A DNA stretch of 47,730 nucleotides, from NCBI GenBank assembly GCA_900319375.1, contig ONOI01000006.1, positions 1-47,730 of the forward strand. Direction: 5' to 3'. The translations under genes and the position numbers were made by a program. How positions within the stretch are numbered: position 1 is the first letter of the stretch; each line of letters opens with the position of its first letter. Shown here piece by piece: positions 1-47,730 of the stretch. This DNA is from an uncultured Bacteroidales bacterium. GTDB taxonomy: Bacteria; Bacteroidota; Bacteroidia; Bacteroidales; UBA932. Below the pieces are notes generated by a model. That model saw only the letters and a list, made by a program, of their open reading frames with translations, was not told the origin of the DNA and did no database searches.

Positions 1-2034
1 TGATAGACATACATATTGTCTGGATCCCAGAACGAGGGCATATTGTAATATTCTATGTTAGAGCCGGAAGCGACACCAATGGCGGCAGATGGCAGCGTCT
101 CATAGCCACCCCAACTGGCACCAAACTGAGCGGTCAGGGACAGTCCTTTCCAACTTGCACCGGCGTTGACAGTGAAACCGTATGGATTGCTACGGTTCGA
201 AAGACACACCTGATCGTTATCCTTATCAACGATTCCATCGGGACCAGCGTAGCTGTCGGTTTCGGCATTGTACTCACCACGGATATCCTTATAGATAAGC
301 ATACCGGGACGCACCTTGTCCTTGGTCAGACCCATATAGGTACCGTAGGTGCCATCACTCTTCTTCATATAACGGTCAAAATATTCCTCAATGTCCTGGA
401 ACGTACGGAACATGCCGATACACTGCATACCCCAAGAACCAATGTCTGTACGTCCATTCTTGCGAATCTGACGGTAAATATACTCGTCCACGAAGTCCAT
501 GTTGAGTACTTTATTATCAGAGTAGCCCGTGTTAAGACCTACATGATAACTGAAATCCTTGCCAATCTTATCTTTCCAGTTGAGCGATACTTCCCAACCC
601 CATGAATTCATCTCACCGACATTCGTAGAAGCAGTCTTGGAACCAATGGTGAATGGAATCTCCTCCTCTAAGTCCATCAACATCTCACGGTTCCACTCAT
701 AATAGTAATCGACAGCCACAGAGAGACGCTGTTGCCCGTGCCTGTACCCAGTACGATACCCTTATTGGCATCCTGTGCATAAACCTGCATCCACTGCCAG
801 GCAGCAAGGTTGTCACGACCCGTCAGACCGAATGATCCTCGTAGTTTCAAATAATCCATCCATTTCACATTATTCTGGAACCATGGCTCTTCACTAATAA
901 CCCAACCAGCACTTACTGCGGGGAATACACCCCAATAGTTCTTCGGTGCAAACTTAGTGGAGGCATCCGAACGGAGCAGGAACTCAAGGAGATACTTGCT
1001 TGCATAGGCATAGTTGACACGTCCGATATAAGACAACGTACCACTCTCCGAGCGGGTGAACTGCGTAGTCATCTCTCCAGTAGCCGAATTGTACTGGAGT
1101 GTAGTGAAAGGATAAGGATTCTCACGCTGACCAACCAGATACTCACTTTCTGCCTCGCTCTTCTCAATAGAGAAAAGGGCACTTATATCATGAAGTCCGA
1201 ACTGGCGGGCATACTGAGCGGTAAAGTTTATCTGATAGTTATCAGTACGGGTCATTGTGCGGTAAAGCATATTACCATTATTTGTGCCGATAGCCACAAA
1301 GTTTGAAGCATTCAGATAGTCGATATCACTCTCGTAACTGGTCGGTGTATATAAGTGCATTCCCGAACCATAGCGTTTCAGCATCTGATAGAGAGTGAAG
1401 TTAGAACCATACTGATTTCCTTTATCGTTGTTAATACTCTTAGAATAAGAGAAGTTGAGTTTCAGACCTTTCAGGATTTTGCTCCAACCAAAGTCGTAAG
1501 CCAAACTTCCGTGGATATTCACATTGTTGCTCATCGAACGGCTGAAATCACCGTTGTTCTGCAGCACAGAGAAATTATAGAGTTGGTTTTGGTTCTTTTG
1601 GCCATTGCTCAAACCGTATGAAGGAATGTCATATTCTCCTACCTGCTCCGGAATATAGCGAGGACGCGTAAGCAACAAGTTATAATCCTTCTCGTCGCCA
1701 GAACCGCCTACTTTTACTAACGGTCTGTTTTTCTTGCCATAATCACCGCTTACTGTCAGATTTGCCGATAACCACTTGGAAATCTTAACATCTACACCGG
1801 CACGATAGTTAAAGCGATTGTAATCCAGTTTGCCAAGATTACCATCCTGGTCAAAGTAGGAAATACCTGCAAAATAGTTTACCTTCTCCGTAGCACCACT
1901 GATGTTTAGAGAATGCTTCTGCTGGAAACCTATCTTCCAGTTGTCTTCCAGCAGATCGTAGTTCAGATGCTTCATAGCCTCCAGTTCATCCGCTGTAAGC
2001 AGCAGGTCTTCACGGCGTGTGGAAGATTTGGGTA
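1..2034 (-). pseudogene. susC: SusC/RagA-type TonB-dependent receptor, broken fragment
   Basis: Outer-membrane receptor of the SusC family, read right to left. From about 2014 down to about 735 one frame carries typical SusC barrel sequence, including the stretches SLNISGATEKVNYFAG and FPAVSAGWVISEEPWFQ. That frame then runs into a stop at 677. The homology resumes in another frame from about 735 to the left edge, starting RLSVAVDYYYEWNREMLM and including a late-barrel signature PDGIVDKDNDQ with SNRSNPYGF. The few dozen residues that normally lie between GTGTGN and NRLSVAVDYYYE are missing. The signal peptide, carboxypeptidase-like domain and plug are absent because the sequence joins the neighbouring DUF6259-like gene at about 2012-2035. 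The C-terminus lies beyond the left edge. Base composition is lower in GC than the rest (25 of 60 G+C at 1801-1860 against 37 of 60 at 2521-2580). Either a decayed receptor or an assembly chimera. Confidence 0.85.
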
Positions 2035-3854
2035 TATCTATAGCCGGGAATATCCTTCTCGGGATTGTCGCCTCCCGGGACAAATTCACCCATAAAGCGG
2101 CCGCCTTCGAAGATATCGTGATGCCCTTTGCGGAATGCACCGAGTTCGCGCAGGAACTCAGCCTGAGCGGCGTTTTCTTCCCTGAAGAGGGTAATCGGAT
2201 CGATCCAGCCCAGCTGCGAACCCCAGAGCAGACTCTTCATCGTGATATAGTCGAACGTGCCGTCGTTGATCTTGCCGGGAATGTAGGTGAAGCCGCTGTA
2301 GATGCACCTGTCGGAGTAGATGAGAGGGAAGAGCGGCACCATCCTCATATAGTGTACGTGAGGCGAATTGACTACGAGCATCATATCGAAAAGGTCGATG
2401 TAGCACTCTGCATTTTCCTCGGTAGTCACTGCCTGCCCGGGCTTGTAGACATTGCTGCGCATATTCTCCATCATCTGGCGGTAGGAGAGATGCCACCAGG
2501 CTCCGCCGCCTGGTGCGTGTGAATGGTTGGGGGCATAGCAGGCCTCGCCTTTGGCGGCGCCTATCTGGTCGATGTACACGCCGTGGGTACCCAACTCGTT
2601 GAGAATCCTGTAGTTGAGACTGTCCTGGAAATGCTGCCAGATGGGGGAAGACGGGCACGTGACGGTATTGATCACCTTCGAGCCGTATACCTCGGTGTAG
2701 AGGGTGCCGTCGCGCTTGCGGCAGCTGGCGTCCTTACCGTTCATCTCGTCGTAGGTGTGGTTGCCGGTGTCCCAAAGCCTGCCGTTGATATAGGGAGTAA
2801 CGTGGGCGCCGAGCTTCTGCGATTCGGCTACCATCTCCCTGAACCCTTCTTTCTCGGGGAAGTAGTCGGGGTAGTCGGTGTCGAATGCGTTGTGGTGCCA
2901 CTGATACCAGTGGAGTCCGATGCCCTTGCCGAAGAACTCGATGCCCTTGCGCACGGCGGCCATAGTCTGTTCTGTGACCCCCACAGGCCTTAGCCACACG
3001 TCGCTCTTCTTCATCCAGGGAGCTATTTCGCGCTCCTTGAGGTCCTTGGCGCCCCATCTGGTGCTGAGGGCAAAGGGCCTGTACCACTTAAGAGCGGTAT
3101 CTTCCCAGCCGTCGCGGGTGAAGCCCATCACCGTGCTCCAAGGGAGCTCGAAGATGCCGAATTCGTCGGTCCAGGCGGCAGACGCTATAGTCTTCTGGCG
3201 GAAGATGCATCCGTCTCCCTCGCCTCCGACGGAGAACACTTTCTGGGAGGCGTCCTTGTCGCGGGTCGAGAAGAACACCGTACCCTGGCTGCTTGTCATC
3301 ATCGTCATCTGCATACTTCCCGTGCAGGACGGATACTCCGAACTCAGCCATCCGGAAGTAGGGGCGGAATACATTGTACCGAAGGCCGCCGAAAGTATCA
3401 CTTGTGCCCATTCGGGGCGCTTGACTGCGATGCGCGGATATTCGGCCGTCATCACCGTCCAACCCTCAGGCAGCGTAACTTCGAAATCAAACTCCGGCAT
3501 CTCCATCTCGGGCTTCAGGCTGACGCTCATAAACACGCAATAGTCGGTGCTGCCTTCGAGTAGAAGCTTCCAGGTGAACTGTGCGGTGTCATTCTTCTTC
3601 TCTCCACCATCGTAGACCGACATCCAGGGCTTCAGAACCGGATTCTCGCCGCGGGGACCGAGAAGCTCGATCTCCCATGGTGGAGTGGTCTTGGAGGCGG
3701 CGATATCGACTCCCTCCATGACGAAACTCTTGATCTGGAATTGATTTCCTTCGTCGAACACAATCCTGGCGTGCTCGTTTTCGAGTACAATGTCTTCCTG
3801 GGCATAAGCCAAACCGCAGGTAAGCGCAAGGGCAAGAATTAACAATCCCTTCAT
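2010..3854 (-). CDS. DUF6259-like secreted protein, probable glycosidase, C-terminus cut off
   Basis: A 614-residue product with a signal peptide (cleavage likely after AYA, residue 18), then a beta-rich N-terminal half, then a TIM-barrel-like half from about residue 280. Candidate catalytic acids are D429 in GVYIDQIG and E479/E480 in AVTTEEN, which lie where barrel strands 4-6 would be; this placement is inference. The family resembles Bacteroidota DUF6259 proteins found in glycan loci; no activity can be assigned. The ATG shares its A with the TAA stop of the gene upstream (TAATG), so translation is probably coupled. The coding frame loses its family character after DIPGY at about 2034 and ends after a few residues of unrelated DNA, so the real C-terminus is missing. 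It is the last gene of the SusC-led operon. Confidence 0.7.
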   Translation of the reverse strand: MKGLLILALALTCGLAYAQEDIVLENEHARIVFDEGNQFQIKSFVMEGVDIAASKTTPPWEIELLGPRGENPVLKPWMSVYDGGEKKNDTAQFTWKLLLEGSTDYCVFMSVSLKPEMEMPEFDFEVTLPEGWTVMTAEYPRIAVKRPEWAQVILSAAFGTMYSAPTSGWLSSEYPSCTGSMQMTMMTSSQGTVFFSTRDKDASQKVFSVGGEGDGCIFRQKTIASAAWTDEFGIFELPWSTVMGFTRDGWEDTALKWYRPFALSTRWGAKDLKEREIAPWMKKSDVWLRPVGVTEQTMAAVRKGIEFFGKGIGLHWYQWHHNAFDTDYPDYFPEKEGFREMVAESQKLGAHVTPYINGRLWDTGNHTYDEMNGKDASCRKRDGTLYTEVYGSKVINTVTCPSSPIWQHFQDSLNYRILNELGTHGVYIDQIGAAKGEACYAPNHSHAPGGGAWWHLSYRQMMENMRSNVYKPGQAVTTEENAECYIDLFDMMLVVNSPHVHYMRMVPLFPLIYSDRCIYSGFTYIPGKINDGTFDYITMKSLLWGSQLGWIDPITLFREENAAQAEFLRELGAFRKGHHDIFEGGRFMGEFVPGGDNPEKDIPGYRYTQIFHTP

Positions 3855-5905
3855 TACTTTCTGTTGGTAAATTCACGGCACTTTTCAGCGCCTTTGATTA
3901 CTGTCATCGGGACACTGCGGTCGTAGATGTCCCAGTATACTATTGCAGGTTCTCCGTCCAGCGTGAATGAGAACGCACGGACAGGACCCTCGCTGATGAG
4001 TTTCCATTCGTAGAGTTTGCCTCCGTAGAGGAACCACTCGCGGTCGGGATCGCGCAGCATCATTTTCTGCTTATCGCTCAAAGTGCCCTCATTCTTGATG
4101 GTTTCCCACTCACGGATAACCCTGAAATTGTCTTCAGAACGGGCGTTCTGAACTATCTGGTCGAGTTTGCCCATTACGCTCACCGGAGCATCCCAGGCGA
4201 GGGCCTTGGAGAATACGTAGGAGAAGTGGTCGGGCTGCATGCCAACCGTTGTGGAGTCCGGGGCGAGATAGTCCATCCACCCGAAGTCGACCGAAGTAAA
4301 GTCGTCGGCGATCCGCTCGGCGCAGCGAAGGGTGTATTTTTTCATCGCGGGGCGAAGTTTCTCCGGCCGGAAAAGGTCGAAGGCATTGCCGCGCGAAAGA
4401 ATATGCCAGCCGAAGTGGGATTTCAGGGCGCCTTCGCAGAATATGGGAGCGGGAGTAAGCTGCCCGTAGACGGCAAGCTGCGAGCGGCTGACGTTGTACC
4501 AGTAGGGCATCGGCACGTCTTCAGCGCCGTCGAAGTAGACAAAACGGAAACCGCATTCGCGGTAGATCTCGCCCAGACGCTCAGCTATCTCGCGCTGAAT
4601 CGAGCTGTCCTGGTCGATGCGGATAAAGCGCGGCCAATCGTCCATATCTGGCTGCCTCAGGTGTTCACCGGCCTTGTACGCCGCCGGCTTGCTGCCCCAC
4701 AGCCCACGCTCGCAGCCGGTGAGTTTCCAGCTGCCGTCGGGCAGCTGCTCATACTCTCCGTAGCTCACGAATTCGTCGCGAATGCGCAGAATCCGGCGGC
4801 CCTTCTCGATGCGCAGCACCTCGGGCGTGCCTTCGATAACGATATCAGTATCGGATGGACCGATCGGGCGGGCAAGCACTCTTTCCGCCACATAATTCAG
4901 GCGGCTGTCGGGCGACTCGCCGCGCACATAAGGATCGTCCACGGACACCTTGCTATAATGGATATGCAATCCCGGGATTAGCCCTGCAGCATAGATGCGC
5001 TCGCAAATCTTGCGGAGCGTTTCCATATCCCAGCCGTCTCTCCAGAGGAAATGGCCGCATGTCCACGCAAAATCGGGATAATAGATTACCATCGTGCGGA
5101 ATCCGCCCTTGAGGGCCCACTCTATATGCTGGTCGATGTTGTCGAGAGTCACGTCGCGCAGTTCATAGTACGACCACTTATACTCCGGCTCCCGGCGGCT
5201 CTGCACTCCGCGGGGCATGCCGTAATACTTCTCGACCCCATCGATATTGTCGAGCAATGCCTCGGTCGGGCAGGCGAGAAGCACCGCCCCTGCGCCCGAC
5301 ATCCCGACTTCGTGTTCATATCCGGCGTACATCGTCAGGGTCTTCCCCTCAGGGTAAGCATCAATGCGGGTCTTTTCGTCTGCGCCCATCAGGCATACTG
5401 CCGTATGATTGTCCCAGGTAACGTTGAGCCACTCTCCGAAATGCTTCCTGCGATGCACGGGCATTTGCAGAAGAGCGAACTGATCGATCTCGGTCTGGCG
5501 CTTCACTCCCATATCGTCGATCCTGTAGTCGACCCTCTCCAGCCTGAAATTCATGTGGTGCGGCTGCACGTCTGCAACTATCACGGCTATGTCCCACGTA
5601 TCCCTGAAGGTCACAAAAAGGGTATCGCCCCTGCGCTCGATATGATCGGAAGGAAAACTCCTTGGCTTAGCCGGGAACATCAGGAAGTTTTCGTTGTCGT
5701 AGGGGCGCTCCTGCATTATTTCGCAAAGCGGCACCTTCCTTCCCCAATCCAGACATTCTTCGCCATGGGCCTTAAGGCTCACCGCATACCCGTCCGGACT
5801 TATAGTCAGCGTGCTGTCTTCATTGCTGAAAACGATACTATTGTTCGAAGTGCATGAAAGAGCGATAAAGATCAGAGCTGCCGAGCTGCTTCTACTATTA
5901 ATCAT
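3854..5905 (-). CDS. Lipoprotein with glycosidase-like TIM barrel, family not recognised
   Basis: A 683-residue protein. The start chosen is the ATG at 5905, giving a lipoprotein signal with C18 in FIALSC; a GTG 12 bases earlier is in frame but less likely. Residues about 25-235 look beta-rich. A barrel seems to start near residue 250 (EWALKGGFRTMVIYYPDF). It is interrupted at about 350-420 by a small beta module with the signature DEFVSYGEY...LTGCERGLWG, then resumes with RFVYFDGAEDVP (D459, E462 as possible catalytic acids) and FCEGALKSHFGWH. I do not recognise the family. Position between GH20 and the DUF6259-like gene (gaps of 15 bp and a shared base) supports a role in glycan cleavage at the cell surface or in the periplasm. 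Function is inferred from context and fold impression only. Confidence 0.7.
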   Translation of the reverse strand: MINSRSSSAALIFIALSCTSNNSIVFSNEDSTLTISPDGYAVSLKAHGEECLDWGRKVPLCEIMQERPYDNENFLMFPAKPRSFPSDHIERRGDTLFVTFRDTWDIAVIVADVQPHHMNFRLERVDYRIDDMGVKRQTEIDQFALLQMPVHRRKHFGEWLNVTWDNHTAVCLMGADEKTRIDAYPEGKTLTMYAGYEHEVGMSGAGAVLLACPTEALLDNIDGVEKYYGMPRGVQSRREPEYKWSYYELRDVTLDNIDQHIEWALKGGFRTMVIYYPDFAWTCGHFLWRDGWDMETLRKICERIYAAGLIPGLHIHYSKVSVDDPYVRGESPDSRLNYVAERVLARPIGPSDTDIVIEGTPEVLRIEKGRRILRIRDEFVSYGEYEQLPDGSWKLTGCERGLWGSKPAAYKAGEHLRQPDMDDWPRFIRIDQDSSIQREIAERLGEIYRECGFRFVYFDGAEDVPMPYWYNVSRSQLAVYGQLTPAPIFCEGALKSHFGWHILSRGNAFDLFRPEKLRPAMKKYTLRCAERIADDFTSVDFGWMDYLAPDSTTVGMQPDHFSYVFSKALAWDAPVSVMGKLDQIVQNARSEDNFRVIREWETIKNEGTLSDKQKMMLRDPDREWFLYGGKLYEWKLISEGPVRAFSFTLDGEPAIVYWDIYDRSVPMTVIKGAEKCREFTNRK

Positions 5906-5920
5906 ATCCAAACACACATA

Positions 5921-7387
5921 TCAGTTGTTAAACGGACCGGCGGGCTCGGGGTGATGCGCCGGATCGCGGTAGTCGTAGTAGTAAATACCCTCTGCATCGA
6001 GCTGCGAGTAAACAGCTTCGAGCCGCTGCGAGAAAGATTCATAGTCCTTCGCCTCCGGCTTGGTCCATGCGGCCTCGGCGAGAGCATAGATGCGAGGGAA
6101 GATCATGAAATCGACTCTGTCGGTATTGTGGGTAAGCTCGCTCCAGAGATTGGCCTGGATGCCGAGCACGCTGCCAAGATCATCCTCGCCAAGTCCCCAT
6201 GAGGAATAGAGATAGTCCGGGAACGCGTAGACATCTTCGATAGGACAGAATCCGTCCCATTTGCGGCCTACGCCATGGCTATCGTGTTGCACGAAATCGA
6301 AATACATGGGCTTTCGCGGGCAGAGGATGAGCGGCACTCCTGCCTTCGCCGCCCTGACGAGCTTGTCCGGACGGTCGTGACGCCACCAGCCGATGATCTG
6401 ATCCTGGCCGCCGATACCCACGTTGAAGGCATCGTCCCAGCAGATGAGTTTCTTGCCGAGAACGGCTACACTGTCTGCCATGCGGTGGAGGAAATACCCC
6501 TCGACATCCTCGAGCGTCGAAAGTTTCTCGCGCTTCATCAGACGCCTCACATGATAGTTGGAGAGCCATGCCTCGCTGCCGTAATTGACTTCGTCCCCTC
6601 CGAGATGGAGATACTCTCCGGGGAAGAGTTCCGCTACTTCCCGAAGGATAGCCGTGAGATAGGCGTAAGTGCTTTCCTTGCCGGGATTGAAGGTAAAATC
6701 GGGCTGGGTAGGGCTGCCTCCGCCATTGAACTCAGGGTAGGAACGGTTGGCCGCCGTAGCGTGTCCCGGCATATCGATTTCGGGGATAACGGTAATGTGG
6801 CGCTCTGCGGCGTAAGCCACAATCTCACGGATATCGTCCTGAGTATAGTATGCTCGGGGTGCATTGGGATCGCTGTGGGTGCCGATCGCGCCGATTTCGG
6901 TGAGTTTAGGATAGGCCTTAATCTCGATGCGCCAGCCCTGGGCATCGGTAAGATGCCAGTGGAAACGGTTCATCTTAAGGGCGGCCATGTGGTCGAGCAG
7001 CATCTTCACCCGCTCCTTGCCGGAGAAATGCCGGGCTTCGTCGAGCATGAAACCGCGCCAGGCGTAACGCGGAGAGTCGGAGATGAATCCCGTGCGGACT
7101 CCGCCATTATCTTTCATCTGATTAACTGTCTGAAGGCCGTAGAACACCCCTGCTTCAGATCCGCCCGTAACCTTGATCAGCTTTCGACCGGCTTCGATAG
7201 TATACCCTTCAGCGGGAAGAGTCCCGTCGATCGCCGTCTCGATACGGGCATCGGACACGGCCAGCCGGCCGTCAAGCTCGGCATGATTGGGAGCCGGGAT
7301 CACGGGGAGAGGCCCCTGCGGAGCTTTGGGTGCGCAGGAAGCAAAAAGGGCGGTGGCGGATAGCAGTATCAGTGTTATTCTTCTCAT
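5921..7387 (-). CDS. Beta-N-acetylhexosaminidase, GH20 family
   Basis: A 488-residue lipoprotein (C18 in LFASC) that should remove terminal GlcNAc or GalNAc from glycans in the periplasm or at the outer membrane. Residues about 25-105 form the GH20b-like N-terminal domain. The catalytic barrel follows with YAWRGFMLDEARH (107-120), FHWHLTDAQGWRIEI (142-156), EIDMPGHATA (203-212) and the catalytic pair D265-E266 in HLGGDEV. GH20 enzymes use the substrate's own N-acetyl group as nucleophile, polarised by the Asp of this pair. Length is that of a compact GH20 without extra modules. The ATG lies 2 bp after the stop of the GH2 gene, so both are almost certainly co-transcribed. Exact linkage specificity cannot be read. 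Confidence 0.95.
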   Translation of the reverse strand: MRRITLILLSATALFASCAPKAPQGPLPVIPAPNHAELDGRLAVSDARIETAIDGTLPAEGYTIEAGRKLIKVTGGSEAGVFYGLQTVNQMKDNGGVRTGFISDSPRYAWRGFMLDEARHFSGKERVKMLLDHMAALKMNRFHWHLTDAQGWRIEIKAYPKLTEIGAIGTHSDPNAPRAYYTQDDIREIVAYAAERHITVIPEIDMPGHATAANRSYPEFNGGGSPTQPDFTFNPGKESTYAYLTAILREVAELFPGEYLHLGGDEVNYGSEAWLSNYHVRRLMKREKLSTLEDVEGYFLHRMADSVAVLGKKLICWDDAFNVGIGGQDQIIGWWRHDRPDKLVRAAKAGVPLILCPRKPMYFDFVQHDSHGVGRKWDGFCPIEDVYAFPDYLYSSWGLGEDDLGSVLGIQANLWSELTHNTDRVDFMIFPRIYALAEAAWTKPEAKDYESFSQRLEAVYSQLDAEGIYYYDYRDPAHHPEPAGPFNN

Positions 7388-7389
7388 AA

Positions 7390-9969
7390 TCAGTTTATTT
7401 CTACGCTGAAATCTCCCCTTGTGTCGCTCTGGGATATCCAGGCCGAAAGGACTTTTGTCTCTCCCGGGAATAAAGTTACGAAATTATCGTCCCAAAACAC
7501 AGGCCCAGCGGGTGTTCCGCCGCTAAGAAGCACTATTTCGTTAAAGAAACTCAGGGTCTGGGAGTCGTTCTTAAGGGTAAGCTCGAGCCTGTAGCCGTCG
7601 CCTTCTTCGCGAAGGACCTTGACCTTAGGGTGAAGATCCACCTTGGGAAGAGTGGTCAGCCAGTAGTAGTTCTGGTGCTGGGTGTAGTACCAGTAGAAGT
7701 TTTCGGAAACGACGGCGCCCGATGCATCCTCCAGACTCATCCTGACAAGGGCTACAGCGGTGATGTCCTTCAGGTAGGGGATAGCCTCGAGTTCGGTAAA
7801 GGTCTGGGCAGGGGCATCGAGCGTGCGCTCCATGCTCCAGTGCTCCTTCATGTCGTTGCCCCAGACGCTGACCTTTGCTTTCAGGCCGCTGAGGGCAGTC
7901 GGAGTCGTGTTGATAATGCTGATCATCCGGGTATCGGCATTCATCTGAATATGGACTGGCTCAAGGGCCTTCTTTGCGAAGTAGTATGCCGCCGTCGGAG
8001 TTAGCGACCAGTCATAGAACTGCCAGCAGACGTCGGGCCAGCAGGAATTGAGTTTCCAGAGCATCACGCCGGTGGTTATATCCCACATACGGTGGTTGGC
8101 AGCTTCGAACATTGCCCTGTAGCCTTCGGCGCTGACCATCTGTCCTTTGCGTACGTAGTCGCGGGCGGAGACAGGGTCGCTGTAGAGGGTGCGAATAGCA
8201 TTGTCGTAGGCGCGGTAGCAGAAATTGTTGGCATCCCAGGCGCCATGCTCGGCCCAGTGGCTGTCGAGAGGGAAGAGCGGGTCGCGCGGATCGAAAGGCT
8301 TGTTTAAGCTAGGGATAAACTGTTCCAGGCTTCTGTAGACGGGCATCGAGGGCATCCCAAGTTCGTTTCGGAACATCTGCAGGTGCACCTCGTTCACCTT
8401 GCGGAAATAGTAATCGGACGGGGCCCAGTTGTAGTCTGGAGCACCGTCGTCGGTAGTGCCGACCGGGAGGTCTTCGAGTATCCAGGGGGTGAGTTTCTCC
8501 ACATCCCAGGAGGTAGCCGTGGTGGGGAAGAAGGGTCTTGTGGGGTCGAGCTCCTTGCAGGCCTGTTTGGTCGCAACGTAGAGATCTTCGTCTACCATCA
8601 CCTCATTGACGCCGAACCACGCGATAATGGATGGGTGATTACGATAACGAAGGATGATATCGCGTACGCACTGTGCGGCCAGCTCATGGTCGTCGGGATT
8701 GTGGGCATTGGCCCTGCCGGGGTACATGCGGTAGCACTGGTGGAAGACGTGCCAGCTCATCAGGCCGGCCTCGTCCCAACTGTCGAGCCAGGCGGGATCG
8801 GGCGCTGGCATATCCTCGCTGCCTACGAGGTTGACTCCCGCTTCTTTGAGTAGCCGCGCCTGGTCGTAGATATTCTTGTCGGTATTACGGAGCATGGCAT
8901 CAGGCTGAAGCCAGCCGCCGCGGGCAAAAATCTTCACCCCGTTGACGGTAAACACGCGGCCTTTTTCGCCGTCTTTGTCCATCAGATAGGAGCCGACTTC
9001 GCGGATGCCGAACGGGGTCGAGACCGTGTCGGAAATCTTCCTCGATCCTATAGAAAAGCTAAGTTCAAGTCTGTAGAGATGCTGCTCTCCATAGCCGTTA
9101 GGCCACCACAGAAGGGGATTTTCGACAGTATATGGCAGAAACGCGACTATGCGGCTCTCGCCGGGGGCGAGCGTGACGGATTTGGAGAGGGTCAGGGTCT
9201 TGCCGCTTTCGGGAATGATACGGGCAGTCAGAGTGCCTTTCACCCTGGCGTTGCTATGGTTGGAGAGTGTGCTTTCCACATGGAGTATCGCCTTGTCGGA
9301 GGAGGGAACTTCGCTGCGGACGAACGGGTCTTCGAGGGTTACCTCGCCGGAGGCGCTGAGCCATACATCCTGCCAGATGCCCATATTGCGGTCGCGCACC
9401 ACGGGAGCGCAGTCCCAGCCGCCGCTCATCTTCATGGTCTCGTCGCGGAAAAGTCCGTCGCCGGAATTGCCGCGGTTGGGGCGGAAAAGATCCCACTGAT
9501 GGCCCGGAGTGGGTGTGCCGGGGTGATCGGTCTGATAGACCGTGATTTCGAGCTCGTTGGGGTCGGAACGCTTCAGGGCCGGAGTGATGTCGAAACGGAA
9601 GCGGCGGAACATCCCGACTACCTGCTCGCGAGTGGCGATTAGAACGCCGTTAAGGCTTATGTCCGCCCTGTAGTTGATTCCGTCGAGATGAAGCCAGATA
9701 TGCGATGCTGCGGCCATCTCGGCAGGAAGAGAGAATGAGGTCCTGAACTGATACGGATCGCGGAAGGGACTGCCCGGCTCGCTGACATCGGGGATCGTGA
9801 AGTTGTTCATCCCGATCCACGGGTCGGGATAGACGCCTTTGTCTACGAGTGCAGAAAGCACCGTGGTAGGCACGGTCACTTCGGTCCACTGCGTATCGAC
9901 TGCGGTCGAGCTTTTCATCTGCCATTGGGTAAGTCCAAGGCTTGCGAAGAGTATCAGCAGAAGTTTCAT
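7390..9969 (-). CDS. GH2 family exo-glycosidase, exo-glucosaminidase/beta-mannosidase type
   Basis: An 859-residue secreted protein with a short hydrophobic N-terminus. The opening VPTTVLSALVDKGVYPDPW...GMNNF is the sugar-binding domain start seen in the GH2 clade of exo-beta-D-glucosaminidases and mannosylglycoprotein endo-beta-mannosidases. Order: jelly-roll domain (about 25-205), Ig-like domain (210-325), barrel (330-640) and C-terminal beta domains. The acid/base is E456 in WFGVNE; the probable nucleophile is E536 in FRNELGMPSMP. The substrate could be GlcN- or Man-linked; the neighbouring GH20 and SIS genes lean towards amino sugar (inference). The ATG overlaps the stop of the SIS gene as ATGA, indicating coupled translation. 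Confidence 0.9.
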   Translation of the reverse strand: MKLLLILFASLGLTQWQMKSSTAVDTQWTEVTVPTTVLSALVDKGVYPDPWIGMNNFTIPDVSEPGSPFRDPYQFRTSFSLPAEMAAASHIWLHLDGINYRADISLNGVLIATREQVVGMFRRFRFDITPALKRSDPNELEITVYQTDHPGTPTPGHQWDLFRPNRGNSGDGLFRDETMKMSGGWDCAPVVRDRNMGIWQDVWLSASGEVTLEDPFVRSEVPSSDKAILHVESTLSNHSNARVKGTLTARIIPESGKTLTLSKSVTLAPGESRIVAFLPYTVENPLLWWPNGYGEQHLYRLELSFSIGSRKISDTVSTPFGIREVGSYLMDKDGEKGRVFTVNGVKIFARGGWLQPDAMLRNTDKNIYDQARLLKEAGVNLVGSEDMPAPDPAWLDSWDEAGLMSWHVFHQCYRMYPGRANAHNPDDHELAAQCVRDIILRYRNHPSIIAWFGVNEVMVDEDLYVATKQACKELDPTRPFFPTTATSWDVEKLTPWILEDLPVGTTDDGAPDYNWAPSDYYFRKVNEVHLQMFRNELGMPSMPVYRSLEQFIPSLNKPFDPRDPLFPLDSHWAEHGAWDANNFCYRAYDNAIRTLYSDPVSARDYVRKGQMVSAEGYRAMFEAANHRMWDITTGVMLWKLNSCWPDVCWQFYDWSLTPTAAYYFAKKALEPVHIQMNADTRMISIINTTPTALSGLKAKVSVWGNDMKEHWSMERTLDAPAQTFTELEAIPYLKDITAVALVRMSLEDASGAVVSENFYWYYTQHQNYYWLTTLPKVDLHPKVKVLREEGDGYRLELTLKNDSQTLSFFNEIVLLSGGTPAGPVFWDDNFVTLFPGETKVLSAWISQSDTRGDFSVEIN

Positions 9970-10982
9970 TCGGAAAGTGTTACTTTGCCTCCGTGGGAGA
10001 AGTCACCGGGGACTATTCCTCTTCTGGAGGCGAGTTCTACGATAAGAAGCTGGAGAGGAAGTACGGCAAGGACTGGGAACAGTTCGGGAGCGCATGGTTC
10101 AGTCTCCAAAACCTCGATTCCGGCGAAAGCCCCGGGGTGGGGATTGCGGTCCGTGACGAGCAGGACATTGCCTCCATAGCGGAGGACGTCGTCAACGAGC
10201 CTCAAAGACTGGGCGCGGGTGGGGGACTGGGAGTGGGAAATTATTACCACCGTCATGCCTGGAGCAACCATCTCCAGCGGGCCATGGCGGAAGTCTCCGC
10301 CGGTAAGCGCAGAGGAACTCAGATGAAGGGCTTCGTTACACATCAGCGCCGATTGTCTTGCCACCTGAAAATCGATACCACGGGCTGTGAACTGGATAAA
10401 CGATGCGTCTCCCACCAGATCGGCCGCAAGATTGACCTGTTCGCGGCGGTTCAGGGTCTTCTCGACGGCTTCTGCAAGCCAGTCAGGGTCCCATTTGGTC
10501 TTGATGCCGCAGATAGAGTCGGCAAGTGCAAGAGCGGCCATCCACGAGGTGATGAAGGTCTTGGTAGAAGTCATCTCCTCCTTTCCGGCTTTGGTCTGAA
10601 TGACCGTTCCGGCCATCGAAGCCAGGCTGCTCTGCGGCTCATTTGTGATAGCCACGACTCTCTCCTTGGGAAGGGATAGTTCGCGCAGGAGCTGCACGGT
10701 CTCGTAGCTCTCTCCCGACTGGGAAATCGCGACGAGAAGGGTGTCTTCGACGAGTACCTTCTGACCGTAGTGGAGCAGTTCTCCGGCATTCTCACAGAAC
10801 GCGGGAACGCCCCGTCCCTCGAGAACGAGAGAAAAGGCGCCCGCTACGAAGTATGAACTGCCCATGCCTGTGGCGACAATGCGGGAATACCCTCCGGCAG
10901 GCATCGAAGCCTGCCGGAGGTACTCCGCAGTGTCCCGGACGGCGCCGGGCTGTTCGAGGATTTCCTTCAGAAAGGGTATCAT
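9966..10982 (-). CDS. SIS-domain sugar isomerase/deaminase (GlmS-isomerase-like)
   Basis: A cytosolic 338-residue protein with two SIS domains and no glutaminase domain, so it resembles the isomerase half of GlmS and the AgaS/FrlB/GlmD group. Phosphosugar-binding motifs are TGMGSSYF (38-45) and SQSGES (87-92), followed by STKTFITS and, in the second domain, NEALHLSSSALTGGDFRHGP. Such enzymes deaminate or isomerise hexosamine-6-phosphates or related sugar phosphates. Being inside an operon of secreted glycosidases, it most likely handles the amino sugar released by GH20/GH2 after import and phosphorylation; no kinase for this step is visible here. Start is 1 bp after the stop of the lipoprotein gene upstream and its stop overlaps the GH2 start. 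Confidence 0.88.
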   Translation of the reverse strand: MIPFLKEILEQPGAVRDTAEYLRQASMPAGGYSRIVATGMGSSYFVAGAFSLVLEGRGVPAFCENAGELLHYGQKVLVEDTLLVAISQSGESYETVQLLRELSLPKERVVAITNEPQSSLASMAGTVIQTKAGKEEMTSTKTFITSWMAALALADSICGIKTKWDPDWLAEAVEKTLNRREQVNLAADLVGDASFIQFTARGIDFQVARQSALMCNEALHLSSSALTGGDFRHGPLEMVAPGMTVVIISHSQSPTRAQSLRLVDDVLRYGGNVLLVTDRNPHPGAFAGIEVLETEPCAPELFPVLAVLPLQLLIVELASRRGIVPGDFSHGGKVTLSE

Positions 10983-10983
10983 C

Positions 10984-12597
10984 CTAGTCGTTGAAGGTGA
11001 TTTCGTAAGCGATGAGGCCGATATTCATGGCGAAGCCGTAGACCTGGATCTTGTTGGTTCCGCTGGTGGCAAACACCACATCGCCGATCTGATTCTGGTT
11101 GGCGGCGATGGCGTTGGGGCCGAGGACGGTTCCCTCATAGGCGTGAGGAGACATCATGCCCTGTGCACCGTAGCCCATACCCTCAATGATGCCTTCTTCG
11201 TTGGCAGAACTGCGAGAAGCGAAGATGAGACCGTCAGTAAGGGATGTTGTGGTAGGTGTTGCTCCAATTTCGCTGACAACGAGCTGATAGTAGAACTGAT
11301 TGTTGCTGTATTCATCGGTCTTTCCGGTGTACCAGCCGTTGAGCACGCCGAAGAGTTTATGCCCAGCAAAGTCGATGTAATCACCTGCGATGGCGTTGCG
11401 CTGATAGGTACCGCCGCCCATATACCAGTAACTGCCCAGATCGAAGAGGGTTGTGCCGTTGTGGGTGATATACTGACGGAAGTTGCCAGATACGCTGATG
11501 TAGTCGATTGCATCGCCAGTCTTGCCGGTTCCGGCTGTAGGGACGACAGCTGATGAATACCACAGCGATCCTTCGTAGAGGTTGGTCTTGGGATAGGTGG
11601 CATCCGGCTTGCCTCCAGTGTAGGTCACGAACGCTGCCACACCCTGTGATGGAGCGGTGGTGGCTGCAACTGCATCTGCACTGAGGTCACCCGCGATCTT
11701 GAGATTGCTGAAAGCGTAGGTGTTGCTTGCCCAGTGCCACATTCCAGCCCAAAGGGAAGCCTTGGGCTTGCTGCTGATGCCATCGTACCACACGAGGTCG
11801 CGCACATCACCATTGGCGCCGGATCCTTCGCGGTTGTCGACATAGTAGAATGCTGCGAGATGTCCTGCATCATCGGAAGCGATAGCCCAGATAGGCAGAT
11901 TGGCCACGCCTTCGGTGTTGACGAGGTTGTTGCCGAGGTACTCGCCTGTGAAGCGGTTGTAGACCGGCATTTCGGAGGAGTTGGCAGCATTGGAGAGGAT
12001 GAGATAGTCTCCTACGACTGCGATAGTGCGGTGTGCGTCCCTGACCATTCCGTGGGGATTCTCGACTGTAGGCTGGAAGCCGAAGAGAGGTTTTACCGTG
12101 ATGGGAGGAAGCGGTTCGCTGTCCTTCGGAAGAGTGATCTTGGTGCCGTCGGCAAATACGAGAGTCACCGTGTCGCCGTTGTCGATGAAGTCGACAAGGT
12201 ATGAGTCTCCGCCGGTGCCGTCGGCTCCGTCCTTGCCATCCTTACCGGGAGCTCCGTCTTGACCGTCTTTGCCGTCTTTGCCGGGAGCGCCGTCCTTTCC
12301 GTCGGCGCCGTCTTCACCGTAGTAGATCTCAATGGGATCCATGTTGGTAAAGTAAATCGTGTAGCCGATGATGTTGCCTTCGGTGTCCTTGATGGGCTGA
12401 TAGTCGGTGATCGACTCGTTGGCAGAAGCCGCTTCAGCGAGTTTCTTCACGGCATCGACCTGATTCTGAAGGTCCTTGACCTGCTCCTGAAGGGTAGTTA
12501 CATCCTTCTTCAGGGCGTTGAACTCCTCCGTGAGATCGGGAGCGCAACCTGCAATCATCAGGCAGAGCGCTGCGATGGGAATAAATAACTTTTTCAT
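10984..12597 (-). CDS. Surface lipoprotein: coiled coil, collagen-like repeat, propeller-like domain
   Basis: A 537-residue lipoprotein (C18 in MIAGC). Residues about 22-58 are a heptad-rich coiled coil; about 60-93 and 131-155 match the DUF4988-like module found at the start of many Bacteroidales surface lipoproteins. Residues 94-130 are about twelve Gly-X-Y triplets, mostly GKD, GAP and GAD, like bacterial collagen. From about residue 168 (KPLFGFQPTVENPHG) to the end it is clearly paralogous to the C-terminal domain of the next gene upstream, with matching blocks such as YLILSN and FTGEYL; the repeated short strands suggest a propeller (inference). Placed after SusD, it probably binds glycan at the cell surface. 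The coiled coil and collagen-like part would favour trimers on a stalk. Confidence 0.8.
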   Translation of the reverse strand: MKKLFIPIAALCLMIAGCAPDLTEEFNALKKDVTTLQEQVKDLQNQVDAVKKLAEAASANESITDYQPIKDTEGNIIGYTIYFTNMDPIEIYYGEDGADGKDGAPGKDGKDGQDGAPGKDGKDGADGTGGDSYLVDFIDNGDTVTLVFADGTKITLPKDSEPLPPITVKPLFGFQPTVENPHGMVRDAHRTIAVVGDYLILSNAANSSEMPVYNRFTGEYLGNNLVNTEGVANLPIWAIASDDAGHLAAFYYVDNREGSGANGDVRDLVWYDGISSKPKASLWAGMWHWASNTYAFSNLKIAGDLSADAVAATTAPSQGVAAFVTYTGGKPDATYPKTNLYEGSLWYSSAVVPTAGTGKTGDAIDYISVSGNFRQYITHNGTTLFDLGSYWYMGGGTYQRNAIAGDYIDFAGHKLFGVLNGWYTGKTDEYSNNQFYYQLVVSEIGATPTTTSLTDGLIFASRSSANEEGIIEGMGYGAQGMMSPHAYEGTVLGPNAIAANQNQIGDVVFATSGTNKIQVYGFAMNIGLIAYEITFND

Positions 12598-12619
12598 TTT
12601 GGTATGTGTTAGTGTGTGA

Positions 12620-14536
12620 TTAAAGTGCGAGTGAAGTCAGATTCCAGCCGACCAGTCCCTGATCGGTGGAGAGGAAATAGAGTTGGACTGACATGCCGTC
12701 GTTGCCGCGGGCAAATACCACGTCGGTCGTCTGGTCGGTGTTGCCCTTGAGGACGGTTGCGCCTGACTCGTAGGCATGAGGCGAGATCATCGCAGTGGGG
12801 ATCACTCCGTTGGAGCCTTCGAAGTTGCTGGTATTGCCGTCGATGCCGCCTTCGCGGGTGTCGAAGATGAATCCGCCCGTGAACGAGCTTGTCGCAGGGA
12901 ATGCGCCCACGTCGGAAACGAAGCAGCGCCAGTACATCTGGAGGACGTCATCGACGCTCTTCTGGGCGTAGGTTCCGTTCATCACGGCAAGCAGGTGGGC
13001 GCCGTTGAATTCGATGTAGTCCATTGAGCCTACGGGGTGCTGGTAGTCGTAGCCTCCGGTGTATTTCCACCAGTGTGAGTCGGGAAGGTCGAAGCACACG
13101 CCCTGGCTTCCTTCATCGTTGCCCTTGGCGTAGATAAATGTCGACCTGAAGGTGGCGGAGGTCCAGAAGTACTCAAGCGCACTGGGATCGCTGGTGATAG
13201 GTTTGACCTTGCAGGCGTTCCAGAACGACGCTGCCGTGCCGGGAAGTCCGGAGGGCCACTGGACGAAGGCCGGCCACTGCGGGCTGCCGTTCTTGAAGCG
13301 CACGAACACCGGCCTTACGTGGGACTTGGACATGGTGGCGATAATTGCATCGCCGCTGGTAAGGTCGCCGCAGACGGTGACAGTCCTGAAGAAGTCGAAA
13401 TCCTTGGTGCCGCCGAAGCCGTAAGGAGCGTTGAGCCAGCCGGAACCTGCAACAGCAGCCTCCATAATTAGGGTAGGCTTGTTCTCTATGCCGTCCTTCC
13501 ACAGATAGCCGTAGACGGTCTGGTTGTCTGTCGTGTGGTGGAGCACAGGCAGTTTGTCAGCCGCATAGGTGCTGACATAGGTCACGGCGAACAGATGTCC
13601 GGCATCGTCCGAGGTGATGGCGTGGATCTCGGCATTGGAGACTATTCCTTCGGTATTGACCGTCACGTCGGGCAGATATTCCCCGGTGAAGCGGTCATAC
13701 ACAGGCATCTTGCTGAAATCTACAGAATTGGACAGGATCAGGTAATTGCCGATCACTGCCATCGTCCTGTTGCCGCCCTGGGTGAATCCGCGCGGATCGC
13801 TGACGGTAGGCTGCCAGCCGAAGAGGGCCTTGACCTGGCCTACGCCATAGTCGACAGTCTTGGGAGTCTCGAATGCAATAGCATAGGTATTGCGGACCTT
13901 TTCGCTCTGAGAGACGACAGTGATGTCCTTGCCCTGGGTGATATCTATCGTACCGTCGGCATTTTTGGCCTCACTCTCGAAAGTCGCCCAAGGCGAAATC
14001 GAAAGCTGGGCTTTCTGCAGATCGGGAGTGTTTTCGGGGGTAATCAGCACGCTGAACGTACCCTTGCCGCCGTCTACAGGCTGCCGCACGGCGTTTACTA
14101 TCTGCGCTGAAACCAAGCCGTTCAAGACTGCGGCGTCGGACTTGCGGTAATCTGCGCTGATTCTCATGTCGATCTTTTTGCCGTTGGCATAGATGAGGGT
14201 AGTGGCGATTCCTTCTGCAAGGTTGTGGATTCCGGCAATTGACGGATTGAACTTAGCTCCCTTGGGGAGTGTCGCCGTTACTTTCATCTGGGTGAGATCG
14301 CCTTGGACAGGGTTGGTGTCGCTCAGGTAATAAGGGACCTGGATGACGGCGGTTCCGGCTTCCAGATCTATCACAGACTCATACTCCGTGTTGAGATCCG
14401 TAATGAGCATTCCCTTGATCACGAGGCCCTGGATGTTCTCGCTGTCCTCGAAGGAAAAGTCGGGGTGCTCAGGCTGCACGCAGGCCTGCAGGAGTGCAAG
14501 CGCTGCGACACTGATATATAACAAAGTCTTTTTCAT
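12620..14536 (-). CDS. DUF5018-like surface lipoprotein, putative glycan-binding protein
   Basis: A 638-residue lipoprotein (C19 in LLQAC). Residues about 25-215 contain two beta-sandwich-like stretches typical of DUF5018-type proteins (for example DLEAGTAVIQVPYYLSDTNPVQGDLTQ is split over 60-90). From about residue 235 (KALFGWQPTVSDPRG) the rest matches the C-terminal domain of the gene downstream. The gene sits directly after SusD (14 bp gap), the usual place of SusE/SusF-type surface glycan-binding proteins, which supports that role. No catalytic motif is seen. The two paralogues differ in their N-terminal parts, which suggests one binding domain presented on two different scaffolds. Confidence 0.8.
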   Translation of the reverse strand: MKKTLLYISVAALALLQACVQPEHPDFSFEDSENIQGLVIKGMLITDLNTEYESVIDLEAGTAVIQVPYYLSDTNPVQGDLTQMKVTATLPKGAKFNPSIAGIHNLAEGIATTLIYANGKKIDMRISADYRKSDAAVLNGLVSAQIVNAVRQPVDGGKGTFSVLITPENTPDLQKAQLSISPWATFESEAKNADGTIDITQGKDITVVSQSEKVRNTYAIAFETPKTVDYGVGQVKALFGWQPTVSDPRGFTQGGNRTMAVIGNYLILSNSVDFSKMPVYDRFTGEYLPDVTVNTEGIVSNAEIHAITSDDAGHLFAVTYVSTYAADKLPVLHHTTDNQTVYGYLWKDGIENKPTLIMEAAVAGSGWLNAPYGFGGTKDFDFFRTVTVCGDLTSGDAIIATMSKSHVRPVFVRFKNGSPQWPAFVQWPSGLPGTAASFWNACKVKPITSDPSALEYFWTSATFRSTFIYAKGNDEGSQGVCFDLPDSHWWKYTGGYDYQHPVGSMDYIEFNGAHLLAVMNGTYAQKSVDDVLQMYWRCFVSDVGAFPATSSFTGGFIFDTREGGIDGNTSNFEGSNGVIPTAMISPHAYESGATVLKGNTDQTTDVVFARGNDGMSVQLYFLSTDQGLVGWNLTSLAL

Positions 14537-14550
14537 CGCTCAAACTGTCG

Positions 14551-16236
14551 TTACAGCCATGCGTCGTTTTGGACGCAGAGCCTGTTGTTCTGGAGTTCCG
14601 AATAGGGAATGGGGAAGATGTTGTACTTCGCGGGGAACTGGCGGTCCTGGGTGTCGGCCTCGATCCTCTCGTAGCTGAAGTTGCCGTAGATGTCCGGGGT
14701 GATCTTCACGCCGTGGACACGGGTGCCGTTGAGCACTTCCTGAGCCTTTCCCCAGCGTATAAGGTCGAAATAGCGGTGACCTTCCAGGCCAAGCTCGCAT
14801 ACCCTCTCCTTTGAGAGATCTTCGAGGTAGGCATTCCAGTTGCCGCGGCGCGGAAGGGGATCCATGCCGACCCTGGAGCGGATTTCATTGAGGTCTTTGT
14901 AGGCCCCAACAAAATCGTTGAGCCTTGCGGCGGCCTCGCTGCGTATGAGATAGATCTCCGCAAGCCTCATCTCAATCCAGGTCTGGCCGCTGAGGATGCT
15001 GGTATAGTTCATCCCGGCTGCATCGCTCAGGTACTTGCGGAAGATATAGCCCGTAGTAGAGCGGTGGTCATTGTCCTGGCCGGTGGTCTTGAAGGTCATG
15101 AAACCGTCGGTTCCTCCGTCATAAAGCTGGAGGGTGCGGCCGCGCCATGTCGCGCCATTGTAGAGGATCGAAGCATAGAAGCGGGGATCGCGGTTGTCGA
15201 AAGGCTTATTGCCATAGGCCGCGAGGTTGTCCCAGTCGAACTTCTGCCAGGTGCTGCCGACCTTGATGTCGAAGAATCCGGCATACTCGTCGGTTGGAGT
15301 AGCTGCGGCGCCGACAGACACATTGAAGGCAGCTCCGTCGCCCGGAGGGCAGAAGTAGCTGTTGAAGTTGTGTTGGCGGGCAGCCGCGCTTCCGCTGCTC
15401 TCCTTGAAGTAGACGGGAAGGATGATCTCCGTGTTGAACGGATTGGAGAAGATCGAGTTGTAGGCCGAGCCCGCTACGAGCGAATATGTTCCGGAGGTGA
15501 TAACCGAGTCGGCAGCATCGTAGGCCTCCTGCCAGCGGCCGGCGTAAAGGGCCGCGCGGGCTTTCATGCCGAGGGCGGCGCCTTTGGTGGCACGGCCGGC
15601 GTCGTCCCCAGTCCAGCTTGCCGGAAGTACGGCGGCAGCCTTGTCGTATTCGCCGAGGATGAAATCCCAGCATTCTTCTTCGCTGGAACGGGCTTTCGCC
15701 TTCTCTTTGGGGCCATCGACGGCGTCTTCGCGTGTGCGGAGGATCACTCCGCCATGGCGAAGGACAAGTTCCTGATAGGCGAATGCACGGAGGAAACGGC
15801 ATTCGGCCACACGGATGGCAAGGGCTTCTTTATTGAGCCTGTCGGCATAGCCGTAGTGGATATCGAAGAAGAGTTCGTTGATCTGACGGATGTAGGAGTA
15901 CATCGACGACCAATTGGAACGGAAGTTGCCCTCGGGCGTGAGAATAGAAGCCGGACTGTAGAAGAACTGATTGACAGTTCCGCCGTTTACGCCCCACCAG
16001 GAGTATTTCACGAGGTCGGTCACACCGTCGTCGAATATGTAGCCGTTTGCTATATCGGCATTGGCGTATAGGACGCCGTAGAAACTCTTGACGAAAAGGT
16101 CGAGATTGGCATCGGATGCGTAGACGACATCTTCGTTGTAGTAGCTCACGGGGCTGAGGTCTATATTCTTCTCGGCGCAGGAAACCGTGAGAGCAAGTGC
16201 GGCAGTAACCGCCATTATGTAGTTGTGTGCTTTCAT
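14551..16236 (-). CDS. susD: SusD/RagB family glycan-binding lipoprotein
   Basis: A 561-residue outer-membrane lipoprotein that closes over its SusC partner as the lid of the importer and helps capture glycan. The ATG at 16236 is chosen because it gives a proper lipoprotein signal (C20 in ALTVSC) and follows the SusC stop by 13 bp; an upstream in-frame ATG would overlap SusC. SusD features include the helical N-terminal repeats (QINELFFDIHYG, ECRFLRAFAYQELVLRHGGV), the SusD-like middle, and the C-terminal EIYLIRSEAAARLN...YKDLNEIRSRVGMDPLP and KERVCELGLEGHRYFDLIRWG blocks. Operon position right after SusC is canonical. Confidence 0.97.
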   Translation of the reverse strand: MKAHNYIMAVTAALALTVSCAEKNIDLSPVSYYNEDVVYASDANLDLFVKSFYGVLYANADIANGYIFDDGVTDLVKYSWWGVNGGTVNQFFYSPASILTPEGNFRSNWSSMYSYIRQINELFFDIHYGYADRLNKEALAIRVAECRFLRAFAYQELVLRHGGVILRTREDAVDGPKEKAKARSSEEECWDFILGEYDKAAAVLPASWTGDDAGRATKGAALGMKARAALYAGRWQEAYDAADSVITSGTYSLVAGSAYNSIFSNPFNTEIILPVYFKESSGSAAARQHNFNSYFCPPGDGAAFNVSVGAAATPTDEYAGFFDIKVGSTWQKFDWDNLAAYGNKPFDNRDPRFYASILYNGATWRGRTLQLYDGGTDGFMTFKTTGQDNDHRSTTGYIFRKYLSDAAGMNYTSILSGQTWIEMRLAEIYLIRSEAAARLNDFVGAYKDLNEIRSRVGMDPLPRRGNWNAYLEDLSKERVCELGLEGHRYFDLIRWGKAQEVLNGTRVHGVKITPDIYGNFSYERIEADTQDRQFPAKYNIFPIPYSELQNNRLCVQNDAWL

Positions 16237-16249
16237 CTTTGCCGTGAGT

Positions 16250-19200
16250 TTAGAAATTGACATCAATACCGAACGTGACGGTGCGCTGCTGGGGATAGTA
16301 GCCTGTCACCACGTTGGGACTTTCCGGATCGAGATACTTGAATTGGGTGAAGGTCAGCAGATTGGTCCCGCTCACGAATGCACGGATGCTTTCCATGCCG
16401 ACCACGCGGGTCCAGCTGCGGGGAAGCGTGTAGCCCAGACTGACGTTCTTTAGGCGGAGATATGCTCCGTTGCGCTTCCAGAAGTCGGATACCCGGTAGT
16501 TGTTGCGGTAGGAGCTGGCGTTTGCCGAAAGCCTGGGATATGTGGCGTCGGTGTTGTCAGGTCTCCAGGACTGCTCTACGAGGTAGAGCGGTGCGTTGTC
16601 GTAGTTACCATACCAGGGCTTGGTAAGAGGGGTCGCGTCGTTGGTGCCGTTGGTCCATGCTCCGAGGAGCATCTTGTCGCAGAGGGCTCCGCCCTGGAAC
16701 TGCACGTTGAGATCGAATCCTTTCCAGGTCGCGTCGAACTGAAGCGCATACATGAGTTCGGGCCTTGGATTGCGTGCTATCCATACGTAGTCGTCGCCGT
16801 CGATGCGGCCGTCGCCGTTCTGGTCGACATACTTGATGTCTCCGATCTTGGGTTCTACACCGGCGGGGGCGTTGTCAACCTCTTCCTGGCTCTGATAGAG
16901 TCCGTCGGACTCAAGTCCGAGGATGGAGCCCCATGGCGTTCCGATCATGTCCTGCCAGGGAAGGATATTGTCGGCCTGACGGTGCCTGATGACGCGGTTG
17001 TGGGCCCAAGAGATGTTGCCGTTAACCCTGTAGACAAGGTCGCCGACCTTATTGGAGTGATTGAGAGAGAGTTCGAAGCCACGGTTGTCGAAGATACCCG
17101 AATTCTCGTACGTGGGGTAGTGACCGCCAAGAGAGGGAGGGAATGCCGCGGTAATGGGGTCGAGGATGTCGTAGGTATACTTGTAGAACCAGTCGAATTC
17201 GACTCCGAGAAGGCCCTTCCACGCACCGAACTCGACTCCGAGATCGTAGGTGCGGATGTGCTCCCAGGTAAGGTCGAAGTTGGGGTAAGAGGTCAGGTTG
17301 TACATAGTCGCCTGGGGGATGCGCCCGAGGGCGGTGCCGTTGGCATTGAGGTAGAAGTTCTTCCTATACTGGTAGGGCACGACGTTGTCATTTCCGACTT
17401 CGCCCACCGAGGCCCTTAGTTTCAGAAGGTCGACCTGGGGGAGTGCATCCCTGAGGAAATCTTCCTTGGAGATGACCCATCCGGCAGACACGGCGGGGAA
17501 GAAGCCCCAGCGGTGGCCCTTGCCGAACTTGTAGGATCCGTCGTAGCGGCCGAGAATCTCAACCAGGTAGCGGTCGTCGTAGGCGTAGTTGAACCTTCCG
17601 ATAAAACTCGAATAACCGGTGTACTCGCGGCCGGAACTGTTTTTGGCCGTCGATGCGTCGGCAAAAATCAGTTCGTCGATATCGAGCAGAGAAAACTTCT
17701 GGGCTGAGGTGCTGAAGTTCTTGCCGAAATAGGAGGTCTGCTCGTAGAGGAAGAGCCCGGAGACTTCGTGTTTGCCGAACTTGCGGTTGTAGGAGATTTC
17801 CGGCCTGAGGATGGTATTGTGCGACTTCTGGTCGCCCATATAGAGGTTGCCGTCTGCAAGGGCGTGTGAGCACTCCTTGAGTTCGTAAGTGCGGTCTATG
17901 AAATTCCATGCCATCAGCTTATAAGCGTACGCGAAGGTCTTCGAATCGAGATCCCTCCAGTCGTAGCTGTACTGAAGCGCAAGCTTGAGCCCCTGAAGGA
18001 AAGGCAGGCTGTACTCAACCCTTGCAGTAGTCTCTATCTTCGCTGTTTGGGACATGCTGTAGCCGGAGTGCTGCGCGGCATATTCGGCATTGCCGACCCA
18101 GGCGCCGGACGTACGCATGGCCGAGGTCGCCATCCCGTAGTAGGGAGAGGTCGGATCGACATCGTAGGTCTTCGGGACGAAGGGCAGGGCGAACATGAGA
18201 GCCCAGGGAGTAGTACCGCCCACGGTTGCGTTGGCATAGGTAAGGTTGCCGGGCTGATTGTAGTCCTGGTACATCACTCCGAGGTTAAGGCTGATCTTGA
18301 GATTGTCGTTGGGCCTTGCGTCGATGTTGGTGCGGAAGTTGGTCCTCTTGTTGTAGTGGCCTTCCATGAAGCCTCGCTGGTCCTGGAATCCGCCGGAGAA
18401 GAAGTAGTTGACTTTCTTGCTGCCGCCGCTTACCGACACGTTGTGCTGGTGAGTGAGGGTAGTGCGCAGCATAGGCTCGACCCAGTTGGTGTTCTCTATA
18501 CCGTCGGAAGTGTCACCGTTGGTTGTCGCGGCAATCTCCGCGTCGGTGAAAAACGGCACAGTGTCCTCAAGAGGTATGCCGGTGACCCACTGATCGAGCT
18601 GATAACCGAGATTGTAGTACTTCATGTACTGGTCGCCGGTCATCATCTGCGGAAGGGCGGTGGCATGGTTGACGAGGAGCCTGCCCGTGTACTGGACGCT
18701 GGCCGAACCTTCGTCGCCCCTCTTTGTGGTGATGAGGATGACGCCGTTGGCGCCCCTCATACCATAGATGGCGGCAGAAGCGTCCTTAAGTACGGAGATC
18801 GACTCGATGTCGGCTGGGTTGACTTGGTTCATGTCGCGCTCAACTCCGTCGACGAGCACAAGCACGGTACCCGCGTCGTTGTAGGATGAGTAACCGCGTA
18901 CGAGGATCGAGACCTGGTCGGATCCTGGCTGACCCAGCGACTGCTGGGTGATGATGCCGGGGAGTTTACCGACAAGAGACTGCGATACGTTGGTAGCCGT
19001 GGCCTTTTTGAGTTCCGTGCCGGATACGGCGGCTACCGATCCGGTCACATGGATTTTTTTCTGGGCTCCGTAACCCACGACCACCACCTCGTCGAGGTAG
19101 GTTGTGTCGTCGCGGAGTTCCACATCCAGCTTTGTGCGGCTTCCCACCCTGTATTCCATCTGCTCCATGCCCATGCTGATAAAGACCAGAGTGCTGGAAG

Positions 19201-19417
19201 GCAGCGCTGTGATGGAGTACTTTCCGGATTCGTCGGTACTGGTACCGGTGTTGGTGCCCTTGATCATTACGACAGCTCCGGGGATCGGATTGCCGGCTCC
19301 GTCCGTGACGACGCCGGTAACAGTCTGCTGGGCATGCGCGGCAAAAGCTCCTGCAAACAAGAGCATAGCCACCAGCAGCGTCCTAATTGTTGTAACGTGT
19401 GGCAATGGATTGCTCAT
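16250..19417 (-). CDS. susC: SusC/RagA TonB-linked outer-membrane glycan importer
   Basis: A complete 1055-residue SusC: signal peptide ending AHA (residue about 29), carboxypeptidase-like regulatory domain (30-115; VTGVVTDGAGNPIPGAVVMIKG), the TonB-box-like DEVVVVGYG (about 108-117), plug domain with VLVLVDGVERDMNQVNPADIESISVLKDASAAIYG split over 185-220, and a 22-strand barrel to the C-terminal aromatic residue. It imports large oligosaccharides through the outer membrane with SusD. It heads the operon that runs to about 2010. The promoter -7 box TACCTTTG lies at 19445-19452 and a shared operator-like motif at 19485-19507. Confidence 0.98.
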   Translation of the reverse strand: MSNPLPHVTTIRTLLVAMLLFAGAFAAHAQQTVTGVVTDGAGNPIPGAVVMIKGTNTGTSTDESGKYSITALPSSTLVFISMGMEQMEYRVGSRTKLDVELRDDTTYLDEVVVVGYGAQKKIHVTGSVAAVSGTELKKATATNVSQSLVGKLPGIITQQSLGQPGSDQVSILVRGYSSYNDAGTVLVLVDGVERDMNQVNPADIESISVLKDASAAIYGMRGANGVILITTKRGDEGSASVQYTGRLLVNHATALPQMMTGDQYMKYYNLGYQLDQWVTGIPLEDTVPFFTDAEIAATTNGDTSDGIENTNWVEPMLRTTLTHQHNVSVSGGSKKVNYFFSGGFQDQRGFMEGHYNKRTNFRTNIDARPNDNLKISLNLGVMYQDYNQPGNLTYANATVGGTTPWALMFALPFVPKTYDVDPTSPYYGMATSAMRTSGAWVGNAEYAAQHSGYSMSQTAKIETTARVEYSLPFLQGLKLALQYSYDWRDLDSKTFAYAYKLMAWNFIDRTYELKECSHALADGNLYMGDQKSHNTILRPEISYNRKFGKHEVSGLFLYEQTSYFGKNFSTSAQKFSLLDIDELIFADASTAKNSSGREYTGYSSFIGRFNYAYDDRYLVEILGRYDGSYKFGKGHRWGFFPAVSAGWVISKEDFLRDALPQVDLLKLRASVGEVGNDNVVPYQYRKNFYLNANGTALGRIPQATMYNLTSYPNFDLTWEHIRTYDLGVEFGAWKGLLGVEFDWFYKYTYDILDPITAAFPPSLGGHYPTYENSGIFDNRGFELSLNHSNKVGDLVYRVNGNISWAHNRVIRHRQADNILPWQDMIGTPWGSILGLESDGLYQSQEEVDNAPAGVEPKIGDIKYVDQNGDGRIDGDDYVWIARNPRPELMYALQFDATWKGFDLNVQFQGGALCDKMLLGAWTNGTNDATPLTKPWYGNYDNAPLYLVEQSWRPDNTDATYPRLSANASSYRNNYRVSDFWKRNGAYLRLKNVSLGYTLPRSWTRVVGMESIRAFVSGTNLLTFTQFKYLDPESPNVVTGYYPQQRTVTFGIDVNF

Positions 19418-19444
19418 CGGTTATAGTTATTATTGGTTATGAAT

Positions 19445-19452
19445 CAAAGGTA
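19445..19452 (-). promoter_or_regulatory. -7 promoter box of the SusC operon
   Basis: On the minus strand TACCTTTG matches the Bacteroidota TAnnTTTG element. It gives a leader of roughly 20 bases before the SusC ATG. No TTTG is present at the -33 distance, which fits a promoter that needs an activator bound upstream. Confidence 0.7.
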
Positions 19453-19484
19453 TGATGATTGATTTATTCTTTTTGCGTAATTAC

Positions 19485-19507
19485 CGAAAAATTATCCTCA
19501 AATAGCG
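19485..19507 (-). promoter_or_regulatory. Putative operator shared with the hexuronate operon (copy 1)
   Basis: Minus-strand CGCTATTTGAGGA (19495-19507) followed by TTTCG (19485-19489). The 13-mer is identical to 24415-24427 and both copies end 42 bp upstream of a TAnnTTTG box; 19 of 23 positions match over the full stretch. It starts 5 bp after the stop codon of the XylR-type regulator gene. An activator site of that regulator is the simplest reading; this is inference. Confidence 0.7.
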
Positions 19508-19512
19508 AAGTG

Positions 19513-20649
19513 TCAGTGTTTGCGGTATTCCTGCGGGGAGATACCGTGGTATTTTCTGAAGGTCCGGGCGATATTGTCTGTGTCCCTGAAGCCGCATTCG
19601 AGGGCTATCTCCTTGAGCGGCAGGTCTATCGAGACGAGCATACGTGTGAATTTCTCGACACGGAGATTCTGAAGGTACTGCCAGATGGAGGTGCCCATCG
19701 CCTTGCGGAAACGGGTTTCGATGCTGCGGCGCGAGAGCGGATAAGGTTCGAGTATCTCGGCCATAGTGAGATCGCGGGTGAAATTGTCGTCGAGAAAATT
19801 CACCACTTTTTCGATAATCGGATCGGCGATAAGGTGGCGCTTGGTCGAACTGCGCTCGACCACGCAGATAGGGCGTATAGTGACGGTAAAAGGCTTCCAG
19901 TTTCCTTTGGACTGGGTGTCCAGCAGGCGGCATATCATCCTTCCGCCTTTTTCCACATCGAGGGCGATCGATGAAATGGGCGGATCGGAGATCTCGCACA
20001 GAAGGTCGTCGTTGTCGACTCCGAGAAGCTGGAGGTCTTCTGGGATGCGTATCCCCTCGACCTTGCAGATTTCGGACACGGCAAGGGCATGGGCATCGTC
20101 GCAGGCGAAGAGCGCTACAGGTTTAGGGAGCCCCACCAGCCACGAGGCGATCATGGAGGTATTGTCGAGCGATTCGGTCTCGAGCACGCGGGTGGAATAC
20201 CCTGCCTGTGAGACCGTCTTCTCGAAGCCTTGCCGGCGCTCCTCAGACCATACGACTCCGCTGAGCCCGAAATAGGCGAAATTCTTGGCTCCTCTGCCTA
20301 TAAAAAAAGATGCGGCCATGCTTCCTGTACCGATGTAGTCGCCGGTAATCACGGAATAGGCCGAACTCCTGCTGTGGTAGTTCTGGAGCACCACCGGGAT
20401 GCCGAGCGATGAGAGCTGCGGCTCTTTTGTGGGATTCCACAGGCCGATGATGGCATCTGCCTTCCAGTTTCGGGCCCGCTCGAGGATTCTTTTTTCGCCT
20501 TCAGGGTCCCAGATAGTCCATGGCGGCATGCGGTAGAACTGCCATGGGCCGTTGTCGTTGGAGTATTCGACGATCCCGCGAAGAAGTTTGCGGTCAAACT
20601 CGCTCGCGCTGTCGATCAGCAGTATGACTTTCTTTTTGGCCTGCGGCAT
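19513..20649 (-). CDS. XylR-type transcriptional regulator (LacI-like sensor + AraC domain)
   Basis: A 378-residue DNA-binding regulator. The start is the ATG at 20649, one base after the eda stop; longer in-frame starts would overlap eda. Residues about 5-265 form a LacI/periplasmic-binding-protein sensor (VILLIDSASEFDRKLLRGI; FACDDAHALAVSEIC; LQLLGVDNDDLLCE), without an N-terminal LacI helix-turn-helix. Residues about 275-378 are an AraC-type double helix-turn-helix (RRSIETRFRKAMGTSIWQYL and the closing signature LKEIALECGFRDTDNIARTFRKYHGISPQEYR is spread over 340-376). This is the architecture of E. coli XylR. It probably senses a sugar or sugar acid of the pathway encoded by its own operon and activates both that operon and the SusC operon through the shared motif. 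Confidence 0.93.
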   Translation of the reverse strand: MPQAKKKVILLIDSASEFDRKLLRGIVEYSNDNGPWQFYRMPPWTIWDPEGEKRILERARNWKADAIIGLWNPTKEPQLSSLGIPVVLQNYHSRSSAYSVITGDYIGTGSMAASFFIGRGAKNFAYFGLSGVVWSEERRQGFEKTVSQAGYSTRVLETESLDNTSMIASWLVGLPKPVALFACDDAHALAVSEICKVEGIRIPEDLQLLGVDNDDLLCEISDPPISSIALDVEKGGRMICRLLDTQSKGNWKPFTVTIRPICVVERSSTKRHLIADPIIEKVVNFLDDNFTRDLTMAEILEPYPLSRRSIETRFRKAMGTSIWQYLQNLRVEKFTRMLVSIDLPLKEIALECGFRDTDNIARTFRKYHGISPQEYRKH

Positions 20650-20650
20650 A

Positions 20651-21322
20651 TTATTTATGGTATAAAGCGAACCATTTGAGGCTCGAAGAGCATAGCTGGG
20701 CGATACTGTCCCACTCGCCAGCGGCAATGGCATCCTTCGGGAAAAGCTTTGAACCCATCCCGAGTGCGGCTGCGCCGGCAGCAGCCCAGGCCCGGACGTT
20801 CTCCTCGCTCGGCTCGACCGAGCCCGTACACATGAGCTTCACCCCGGGGAGCGGGGCGAGCACGTCGCGAACGAACGCCGGGCCTCCGACGCTGCCGGCG
20901 GGGAAGACCTTGACAATCTCGCTGCCGGAGCGGACTGCATTATAAATCTCAGTAACAGTTCCACAGCCGGGTATATAGGGTATATCATGGGCTACGGCAA
21001 CCGCCTGCGCCTCAGTGACCATGCAGGGCGAGACGAGAAAATCTGCGCCTGCTGCGGCAAAAGCCTCCGCGGCTTCCTTGCTGAGTATGGTGCCCGCGCC
21101 AAAGGCCATGCCGGGGCATTCTTCCCTCACGAACGGGATTATCTCGCGGAAAACCAGCAGGGCATTTTCTGAGCGGTCCGTGAATTCAAAAGCGCGGACT
21201 CCGCCCCGGTAGCAGGCCCTGATCGCAAGGCGGGCTGTCTGCGGGTCAGGGTTGAAAAATACCGGCACGACAGGGGCGCTGAGTATGAGGTCTATAGTTT
21301 CTGTTTTGGTAAATGCTGCCAT
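20651..21322 (-). CDS. eda: 2-keto-3-deoxy-6-phosphogluconate (KDPG/KHG) aldolase
   Basis: A 223-residue class I aldolase that splits KDPG into pyruvate and glyceraldehyde-3-phosphate, the last step of hexuronate breakdown. The catalytic Glu is E46 in AFEFTDR and the Schiff-base lysine is K138 in IVKVFPAG, with GAGTILS (74-80) and the C-terminal phosphate-binding MCTGSVEPS present. Length is normal. The gene follows kdgK by 8 bp and precedes the regulator by 1 bp. Confidence 0.96.
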   Translation of the reverse strand: MAAFTKTETIDLILSAPVVPVFFNPDPQTARLAIRACYRGGVRAFEFTDRSENALLVFREIIPFVREECPGMAFGAGTILSKEAAEAFAAAGADFLVSPCMVTEAQAVAVAHDIPYIPGCGTVTEIYNAVRSGSEIVKVFPAGSVGGPAFVRDVLAPLPGVKLMCTGSVEPSEENVRAWAAAGAAALGMGSKLFPKDAIAAGEWDSIAQLCSSSLKWFALYHK

Positions 21323-21330
21323 GGTCCAAT

Positions 21331-22371
21331 CTATCTGCTTACTCGCCCTGAGGCGTTGCCGTTAATGAGATTCTCAACCTCGGAGGTGCTTACGCGGTTG
21401 TAGTCGCCCGGGATCGAGTGCTTGAGGCAGGATGCGGCAGCGGCGAATTCGAGGGCGCGCTGATTGCCAGAGCCTGCGAGCAGGCTGCAGATCAGCCCGC
21501 CCATGAACGCATCGCCGCTGCCCACCCGATCGACTATGTCGGTTATGTCGTAGCGGCGGCTTTCGAAAAGAGTTTGCCCGTCGAAGAGTATGCCTCCCCA
21601 GGTGTTGTGGTCGGCACTGATCGAGCCGCGAAGGGTGAGAGCCACCTTGCGGCAGCGGGGGAAGCGCTGCATCAGCTGGCGGCATACGCTCCCGAAGCGG
21701 GCCGCATCAGGGCTGCCGCCGCATTTCTCGGCATCAAAACCGCCTTCTGGCACTATCCCGAAGACCATCTGGGCATCTTCTTCATTGCCCATGATGAGGT
21801 CGCAGTACGAAACGAGTTCAGGCATTACTTCCGATGCTGCCTTACCGTATTTCCAGAGTTTTTTCCTGTAATTCAGGTCGCACGAGACGGTAATTCCCAT
21901 CTCCGAAGCGGTTTTGACGGCTTCCAGACAGGCATCGGCCGCTCCCTGACTCACCGCCGGGGTTATTCCGCTCCAGTGCAGCCACTTCGCGCCCTCAAGC
22001 ACTTTCCGCCAAGGGATCATCCCGGGCCGAATCTCCGAGAAGGCTGAATGTGCACGGTCATAGACGACCTTGCTCCCGCGGGCTCCGGAGCCGCTTTCGA
22101 GGTAATATATGCCCATCCTCTCGCCTCCGCGGACAATCGAAGATGTGTCTACTCCAAGCCCTTTGAGTTCGCTGATGCACCTGTCGGCAATGTCGTTTTC
22201 GGGCAGCCTGCTGACAAAAGCAGCCTCCAGGCCGAAACCGGCAAGGCTGACGGCAACATTTGCCTCTCCTCCGCCGAAGCACACATCTAAATGCGGCGCC
22301 TGAGTAAAGCGCGTCTTCCCGGGAGTTGAGAGACGGAGCATTATCTCTCCAAAAGTAACCACTTTATTCAT
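21331..22371 (-). CDS. kdgK: 2-keto-3-deoxygluconate kinase (PfkB family)
   Basis: A 346-residue PfkB-fold sugar kinase. The N-terminal [11 protein letters not shown] and [17 protein letters not shown] (about 31-47) and the C-terminal signature [12 protein letters not shown] (281-292, catalytic D287) are intact. In this context it phosphorylates 2-keto-3-deoxy-D-gluconate made by UxuA to give KDPG for Eda. The start ATG overlaps the uxuA stop by 8 bp. The specific substrate is inferred from the operon. Confidence 0.93.
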
Positions 22372-23536
22372 AATCGTTTATCAGAGCGGCCTCGATACCG
22401 CGGAGCTCCGCCAGCGAACGGAGCCTGCCGTAGCATGAGTAGCCGGGGTTTGACTTTCTTCCAAGGTCGTCACACATCTGGTGACCGTGATCGGGCCTGA
22501 GGAAAATGCGGAATTTGCGCCTGTGCTCCACCTCCAGAAGGGCTTTCATCATCTCCACTACGGGCACATCGCCTTCGAGAAGGTTCGCCTCGTAGAAATC
22601 GCCCTCCGGGCTGCGCTTTGTCGAGCGAAGGTGGACGAAGTCGATGCGTTCGCCGAACTCGCGCATCATGGCGGGAAGGTCGTTGTCAGCCCTGACTCCG
22701 AGAGAGCCCGTGCAGAGGTTGAGCCCGTTGGCGGGGCTTGGAACAGCCGCAACAAGTTTACGGAAGTCTTCGGCCGTAGACATGATGCGCGGAAGCCCGA
22801 GAATAGGGTAGGGAGGATCGTCCGGGTGGATGACCATACGCGCTCCGACCTCCTCGCAGACGGGGCAGATTTGCCTTAAAAAAAAGATAAGATTGGAGCG
22901 CAAATCTTCTTCTGTTATAGTATCATAGCGTTTAAGTGCCTCGCGGAACTTCTCGAGGGTGAAGCTCTCCTCGCTGCCCGGAAGCCCGGCTATCATATTG
23001 CGCGTGAGTTTCTGCTTGTCTTCAGGGCTCATCGCCTCGAATCTCCTGCGCGCTTTTTCGGTCTCTTCCGCCGTATACTGGGCAGCGGCGCCGGAACGCT
23101 CGAGGATGAAGAGATCGAAGGCCATGAAGGCATCCCGCTCGAAACGCAGGGCAAGGCTGCCGTCCGGCATCGGATAAGCGAGATCGGTGCGGGTCCAGTC
23201 GAGTACGGGCATGAAATTGTAGGTGATGCACATGATGCCCTCAGCCGCAAGGTTCCGGATGGTCTGCTTGTAGTTCTCGATGTACCGGAGGTAGTCGCCC
23301 TCGCGGGTCTTGATGTGCTCATGGACGGGCACGCTCTCGACCACGCTCCACTCCAGGCCTGCTGCTCTGCATTCAGCCTGACGGATGCGTATCTGTTCGC
23401 GGGTCCACACCTCGCCGTTCGGTATGTGGTGCAGCGCCGTGACTATGTCGGTGACTCCGGCCTGGCGTATGTACTGGAGCGGTACGGGATCCTGCGGACC
23501 GTACCAGCGCCAGCTCTGTCTCATCGGATATCTCAT
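22364..23536 (-). CDS. uxuA: Mannonate dehydratase
   Basis: A 390-residue metal-dependent TIM-barrel enzyme that dehydrates D-mannonate to 2-keto-3-deoxy-D-gluconate. Family motifs include the start [16 protein letters not shown], the [11 protein letters not shown] loop, [21 protein letters not shown] and RPDHGHQM, which carry the metal-binding His/Cys/Asp residues. Length is typical. Start overlaps the upstream SDR stop as ATGA. Confidence 0.97.
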
Positions 23537-24357
23537 ATACTGAATGCGTTGAATCCTCCGTCGACGACACTTATTGTGCCCGTGACGCCCCTGGAGGCAT
23601 CGGAGGCAAGGTAGTGGAGGGTGCCGGTGAGCTCGTCTGGCTGGAGGAAACGGCCAAACGGGGTATGGGCGATTATTTTGTGGGACCTGTCGGTAAGCGA
23701 GCCGTCAGGATTGGTCAGCAGCGTCCTGTTCTGGTTTGTGAGCAGAAAGCCCGGAGCTATGGCATTGACCCTCAGGCCATCACCGTATTTGGTGGCAAGC
23801 TCGCCCGCAAGCCACTCCGTCCAGCTCGCTATCCCGGCTTTGGCTATACCATAGCCGGCGACGCGGGTGAGCGGGCGCAGCGAAGTCATCGAGCAGAAAT
23901 TGATGATGGAGCCCTTTCGGGTTTCGATCATAGGCTTGGAAAACACCTTGGTCGGGATCACCGTCCCAAAGATATTGAGTTCGCATACTTTCTTCATAGC
24001 CTCGATGTCCAGATCTGCCATGCTCTGGTCGGGGCGGACGTTGGCTTTGTCCATATTGCCACCTGCGGCATTGAGCAGGATATCAACCCTGCCGTACCGG
24101 TCCAGGATGGTCTCAAGATTCGCCTCGAGAACATTCTCGTCTAGCACGTCGGTAGGCAGGAAAATCGCTTCGCCGCCCTCCGACTCGATCTCCTTTGAAA
24201 TCTCCCTGCCTTTCTGCGCCGCGCGCTCCAGATCGAGAAGTACCATCTTGCAGCCTTGCGCGGCAAAGTATTTGACTATGGTTTGCCCGAGTACACCGCA
24301 TGCACCCGTCATCACGGCCACTCGGCCGCTGATGTCGAATTGGTTATCAGTTTTCAT
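23533..24357 (-). CDS. SDR oxidoreductase, probable fructuronate reductase (mannonate oxidoreductase)
   Basis: A 274-residue short-chain dehydrogenase. The NAD(P)-binding TGACGVLGQ (17-25), NAAGG (96-100), and catalytic S156, Y169 and K173 (GYGIAK) are all present. In the uxuA operon it most likely interconverts D-fructuronate and D-mannonate, the job done by the SDR-type UxuB of Bacillus subtilis; a KduD-like role on unsaturated uronate products is the alternative. The ATG at 24357 is preferred over the one at 24390 because the -7 box lies between them, which leaves at most a few bases of leader. First gene of the hexuronate operon. Confidence 0.85.
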
Positions 24358-24364
24358 ATCATTA

Positions 24365-24372
24365 CAAATGTA
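24365..24372 (-). promoter_or_regulatory. -7 promoter box of the hexuronate operon
   Basis: Minus-strand TACATTTG fits TAnnTTTG and ends 7 bases before the ATG at 24357, so the mRNA would be leaderless or nearly so. No TTTG at the -33 distance. Confidence 0.65.
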
Positions 24373-24404
24373 ATTATTTTCCCCGTTCATTTAGCGACAC
24401 CCCG

Positions 24405-24427
24405 CGAAATTTAGTCCTCAAATAGCG
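24405..24427 (-). promoter_or_regulatory. Putative operator shared with the SusC operon (copy 2)
   Basis: Minus-strand CGCTATTTGAGGA (24415-24427) then TTTCG (24405-24409), the second copy of the motif at 19485-19507, at exactly the same 42-bp distance from its -7 box. Confidence 0.7.
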
Positions 24428-24580
24428 CATCGCCCCCCCTCGAGCCCTCCACCCGGCGCGGGGACGTTTCCGCCCCCTCGAGCCCGGCACAGCGCAATCG
24501 AGGGTTGGACATTGGGGTATTACGGCCCTGAGCGTGGCTATCACCCCCTGCGAAGGAGGTGATGGGAGCGAAAAAGGCCC

Positions 24581-24621
24581 AAAAAGTGGCTATCACCCTT
24601 CAATACACGGGTGGTAGCCAC
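24581..24621 (-). terminator. Rho-independent terminator-like hairpin
   Basis: Arms 24586-24598 and 24609-24621 pair at 12 of 13 positions and, on the minus strand, are followed by TTTTT. It lies just downstream of the tRNA 3'-end copy, so it may be the original terminator of the tRNA. Confidence 0.6.
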
Positions 24622-24628
24622 GCGAAGG

Positions 24629-24655
24629 GAGCGATTAACGGGGCTCGGACCCGCG
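24629..24655 (-). repeat. Copy of the tRNA-Gly 3' end
   Basis: 24 of 27 bases match 24798-24824 (T arm and end of the acceptor stem), including 19 consecutive identical bases, at an offset of 169 bp in the same orientation. The rest of the tRNA is absent, so it is not a functional tRNA. Confidence 0.8.
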
Positions 24656-24726
24656 GCGTCGCTTCGCTGACGCCTTCGCTTCCACGTTACCCCCCGGCGG
24701 CACGGCCACCGACCCCTCGGGGGTCT

Positions 24727-24741
24727 GTTGAGGTCGCGGGT
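24727..24741 (+). repeat. Inverted copy of part of tRNA-Gly
   Basis: GTTGAGGTCGCGGGT on the plus strand equals tRNA-Gly bases (anticodon-stem 3' side to T arm) that lie on the minus strand at 24818-24832: a perfect 15-bp inverted repeat. Confidence 0.75.
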
Positions 24742-24757
24742 AGGACTGACCTACATT

Positions 24758-24791
24758 CAAAACAAAAAGACCGCCACAAGGACGGTCTTTT
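24758..24791 (-). terminator. Terminator of tRNA-Gly
   Basis: On the minus strand AAGACCGTCC and GGCGGTCTT form a hairpin followed by a T-rich TTTTTGTTTTG, 8 bases after the tRNA end. Confidence 0.85.
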
Positions 24792-24798
24792 CGTTTTG

Positions 24799-24871
24799 AG
24801 CGGAAAACGGGGCTCGGACCCGCGACCTCAACCTTGGCAAGGTTGCGCTCTACCAACTGAGCTATTTCCGC
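24799..24871 (-). tRNA. tRNA-Gly (anticodon GCC)
   Basis: A 73-nt cloverleaf: acceptor stem GCGGAAA with TTTCCGC, D arm AGCTCAGTTGGTAGAGC, anticodon stem CAACC/GGTTG with loop TTGCCAA (anticodon GCC), and T arm CGGGTCCGAGCCCCG. No CCA is encoded. It has its own promoter and terminator. Confidence 0.97.
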
Positions 24872-24883
24872 GATAAGGGACTG

Positions 24884-24914
24884 CAAATATACGGCAAAAA
24901 ATGTAATCTGCAAA
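24884..24914 (-). promoter_or_regulatory. Promoter of tRNA-Gly
   Basis: A full Bacteroidota promoter on the minus strand: TTTG (24911-24914), 19-bp spacer, TATATTTG (24884-24891). The tRNA begins 12 bases after the box. It lies in the 49-bp gap after pheS. Confidence 0.9.
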
Positions 24915-24919
24915 TTTTT

Positions 24920-25957
24920 TTACACTTCTACCGCAGTGCTGAATTCGCGAAGGAAGCGCAGGTCGTTCTCGAAGTAGTGGCGGAGGTCGTTGACCTGCCA
25001 CTTGAGCATTGCGATGCGTTCGAGGCCCATTCCGAAGGCGAAGCCGCTGTATTTTTCGGGGTCGATTCCCGAAGCTTTCAGGACGTTGGGGTCAACCATT
25101 CCGCAGCCGAGAATCTCTAGCCAGCCGGTTCCCTTGCAGATGTTGCAGCCTTTTCCGTGGCAGATGTTACAGCTGACATCGACCTCGGCGGAGGGCTCGG
25201 TGAAGGGGAAGTAAGATGGGCGCATACGGATCTGGGTATCCGGGCCGAACATCTCGCGCGCAAACAGGAGGATGGCCTGCTTGAGGTCTGCGAAGGTTAC
25301 GTTTTCGTCGATATAAAGGCCTTCGACCTGGTGGAAGATGCAGTGGGCCCTGGCGCTGATAGCTTCGTTGCGGAACACACGGCCGGGGCAGATGACGCGG
25401 ATCGGAAGAGACATTTTCTCCATCGCGCGGACCTGAACGGAAGAGGTGTGTGTCCTCAGAAGAAGGGGATTCGGGTGTCCTGCAGAGATGAAGAAGGTAT
25501 CCTGCATATCGCGGGCAGGGTGGTTCGGAGGGAAGTTCAGGGCCTCGAAGACGTGGTAATCGTCTTCGATTTCCGGGCCCTCGGCTACGTCGTAACCGAA
25601 CTTGCGGAAAATATCCACGATTTCCTTGCGGACGATGCTTACGGGGTGGCGCGAGCCGAGCTCGAGGGTGTCTCCGGGCATCGAGAGGTCCTCACGAGGA
25701 CCTGAAGCAGCTTCGGAGAGGGCGAGCGAGTCGCGCAATTCCTCTACCTTGGCGATAGCGAGCTGTTTCAGTTCGTTGAGCGGACGGCCGAATTCGGCTT
25801 TCTGCTCCCTGTCTACCGTACGGAATTCCTCAAACAAGGCTGTAATGACGCCTTTCTTTCCGAGGAAATGTACCCTCGCTTCTTCTACATCCTTGAGAGT
25901 CTCACACTTCAGAGCCTGCAGCTCTGAAATCACCTGCTGAATATCTTCTTTCTTCAT
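24920..25957 (-). CDS. pheS: Phenylalanyl-tRNA synthetase alpha subunit
   Basis: A 345-residue class II synthetase subunit that, with PheT, charges tRNA-Phe. The N-terminal coiled coil (1-90) is followed by the catalytic core: motif 1 region HPVSIVRKEIVDIFRKFGYD, motif 2 FRNEAISARAHCIFHQVEGL, and motif 3 GFAFGMGLERIAML. A Cys cluster (CNICHGKGCNICKGTGW) occurs in the insertion before motif 3, likely a metal-binding knuckle as in related PheS proteins. pheT is not adjacent. It starts 2 bp after the stop of the small secreted protein upstream. Confidence 0.98.
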   Translation of the reverse strand: MKKEDIQQVISELQALKCETLKDVEEARVHFLGKKGVITALFEEFRTVDREQKAEFGRPLNELKQLAIAKVEELRDSLALSEAASGPREDLSMPGDTLELGSRHPVSIVRKEIVDIFRKFGYDVAEGPEIEDDYHVFEALNFPPNHPARDMQDTFFISAGHPNPLLLRTHTSSVQVRAMEKMSLPIRVICPGRVFRNEAISARAHCIFHQVEGLYIDENVTFADLKQAILLFAREMFGPDTQIRMRPSYFPFTEPSAEVDVSCNICHGKGCNICKGTGWLEILGCGMVDPNVLKASGIDPEKYSGFAFGMGLERIAMLKWQVNDLRHYFENDLRFLREFSTAVEV

Positions 25958-25959
25958 AA

Positions 25960-26376
25960 TTACTTCGAAGAGCGCTTTGCTTCGCGCTTGTCACGGGCCT
26001 TTTTATCCCTGGCCGCTCCGTTTTTAAGATACTTTGCCCACTGTTCTTCGTCCAGGACCCGGTAAAAAGCCTGATAGATTTTCTCGGTCCACTTGTCCTG
26101 AATTGCAACGTAGACATCGCTGTTTGCCACCCTGGCCTGGCTCTTTTCCTGCATCTCCGCCCTCATCGCGAAATAGTCGTGGGTAAGGATCGAATCGATG
26201 TAGAACTCCTGGGCCATATCCAGATCGAGGATATTGGTATATTTCTCCACCTCTTTCTCGATCATGGCATACATTTCCTTCTCCTGCTGTTCGGGACTCT
26301 TCTGTTCTTGGGCGGAAGCGAAGGCCCCCGTCACGAGAAGGAGCGCGGCTGAAAGCAGTATGCGGAATAATTTCAT
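25960..26376 (-). CDS. Small periplasmic helical protein, unknown function
   Basis: A 138-residue protein with a signal peptide (cleavage probably after ASA, residue 22). The mature part is almost entirely charged helix and ends in a strongly basic tail (ARDKKARDKREAKRSSK). The helical pattern with LDEEQWAKY recalls Spy/CpxP-type periplasmic chaperones, but the LTxxQ motif is not clearly there, so this is only a suggestion. It is probably co-transcribed with pheS, 2 bp downstream. A -7 box TAATTTTG lies at 26403-26410 on the minus strand. Confidence 0.75.
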   Translation of the reverse strand: MKLFRILLSAALLLVTGAFASAQEQKSPEQQEKEMYAMIEKEVEKYTNILDLDMAQEFYIDSILTHDYFAMRAEMQEKSQARVANSDVYVAIQDKWTEKIYQAFYRVLDEEQWAKYLKNGAARDKKARDKREAKRSSK

Positions 26377-26410
26377 TATATTTGCTTGATACTACAAACA
26401 CGCAAAATTA
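26377..26410. promoter_or_regulatory. Divergent, overlapping promoter boxes
   Basis: Plus strand: TATATTTG at 26377-26384, 43 bp before the C69 peptidase ATG. Minus strand: TAATTTTG at 26403-26410, before the small periplasmic gene. Each lies inside the other's transcribed leader, so the two promoters face past one another and could interfere. Neither has a clear TTTG at -33. Confidence 0.6.
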
Positions 26411-26427
26411 ATCAATTCCAAGATAAA

Positions 26428-28125
26428 ATGAAAAACAAGCTTCTTATTGCGGCTGCGGCGCTGATGATTCTAAGCGCAGCAGACGCTTTTGCATGCACCA
26501 ACATCATCGTTACGAAGGATGCCAGCGCAGACGGCTCCACGATGGTTTCTTACGCAGCCGATTCCCACTGGCTCTACGGCGAGCTCTACCTCCGCCCGGC
26601 CGGAACCTTCAAGGAAAAGGCCATGCGCCAGGTTATCGAATGGGACACCTACAAGCCTCTCGGCAAGATTCCCGAGGCGACTCAGACCTACCAGCGCCTT
26701 GGAAATATGAACGAACATCAGCTCATAATCGGAGAGACGACATGGGGCGGACGCGAAGAGCAGATTAACGAAGGCGGTCTGATGGACTACGGTTCCCTTA
26801 TCTATATCGCGCTCGAGCGTGCGAAATCGGCCCGCGAGGCTATCAAGGTCATCGCGGAACTGGCCAATACCTACGGCTATTGCTCGGAGGGCGAGACCTT
26901 CTCGATCGCCGATAAGGACGAAGCCTGGATAATGGACCTCGTCGGCAAGGGCAAGGAAAAAGGCATCGTTTGGGTGGCCTGCCGCGTTCCGGACGGCTAC
27001 ATCTGCGCCCATGCCAACCAGGCCCGAATTACCCGTTTCCCTCTCCATGACTCCGGCAACTGCCAGTATTCGCCGGACGTAATCAGCTTCGCCCGCGCCA
27101 ACGGCTGGTTCAGCGGCAGCGACGAAGAATTCAGCTTCCGCGACGCTTACAACCCGCTCGATTTTGGTGGCGCAAGGTGCTGCGAGGCCCGCGTATGGTC
27201 AGCCTTCAACATCCTCTGCGACGGCCATTTCACCTACGTAGATGCCTTGGGCAATGAGCGTGGCGCCTCGGCAGACGATTACCTGAACTACGCGATGGGC
27301 CATGACCTGAGCAGCGAGATGCCACTGTTCGTCAAGCCTTCGCGCAAGATCACGGTCAAGGACGTTGCCGACGCGATGCGCGATCACTACGAGGGCACGC
27401 CCATGGACATGAGGGTCGACGCCGGTGCGGGCGGAAATGCCTGCCCCTACCGCTGGAGGCCGATGAGCTTCAAGGTCGACGGCGTTGAGTATGTCAACGA
27501 GCGCGCTATTGCGACCCAGCAGACCGGATTCTGGTTCGTGGCCCAGGCCCGCCCGAGCCTGCCGGATGTAGTCGGCGCTCTGGTGTGGTTCGGCGTTGAC
27601 GATGCCGCTACCTCATGGCTCACCCCTATCTACGTCTGCTCGACCGAGGTCCCCGAGTGTTTCAAGGTCGGCAACGGAGACCTGCTCCACTATTCGGCCA
27701 AGTCCGCTTTCTGGATCAACAACCGCGTATCGAACTCCTGCTACAGGATGTACAACCTGATGGAGCCCTTCGTCCGCGAAAAGATAGACGCCTTTGAGAA
27801 CGAACAGATCGGAAAGGCCGTTCCGGAGATGGATAAGAAGCTCGCCGAGCTCGTCCATTCCGGCAAGGCCGACAAGGCGGTCAAGCAGATGACCGATTTC
27901 TCGGTAAAGACCGCTCAGAAGCAGTTCAAGGCGTGGGTCAAGCTCGAGGAGACCCTTCTCGTCAAGTTTATCGACGGCAACGTCAAGGCTCAGGACGCCA
28001 AGGGCAACTTCAAACACACAAAGTACCACGACGGTACTCCTGAAGGCCTTACTCAGCCCGGCTATACCGAACGTTTCAAGAGGGCGATCGTCCGCGACAA
28101 CGGAGAGGTTCTGCGCTCGCGATAG
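26428..28125 (+). CDS. C69 family dipeptidase (secreted)
   Basis: A 565-residue peptidase of the C69/U34 family. The ATG at 26428 gives a signal peptide MKNKLLIAAAALMILSAADA followed by FA and C23, which begins the family sequence ACTNIIVTKDASADGSTM; this Cys is the N-terminal nucleophile exposed by processing. Other family blocks are EQINEGGLMDYGSLIYIALERAKSAREA (about 115-145, in pieces) and SIADKDEAWIMD. Family members cleave dipeptides with broad specificity. Here it is exported, as is usual for Bacteroidales homologues. It lies alone on the plus strand, divergent from pheS. Confidence 0.93.
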   Translation: MKNKLLIAAAALMILSAADAFACTNIIVTKDASADGSTMVSYAADSHWLYGELYLRPAGTFKEKAMRQVIEWDTYKPLGKIPEATQTYQRLGNMNEHQLIIGETTWGGREEQINEGGLMDYGSLIYIALERAKSAREAIKVIAELANTYGYCSEGETFSIADKDEAWIMDLVGKGKEKGIVWVACRVPDGYICAHANQARITRFPLHDSGNCQYSPDVISFARANGWFSGSDEEFSFRDAYNPLDFGGARCCEARVWSAFNILCDGHFTYVDALGNERGASADDYLNYAMGHDLSSEMPLFVKPSRKITVKDVADAMRDHYEGTPMDMRVDAGAGGNACPYRWRPMSFKVDGVEYVNERAIATQQTGFWFVAQARPSLPDVVGALVWFGVDDAATSWLTPIYVCSTEVPECFKVGNGDLLHYSAKSAFWINNRVSNSCYRMYNLMEPFVREKIDAFENEQIGKAVPEMDKKLAELVHSGKADKAVKQMTDFSVKTAQKQFKAWVKLEETLLVKFIDGNVKAQDAKGNFKHTKYHDGTPEGLTQPGYTERFKRAIVRDNGEVLRSR

Positions 28126-28133
28126 GCGGATAA

Positions 28134-28164
28134 TTTGTCATTTACATAAGTTTTTATAACTTTG
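28134..28164 (+). promoter_or_regulatory. Promoter of the porin-like gene
   Basis: TTTG (28134-28137), 19-bp spacer, TAACTTTG (28157-28164): a complete Bacteroidota promoter 36 bp before the ATG at 28201, starting 8 bp after the peptidase stop. Confidence 0.88.
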
Positions 28165-28200
28165 CACCGCTTTTTTTGAACACATATTTTATTCAATAAA

Positions 28201-28845
28201 ATGAAAAAAGTTCTTATGACTCTTGCACTCGTAGCTGTAGCAGCTACCAGCGCATTCGCACAGATCTCGGTCGGAGCCGGCTATCTTGCCAACACCCAGA
28301 AGTCTACCTACACCTCTGGCAGCACCTCCACCACCACAACCAATCCTTCCAATGGTTTCTATGTTGGAGCCGACTATACTCTCGACCTCGGACAGGGCCT
28401 CGGCGTTCTCGCTGGTCTTAAGGGATCCTTCCTTTTCCACACCGAGACCGGTAGCATCACCCTCCCTATCCTCGGTACTTTCACCGGTACTTCCAAGCTT
28501 TCTGAGATTTACCTTGCAGTTCCTGTTCAGGCAGTCTATACCTACGCTCTGAGCAACGACCTCAAGCTCTTCGGCTTCGCTGGCCCCAGCTTCTCATTCG
28601 GCCTTTCTTCGAAGACAAAGTCTACCAACAACACAACTGACGATGTTACTGTTACCGACAACTATGGCGAGAACAGCGAATACGGCAAGTTCAACGTATT
28701 CCTCGGAGCAGGCGTTGGCGCCGACTTCATGAACACCATCCGCATCAAGGCTGGTTATGATATCGGTCTCCTCAACCGCTCTTCTGCTGACAACACCAAG
28801 GTTGGCGACGCTCAGTGGTTCGTTGGTGTAGCTTATCTCTTCTAG
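28201..28845 (+). CDS. Outer-membrane beta-barrel protein, porin-like
   Basis: A 214-residue protein with a signal peptide ending AFA (residue 20) and then alternating amphipathic strands (ISVGAGYLA, FYVGADYTLDLG, LGVLAGLKGSFLF, SEIYLAVPVQAVYTY, LKLFGFAGPSFSFGL, FNVFLGAGVGADF, IRIKAGYDIGL) closing with WFVGVAYLF, an aromatic C-terminus as in outer-membrane barrels. This is the OMP_b-brl_2/PorT-like type, probably 8-10 strands. Loops are Ser/Thr/Asn-rich, notably after residue 28. Its own strong promoter and terminator and regular codon use suggest high expression. Function unknown. Confidence 0.88.
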   Translation: MKKVLMTLALVAVAATSAFAQISVGAGYLANTQKSTYTSGSTSTTTTNPSNGFYVGADYTLDLGQGLGVLAGLKGSFLFHTETGSITLPILGTFTGTSKLSEIYLAVPVQAVYTYALSNDLKLFGFAGPSFSFGLSSKTKSTNNTTDDVTVTDNYGENSEYGKFNVFLGAGVGADFMNTIRIKAGYDIGLLNRSSADNTKVGDAQWFVGVAYLF

Positions 28846-28868
28846 TCTGAAGATATATAGTCAAACAC

Positions 28869-28898
28869 AAAGACCGGCCCTCAGGGTCGGTCTTTTTT
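28869..28898 (+). terminator. Terminator after the porin-like gene
   Basis: AAGACCGGCCC and GGGTCGGTCTT form a hairpin with a two-base loop, followed by a T-run ending at 28898. It just overlaps the stop of the convergent flavoprotein gene and could work in both directions. Confidence 0.9.
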
Positions 28899-30090
28899 AT
28901 AGACTCCGGGCGACGGTTGCGCCCGTGCTCCACGCAGCCTGGAGGTTGAAGCCGCCGGTAAGGGCGTCGATGTCCAGGACTTCCCCGGCGAAGAAGAGGC
29001 CGGGGCAGCGGCGCGATTCGAGGGTGGAGGGGTCCACGGTGGACATCGACACTCCGCCGGCGGTTACAAACTCCTCTTTGAATTTTGCCCGGCCGGTTAT
29101 TTCATAGCTGTCTGCAGTTAGAACTGCGACAAGGCGGTTGAGGCCCTTTGAGCCGAGTTCCGCCCAGCGTATATCTTCGCGAAGGCCGGCCCGATTCATA
29201 AGATGTTTCCACAGTCGGGCGGAGAGGCTCTCAGGATGGACATTGGCGAGGAGTTTCTGTCCGTCGGAAACGGAGCTAAGCCATTCGCGGGCCCCGGCTT
29301 CGGTCAGCGAGAGCCAATTGATAAGAAGGGTAGCCTTGTAGGCTGCTTCGGAGAGATATCTGGCGGCGTAGGATGAAAGCCGTAGAGTTGCAGGTCCGCT
29401 GACGCCCCAGTCGGTAAGCAGAAGCGTGCCTGAGGAGCGGAGCTTAGTCCCGGCCAGAGCGAGGGTGACATCATCTACGGATGTCCCGGTAAGCTCTTTG
29501 ATGCCGGGATCAGATAATTTAAATGTAAACAGAGAGGGAACTGGAGGGATTATATCGATGTCCAGCCCTTCAAGAAGGCCTAACGCTCCGCCTCCTGTTG
29601 TTACTACTACCTTGTCGGCACGAATGGTTTCTCCGCCAGCAAGGGTCAGGCGGTAGCCACCAGCCTCATGAGAGATCTTTTCGACTTTCGCCTTACACCT
29701 TACCTCGGCGCCAAGCTGACGCATCAGACGCTCAAGGGTGCGGACTACCTGCATCGCGTCCTGCGAGGCGGGAAAAAGGCGTCCGTCCGGCTCGGCGACG
29801 AGCCGCACGCCTTCCGCCTCCCACCAGCGATGCGTGTCTTCCGGAGAGAATGCGTGGAAAGCCTGACGGATAAGTTTTTCGCCCCGGGGGTACACTTCCG
29901 AAAGCGTCCCTACCGAGGCGAAAGTATTGCTGATATTACATCGGCCTCCGCCGGTTACGGAGACCTTGGCGAGGGGCCTTGCCCCCGCCTCAAGGACCGT
30001 AACGGCCGCGCCGGGCGTCCTGCGCTTCAATTCAATCGCGCAGAAACACCCGGCGGCTCCGGCTCCTATTATTACTACTTTTTCTTGCAA
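28897..30090 (-). CDS. FAD-dependent oxidoreductase, HI0933/YhiN family
   Basis: A 397-residue flavoprotein with the dinucleotide-binding VVIIGAGAAG (5-14), an acidic strand end VTVLEAG, the family motif VTGGGRCNISN (46-56), and a C-terminal FAD-binding stretch GLFFAGEVLDIDALTGGFNLQ spread over 365-388. Substrate unknown; the family is often labelled aminoacetone oxidase-like. The only start that keeps the whole FAD motif is TTG at 30090, which overlaps the end of the permease gene by 16 bp, so translation is probably coupled. Confidence 0.9.
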   Translation of the reverse strand: MQEKVVIIGAGAAGCFCAIELKRRTPGAAVTVLEAGARPLAKVSVTGGGRCNISNTFASVGTLSEVYPRGEKLIRQAFHAFSPEDTHRWWEAEGVRLVAEPDGRLFPASQDAMQVVRTLERLMRQLGAEVRCKAKVEKISHEAGGYRLTLAGGETIRADKVVVTTGGGALGLLEGLDIDIIPPVPSLFTFKLSDPGIKELTGTSVDDVTLALAGTKLRSSGTLLLTDWGVSGPATLRLSSYAARYLSEAAYKATLLINWLSLTEAGAREWLSSVSDGQKLLANVHPESLSARLWKHLMNRAGLREDIRWAELGSKGLNRLVAVLTADSYEITGRAKFKEEFVTAGGVSMSTVDPSTLESRRCPGLFFAGEVLDIDALTGGFNLQAAWSTGATVARSL

Positions 30091-31337
30091 ATCAGCTGAC
30101 CTACAACGTAGATGACAGCCGCGGTGAGCATTCCGTTGATGGAAGGAATACCGACCTTGACGAGGTTGGCGACAACTGCGCCGCAGACAACGCCTGCGAT
30201 TGCGAACCAGTCGACTGTCTTAATCTCGATAGTTCCGTCGAGATACTCCTTTCTGTGGAGGAAGTATCCGAGGATAAGGATGATACCTACCGGCGGCAGG
30301 GTGCAGTTGAGGATGTTGAGCCATCCGCAGAAGTTCCAGTAGAGCCAGACGGCTGCTACGGTACCGATGATTCCGGAGATAAGGACCATCAGTTTCTTCG
30401 ATCCTCCGGTAATGTTGGCAAGGCCGAGACCTGTTGAGTAGAGGGCGTTGTCGTTGGTGGTCCAGATGTTCAGACCGAGAACTGCGACTGCGACATAGAA
30501 GAGGTTGAGGTTAAGCATAACCTCAAAGATATCGTTGCCTCCGACATAGATTGAAGAAACAGCGCCGAAGAAGAACATGAGCGAGTTGCCGAGGAAGAAG
30601 GCACAGACGGTGACGATGGCCGCGATCTTTCCGTTCTTGGCGAAGCGGGTGAAGTTCGGGGTCGCCGTACCTCCGGAGACGAAGCTTCCGATTACAAGGC
30701 CGGCTCCGGCGATGACGCCGAGGTCCTTGGTGCCCTTTGAGAACTGCTCGATAAGTCCGGAGTCACCATGCTTGACGGCGAGGACCATGGCGACGGTGCC
30801 GAGAATTGCAACCAGCGGGACGGCGATGTAGCTGACGATAGTCAGGCTCTTGATGCCGAAGTAGGCACTGGCGGTCATAAGGATACCGGCAATCGCGACG
30901 AGCAGGTAGCCCTCGACGGGCATGAAGTCGGGAGTTACCTCGAGGCCGAGGAGTTCCTTCGCGACCGGGATTGCGAACATGGCGAGGCCTACGCCGAACC
31001 AACCCATCTGGGTGAAGCTGATCATCGCGCTGGGGAGCCAGCTGCCCTTGCGGCCGAAGCTGCGCTGGGCGAGAAGATCGAGCGAAAGTCCGCTTTCAGC
31101 ACCGATGTACCCAAGAGAACCTGTGTATGCGCCGAGGATGACGCCGCCGAGGATGAGAGCGCCGATGAAGCCCTTGAAATCAAGGCCGGCGGCGAGATTC
31201 TGTCCGACCCACATACTTGCGGAGAAGAATGTGAAGCCAAGCATAATCATGAACATTGTCAGCGTTCCGCGACGCGAAGATGCGGGTACGCTCGAGTTGG
31301 AGAAGTCGAAATCGACTTTGCGGTTGTTGTTGCTCAT
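30075..31337 (-). CDS. codB: Cytosine/purine permease, NCS1 family, CodB-like
   Basis: A 420-residue inner-membrane transporter with about 12 hydrophobic segments. NCS1 features are the N-terminal MWVGQNLAAG in segment 1, the GSWLPSAMISFTQMGWFGVGLA block around residues 97-116, TATPNFTRFAKN (about 224-235) and NIWTTNDNALYSTGLGLANI (about 284-303), as in CodB. It should import a nucleobase with cation symport; cytosine is the best guess by similarity. No codA deaminase is nearby. Its ATG overlaps the stop of the phosphoribosyltransferase-like gene (ATGA), so the two are translationally coupled. Confidence 0.92.
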   Translation of the reverse strand: MSNNNRKVDFDFSNSSVPASSRRGTLTMFMIMLGFTFFSASMWVGQNLAAGLDFKGFIGALILGGVILGAYTGSLGYIGAESGLSLDLLAQRSFGRKGSWLPSAMISFTQMGWFGVGLAMFAIPVAKELLGLEVTPDFMPVEGYLLVAIAGILMTASAYFGIKSLTIVSYIAVPLVAILGTVAMVLAVKHGDSGLIEQFSKGTKDLGVIAGAGLVIGSFVSGGTATPNFTRFAKNGKIAAIVTVCAFFLGNSLMFFFGAVSSIYVGGNDIFEVMLNLNLFYVAVAVLGLNIWTTNDNALYSTGLGLANITGGSKKLMVLISGIIGTVAAVWLYWNFCGWLNILNCTLPPVGIILILGYFLHRKEYLDGTIEIKTVDWFAIAGVVCGAVVANLVKVGIPSINGMLTAAVIYVVGQLICKKK

Positions 31338-32386
31338 TGCTTTATAAGATTAAATAATTGTGTCAGGCGTGCTTCGCAGATTGCCGTCAGGTTCTGTTTG
31401 CGAAGTTCAGCGAGGTACCGCTGTTCCTTTCTATATAGTGGTTCAAGATTCCAATCAGCCGGGTAGCCGCAGAGATTCAGCCACTCGGGGTAGGTCGCCT
31501 CGGCATAACCCACCTTCTCGGCCAGGAAGGCCTCATAATCGGCGGTATGGCTTGCCTCGAGCAGATCCTGCCAGTACTCAATTACCTCCTTGAAGTGGTC
31601 TTCAATCTCATAGCGGCGGGCTCCGCCGTCGTATATGATACACTTTTCAAGCAGGGCCGGAGCGTGGGTATAATCGAGGATGTATTCGCGGAATTCAGGG
31701 GTGATGCAACCGCCCTTCCATCCGAAATCGATCATGGGGACGTTGACTCCGGTAACGCCCTTGTCTTCGTAGACAGTAAAGGCGCCCTCGAAGAAGATGC
31801 ACTCGAAGCCTTCGAATTCGGGCCATCTCAGGCGTATATGTTCAGTCATGTTCTCCATCAGATTGAAGGCTTTCGTTCCTCCGATCGTGAAGAAGACAAT
31901 CTTCTTTATCGAACCGCCTGCGCGGTCGAACTGCTCGATGGTGTATTTAAGACATTTGCGGATAGTGTCTCCGCTCGCGAGGATATCGCCGATAAGAAGA
32001 GTGCAGTCCTTTTCAGGGTGCAATTTTTCGTAGCGGATCTCGAGACCTTTTATAATATGGTTCTCAATAACCCTTTCGCAACTGAGGAAGTTGATGTTGT
32101 CGAGTCTGATTCCGAGAGAATGGCAGCATTCCTCCAGGGGATAATTGAGGCCGCCGCGAAGGATGGTAAGTATTGCCGCCTTTTTTAAATCGGGCTCCAG
32201 GGCCTTCAGGGCCGCGGTCATGGGCTTTTTCAGAACGTCGCAGCATTCATACCCAATCACCTCCGGAGAGGCCATCAAACGGCGGCTGCCTTCACTGCTG
32301 ATTACATAATACGCATTCAGAGTATCCTTGGAGACGAGGCTGTAGAGAGCGGTCTCCTGATCTTTTCGGACTAATTTGAGCTGCAT
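31334..32386 (-). CDS. Phosphoribosyltransferase-like protein with C-terminal extension
   Basis: A 350-residue cytosolic protein. Residues about 50-180 have a phosphoribosyltransferase fold pattern: AAILTILRGGL (70-80), then the PRPP-binding loop LLIGDILASGDTI (130-142), close to the usual hydrophobic-DD-x(3)-TGGT form, but with G133-D134 and ASGDT, and a following hydrophobic strand KKIVFFTIGG. The remaining ~170 residues are not a domain I recognise. The coupling to a nucleobase permease suggests it activates the imported base, or senses it (inference). The leader before its ATG is a perfect hairpin, and an 11-bp palindrome lies upstream. Confidence 0.8.
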   Translation of the reverse strand: MQLKLVRKDQETALYSLVSKDTLNAYYVISSEGSRRLMASPEVIGYECCDVLKKPMTAALKALEPDLKKAAILTILRGGLNYPLEECCHSLGIRLDNINFLSCERVIENHIIKGLEIRYEKLHPEKDCTLLIGDILASGDTIRKCLKYTIEQFDRAGGSIKKIVFFTIGGTKAFNLMENMTEHIRLRWPEFEGFECIFFEGAFTVYEDKGVTGVNVPMIDFGWKGGCITPEFREYILDYTHAPALLEKCIIYDGGARRYEIEDHFKEVIEYWQDLLEASHTADYEAFLAEKVGYAEATYPEWLNLCGYPADWNLEPLYRKEQRYLAELRKQNLTAICEARLTQLFNLIKQ

Positions 32387-32408
32387 TCCCGATACGAACT
32401 AATCGGGA
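32387..32408 (-). promoter_or_regulatory. Leader hairpin directly before the start codon
   Basis: TCCCGAT (minus strand, 32402-32408) and ATCGGGA-complementary arm (32387-32393) form a perfect 7-bp stem with an 8-base loop, ending at the base next to the ATG. With the -7 box at 32411-32418 the transcript would begin in or next to this hairpin. Confidence 0.7.
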
Positions 32409-32410
32409 TA

Positions 32411-32418
32411 CAAATATA
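32411..32418 (-). promoter_or_regulatory. -7 promoter box of the phosphoribosyltransferase-permease operon
   Basis: Minus-strand TATATTTG, a perfect TAnnTTTG, 24 bp from the ATG. No clear -33 TTTG. Confidence 0.75.
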
Positions 32419-32436
32419 AACAAATTTTCTTCATTT

Positions 32437-32464
32437 ATCCGTGTAAACACTTTTTTACACGGAT
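32437..32464. promoter_or_regulatory. 28-bp perfect palindrome, probable operator
   Basis: ATCCGTGTAAA (32437-32447), six bases, TTTACACGGAT (32454-32464): a perfect 11-bp inverted repeat between divergent genes, about 19 bp upstream of the minus-strand -7 box. The form GTGTAAA-N6-TTTACAC suits a dimeric regulator. A plus-strand terminator (T-rich after the arm) is possible but no plus-strand gene ends here. Confidence 0.65.
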
Positions 32465-32506
32465 TTTTATTTGTCCCTTTGCGGAAGAACCAAACTATAA
32501 CTAACT

Positions 32507-33664
32507 ATGAAAATTATACTCAGACTTATCGCAGCCTCTATTCTGGCCGCAACAATTATCTCCTGCAGCAAATACATATCCGGGCCTTCTTATTATATGC
32601 CCGACAATTCTGCCGTCGAGAATGGATCCGATTCTTCCGGATTCGACTTATCGTCTTTGGCCCGGATGTTTGCTGCGCTCCCGATAGGATTGGATCAGAT
32701 GGAAGAGGTGAAAGACGCAGCGTCGGCCTCGATCGGGAACGGCTACGACGAAGAATATACGATGAAGCAGCTGATCGAGGCCCCAGGCTGCGGCGTCGGA
32801 GACAACCCTACAAAAGCCGGAAACTATACTCGTCCGCTGAGGGATATGATAGCGGAATATCTTGCAACCGAGACGAAAGCGGGGGCAAAAGATGTAGAGG
32901 AGTATTTGAACGCCCTCTCGCAGTCGGACCTGCAACTGTATTGGCCGTATTCAGAAGATTGGGATGGCGAGGAGCTGCCTATCATTACCTTCGACCCGGG
33001 CTATGGGTCCGACTATAATTACGGATATAAACTGGGAAGGGATTCGAACGGTTTCAGCGTAGTGGACTCCGTCTATGTAGACGAACAAATAGCCAGGGAA
33101 CACCCGGTCTGGGTCATCAACACAAACGACGATGCCGGTTTTACGCCCCTGGACCTCTATACAGAAGCCGCCCAGTCCTCAACCAAATCCGGCCCGAGAA
33201 AGCTGTTCCTGCGATCCTTCACGATGCTTCGCCACTATGACTCCTGGTTCCGCGGAGGAAGCGAATTCTTCGTAAAGTGCGGAGCCGTAAACGGTTTCCA
33301 CGCTACAACCGAAGCAGAAATGAGACTCTACTACCCCAGCGTTACGGACTTTATGGTGGTCGTCAAGCGTAAGCAACTGGGAGAAGAGGTGCCCTACAAC
33401 GGTATTATTATGACTGATTTTACGAACCAGCTGGAGAATCTGGCCTTCCTTATAACTGAAGACGACGGAGGAACCCAGACTTCGTGGAAATGTTCTGCTA
33501 CCGTCAAGATTAAATCCAAGAGCTACGGTTTCGAGTGTGATATCCCGTATAATGAAAAAGACGATATCGTCTGGCGAGGCCAGCTCAGCGCCAGCTTCTT
33601 CCAGGAAGCCGATTATGTCTCCGGCCGTTTTGGCGACGTGTTAATCTCTTTCGTCCTTGAATAA
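32507..33664 (+). CDS. Lipoprotein of unknown function
   Basis: A 385-residue protein with a lipoprotein signal (C20 in ATIISC). No family recognised. Residues about 25-150 are acidic with helical stretches; about 150-385 look beta-rich, with a stretch VWVINTNDDAGFTPLDLYTEAA that resembles the small subtilase-propeptide-like/peptide-cap region sometimes seen before KXG repeats, too weak to use. FLRSFTMLRHYDSWFRGGSEFFVKCG and the C-terminal half with paired strands suggest a beta-sandwich. It stands alone between a palindrome-containing divergent promoter region and the toxin-antitoxin genes. Lower GC than the neighbouring housekeeping genes. Confidence 0.7.
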   Translation: MKIILRLIAASILAATIISCSKYISGPSYYMPDNSAVENGSDSSGFDLSSLARMFAALPIGLDQMEEVKDAASASIGNGYDEEYTMKQLIEAPGCGVGDNPTKAGNYTRPLRDMIAEYLATETKAGAKDVEEYLNALSQSDLQLYWPYSEDWDGEELPIITFDPGYGSDYNYGYKLGRDSNGFSVVDSVYVDEQIAREHPVWVINTNDDAGFTPLDLYTEAAQSSTKSGPRKLFLRSFTMLRHYDSWFRGGSEFFVKCGAVNGFHATTEAEMRLYYPSVTDFMVVVKRKQLGEEVPYNGIIMTDFTNQLENLAFLITEDDGGTQTSWKCSATVKIKSKSYGFECDIPYNEKDDIVWRGQLSASFFQEADYVSGRFGDVLISFVLE

Positions 33665-33673
33665 TTAGTATAA

Positions 33674-33729
33674 TGAGTTCAGAAATTTCCTTATATTTAC
33701 ACTCAAAATTAGGGGTAATTATGAACTCA
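33674..33729 (+). promoter_or_regulatory. Toxin-antitoxin promoter flanked by an inverted repeat
   Basis: TGAGTTCA (33674-33681) and TGAACTCA (33722-33729) are perfect inverted copies flanking a weak -7 box TATATTTA (33692-33699); the second copy covers the antitoxin start codon. Autoregulation by the antitoxin is the likely use. Confidence 0.5.
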
Positions 33730-34023
33730 CAGAGAAAGAAAGAGTACGATTATTTGTCTTTGAGACTGAGGGGGCGCACCAAAGCACGCATTAAGACTGC
33801 GGCAAAAAGTGCAAAAATGAGCGTGAATGAGTATTTGAACCGCGCCCTTGAAGAAATTACAAAGGACATCGTTTCAGAAGAAGAGATTATGGAAGAGAAG
33901 AAAAAAACAGAAGCGTTCCTGGATGCTGTTTGCGGCACCTGGAAGACAGATAAGACGGCGGATGAGATAATGTCGGAGATCAAGTCTTCACTCAAGTCAA
34001 AGAAAGTCGAAGACCTATGGTAA
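33721..34023 (+). CDS. VapB-type antitoxin, ribbon-helix-helix
   Basis: A 100-residue protein from the ATG at 33721; a longer in-frame start 48 bases earlier would cover the promoter. The N-terminal YDYLSLRLRGRTKARIKTAA and KMSVNEYLNRALEEI have the strand-helix-helix pattern of Arc/CopG-type DNA-binding antitoxins; the acidic/basic C-terminal tail should bind the toxin. Its stop overlaps the toxin start by 7 bp, the usual toxin-antitoxin layout. Confidence 0.82.
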   Translation: MNSQRKKEYDYLSLRLRGRTKARIKTAAKSAKMSVNEYLNRALEEITKDIVSEEEIMEEKKKTEAFLDAVCGTWKTDKTADEIMSEIKSSLKSKKVEDLW

Positions 34024-34403
34024 AGTACCTTCTTGATACGAACATTATTATAGACCTGCTGCGCGGCACTTCTCCTGAAACCAAGCAACTTATAGTCAGT
34101 CTTGGGATCAGCAACTGCGCCATCTCGGACATCACTTTATATGAATTATATGTCGGGGTGGAACTATTCGGCGGGCCAGACGGAGAAGCAGCAATCGAGC
34201 GCATCGTCGGCGGATTAACTGTCCTTCCGTCCAAAGATGGATTCCGCGAGGCGGCCAGACAGTACGTTCGGTTAAAAGCCAAGGGTGAGACTATCGAAGA
34301 CCTTGACCTTTTCATTGGCTGTACGGCAATAGTCAATGACCTATATATGGTTACTGGAAACGTGAAACACCTCTCACGCCTGGAGAATATCAGAATTCTT
34401 TAA
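34017..34403 (+). CDS. vapC: VapC-type PIN-domain toxin (ribonuclease)
   Basis: A 128-residue PIN-domain protein. Acidic metal-binding residues are D7 in LLDTNIIIDLL, E43 in LYELYVG, and D97 in DLDLFIG; the fourth usual Asp near VTGNVKHLS appears as N115, as in many VapC proteins that keep VTxN. VapC toxins cut RNA, often initiator tRNA or rRNA, and are held by VapB. Start overlaps the antitoxin end. It converges on the outer-membrane gene with only 23 bp between. Confidence 0.92.
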   Translation: MVKYLLDTNIIIDLLRGTSPETKQLIVSLGISNCAISDITLYELYVGVELFGGPDGEAAIERIVGGLTVLPSKDGFREAARQYVRLKAKGETIEDLDLFIGCTAIVNDLYMVTGNVKHLSRLENIRIL

Positions 34404-34426
34404 ACGTTCGTCGCCCGGAGCATTGT

Positions 34427-37243
34427 CTAGAACCCAACAAAGGAGTGTGATTCCCCCCTATTGAGTTCTCCCTGGAATTGGGTGGACGATTTGCGTTTAT
34501 TGATCCTGTAACAGACAGACAGGAGATAGTACCTGCCGTAAGTAGGCCTCCAGGACTGAGCTATATAGTCGTCGGACATACTGATGGAATAAGAAGAGCC
34601 GGCACTAAGGATATCGTTTCCTGAGACGGAAATGCGTAAACGCCCTTCAAGCAGGTTTACTCCTGCGGCCAGGCCCAACAACTGAGTTGTCACTCGAGGG
34701 AAGTTTCCAAAAACAGGGATTGATCCATTTATATCATATCGTCCACTCAGAAACAGCTTGTTTTGACTAGTCCAGTGTACGCTCAGACTGCCGGAAGGAC
34801 TGATCACGCGGGAAAGCAATTGAGCGCCATCTGTCGAAGATTCCTGATATCTAAGATTGGCATCAAGGCGGATATTCAGACTTTTGTGTAACCTGGCGGA
34901 GATATATGAGGGAAAACTTGGCGAAAAGTCTCGCATTAAAATAAGATTATTCCCCTTGTAGACAGGTGTTTGCTGATAAGAGACTTGCGGCGATAGAAAT
35001 AATCTGGCTTTCCAGGCTTTAATGCTCTGGGTGAAAGTGACTGCTCCGCTTGCCCGCCAATTTCCCTCGCAATTCTCAAAAGTAGTAAGACTTGCCCCAG
35101 GCAAAGCGGTGTAGCCGTATTGGTCTAGAAGGGTTGGCGCGGTAAAATAACTTATCTTTGATACGATCGCATTCTGTCTTGTTGAAATATTTGCACTAAC
35201 GTCAATGCTTGACGAAGTCTTTGGAAATGTGTGGGCATAATGCGCTGTTAAACTATGAGTATGAGAGGGCCGAAGATCCGGATTTCCAGCGACGAGATAG
35301 AGGGGATCATTGTCACTCAGCCTGTCACGGAGTTGTTCTATGCTTGGGATACTGGAGTCCATGTGATATTGCAATATGAACTCATCCCATTTGAACACTA
35401 CCCCAACGTCCGGCAATACGAATTGATGAGGTGCGGCATCCAAGGTAGGGATCCTTTCTGTGTCGATATGGGAAGCGAAGCCTACACCCAAAGAAGCCAT
35501 ATAGCCCCATTGTTTAGTCCTCTTTTCATATTGCAACACCGGTCCGTGTGAGACATACTGCCGGGAAAAATCAAACGTATTGACCGTGTTGGTCATAGGA
35601 GAGGGGAGCTTTCCTGTGGCATCATAGTAATCCAGACCAAGTTGGGTGTGGTGTTGATTGGAGTACTCGACTCCATAGCTGACGGATAAGGAAGAAGATT
35701 CCTTTTCTGTGTTTCGAAGCCGTATGGATGCCGAGGAACTGGCCGATACGGAAAAATTATCGTTCCCCGAGGAAACGTTAAGATACCTTCTGTTGATGGA
35801 TGAAGCCAGGGTATCAATGGTCCATTCTTCTCCCTGAGAAGGTGATTTGTCAATCTTGACCATTATCGACGGCAAGACTTTCTCTGCGGAATAATTCCTC
35901 CAACTGACCATACCGGAACCGGACCACGAACGTGTATTTCCCGTCCTTTCTTCGGCTATCTTGTAGGTGTTTCCGTTCTTTATTCTGTTCCATTCCATCC
36001 GCTCCCGTTCGTTGTCTGCCTCGCTGACTGACAGATTGGTTGAAACGACCAGGTTCTTAATTTTGCTATTGTTGATTATCAGTAGGGACGTGAGATTGTG
36101 TGTTCCTGAGGAACTCCGGTTAAACAGAGTATCAGACACCTCCCTCTCAGGGCTGTCTACTGATGCCAGATATGTTTTCAGTGATCTTGAGAAACTGTTT
36201 CTCCGGTCGTCCTTGTAAGAGTAGTCAAACCGGATATTGCTTCCCAGCAGTCGGTCTCCCCAGTACTTCTGGATTCCCGTAGAGACATCACTCTGAATGT
36301 GGTAATCACTCAGGCTTCCTTTGGGCATTTCGGCAACTCGAAAGCGATTGGAATTTAAGCCGAGGTTATTCGAATAGGTATTCAGGAAAAAAAGGAATCT
36401 TTCCGAAAAGAAATTTGCGTTTGCGCCAGCGAAATATCTCAACTGGGGTTTGCCGTCCTCGCGCGGAGCGCTGTCTACTCCTCCCGCGCCCTGTACATAA
36501 GCGTCGTACGCGCTTATGAATTCTTCTTTGGTGCGTATGTCGATTACCCTGTCTTTTTCGCCGTGTGTGTCTCCTTTCAGCCTGGTCTCCACTGATGCTT
36601 CCTCAAAAGACTTGATTTGAGTGACTTCGTCTGCCATCAAAGTATTGAGCGGAGCCATAGGATTATCACCGAAGAGCATAGTGCCGTTGACGTATGCCCG
36701 CTTGACACGCTGGCCGTTTATGTAAATTGCATTGTCCTTTATTTCAACGCCCGGCATCTGTCTGAGAATTTCCAGCGCACTTTCTCCCGCCATAGTGTTT
36801 ACCGCAGCCGGCTGGTAGACGAGGGTATCTCCGCGGATCTCAATCGGCGACACCTCGGCAGATACGTATGCGGCTGCAAGATCCTTATAGTCTGGCACCA
36901 CCTCTACCATAAAGGCATTGTCTCCGGGAAGAATGTCCAGGTCCATCATGGTTGTTTTGAAATTCAGGGCAGACGCGAGCATCCGTTTTTTGCCCGGGAT
37001 AATATTCTTGAATTCAAAAGAGCCGTCCTCTTTAGACATCACAGAGAGTGTGTCTTTATTTGAAATAAGCCTTACGAAAACAAAAGGCGCGGCAGAAGGC
37101 TTCCTGTTGGCGTGCAAATTATTCCAATACCAGATGGTCCTTCCGCTGACCGTGGCAAGCGAATCCCCCTCTGCGGTTTTTTGTGCAAAGGCGATAAACC
37201 CACAGAGGAACAATAGTGAGATGACACTAAATGACTTATTCAC
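34427..37243 (-). CDS. Outer-membrane receptor-like protein (carboxypeptidase-like domain + OMP_b-brl_3 barrel)
   Basis: A 938-residue protein: signal peptide ending FAQ (residue 21), carboxypeptidase-regulatory-like Ig domain (about 30-115; GSFEFKNIIPGKKRMLAS), a plug-like domain (about 130-235) with GDTLVYQPAAVNTMAGESALEILRQMPGVEI in pieces, INGQRVKRAYVNGTMLFGDNP and ADEVTQIKSFEEAS, then a large barrel. This is the TonB-receptor-like group whose barrel is OMP_b-brl_3. No TonB box is evident and no SusD is present, so the cargo is unknown. The start is GTG at 37243; no ATG gives the signal peptide. GC is lower than in the adjacent genes (21 of 60 in 36361-36420), suggesting separate origin. 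Confidence 0.87.
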   Translation of the reverse strand: MNKSFSVISLLFLCGFIAFAQKTAEGDSLATVSGRTIWYWNNLHANRKPSAAPFVFVRLISNKDTLSVMSKEDGSFEFKNIIPGKKRMLASALNFKTTMMDLDILPGDNAFMVEVVPDYKDLAAAYVSAEVSPIEIRGDTLVYQPAAVNTMAGESALEILRQMPGVEIKDNAIYINGQRVKRAYVNGTMLFGDNPMAPLNTLMADEVTQIKSFEEASVETRLKGDTHGEKDRVIDIRTKEEFISAYDAYVQGAGGVDSAPREDGKPQLRYFAGANANFFSERFLFFLNTYSNNLGLNSNRFRVAEMPKGSLSDYHIQSDVSTGIQKYWGDRLLGSNIRFDYSYKDDRRNSFSRSLKTYLASVDSPEREVSDTLFNRSSSGTHNLTSLLIINNSKIKNLVVSTNLSVSEADNERERMEWNRIKNGNTYKIAEERTGNTRSWSGSGMVSWRNYSAEKVLPSIMVKIDKSPSQGEEWTIDTLASSINRRYLNVSSGNDNFSVSASSSASIRLRNTEKESSSLSVSYGVEYSNQHHTQLGLDYYDATGKLPSPMTNTVNTFDFSRQYVSHGPVLQYEKRTKQWGYMASLGVGFASHIDTERIPTLDAAPHQFVLPDVGVVFKWDEFILQYHMDSSIPSIEQLRDRLSDNDPLYLVAGNPDLRPSHTHSLTAHYAHTFPKTSSSIDVSANISTRQNAIVSKISYFTAPTLLDQYGYTALPGASLTTFENCEGNWRASGAVTFTQSIKAWKARLFLSPQVSYQQTPVYKGNNLILMRDFSPSFPSYISARLHKSLNIRLDANLRYQESSTDGAQLLSRVISPSGSLSVHWTSQNKLFLSGRYDINGSIPVFGNFPRVTTQLLGLAAGVNLLEGRLRISVSGNDILSAGSSYSISMSDDYIAQSWRPTYGRYYLLSVCYRINKRKSSTQFQGELNRGESHSFVGF

Positions 37244-37274
37244 TCCAATCTTTTAATAACGGGATATAAGAGAA

Positions 37275-39008
37275 TTAATACAAGAGTACCGCCATCTCGC
37301 AGGCCTTGCAGTCGAAGAGGAGGGGGAAGCGGCGGGAGTTGTTGACGAGGAAGAGGCTGCCGGTCTGTTTTGCGCCCTGGTGGACGGGGCAAAGACCGAG
37401 TTCGTACTTGATGCAGTACTTGGAGCGCATAAGCTCGCCCGGGAGGCGGCCGGTCTGAAGGGTTTCCGGGGCGATGGAGGGGGCGCTTCCCGTCTTCAGT
37501 GGAATCGCGCGGACCGGCTGGGAATCGAGCCCAGCGGCGAGCTCGCGGCGAAGGCCGTTGAGGGCAGCGGCACTGAGATGGGGGAAGCCACCATTAGACC
37601 CGATGGACGCGACAGCGAAGCAGTAATGGTCTACGCGCTTTGAGAGCTGACCCGAAATAAGTGAGGCCGCGCGCTCGGAATCGCGGGCCGTTTCGCAATC
37701 CGAGACCGAGACGGAAGCCTGACGGCCATCCTCGGAAGTCGCAACCACCGAGAGCGATGACCCGCTAGCCGCAACGTCCAGTTCCACCTCTACGAACCTC
37801 CTGCAGGGATTCGCGTCCAAGCTCTTTTCAAAGGCGGTGGAGATGTTGCGCCAGAGAGTAACTCCGGGCTTCAGGCCTGCGACCGGTTTGCAAACAATCT
37901 TATTCCCCTGGCACACATCGCCCCTGAAGCCGATGATTTCCCCGTCCGAGACGAACGCGAAACCGTCGCCATTATGAAGATCCAGCGCTCTCGGGCCCAT
38001 GGTAATCTCCATCCCCTGCGCCACCGGGCGGACGGACGAGACGGCGCCTATTTCTTCGCCCATCGACTTCGGAGTATCGAGCGAAGCCCATTTCCCGCGC
38101 TTGCCGTCCAGGAACAGTTCGGTAAACCCACGGTTGAAGGTCTTCGAAAGATCGGGCGTAAAACCGCCTTCCACCCGGCCAAACGAAGCGCGCCTCAAAG
38201 CACCTCCAGAGGCCGCTACCAGTTTATCGAGCAAAAGGGAGTAATGTCTTACGGTATTTCGAACGTATGAGGCGTTTTTCAGGCGGCCTTCAATCTTGAA
38301 GGATGTAGCGCCGGCGGCTACAAGATCCGAAAGCCTTGCGCTGAGGTTGAAATCTTTCAAGGACAGAAGCGCTTTGTCGCGAACCAGTACCTTTCCTTCG
38401 GAATCTACCAGGTCGTAAAGATTTCTGCAGGCCTGGATACACTCGCCACGGTCGCCACTCCTGGCCCCATCAGTCAGGACCTCCGACATAGTACACTGTC
38501 CGCTGTAACAGACGCAAAGGGCGCCGTGGACAAAGCATTCGATTTCGCAGGGGACAGCCGAAGCAATCTCCCGGATAAGCGAAAGCGGCAGTTCCCGCTC
38601 CAGAATAAGCCTGGAACAGCCGGCCTCGGCAAACATCCGGGCGCGCTCGACCGTTCTGATCGAACACTGGGTTGAAGCATGGAGAGGGATGCGGATATCA
38701 TCCCATATCCCCACGCGGGGATCGCGTATGATGAAGGCGTCCGCGCCCGCCTGCTGCGCCGCGATCATCTGGCGGTGGACTTCGGGCATCTGCTCCTCGC
38801 GCAGCAGAATGTTGAAAGTAACGAAGATTTTGGCACCGAACTTATGTGCGTATGCGCAGAGCCTGGCGATTTCCTCTACGGAATTACCTGCGTCTTTGCG
38901 CGCCCCGAAATCCGGCCCGGCGATATACACCGCATCGGCACCGCAGTCGATAGCTGCGATGCCGATGTCTGTGTTTCTTGCCGGGGCAAGAAGTTCGAGT
39001 GTTTTCAT
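37275..39008 (-). CDS. Peptidase U32 family protein
   Basis: A 577-residue U32 protein. The family signature ECFVHGALCVCYSGQCTMS is present exactly at 157-175, with the N-terminal LELLAPARN (4-12) and GADAVYIAG. The C-terminal third holds the extra domains of long U32 proteins and ends with a Cys pair region KYCIKYELGLCPVHQ and FDCKACEMAVLLY that may complete an iron-sulphur site. Some U32 members act in RNA hydroxylation (RlhA, TrhP) rather than proteolysis, so the peptidase label is by family only. The gene follows the TPR gene by 3 bp. Confidence 0.93.
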   Translation of the reverse strand: MKTLELLAPARNTDIGIAAIDCGADAVYIAGPDFGARKDAGNSVEEIARLCAYAHKFGAKIFVTFNILLREEQMPEVHRQMIAAQQAGADAFIIRDPRVGIWDDIRIPLHASTQCSIRTVERARMFAEAGCSRLILERELPLSLIREIASAVPCEIECFVHGALCVCYSGQCTMSEVLTDGARSGDRGECIQACRNLYDLVDSEGKVLVRDKALLSLKDFNLSARLSDLVAAGATSFKIEGRLKNASYVRNTVRHYSLLLDKLVAASGGALRRASFGRVEGGFTPDLSKTFNRGFTELFLDGKRGKWASLDTPKSMGEEIGAVSSVRPVAQGMEITMGPRALDLHNGDGFAFVSDGEIIGFRGDVCQGNKIVCKPVAGLKPGVTLWRNISTAFEKSLDANPCRRFVEVELDVAASGSSLSVVATSEDGRQASVSVSDCETARDSERAASLISGQLSKRVDHYCFAVASIGSNGGFPHLSAAALNGLRRELAAGLDSQPVRAIPLKTGSAPSIAPETLQTGRLPGELMRSKYCIKYELGLCPVHQGAKQTGSLFLVNNSRRFPLLFDCKACEMAVLLY

Positions 39009-39011
39009 TGG

Positions 39012-39950
39012 CTACTTGAGAGCCTTGAGCTGCTTCTGAGCCTCGGGACCATAGGCAGGATCATTCTCGACCATCTTGTAATACTCGATAGCCTTGGCGT
39101 TGTTTTTCTGACCCTGATAGAGAGTAGCGATGGTGAACTTTACGGCTGATACATTGCCTGCGCCGGGTTTGAGTTCAACATATTTCTCGAAGCTGGCGAT
39201 AGCCTTCTCAGTCTTGCTGAGGTTCTGGGCTGCAAGACCTGCGATGTAGCAGGCGTCTGCATTCTCAAGGTAAGAGTTGCTCTTGTCTGCGTTCTCGATA
39301 GCTTCGGCGAACTTCTTGGCTTTGTTGGCTGCGTTGGCCTTCTTGAGGAAGATACCGGAAATCTGCTTCTTTGCGGCTTTTTCCTGACCGAGAGCGGCTG
39401 CTGCCTCATAAGTCTCGACGGCCTTCTCAATATTTCCGGTCTTCTCGTATGCCTGACCGAGGTACAGGGTTGCCTTAGCATTTGTAGGATCGACCTCGAG
39501 GGTCTTCTGGAAAGCCTCTGCTGCGGCCTCGAAATCCTTTGCCTTCAGGAGTTTTGAACCTTTTTGGATATAGGCCTGAGGGATGAGGGCCTGAGCCTCG
39601 ACTGCGGTAGATTCTGCTCCGAACTTCTCTGCAAGGGCTGCTGCCTCTGCGAGTTTTACGACTGCTCCGTCGTAGTCTCCTTCCTTAAGAACGTCCTTTG
39701 CGATAGAAAGGCTGAGCGAGGGCATAATGCTTTCGCAGTTGGCTACGATATCCGCAGCGCCTTCGGCCTCTCCGCAAGCAATCGCGAGATCGTATGCTTT
39801 CTGGAAATAATCCATGGCTCCGGCCTTGTCTCCGAGAGCGATAGCCTCTGCACCATGGTTGTAAAGATCCGTTGCTTCATTTACATCCTGCGCGAAGCCC
39901 AGCGAAAGGGCTGCGAAAAGCGCGCAAACTGATACTAATACCTTCTTCAT
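39012..39950 (-). CDS. Secreted tetratricopeptide-repeat protein
   Basis: A 312-residue protein with a signal peptide ending GFA (residue 20) followed by at least five TPR-like helical pairs over about 25-300, for example EATDLYNHGAEAIALGDKAGAMDYFQKA in two parts, AEAFQKTLEVDPTNAKATLYLGQAY, and AIASFEKYVELKPGAGN. TPRs are protein-binding scaffolds; the partner is not visible. It has its own complete promoter and is probably co-transcribed with the U32 gene. Confidence 0.9.
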   Translation of the reverse strand: MKKVLVSVCALFAALSLGFAQDVNEATDLYNHGAEAIALGDKAGAMDYFQKAYDLAIACGEAEGAADIVANCESIMPSLSLSIAKDVLKEGDYDGAVVKLAEAAALAEKFGAESTAVEAQALIPQAYIQKGSKLLKAKDFEAAAEAFQKTLEVDPTNAKATLYLGQAYEKTGNIEKAVETYEAAAALGQEKAAKKQISGIFLKKANAANKAKKFAEAIENADKSNSYLENADACYIAGLAAQNLSKTEKAIASFEKYVELKPGAGNVSAVKFTIATLYQGQKNNAKAIEYYKMVENDPAYGPEAQKQLKALK

Positions 39951-39981
39951 ATCGTTAAATCTTTTATTGCCGGTTGAAAGA

Positions 39982-40013
39982 CAAAATTATTAAAAAATAC
40001 TAACTACTCCAAA
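39982..40013 (-). promoter_or_regulatory. Promoter of the TPR-U32 unit
   Basis: Minus-strand TTTG (40010-40013), 20-bp spacer, TAATTTTG (39982-39989), about 31 bp before the ATG. The -33 element lies inside the end of the aminopeptidase gene. Confidence 0.8.
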
Positions 40014-41779
40014 CCGATGGGGCTGGTTTTTACCTTCAGCCACCGGGCTACTTCTTCATCAAGCAGCGTGCCAAGATTGTCGAACACCCTGCGGTTGTAG
40101 TCGTTAAGCCACTCTATTTCCCACTTGTCCAGCAGGCTTAGATCGAGAATAGAAGTATCGAAATGACACATTGTTAGCGTCTCGAAGCAAAGAAAATGGC
40201 CGAATTCGGAGGTCCCGGCATCGACCGTCAGGACGAGGTTTTCGTGGCGCACGCCGTGTTTGCCCTCGCGATAGATTCCCGGCTCGTCGGAGGTGATCAT
40301 GCCTTCGACAATCGGGGTCGGGTCGAGGTTCTGCCGGATCTGGTGGGGCCCTTCGTGGACTCCGAGGAAGAAGCCGACGCCGTGGCCGGTCCCATGTCCG
40401 AAGTTCATCAGGTTGCGCCACAGCGGCAGGCGGGCCGCAGCATCGATCCTGCAACCGGGCGTCCCGGCGGGGAAAACGGCTGCCGCCAGGTCGATATGGG
40501 CCTTCAGGACCAGGGTGTAGTCGCGTATTTCTTCGGGCGTACATTCGCCCATGGGGACGGTACGGGTGATGTCGGTCGTGCCGCTCAGGAACTGGCCGCC
40601 CGAGTCGCAAAGATACAGGCCGTGGGGCTCGATCGCCGGCGCTTCCTCGCCGCGGGGTGTGATATAATGGGGCAGCGCTGCGCCCTTCCCGTAGGCTGAA
40701 ATAGTCTCGAAACTGTCGCCCTGGTAGTCCTCGATCTCGGCGCGGTACTGCCCGAGCCTTACGGCCGCATCCCACTCTGTCACTCTCTTTCCCGCCTCGA
40801 CACTCTTTTCGAGCCAGAAGAGGAACTTTTCCATGGCCACGCCGTCGCGGATGTGGCATTCGCGCATCCATTCGATCTCTTGCGGGCTTTTCTGCTCCTT
40901 TCGGCGCGCTACCGGACTCGGGGCCACGATTACGGGGCCGGATGCCGCTTCGCGCAGTTCGCAGTTTGCGGTCACGCTATCAAGCCAGAGCCTGCCTTCG
41001 AACGACGAGAGCTCAAGGCCGACCTCGCCATAGGGCAGCAGTTCGATTCCGTCGCCCTGCAGGGCTTCGAAAGTCTCTTCGGTAATCGGGTCTTCAACTT
41101 CCTCCTTCAAGACAAACCATTTGGCAAAGTCCTGGCCCACAAGAAGATAGGATATGACCATCGGGTTGTATTCGATATCGGAAGCGCGAACGTTCAGTAT
41201 CCATGCGATCTGGTCCAGCGCGCTCAGCAGGATGGCGTCGGCGCCCCGCTCGGCTATCTCCTCGCGCAGCCACTCCATCTTCTCTTCGCGCGACTCCCCC
41301 GCCTGAATGCGGAATATCGAGGTCTGGGGCACGTCCGGGCGGTCTTCCCAGAGTACGCTCAGAAGGTCCGGGACCCCAACTAACGAAAACGTTTCACGCA
41401 GCTCGTCGGCGTCTGCCGAGGCAGTACAAAGCGAATCTACGGCGACTACAGCCCCGTCCGGGAACTGGCTTGCTAGCCATTCGGGAATAAGTACCTGCTC
41501 CGGGACCCGGGTTTTGTGGAGTATGACGCCCGTGCCCTCGAGCTGCTCTACCGCCTGAATGAAGTAGCGCGTGTCCGTCCAGAGTCCGGCGTGGTCCAGG
41601 GTCACGACTACGTCGCCGGCCTCGCCCGTGAAACCGGTAAGCCAGCGGACCTGCTTCCAGCGCTCGGCCGGATACTCGCTCTGGTGGGGGTCGGATCCCC
41701 CGATAATGACGGCGTCCCAGCCGCGTCCGCGCATCAGCGAACGCAGAGCTTCGATTCGTTCGGCGTAAATGTTACTCAT
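40004..41779 (-). CDS. Xaa-Pro aminopeptidase (M24B family)
   Basis: A 591-residue cytosolic metalloaminopeptidase that removes the first residue when the second is proline. Two creatinase N-like domains (about 1-155 and 158-305) precede the pita-bread catalytic domain. The five metal ligands are D392 (LCDSGGQF), D403 (TTDITRTV), H466 (GHGTGHGVG), E499 (TSDEPGIY) and E513 (RHENLVL). The length and two N-terminal domains fit the long, eukaryote-like aminopeptidase P type. Start overlaps the DUF3109 stop by 8 bp. Confidence 0.96.
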   Translation of the reverse strand: MSNIYAERIEALRSLMRGRGWDAVIIGGSDPHQSEYPAERWKQVRWLTGFTGEAGDVVVTLDHAGLWTDTRYFIQAVEQLEGTGVILHKTRVPEQVLIPEWLASQFPDGAVVAVDSLCTASADADELRETFSLVGVPDLLSVLWEDRPDVPQTSIFRIQAGESREEKMEWLREEIAERGADAILLSALDQIAWILNVRASDIEYNPMVISYLLVGQDFAKWFVLKEEVEDPITEETFEALQGDGIELLPYGEVGLELSSFEGRLWLDSVTANCELREAASGPVIVAPSPVARRKEQKSPQEIEWMRECHIRDGVAMEKFLFWLEKSVEAGKRVTEWDAAVRLGQYRAEIEDYQGDSFETISAYGKGAALPHYITPRGEEAPAIEPHGLYLCDSGGQFLSGTTDITRTVPMGECTPEEIRDYTLVLKAHIDLAAAVFPAGTPGCRIDAAARLPLWRNLMNFGHGTGHGVGFFLGVHEGPHQIRQNLDPTPIVEGMITSDEPGIYREGKHGVRHENLVLTVDAGTSEFGHFLCFETLTMCHFDTSILDLSLLDKWEIEWLNDYNRRVFDNLGTLLDEEVARWLKVKTSPIGLE

Positions 41780-42359
41780 CTCCGTTGACGTGTTTGGCCG
41801 CGGCGCAGAGCATCTCGTAGAACTCCTCGCCGTAGGCAGCTATAAGGGGTTTTTTCAGGAATTTGTAGACTCGTATTTTCTTCTCGCGACCGAGGCGGTA
41901 GGCTTCCTTGCAGATATGCCAGCGGTGGAGGTTAAGAGCCTGGCCGCCTCCCGTGAGCTTCGTGACGCGAATCGGGTAGAGGCTGCAGGAGATGGGCTTG
42001 CGAAGGCCCTTGCACTCGATTGCGCAAAGGCAGTTCCCATCGCCCGGGAAATGGCAGTAGGCGCAGGCGGCCGAACCATCGGAGAGCGGGGTCACGAGGT
42101 CGCCGTCACGGTCGATCGAGAAAAATCCTTCACGCCCAACCGCGGCGCGGCCTGCGTCGGTCATAAGCTCCTGGAACGCGGGGTAATCGCGCTCGAGGCC
42201 CTCGAGTTCTTCCTCTTTAAGGGGCGCTCCGCTGTCTCCTTCGATACAGCAGGCTCCCTTACACGCTTCGTAGTCACAGGCGAAATACTCCGTCACGACT
42301 TCCTCCGAGACGAGGATGTCGCCAATCTGGATGATGGTTCCGAAAAGGTCGCGGTGCAT
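41772..42359 (-). CDS. DUF3109 family cysteine-rich protein
   Basis: A 195-residue cytosolic protein with twelve or so cysteines arranged in the DUF3109/YkgJ-like pattern: CDYEACKGACC (28-38), CAYCHFPGDGNCLCAIECKGLRKPISC in pieces over about 98-126, and WHICKEA. These should bind zinc or an iron-sulphur cluster. The biochemical role is unknown. The ATG shares a base with the stop of the M16-like gene (TAATG) and the stop overlaps the aminopeptidase start, so the three are translationally linked. Confidence 0.93.
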   Translation of the reverse strand: MHRDLFGTIIQIGDILVSEEVVTEYFACDYEACKGACCIEGDSGAPLKEEELEGLERDYPAFQELMTDAGRAAVGREGFFSIDRDGDLVTPLSDGSAACAYCHFPGDGNCLCAIECKGLRKPISCSLYPIRVTKLTGGGQALNLHRWHICKEAYRLGREKKIRVYKFLKKPLIAAYGEEFYEMLCAAAKHVNGDE

Positions 42360-44773
42360 TACTTGACTATATATTCGACGACTCCAGATGAGATGATCTC
42401 TTCGAGTATCATCCTTACGTCGTCGTCGTCGATGCGGTCGATGCTCTTTGAGTGGTGTGAGATCAGGTCCTTTCCCTCGCTGTAGCGGTAGAGGCAGTAT
42501 TTGATGACGCCTTCCGGGGTAGCGAGCTCGCGGGCTACGTTGTTCTTTACTATTTCTTTGTAGGCCTTGAACTGCGAGTCGCTTACCGAGAAGTACTGAA
42601 GGTTCTCGAATTCGCGTCGTATGTCCCTGATGGCGGAGAGGGGCTCCAGGGCCGTTACTCCGGCGGGCAGGCCGTCCTGATCGCAGGGCCTGCAGGTAAT
42701 ATAAAGTGTCATCCGCTCGATAGGAGTCAGGTCCATCTTGCCGCTGACTTCCGCATACATGCCCAGGGGCGCTAGTCCCTCGGCCAGCTGTTTCTTTACG
42801 GCCTCCAGGGCTATGAGGAAGGCGTAATAGTTATCCAGGTTGGCGGGGAACAGGCCGGTCGCTGCAAGGTTGACGCTGCGGTCGGAACCGTCTGCGATGT
42901 GTGTAGTACGTCCGCTGTGGAGGTTGTAACGGACGGGTTCGCGGAGAGCGTAGATGCGCGAGGTCTTGAAGTTGCCAAGATACCTTGTGAGGGCTTGGAG
43001 CAGTTTTTCTTCGCTGATATTACCAGTGAAGACGAAGATACCGTCTGCTGCATTGCTGAACCTGCGGGTAATGTATTCCTGAACTCTTTCAGGAAGGTCG
43101 TCGCTAAGGTTGCTTGCCGAACTCTTCTCAAGGAAGATATAGTCCGGACAGATGAGACTGTCCATCACCGAGACGATGGAAGGCGGTACAGAGTTGGTCT
43201 TTATGAGGGCCGAGCGTCTGAAATAGTCATACGACTTGCTGTCTATCTCGCAGTCGTAACCGATTTTGAGAAGGGCCTTAAGTACCGACTCTACATCGTC
43301 TTCCCGGGCGTCACAGAAGATTCTCATGTCTTCGAGGGTGATCTGCCCTTTAAGGGAGATTCCTTCGGCCAACAGCAACTGATGGAAGTCGTACGCATCC
43401 ATTCCGGCTATACGGCCTGTCCCCAGAACGTCCGACAGGTATGCGCTCTCGCCGGGTTTGATATCTCTTACAGATGATGCGCCTCCCCGCGCTGCGAAGC
43501 AGAACTTGAATCCGTCTGCGGCCATATCGGGCTTATAGATGACCTTGATTCCGTTGCTGAAAGTCCAGAGGCGTCCGCCGGATACGGGGTCTACCGTAGT
43601 ATTGGCGAGTTTAATGCCCCTTACTATAGGAGCCTTCAACACCTCCGCCATTATAGGATAACTCTTCAGAGGAGAACGCTCTTCAAATTCCGTCCAGTTG
43701 TCTCCGAGGAATGCGTGGGCAAAGTTGTTGAAAAGTTCCAGCTCACGCTTGGGAGAGATTTTGCGCCCTTTGAAAAAGTTCTTGATTATTTCCTGTGAGG
43801 CGAGGTTGGTCCCGAAGCGGGCCGCAGAAACACACCTCTCTACGTAGAACGCATTGCTCTTGCCCGGTTTAAGACCGGTCTGAACGAGCATCGAGAGCGA
43901 GATCTTCTTAGCCATGTCGAACTCCGCCAGCGTAACTCCGCCTTTAGAGATGTCTGCGAAGACTCCGCTTACTATTCTCATAGCCTCTTCGCGCTGGTCG
44001 CCGGGCACGTATAGTTTGAGGGTGTTTGGCTCGGCGTTCATGTGGCAGGGGATGTCCCTGTCCTTGAATTCGCGCTTGAGGCGGTCTGTGACTATGTAGC
44101 TCATCTCGCGTCCAAGCAGCTCGGAAACGAGGGGGACGGGGGTGTTGGCCTGGTCGCGGGTGATGCTTCCGCCCTTGAAGACGAACTCGAGGGCGCCGTT
44201 TTCCCCGTCGGGGTTGAATTCAAGCTTGCTGCCTTCCTTGGGTTGGTTGGGCCTTTGGCCTGCAGTAATGTGGGGGATGATAAGGCCGAGGGTCTGAAGG
44301 GCTGTCTTGTAGACTGTTTTGTCTATGTCTCCGCTGATGATGATGGACTGCTCGCCAGTAGATAGTTTCACCAGGTCGAAGAGCATCAGGAGGGTAGAGT
44401 CGGAGGTGCTTTTCGTACTGATGTCTACCTCGGGGAAGTGGAAGGTGCGGGCGTTTTTCGAGATGTCTACATAGCCGTTTTCGGTATAAGGGACGCCCGT
44501 GCGCTTAAGAAATTCCTCGGGGCTGAGATGTTCGAGCTTAGAGAGCGCCTGTCTGGTAGCCGGGATGTCGGTGATGCCTTCCTGAACGAGGGCGAAGTCT
44601 GCCCTTCCCTTGACGGCCGGGTTTGAGACGAGGTAGTATGAGATACCGTTGGGAAGCGTTCCGGTTGTGACTTCCCCGGCCTGTTTGAGCTTCGGGAGAC
44701 CCTGGGCTCGCAGGCTTTCGAGGGGAAGCAGCATCAGCGCCGCCGCCAATATGTATCGCATTACGCGTCTCAT
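42359..44773 (-). CDS. M16 peptidase-like protein, probably catalytically degenerate
   Basis: An 804-residue secreted protein with a signal peptide ending LRA (residue 23). It has the two-lobed M16 layout: GTLPNGISYYLVSNPAVKGRADFALV (38-63, in pieces), a later TFSNGIKVIYKPDMAADGFKFCFAARGGAS segment that begins the second half (about 398-430), and FVFTGNISEEKLLQALTRYLG (about 578-600). At the place where the zinc motif HxxEH is expected the sequence is SKLEH (78-82), so the first histidine is replaced by S78. Some M16 proteins pair as active and inactive subunits. Start overlaps the Nif3-like stop as ATGA. Confidence 0.82.
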   Translation of the reverse strand: MRRVMRYILAAALMLLPLESLRAQGLPKLKQAGEVTTGTLPNGISYYLVSNPAVKGRADFALVQEGITDIPATRQALSKLEHLSPEEFLKRTGVPYTENGYVDISKNARTFHFPEVDISTKSTSDSTLLMLFDLVKLSTGEQSIIISGDIDKTVYKTALQTLGLIIPHITAGQRPNQPKEGSKLEFNPDGENGALEFVFKGGSITRDQANTPVPLVSELLGREMSYIVTDRLKREFKDRDIPCHMNAEPNTLKLYVPGDQREEAMRIVSGVFADISKGGVTLAEFDMAKKISLSMLVQTGLKPGKSNAFYVERCVSAARFGTNLASQEIIKNFFKGRKISPKRELELFNNFAHAFLGDNWTEFEERSPLKSYPIMAEVLKAPIVRGIKLANTTVDPVSGGRLWTFSNGIKVIYKPDMAADGFKFCFAARGGASSVRDIKPGESAYLSDVLGTGRIAGMDAYDFHQLLLAEGISLKGQITLEDMRIFCDAREDDVESVLKALLKIGYDCEIDSKSYDYFRRSALIKTNSVPPSIVSVMDSLICPDYIFLEKSSASNLSDDLPERVQEYITRRFSNAADGIFVFTGNISEEKLLQALTRYLGNFKTSRIYALREPVRYNLHSGRTTHIADGSDRSVNLAATGLFPANLDNYYAFLIALEAVKKQLAEGLAPLGMYAEVSGKMDLTPIERMTLYITCRPCDQDGLPAGVTALEPLSAIRDIRREFENLQYFSVSDSQFKAYKEIVKNNVARELATPEGVIKYCLYRYSEGKDLISHHSKSIDRIDDDDVRMILEEIISSGVVEYIVK

Positions 44774-45543
44774 CTATATCTTATAGGATTAGTGTTGATT
44801 TCTGTTATTTGGATTTGGATTCCGGGAAGGGCTTTTTCGAGTATGTCTTTCAGGAGATCCTGAGTGTATTGTTCGCTCTGGTAGTGTCCCAATTCTACGA
44901 GGAGCATTCCGTCGCTCTCGAAATAGTCGTGGTAATGGAACTCGCCGGTGATGAAGCAGTCTGCGCCGAGGGTCTTGGCGAGAGGCATCAGGAATGCGCC
45001 CGCACCGCCGCAGAGGGCGACCTTTTTCACGGGTTTCCCTGCTGGCTCGCTATGTCTCAAGGACTCGACCTTGAAGGTCGTTTTAAGTGTTTCGAGGAAC
45101 CGCTCCGGCTCCAGGGCTTCCGGCAATTCGCCTATAAGGCCGCTGCCGGAATCTTCTTTCGCTTCGAGCCATTCCGGGTTTTTAAGACCGATAAGTTCGG
45201 CTATTTTATGGTTTACTCCGCCAGGGGCATTGTCGAGGCTGGTGTGGGCAGAATAAATTGCGATGCCCTCTTTGATAGCCTTGGTAACGCATCTCTGCTG
45301 GTAGGTAGAGTCGCTGACCTGTTTTAGGGAGTGGAACAGAAGGGGATGATGAGAGACTATCATATTGCATCCCTTTGCGAGCGCTTCGTCTACTATGTCT
45401 TCGGTTATGTCCAGGCAGACTAGTATGCCGGTTACCTCGTCGCCGGCAGACCCTACCTGAAGGCCGGAGTTGTCCCACTCGTCCTGAAACCGAAGCGGCG
45501 CAATCCGCTCGATAGCTTTAATTACGTCCGATACTTTCGTCAT
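44770..45543 (-). CDS. Nif3-like dinuclear metal centre protein
   Basis: A 257-residue cytosolic protein of the Nif3/YbgI (GTP cyclohydrolase I type 2 homologue) family. Motifs are the start IERIAPLRFQDEWDNSGLQVG in pieces over 11-31, the metal-binding MIVSHHPLLF (61-70), IYSAHTSLDNAPGGVN (95-110) and, near the C-terminus, DCFITGEFHYHDYFES and LVELGHYQSEQY. Such proteins form hexameric toroids; molecular role uncertain. First gene of the Nif3, M16-like, DUF3109, aminopeptidase chain. Confidence 0.95.
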   Translation of the reverse strand: MTKVSDVIKAIERIAPLRFQDEWDNSGLQVGSAGDEVTGILVCLDITEDIVDEALAKGCNMIVSHHPLLFHSLKQVSDSTYQQRCVTKAIKEGIAIYSAHTSLDNAPGGVNHKIAELIGLKNPEWLEAKEDSGSGLIGELPEALEPERFLETLKTTFKVESLRHSEPAGKPVKKVALCGGAGAFLMPLAKTLGADCFITGEFHYHDYFESDGMLLVELGHYQSEQYTQDLLKDILEKALPGIQIQITEINTNPIRYR

Positions 45544-45560
45544 AGTCCACTAATATACGA

Positions 45561-45603
45561 AAAAACTTCGTACTACTCTGCGGATTTTCCCGCAGAGTAG
45601 TAC
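45561..45603 (-). terminator. Strong terminator after hemW
   Basis: A perfect 14-bp inverted repeat (45570-45583 and 45590-45603, loop of six) followed on the minus strand by GAAG and six Ts. It ends 4 bp from the hemW stop and separates it from the Nif3-like operon. Confidence 0.93.
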
Positions 45604-45607
45604 CAAA

Positions 45608-46651
45608 TTATACCAGATCTGCGATGATGGAGTCCGCCACAAACCACTTTTCTTCAGGGATGACGACTCGTTTTCCGTCGATCTCAACGCCTTCTGCCGT
45701 GCGCAGCCCGAGCATGATCTTCTCTTCGCGGATTTCTTCGGGGGAGAGAACTTCGAAGCTTCGTGTCCAGCCGGTAAGGGATTCGGAATTCCAACTGCGG
45801 GTTTCGCGAAGGCCGCCGGGAGTATCAGCGTCGTAGGTAGAGTCGAGGGAGTGCGCGCCGGGGCCGAGGCCGACATAGGGGACCCTGCGCCAGTAGGCGC
45901 TGTTGTGGACGGCCTCCCTCCCGGCGCGCGCCCAGTTCGATATCTCGTAATGGCGGTAACCGGCTTCGCGCAGCCTGTCGCAAATCAGCTGGTACTGCGC
46001 AGCGCACTGCTCGTCCGGGAGTTCTTCGTACTTGCCGTTCTCAATATCTTTTGCGAGCTGCGAGCCCTCTTCGATCGACAGCTGGTAGGCCGAGATGTGT
46101 TCCGGCCGCAGCGCGAGAATGCCGTCCAGGGTTGCGGAGAGCATCTCGTCCGTGAGACCGTTGATTCCGAAGATGATATCCAGGCTTATATTCTCGATTC
46201 CGCCCTCCCGGAGCATGTGGAAGGCCTCGATTGCGGCGGCACTGTCGTGGCGCCGGCCCATCCAGCGGAGCATCCCGTCGTCCAGCGACTGTACCCCCAT
46301 GCTCACGCGGTTCACCCCGACCTCGCGCAGATTGCGGATAAAGCCCATGCCCCTGCTGACTATGTCGTCTGGATTCACCTCAACGGTGAATTCCTCATAC
46401 GGCCCTTCGGGCAGGGCCTTCATCAGGTCGAAAAAGAAACGGAGGGGCATCACCGACGGTGTGCCTCCTCCGATATAGAGGGTCTTGAGTAATTCTTGAG
46501 ACTCTTTTATTTCCCCGCTTCGAAGCCTTGCTTCTGCGCAGATTTCATCTATGTAGGCGTCGTACTCTTCTGCTCGTCCGCAGGTCAGCTCCGAATAGAA
46601 ATCGCAGTACCGGCAGAAACTCTTACAGAAGGGGACGTGGACATAGATCAT
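45608..46651 (-). CDS. hemW: HemW-like radical SAM protein (haem chaperone)
   Basis: A 347-residue radical SAM protein. The cluster motif is C9-x3-C13-x2-C16 in CKSFCRYCDFY; the residue after the third Cys is D-F instead of the G-C of HemN, which marks HemW rather than coproporphyrinogen oxidase. Other family blocks are LYIGGGTPSV (about 61-70), VEVNPDD, GVNRVSMGVQSLDD and the C-terminal HemN-type helical region. HemW delivers haem to respiratory enzymes. The ATG shares a base with the stop of the coiled-coil gene (TAATG). Confidence 0.95.
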   Translation of the reverse strand: MIYVHVPFCKSFCRYCDFYSELTCGRAEEYDAYIDEICAEARLRSGEIKESQELLKTLYIGGGTPSVMPLRFFFDLMKALPEGPYEEFTVEVNPDDIVSRGMGFIRNLREVGVNRVSMGVQSLDDGMLRWMGRRHDSAAAIEAFHMLREGGIENISLDIIFGINGLTDEMLSATLDGILALRPEHISAYQLSIEEGSQLAKDIENGKYEELPDEQCAAQYQLICDRLREAGYRHYEISNWARAGREAVHNSAYWRRVPYVGLGPGAHSLDSTYDADTPGGLRETRSWNSESLTGWTRSFEVLSPEEIREEKIMLGLRTAEGVEIDGKRVVIPEEKWFVADSIIADLV

Positions 46652-47559
46652 TAGCGGAGCACGAGTTCGGTCTCTCCAAGAAGGCCGGCTTCCGAGTAAA
46701 CCTCGATAGTGTAAACGCCCTTCTCGAACTGAGGAATGTCGTTTACATAAATAATCATATCGACCTCTGCTCCCTCATAGTCCACTTCGCGCGATGCGGT
46801 AGCTGCGACAGCCTCTCCGGCGAGAGTGAATGATGCGTTGGTCCCATCCAGAAGGAGATTTCCGTCCGGATCCTTAACCCTGAGGTAGACGGTGACGGGG
46901 CCTCTTTTTGCGAGATCGTTCTCTACGAGACTGAGTTCGACTGCGAGCCTGCGGACGCGGCTGCTGCGGTCTGTAACCTTGTCGGAACCATTGTAGGCCT
47001 TGCAGACTATTCCGCGGGCTTTGATCTTCGAACCGGTAGCGACCTTGGCCGCATACTCTTTGTTCTGGGCCTCAAGTTCCTCGTTCTTTCCGGTAGCGGC
47101 GGCGAGGTTTTTCTTGGTTGTTGAGAGCTCCGCGGTAAGTTTCTGGTTCTGCTGGTTGAGCGAATCTATCTGGACAAGATAGTTGCGCATAATCGAACGG
47201 AGAGTACCGAGTTCTTTCTCGTACTGGCGCATCTTTGCCCTGTTGGTAGCTTCCGTTGTTTTGATACGGTTTACGAGGATAGCGACTTCCTCGCGCGATG
47301 AATCCAGCTGGCTGTTGATGCTGTCGTAGTCTGAAGAAAGGTTAGCGAAATCTTCCTGGAGCTGACCGATTCTTTCGGTAAGGTCGGCCTTGTCTGCTTC
47401 CAGTTCCTTGACCATTTTGTAGTCGCGGGTGCCGATAATTGCAAGGGCTACAGCGAGACCTACTGCTATAATCGAAAGAGCTACAACGGCGAATCCGTTG
47501 CTCTTCTTTTTCTCTGCTTTTTCGCGTTCAAGTCTTGCGATGGGATCTTCTTTTTCCAT
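46651..47559 (-). CDS. Membrane-anchored coiled-coil protein, unknown function
   Basis: A 302-residue protein with a short charged cytosolic N-terminus, one membrane segment (about 22-43; FAVVALSIIAVGLAVALAIIG), a long coiled coil (about 50-165) and a C-terminal beta domain (about 170-302) with PVTVYLRVKDPDGNLLL and VYTIEVYSEAGLLGE, likely immunoglobulin-like. No enzyme motif. The start is the ATG at 47559; a TTG at 47592 is in frame but lies inside the -7 promoter box TATATTTG (47590-47597), so it cannot be the start of this transcript. Overlaps hemW by one base. Confidence 0.85.
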   Translation of the reverse strand: MEKEDPIARLEREKAEKKKSNGFAVVALSIIAVGLAVALAIIGTRDYKMVKELEADKADLTERIGQLQEDFANLSSDYDSINSQLDSSREEVAILVNRIKTTEATNRAKMRQYEKELGTLRSIMRNYLVQIDSLNQQNQKLTAELSTTKKNLAAATGKNEELEAQNKEYAAKVATGSKIKARGIVCKAYNGSDKVTDRSSRVRRLAVELSLVENDLAKRGPVTVYLRVKDPDGNLLLDGTNASFTLAGEAVAATASREVDYEGAEVDMIIYVNDIPQFEKGVYTIEVYSEAGLLGETELVLR

Positions 47560-47589
47560 ATGTATTGAGTTTATTTGCTTTGAATGGCG

Positions 47590-47597
47590 CAAATATA
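47590..47597 (-). promoter_or_regulatory. -7 promoter box of the coiled-coil/hemW unit
   Basis: Minus-strand TATATTTG, a perfect TAnnTTTG, with a leader of about 25 bases. No TTTG at -33. Confidence 0.75.
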
Positions 47598-47730
47598 CAA
47601 AAATAATACCGTATGAATTTGGAAGTTACTGCTATCTATTCTTATGGATTATCCAAGTGGTTTGGAAAGAAGTTGTATTGGAAGTCATAACTTCGATTCA
47701 ACGGTGTAGATTGTGGATATATATTGCGCT

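Follow-up and report, generated by a model that had tools for sequence, protein, structure and literature searches.

Gene content of the locus

The window, i.e. the whole 47,730 nt stretch of DNA analysed (from an uncultured Bacteroidales bacterium), carries on its minus strand a SusC/SusD import and hydrolysis cluster and a set of hexuronate catabolic genes that ends in a regulator gene. The genes concerned are as follows:

5921–14536, minus strand: remainder of the likely import/hydrolysis operon (DUF5018, DUF4988, SIS-domain protein, GH2, GH20; predicted operon extent)
14551–16266, minus strand: SusD-family lipoprotein (protein matches)
16250–19417, minus strand: SusC/RagA outer-membrane transporter (protein matches)
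19513–20649, minus strand: XylR-type regulator, LacI-like sensor (Peripla_BP_3) plus AraC helix-turn-helix (Pfam, XylR alignment)
20651–21322, minus strand: KDPG/KHG aldolase (protein matches)
21331–22371, minus strand: PfkB-family kinase, KDG kinase-like (protein matches)
22364–23536, minus strand: UxuA mannonate dehydratase (protein matches)
23533–24357, minus strand: SDR D-mannonate oxidoreductase (NF006132; frame listed from 24390, probable start 24357)

The longest frame of the regulator begins at 20733; M29 (20649), which falls just past the aldolase stop codon, is the likelier start, judging from the onset of the match to E. coli XylR at residue 28. Pfam identified PF13377 at residues 143–297 and PF12833 at residues 333–405, and residues 28–404 aligned with PDB 4fe7 at 1.3e-37. 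PDB 4fe7 and 4fe4 are entries for E. coli XylR, reportedly described by Ni et al. in 2013. The domain order of E. coli XylR is shared over the whole length of the protein, which on this ground and by its full-length similarity belongs to the XylR type; it is not called XylR proper here because its neighbours are SusC/D, GH2, GH20 and hexuronate enzymes. As Pfam detected only the LacI-like sensor and the AraC domain, and no kinase or receiver domain, the regulator is not an HTCS. One full-length regulator of the XylR type was found in the organism's own genome, the next match being at 6.5e-11. A search of the same genome for the uronate isomerase UxaC (PF02614) found none.

Architecture of the paired operators

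The sequence-only reading had reported a 13-mer, CGCTATTTGAGGA, at 19495–19507 and 24415–24427 of the minus strand, each copy 42 bp from a TAnnTTTG box (19445–19452, TACCTTTG, and 24365–24372, TACATTTG), with 19 of 23 positions, TTTCG included, matching between the copies, and with the stop codon of the regulator gene ending 5 bp from copy 1. It was right in every detail, and the resemblance goes beyond chance. The exact 13-mer occurred only twice in the 1.91-Mb genome (all contigs), and three copies with one mismatch lay on other contigs. With up to three mismatches allowed the window showed no excess (13 found against 13.2 expected), so that the argument rests on the exact pair, on the box offset and on relatives. 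Among the window's 21 TAnnTTTG boxes, 209 pairs were compared; the pair belonging to the two operators, which are 4.9 kb apart, shared an exact run of 13 bases at a single offset, against six for the runner-up pair and eight for the best of 20 mononucleotide shuffles. A search of a plasmid collection gave no match, and a promoter/terminator scan of 24300–24950 yielded nothing useful.

The 13-mer makes up one half of a larger direct-repeat element, about CGCAAATTGAGGAT / CGCAAATT with a 21-bp period, in which TTTCG forms the edge of the second half-site and the TAnnTTTG box lies 55 bp (13 + 42) past the first base of the repeat:

19445–19452, minus strand: -7 box of the SusC operon, TACCTTTG (sequence, alignment)
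19470–19486, minus strand: operator 1, proximal half-site, beginning CGGTAATTACGCA, 21 bp past the first (profile, alignment)
19487–19507, minus strand: operator 1, distal half-site, CGCTATTTGAGGATAATTTTT (sequence, profile, alignment)
24365–24372, minus strand: -7 box of the hexuronate operon, TACATTTG (sequence, alignment)
24390–24406, minus strand: operator 2, proximal half-site, beginning CGCGGGGTGTCGCTA, degenerate (sequence, profile, alignment)
24407–24427, minus strand: operator 2, distal half-site, CGCTATTTGAGGACTAAATTT (sequence, profile, alignment)

In a gapless alignment of 30 sites the half-sites ran in the same direction 21 bp apart, with the proximal one beside the presumed -33/-35 region, which is the tandem layout of AraC-type regulators; the 21-bp period likewise agrees with the two direct-repeat operator of XylR-type regulators, the operator being assigned to this regulator by association. 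Both copies have TAnnTTTG at -7, the Bacteroidota primary promoter consensus as given in PMC7366714, and columns 56 and 60–62 were invariant over the 30 sites, which were chosen ones. The -33 TTTG of Bacteroidota promoters is absent from both window copies, as had been noted before, and TTTG 20 bp ahead of the box was present in only three of the 30 aligned sites.

Occurrence in the genome and in relatives

The element is not scattered over unrelated positions. A 63-position profile run against the organism's own genome returned both sites, with E-values of 8.8e-8 and 3.3e-5, and the next match at 0.134, these values being rough owing to a short calibration. That third candidate (C42) overlaps a tRNA-Leu gene on its downstream side, is not a recognisable promoter and was dropped as chance.

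The element is also conserved in relatives: both sites occur in a MAG whose regulator is 97 % identical, copy 1 occurs in a genome at 58 %, and the pattern occurs in much of the regulator family but not in all of it. A search of 398 genomes, sampled from a larger group and all belonging to the organism's family, gave a regulator match at E≤1e-40 in 105 (the organism's own included). Two sets of 40 regulator-bearing genomes, the first taken from this and another search, were scanned for the operator. The best match reached E≤1e-3 in 26 of the 40 genomes in the set that included model genomes, and in 30 of the 40 held-out genomes (20 of 29 inside the window's genus), held-out meaning that a genome gave the model no site; near kin of model genomes may be among them. 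The other 10 held-out genomes had nothing at this threshold. Same-genus genomes without the regulator (20 with no match at E≤1e-40 and 10 with weak ones only, best 1.8e-11) reached E≤1e-3 in one of 30 cases, and some match at E≤0.1 in nine. At regulator loci from nine other families of the order, six of 15 had a match at E≤1e-4, five of them full length, and six had none at E≤1.

In the 97 % MAG (L064) both sites were present, with one identical 23-mer in both promoters. In the 58 % genome (G396) the operator lies between the regulator and SusC with identical spacings. A weaker further match (E 8.0e-4) was found there on another contig, ahead of a hexuronate operon comprising MFS, amidohydrolase, glucosamine-isomerase-like, UxuA (71 %), SDR (70 %) and kinase (66 %) genes. 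The earlier proposal that import and uronate genes form one regulon thus gains support from an operator-like site kept by hexuronate genes on a separate contig, but the arrangement differs, with one half-site starting 34 bp ahead of the box start and the other 8 bp past it, instead of the usual 55 and 34 bp ahead.

Sites beside other regulator loci

After removal of 17 near-duplicates and of 14 more loci without a flanking non-coding stretch, 84 regulator loci were reduced to 53 non-redundant ones. A first profile was seeded with six sites picked by eye, and the general profile, which placed 38 of the 53 loci over the threshold, was refitted on the best matches of these same loci, by which that count is inflated; leave-one-out, held-out genomes and other families are the fairer tests. 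Under leave-one-out, p was ≤0.005 in 36 of the 53 loci and ≤0.05 in 40, and it exceeded 0.05 in 13, including those of the close regulators L068 (53 %) and L069 (49 %). An independent profile was built from 35 sites of other loci, with the window, L063, L064 and L066 excluded, and gave the two sites its two highest scores in the window (33.8 and 21.4; next 6.4). Against the general profile with spacer and box omitted, operator 1 scored 26.3 and operator 2 was weak at 12.4 (next window position 9.6).

The bare repeat CGC-N18-CGC adjoined 22 of the 53 regulator loci (dinucleotide shuffles: mean 4.4, maximum 11, 300 sets), and the repeat with TAnnTTTG at 55 bp likewise adjoined 22 (shuffles: mean 0.0, maximum 1). 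Operator distance tracked helix-turn-helix distance (n=37, r 0.52, Mantel p 0.0005), spacer distance did not (r 0.00), and the sensor part correlated with the operator nearly as well (r 0.45), the Mantel test keeping shared ancestry in.

Proposed mechanism and alternatives

Paired operators, fixed geometry, conservation and a link to the regulator family are read from the sequence itself. Building on these, we consider it very probable that the XylR-type regulator, whose gene lies between the two sites, binds in tandem as a dimer to activate both promoters, and so couples glycan import, hexuronate breakdown and expression of its own gene; binding, activation, ligand, operon extents and autoregulation are predictions of this model. 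A sugar or sugar acid from the imported glycan would bind the LacI-like domain, and the dimer would set its AraC-type helix-turn-helix domains on the two direct half-sites, 21 bp apart on the same DNA face. The proximal half-site, 18–34 bp before the -7 box, would occupy the position where the -33 element is missing, and the bound regulator could thus contact RNA polymerase; it is from this geometry and the missing TTTG that the promoters appear to be activator-dependent. Switched on would be SusC/SusD with the hydrolases, and the hexuronate operon SDR-uxuA-kinase-aldolase. Since the regulator is the last gene of the latter, operator 2 would also drive its self-activation.

It is unlikely that the regulator, bound as proposed, represses transcription, or both represses and activates it by way of a loop between the operators 4.9 kb apart. 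LacI-like sensors are common among repressors, and the half-site past the -7 box in G396 has a position typical of repression, but the 55-bp interval that separates the start of the repeat from the box at 22 of the 53 loci and the usual absence of the -33 TTTG fit activation, and XylR and XylRA are activators (PMC12125979). A quite improbable alternative is that another AraC-type regulator, for example an HTCS, binds the sites and that the XylR-type gene is merely a neighbour. Further matches to the AraC-type helix-turn-helix do exist in the genome (one of them listed at 2.1e-9), and HTCS proteins share the repeat spacing of about 21 bp (PMC3878776). Against this, the sites followed the XylR-type gene in the held-out comparison (30/40 genomes with the gene, 1/30 without), adjoined it across unrelated gene settings, and differed from one another in step with the helix-turn-helix domains.

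If the conserved stretch were an RNA element, or a terminator closing the upstream gene at its 3' end, this would suit the 23 of 37 selected sites that come immediately downstream of the regulator gene and on its strand; the idea is hardly credible, as 10 sites are divergent from that gene, three are upstream and one is placed otherwise, copy 2 does not adjoin the gene, and the RNA fold is not unusual (z 0.47 and 0.30). That the genome has two copies only, both inside one cluster, might suggest a recent local duplication, which the earlier reading had rejected, or a functionless chance match of two promoters; either is very unlikely, because the independent profile recovers both sites, L064 keeps both amid differing surroundings and the pattern recurs in other families.

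Comparison with known systems

Activation from tandem half-sites is familiar from E. coli AraC at araI1-I2, where the two half-sites are 21 bp apart and the proximal one reaches the -35 region; the half-site layout is alike here, whereas sensor domain and promoter class differ. A control system of this kind is already known from XylR and from the 21-bp repeats of Bacteroides HTCS. Sites of XylR-type proteins, Vibrio XylRA among them, are described as a pair of direct repeats (PMC12125979), but the predicted targets here are SusC/D import and hexuronate breakdown instead of xylose genes, with a Bacteroidota TAnnTTTG promoter and other operator words. The AraC-type HTCS of Bacteroides bind direct repeats at an average distance of 21 bp, target SusC/D operons and are proposed to sit as a dimer on one DNA face (PMC3878776). 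The window locus resembles them in its 21-bp direct repeats and its predicted SusC/D operon target; HTCS, however, carry sensor, histidine kinase and receiver domains. The same source places KdgR, UxaR, UxuR and UxmR of B. thetaiotaomicron all in the LacI family; these share with the window regulator the control of uronate pathways, predicted in its case, and a sensor domain of related fold, whereas its DNA-binding part is AraC-type and its site a direct repeat.

The literature searched gave no description of the present operator or regulon. As the site pattern recurs beside many relatives of the regulator gene in gut Bacteroidales, we lean towards the view that this order has widespread one-component, cytoplasmic sugar-sensing activators of the XylR type that use one rigid code, CGCAAATTGAGGAT-N7-CGCAAATT with TAnnTTTG 55 bp from its start. 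In this way the import of glycans and the breakdown of sugars may be switched on together from an inner signal, beside the membrane HTCS, SusR and ECF routes; in the window, outer-membrane import and cytoplasmic hexuronate breakdown would share one switch. If this is true, the operator code would allow genomes to be read for regulons and likely substrates, regulator, site and distance rule being legible together from sequence in Bacteroidales assembled from rumen and gut. Behind the selected sites, 23 first genes had no match to window proteins (17 were scanned with Pfam, four were left out and two sites had no frame behind them). First genes included SusC, GH2, GH92, GH18, ROK kinases and MFS transporters, a variety that could allow controls to be assigned, by this code, to a large number of glycan loci.

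Sequence common to the two operons

The hexuronate genes lie on the minus strand in the order SDR D-mannonate oxidoreductase, UxuA, PfkB-type kinase, KDPG aldolase and XylR-type regulator, followed further along by SusC, SusD, DUF5018, DUF4988, a SIS-domain protein, GH2 and GH20. The features concerned are as follows.

24390-24427, minus strand: predicted operator 2, upstream of the hexuronate operon
24365-24372, minus strand: TAnnTTTG box of the hexuronate operon
19513-20649, minus strand: gene of the XylR-type regulator (LacI-like sensor, AraC helix-turn-helix)
19470-19507, minus strand: predicted operator 1, upstream of the SusC operon
19445-19452, minus strand: TAnnTTTG box of the SusC operon

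One copy of CGCTATTTGAGGA was found upstream of the SDR gene and one in the regulator-SusC gap, each with a TAnnTTTG box 42 bp downstream. The coordinates and distances from which the sequence-only reading had proposed a single regulon, and its 19 matching positions of 23 between the copies, were correct when the window sequence was re-read. Among the 209 TAnnTTTG box pairs of the window, this pair shared an exact run of 13 bases at one offset, compared with 6 for the runner-up and 8 in the best of 20 shuffles. No third exact copy was present in the window's own genome, and CGCTATTTGAGGA counted alone with up to three mismatches was not enriched in the window.

Structure of the predicted operator

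A metagenome-assembled genome whose regulator is 97 % identical (L064) carried the identical 23-mer CGCTATTTGAGGATAATTTTTCG in both promoters, and the regions around these promoters were unlike each other. In a more distant genome, G396 (regulator 58 % and SusC 64 % identical to those of the window), the regulator-SusC gap contained CGGTATTTGAATATAATTTTGCG, 32 bp and TAACTTTG, with the spacing seen in the window. Including the window, 84 regulator loci were gathered, of which 67 remained after removal of near-duplicates and 53 had a flanking non-coding stretch. CGC-N18-CGC adjoined the regulator in 22 of the 53 (shuffle mean 4.4), CGC pairs at all other spacings from 3 to 39 occurring in 0-9 loci each. 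The distance from repeat start to TAnnTTTG was 55 bp in 22 loci, every other single distance being found in at most four; repeat and box at 55 bp occurred jointly in 22/53 loci, against a mean of 0.0/53 in 300 shuffled sets. Gapless alignment of 30 chosen sites gave the consensus CGCAAATTGAGGATAnAATTA CGCAAATT, a free spacer and TAnnTTTG. The predicted element is a tandem AraC-type operator, with two same-direction half-sites two helical turns apart. The TTTCG reported after the 13-mer is present, and belongs to the edge of the second half-site of this longer conserved element.

Association of operator and regulator

A profile of 35 sites from other loci, leaving out the window and three close loci, gave the two sites the highest scores of the window, 33.8 and 21.4, the third-ranking position reaching 6.4; when the operator columns alone were used, the second site was weak (12.4 versus 9.6 for the next). 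In leave-one-out profile tests, p was ≤0.005 in 36 of the 53 regulator loci and >0.05 in 13. Genomes were scanned with a sequence-only model, whose E-values are rough. Where the sequence-only reading had named many unrelated sites as evidence against its regulon, the two operators were the only matches below E 0.1 in the window's own genome. At E≤1e-3 the model matched 30 of 40 regulator-bearing genomes that had contributed no site to it and 1 of 30 genomes lacking the regulator; at E≤0.1 the figures were 38/40 versus 9/30. Nine other families of the order contributed 15 regulator loci, of which six matched at E≤1e-4 (five of the six at full length) and six had no match at E≤1. The regulator itself was matched at E≤1e-25 in 17 of 393 sampled genomes of the order, two of the 17, own genome included, being from the window's genus.

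Operator distance tracked helix-turn-helix distance (r 0.52, p 0.0005), a correlation that may still reflect shared ancestry, since the sensor part also correlated with operator distance (r 0.45); the spacer showed no link with helix-turn-helix distance (r 0.00). The predicted operator pair is well supported.

Genes behind the sites and likely substrate

Relative to the regulator gene, 23 of 37 selected sites were downstream on the same strand, 10 divergent, three upstream and one otherwise placed. The first genes behind them were SusC-like (8), GH2-like (3), the regulator itself (3) or without a match to a window protein (23). A Pfam scan covered 17 of these 23 together with the gene that follows a third site in L064's genome, and recognized nine ROK kinases, four MFS proteins and one each of GH92, GH18, an oxidoreductase and a beta-helix protein; one was not recognized. 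The genome holding L064's sequence (G286) has a further predicted operator at L193:1522-1582, upstream of a GH18 gene. An additional XylR-type gene of that genome has a site of its own.

The window's GH20, GH2 and SIS genes agree with the amino-sugar-type genes of G396, so that, judged by gene content, the imported substrate is likely to be a glycan made up of both amino sugars and hexuronates. UxaC (uronate isomerase, PF02614) was not found in the window's own genome, which is 94 % complete, despite the presence of UxuA, SDR, kinase and aldolase.

The hexuronate genes of G396 lie away from the regulator gene. The model gave one further match there (E 8.0e-4), preceding an MFS transporter, amidohydrolase-family and glucosamine-isomerase-family proteins, UxuA, SDR and kinase; for these last three, identity with the window's proteins is 66-71 %. 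The best two half-site matches of that 10-kb stretch (11/14 and 13/14) fell at this same place (L192:3015-3070), 42 bp or two periods apart and flanking the -7 box, the second half-site being downstream of it. Dual or looped control of this operon is possible.

Proposed mechanism

The regulator aligned over its full length with E. coli XylR. On the model of XylR and AraC, an inner sugar signal would lead a regulator dimer to occupy both half-sites. With the last box base near -7, the half-sites would span roughly -69 to -53 and -48 to -32, and the one nearer the box would cover the position of the -33 element, which is mostly missing from these promoters. Activation at operator 2 would feed back on the regulator gene, because this operator heads the operon of which that gene is the last.

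Translation of the SDR gene most probably begins at 24357, some 8 bases past the -7 box (window 24355-24372), so that its mRNA may have almost no leader; the equivalent ATG of L064 is about 35 bases downstream of the box.

Comparison with known systems

Openly licensed literature was searched, and no paper was found that deals with regulators of the XylR type, or with their operators, in Bacteroidales. The TAnnTTTG / TTTG promoter consensus is that of PMC7366714. In PMC3878776, AraC-type hybrid regulators of Bacteroides have direct repeats averaging 21 bp apart, like the present operator, and the uronate regulators of B. thetaiotaomicron belong to the LacI family. An XylR-type activator of Vibrio likewise has two direct repeats (PMC12125979). 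Direct-repeat operators of this kind are thus already known, and the predicted pair would be a further member.

Other features of the window

Large genes follow GH20 on the same strand (677-5917), encoding proteins of 487 aa without a family match, 687 aa with a match below the family cut-off only, and 614 aa (DUF6259). Between pheS and the hexuronate operon (24526-24832) there are three inverted repeats, for example with 21-nt arms (24526-24546 / 24609-24629) and 17-nt arms (24757-24773 / 24783-24799).
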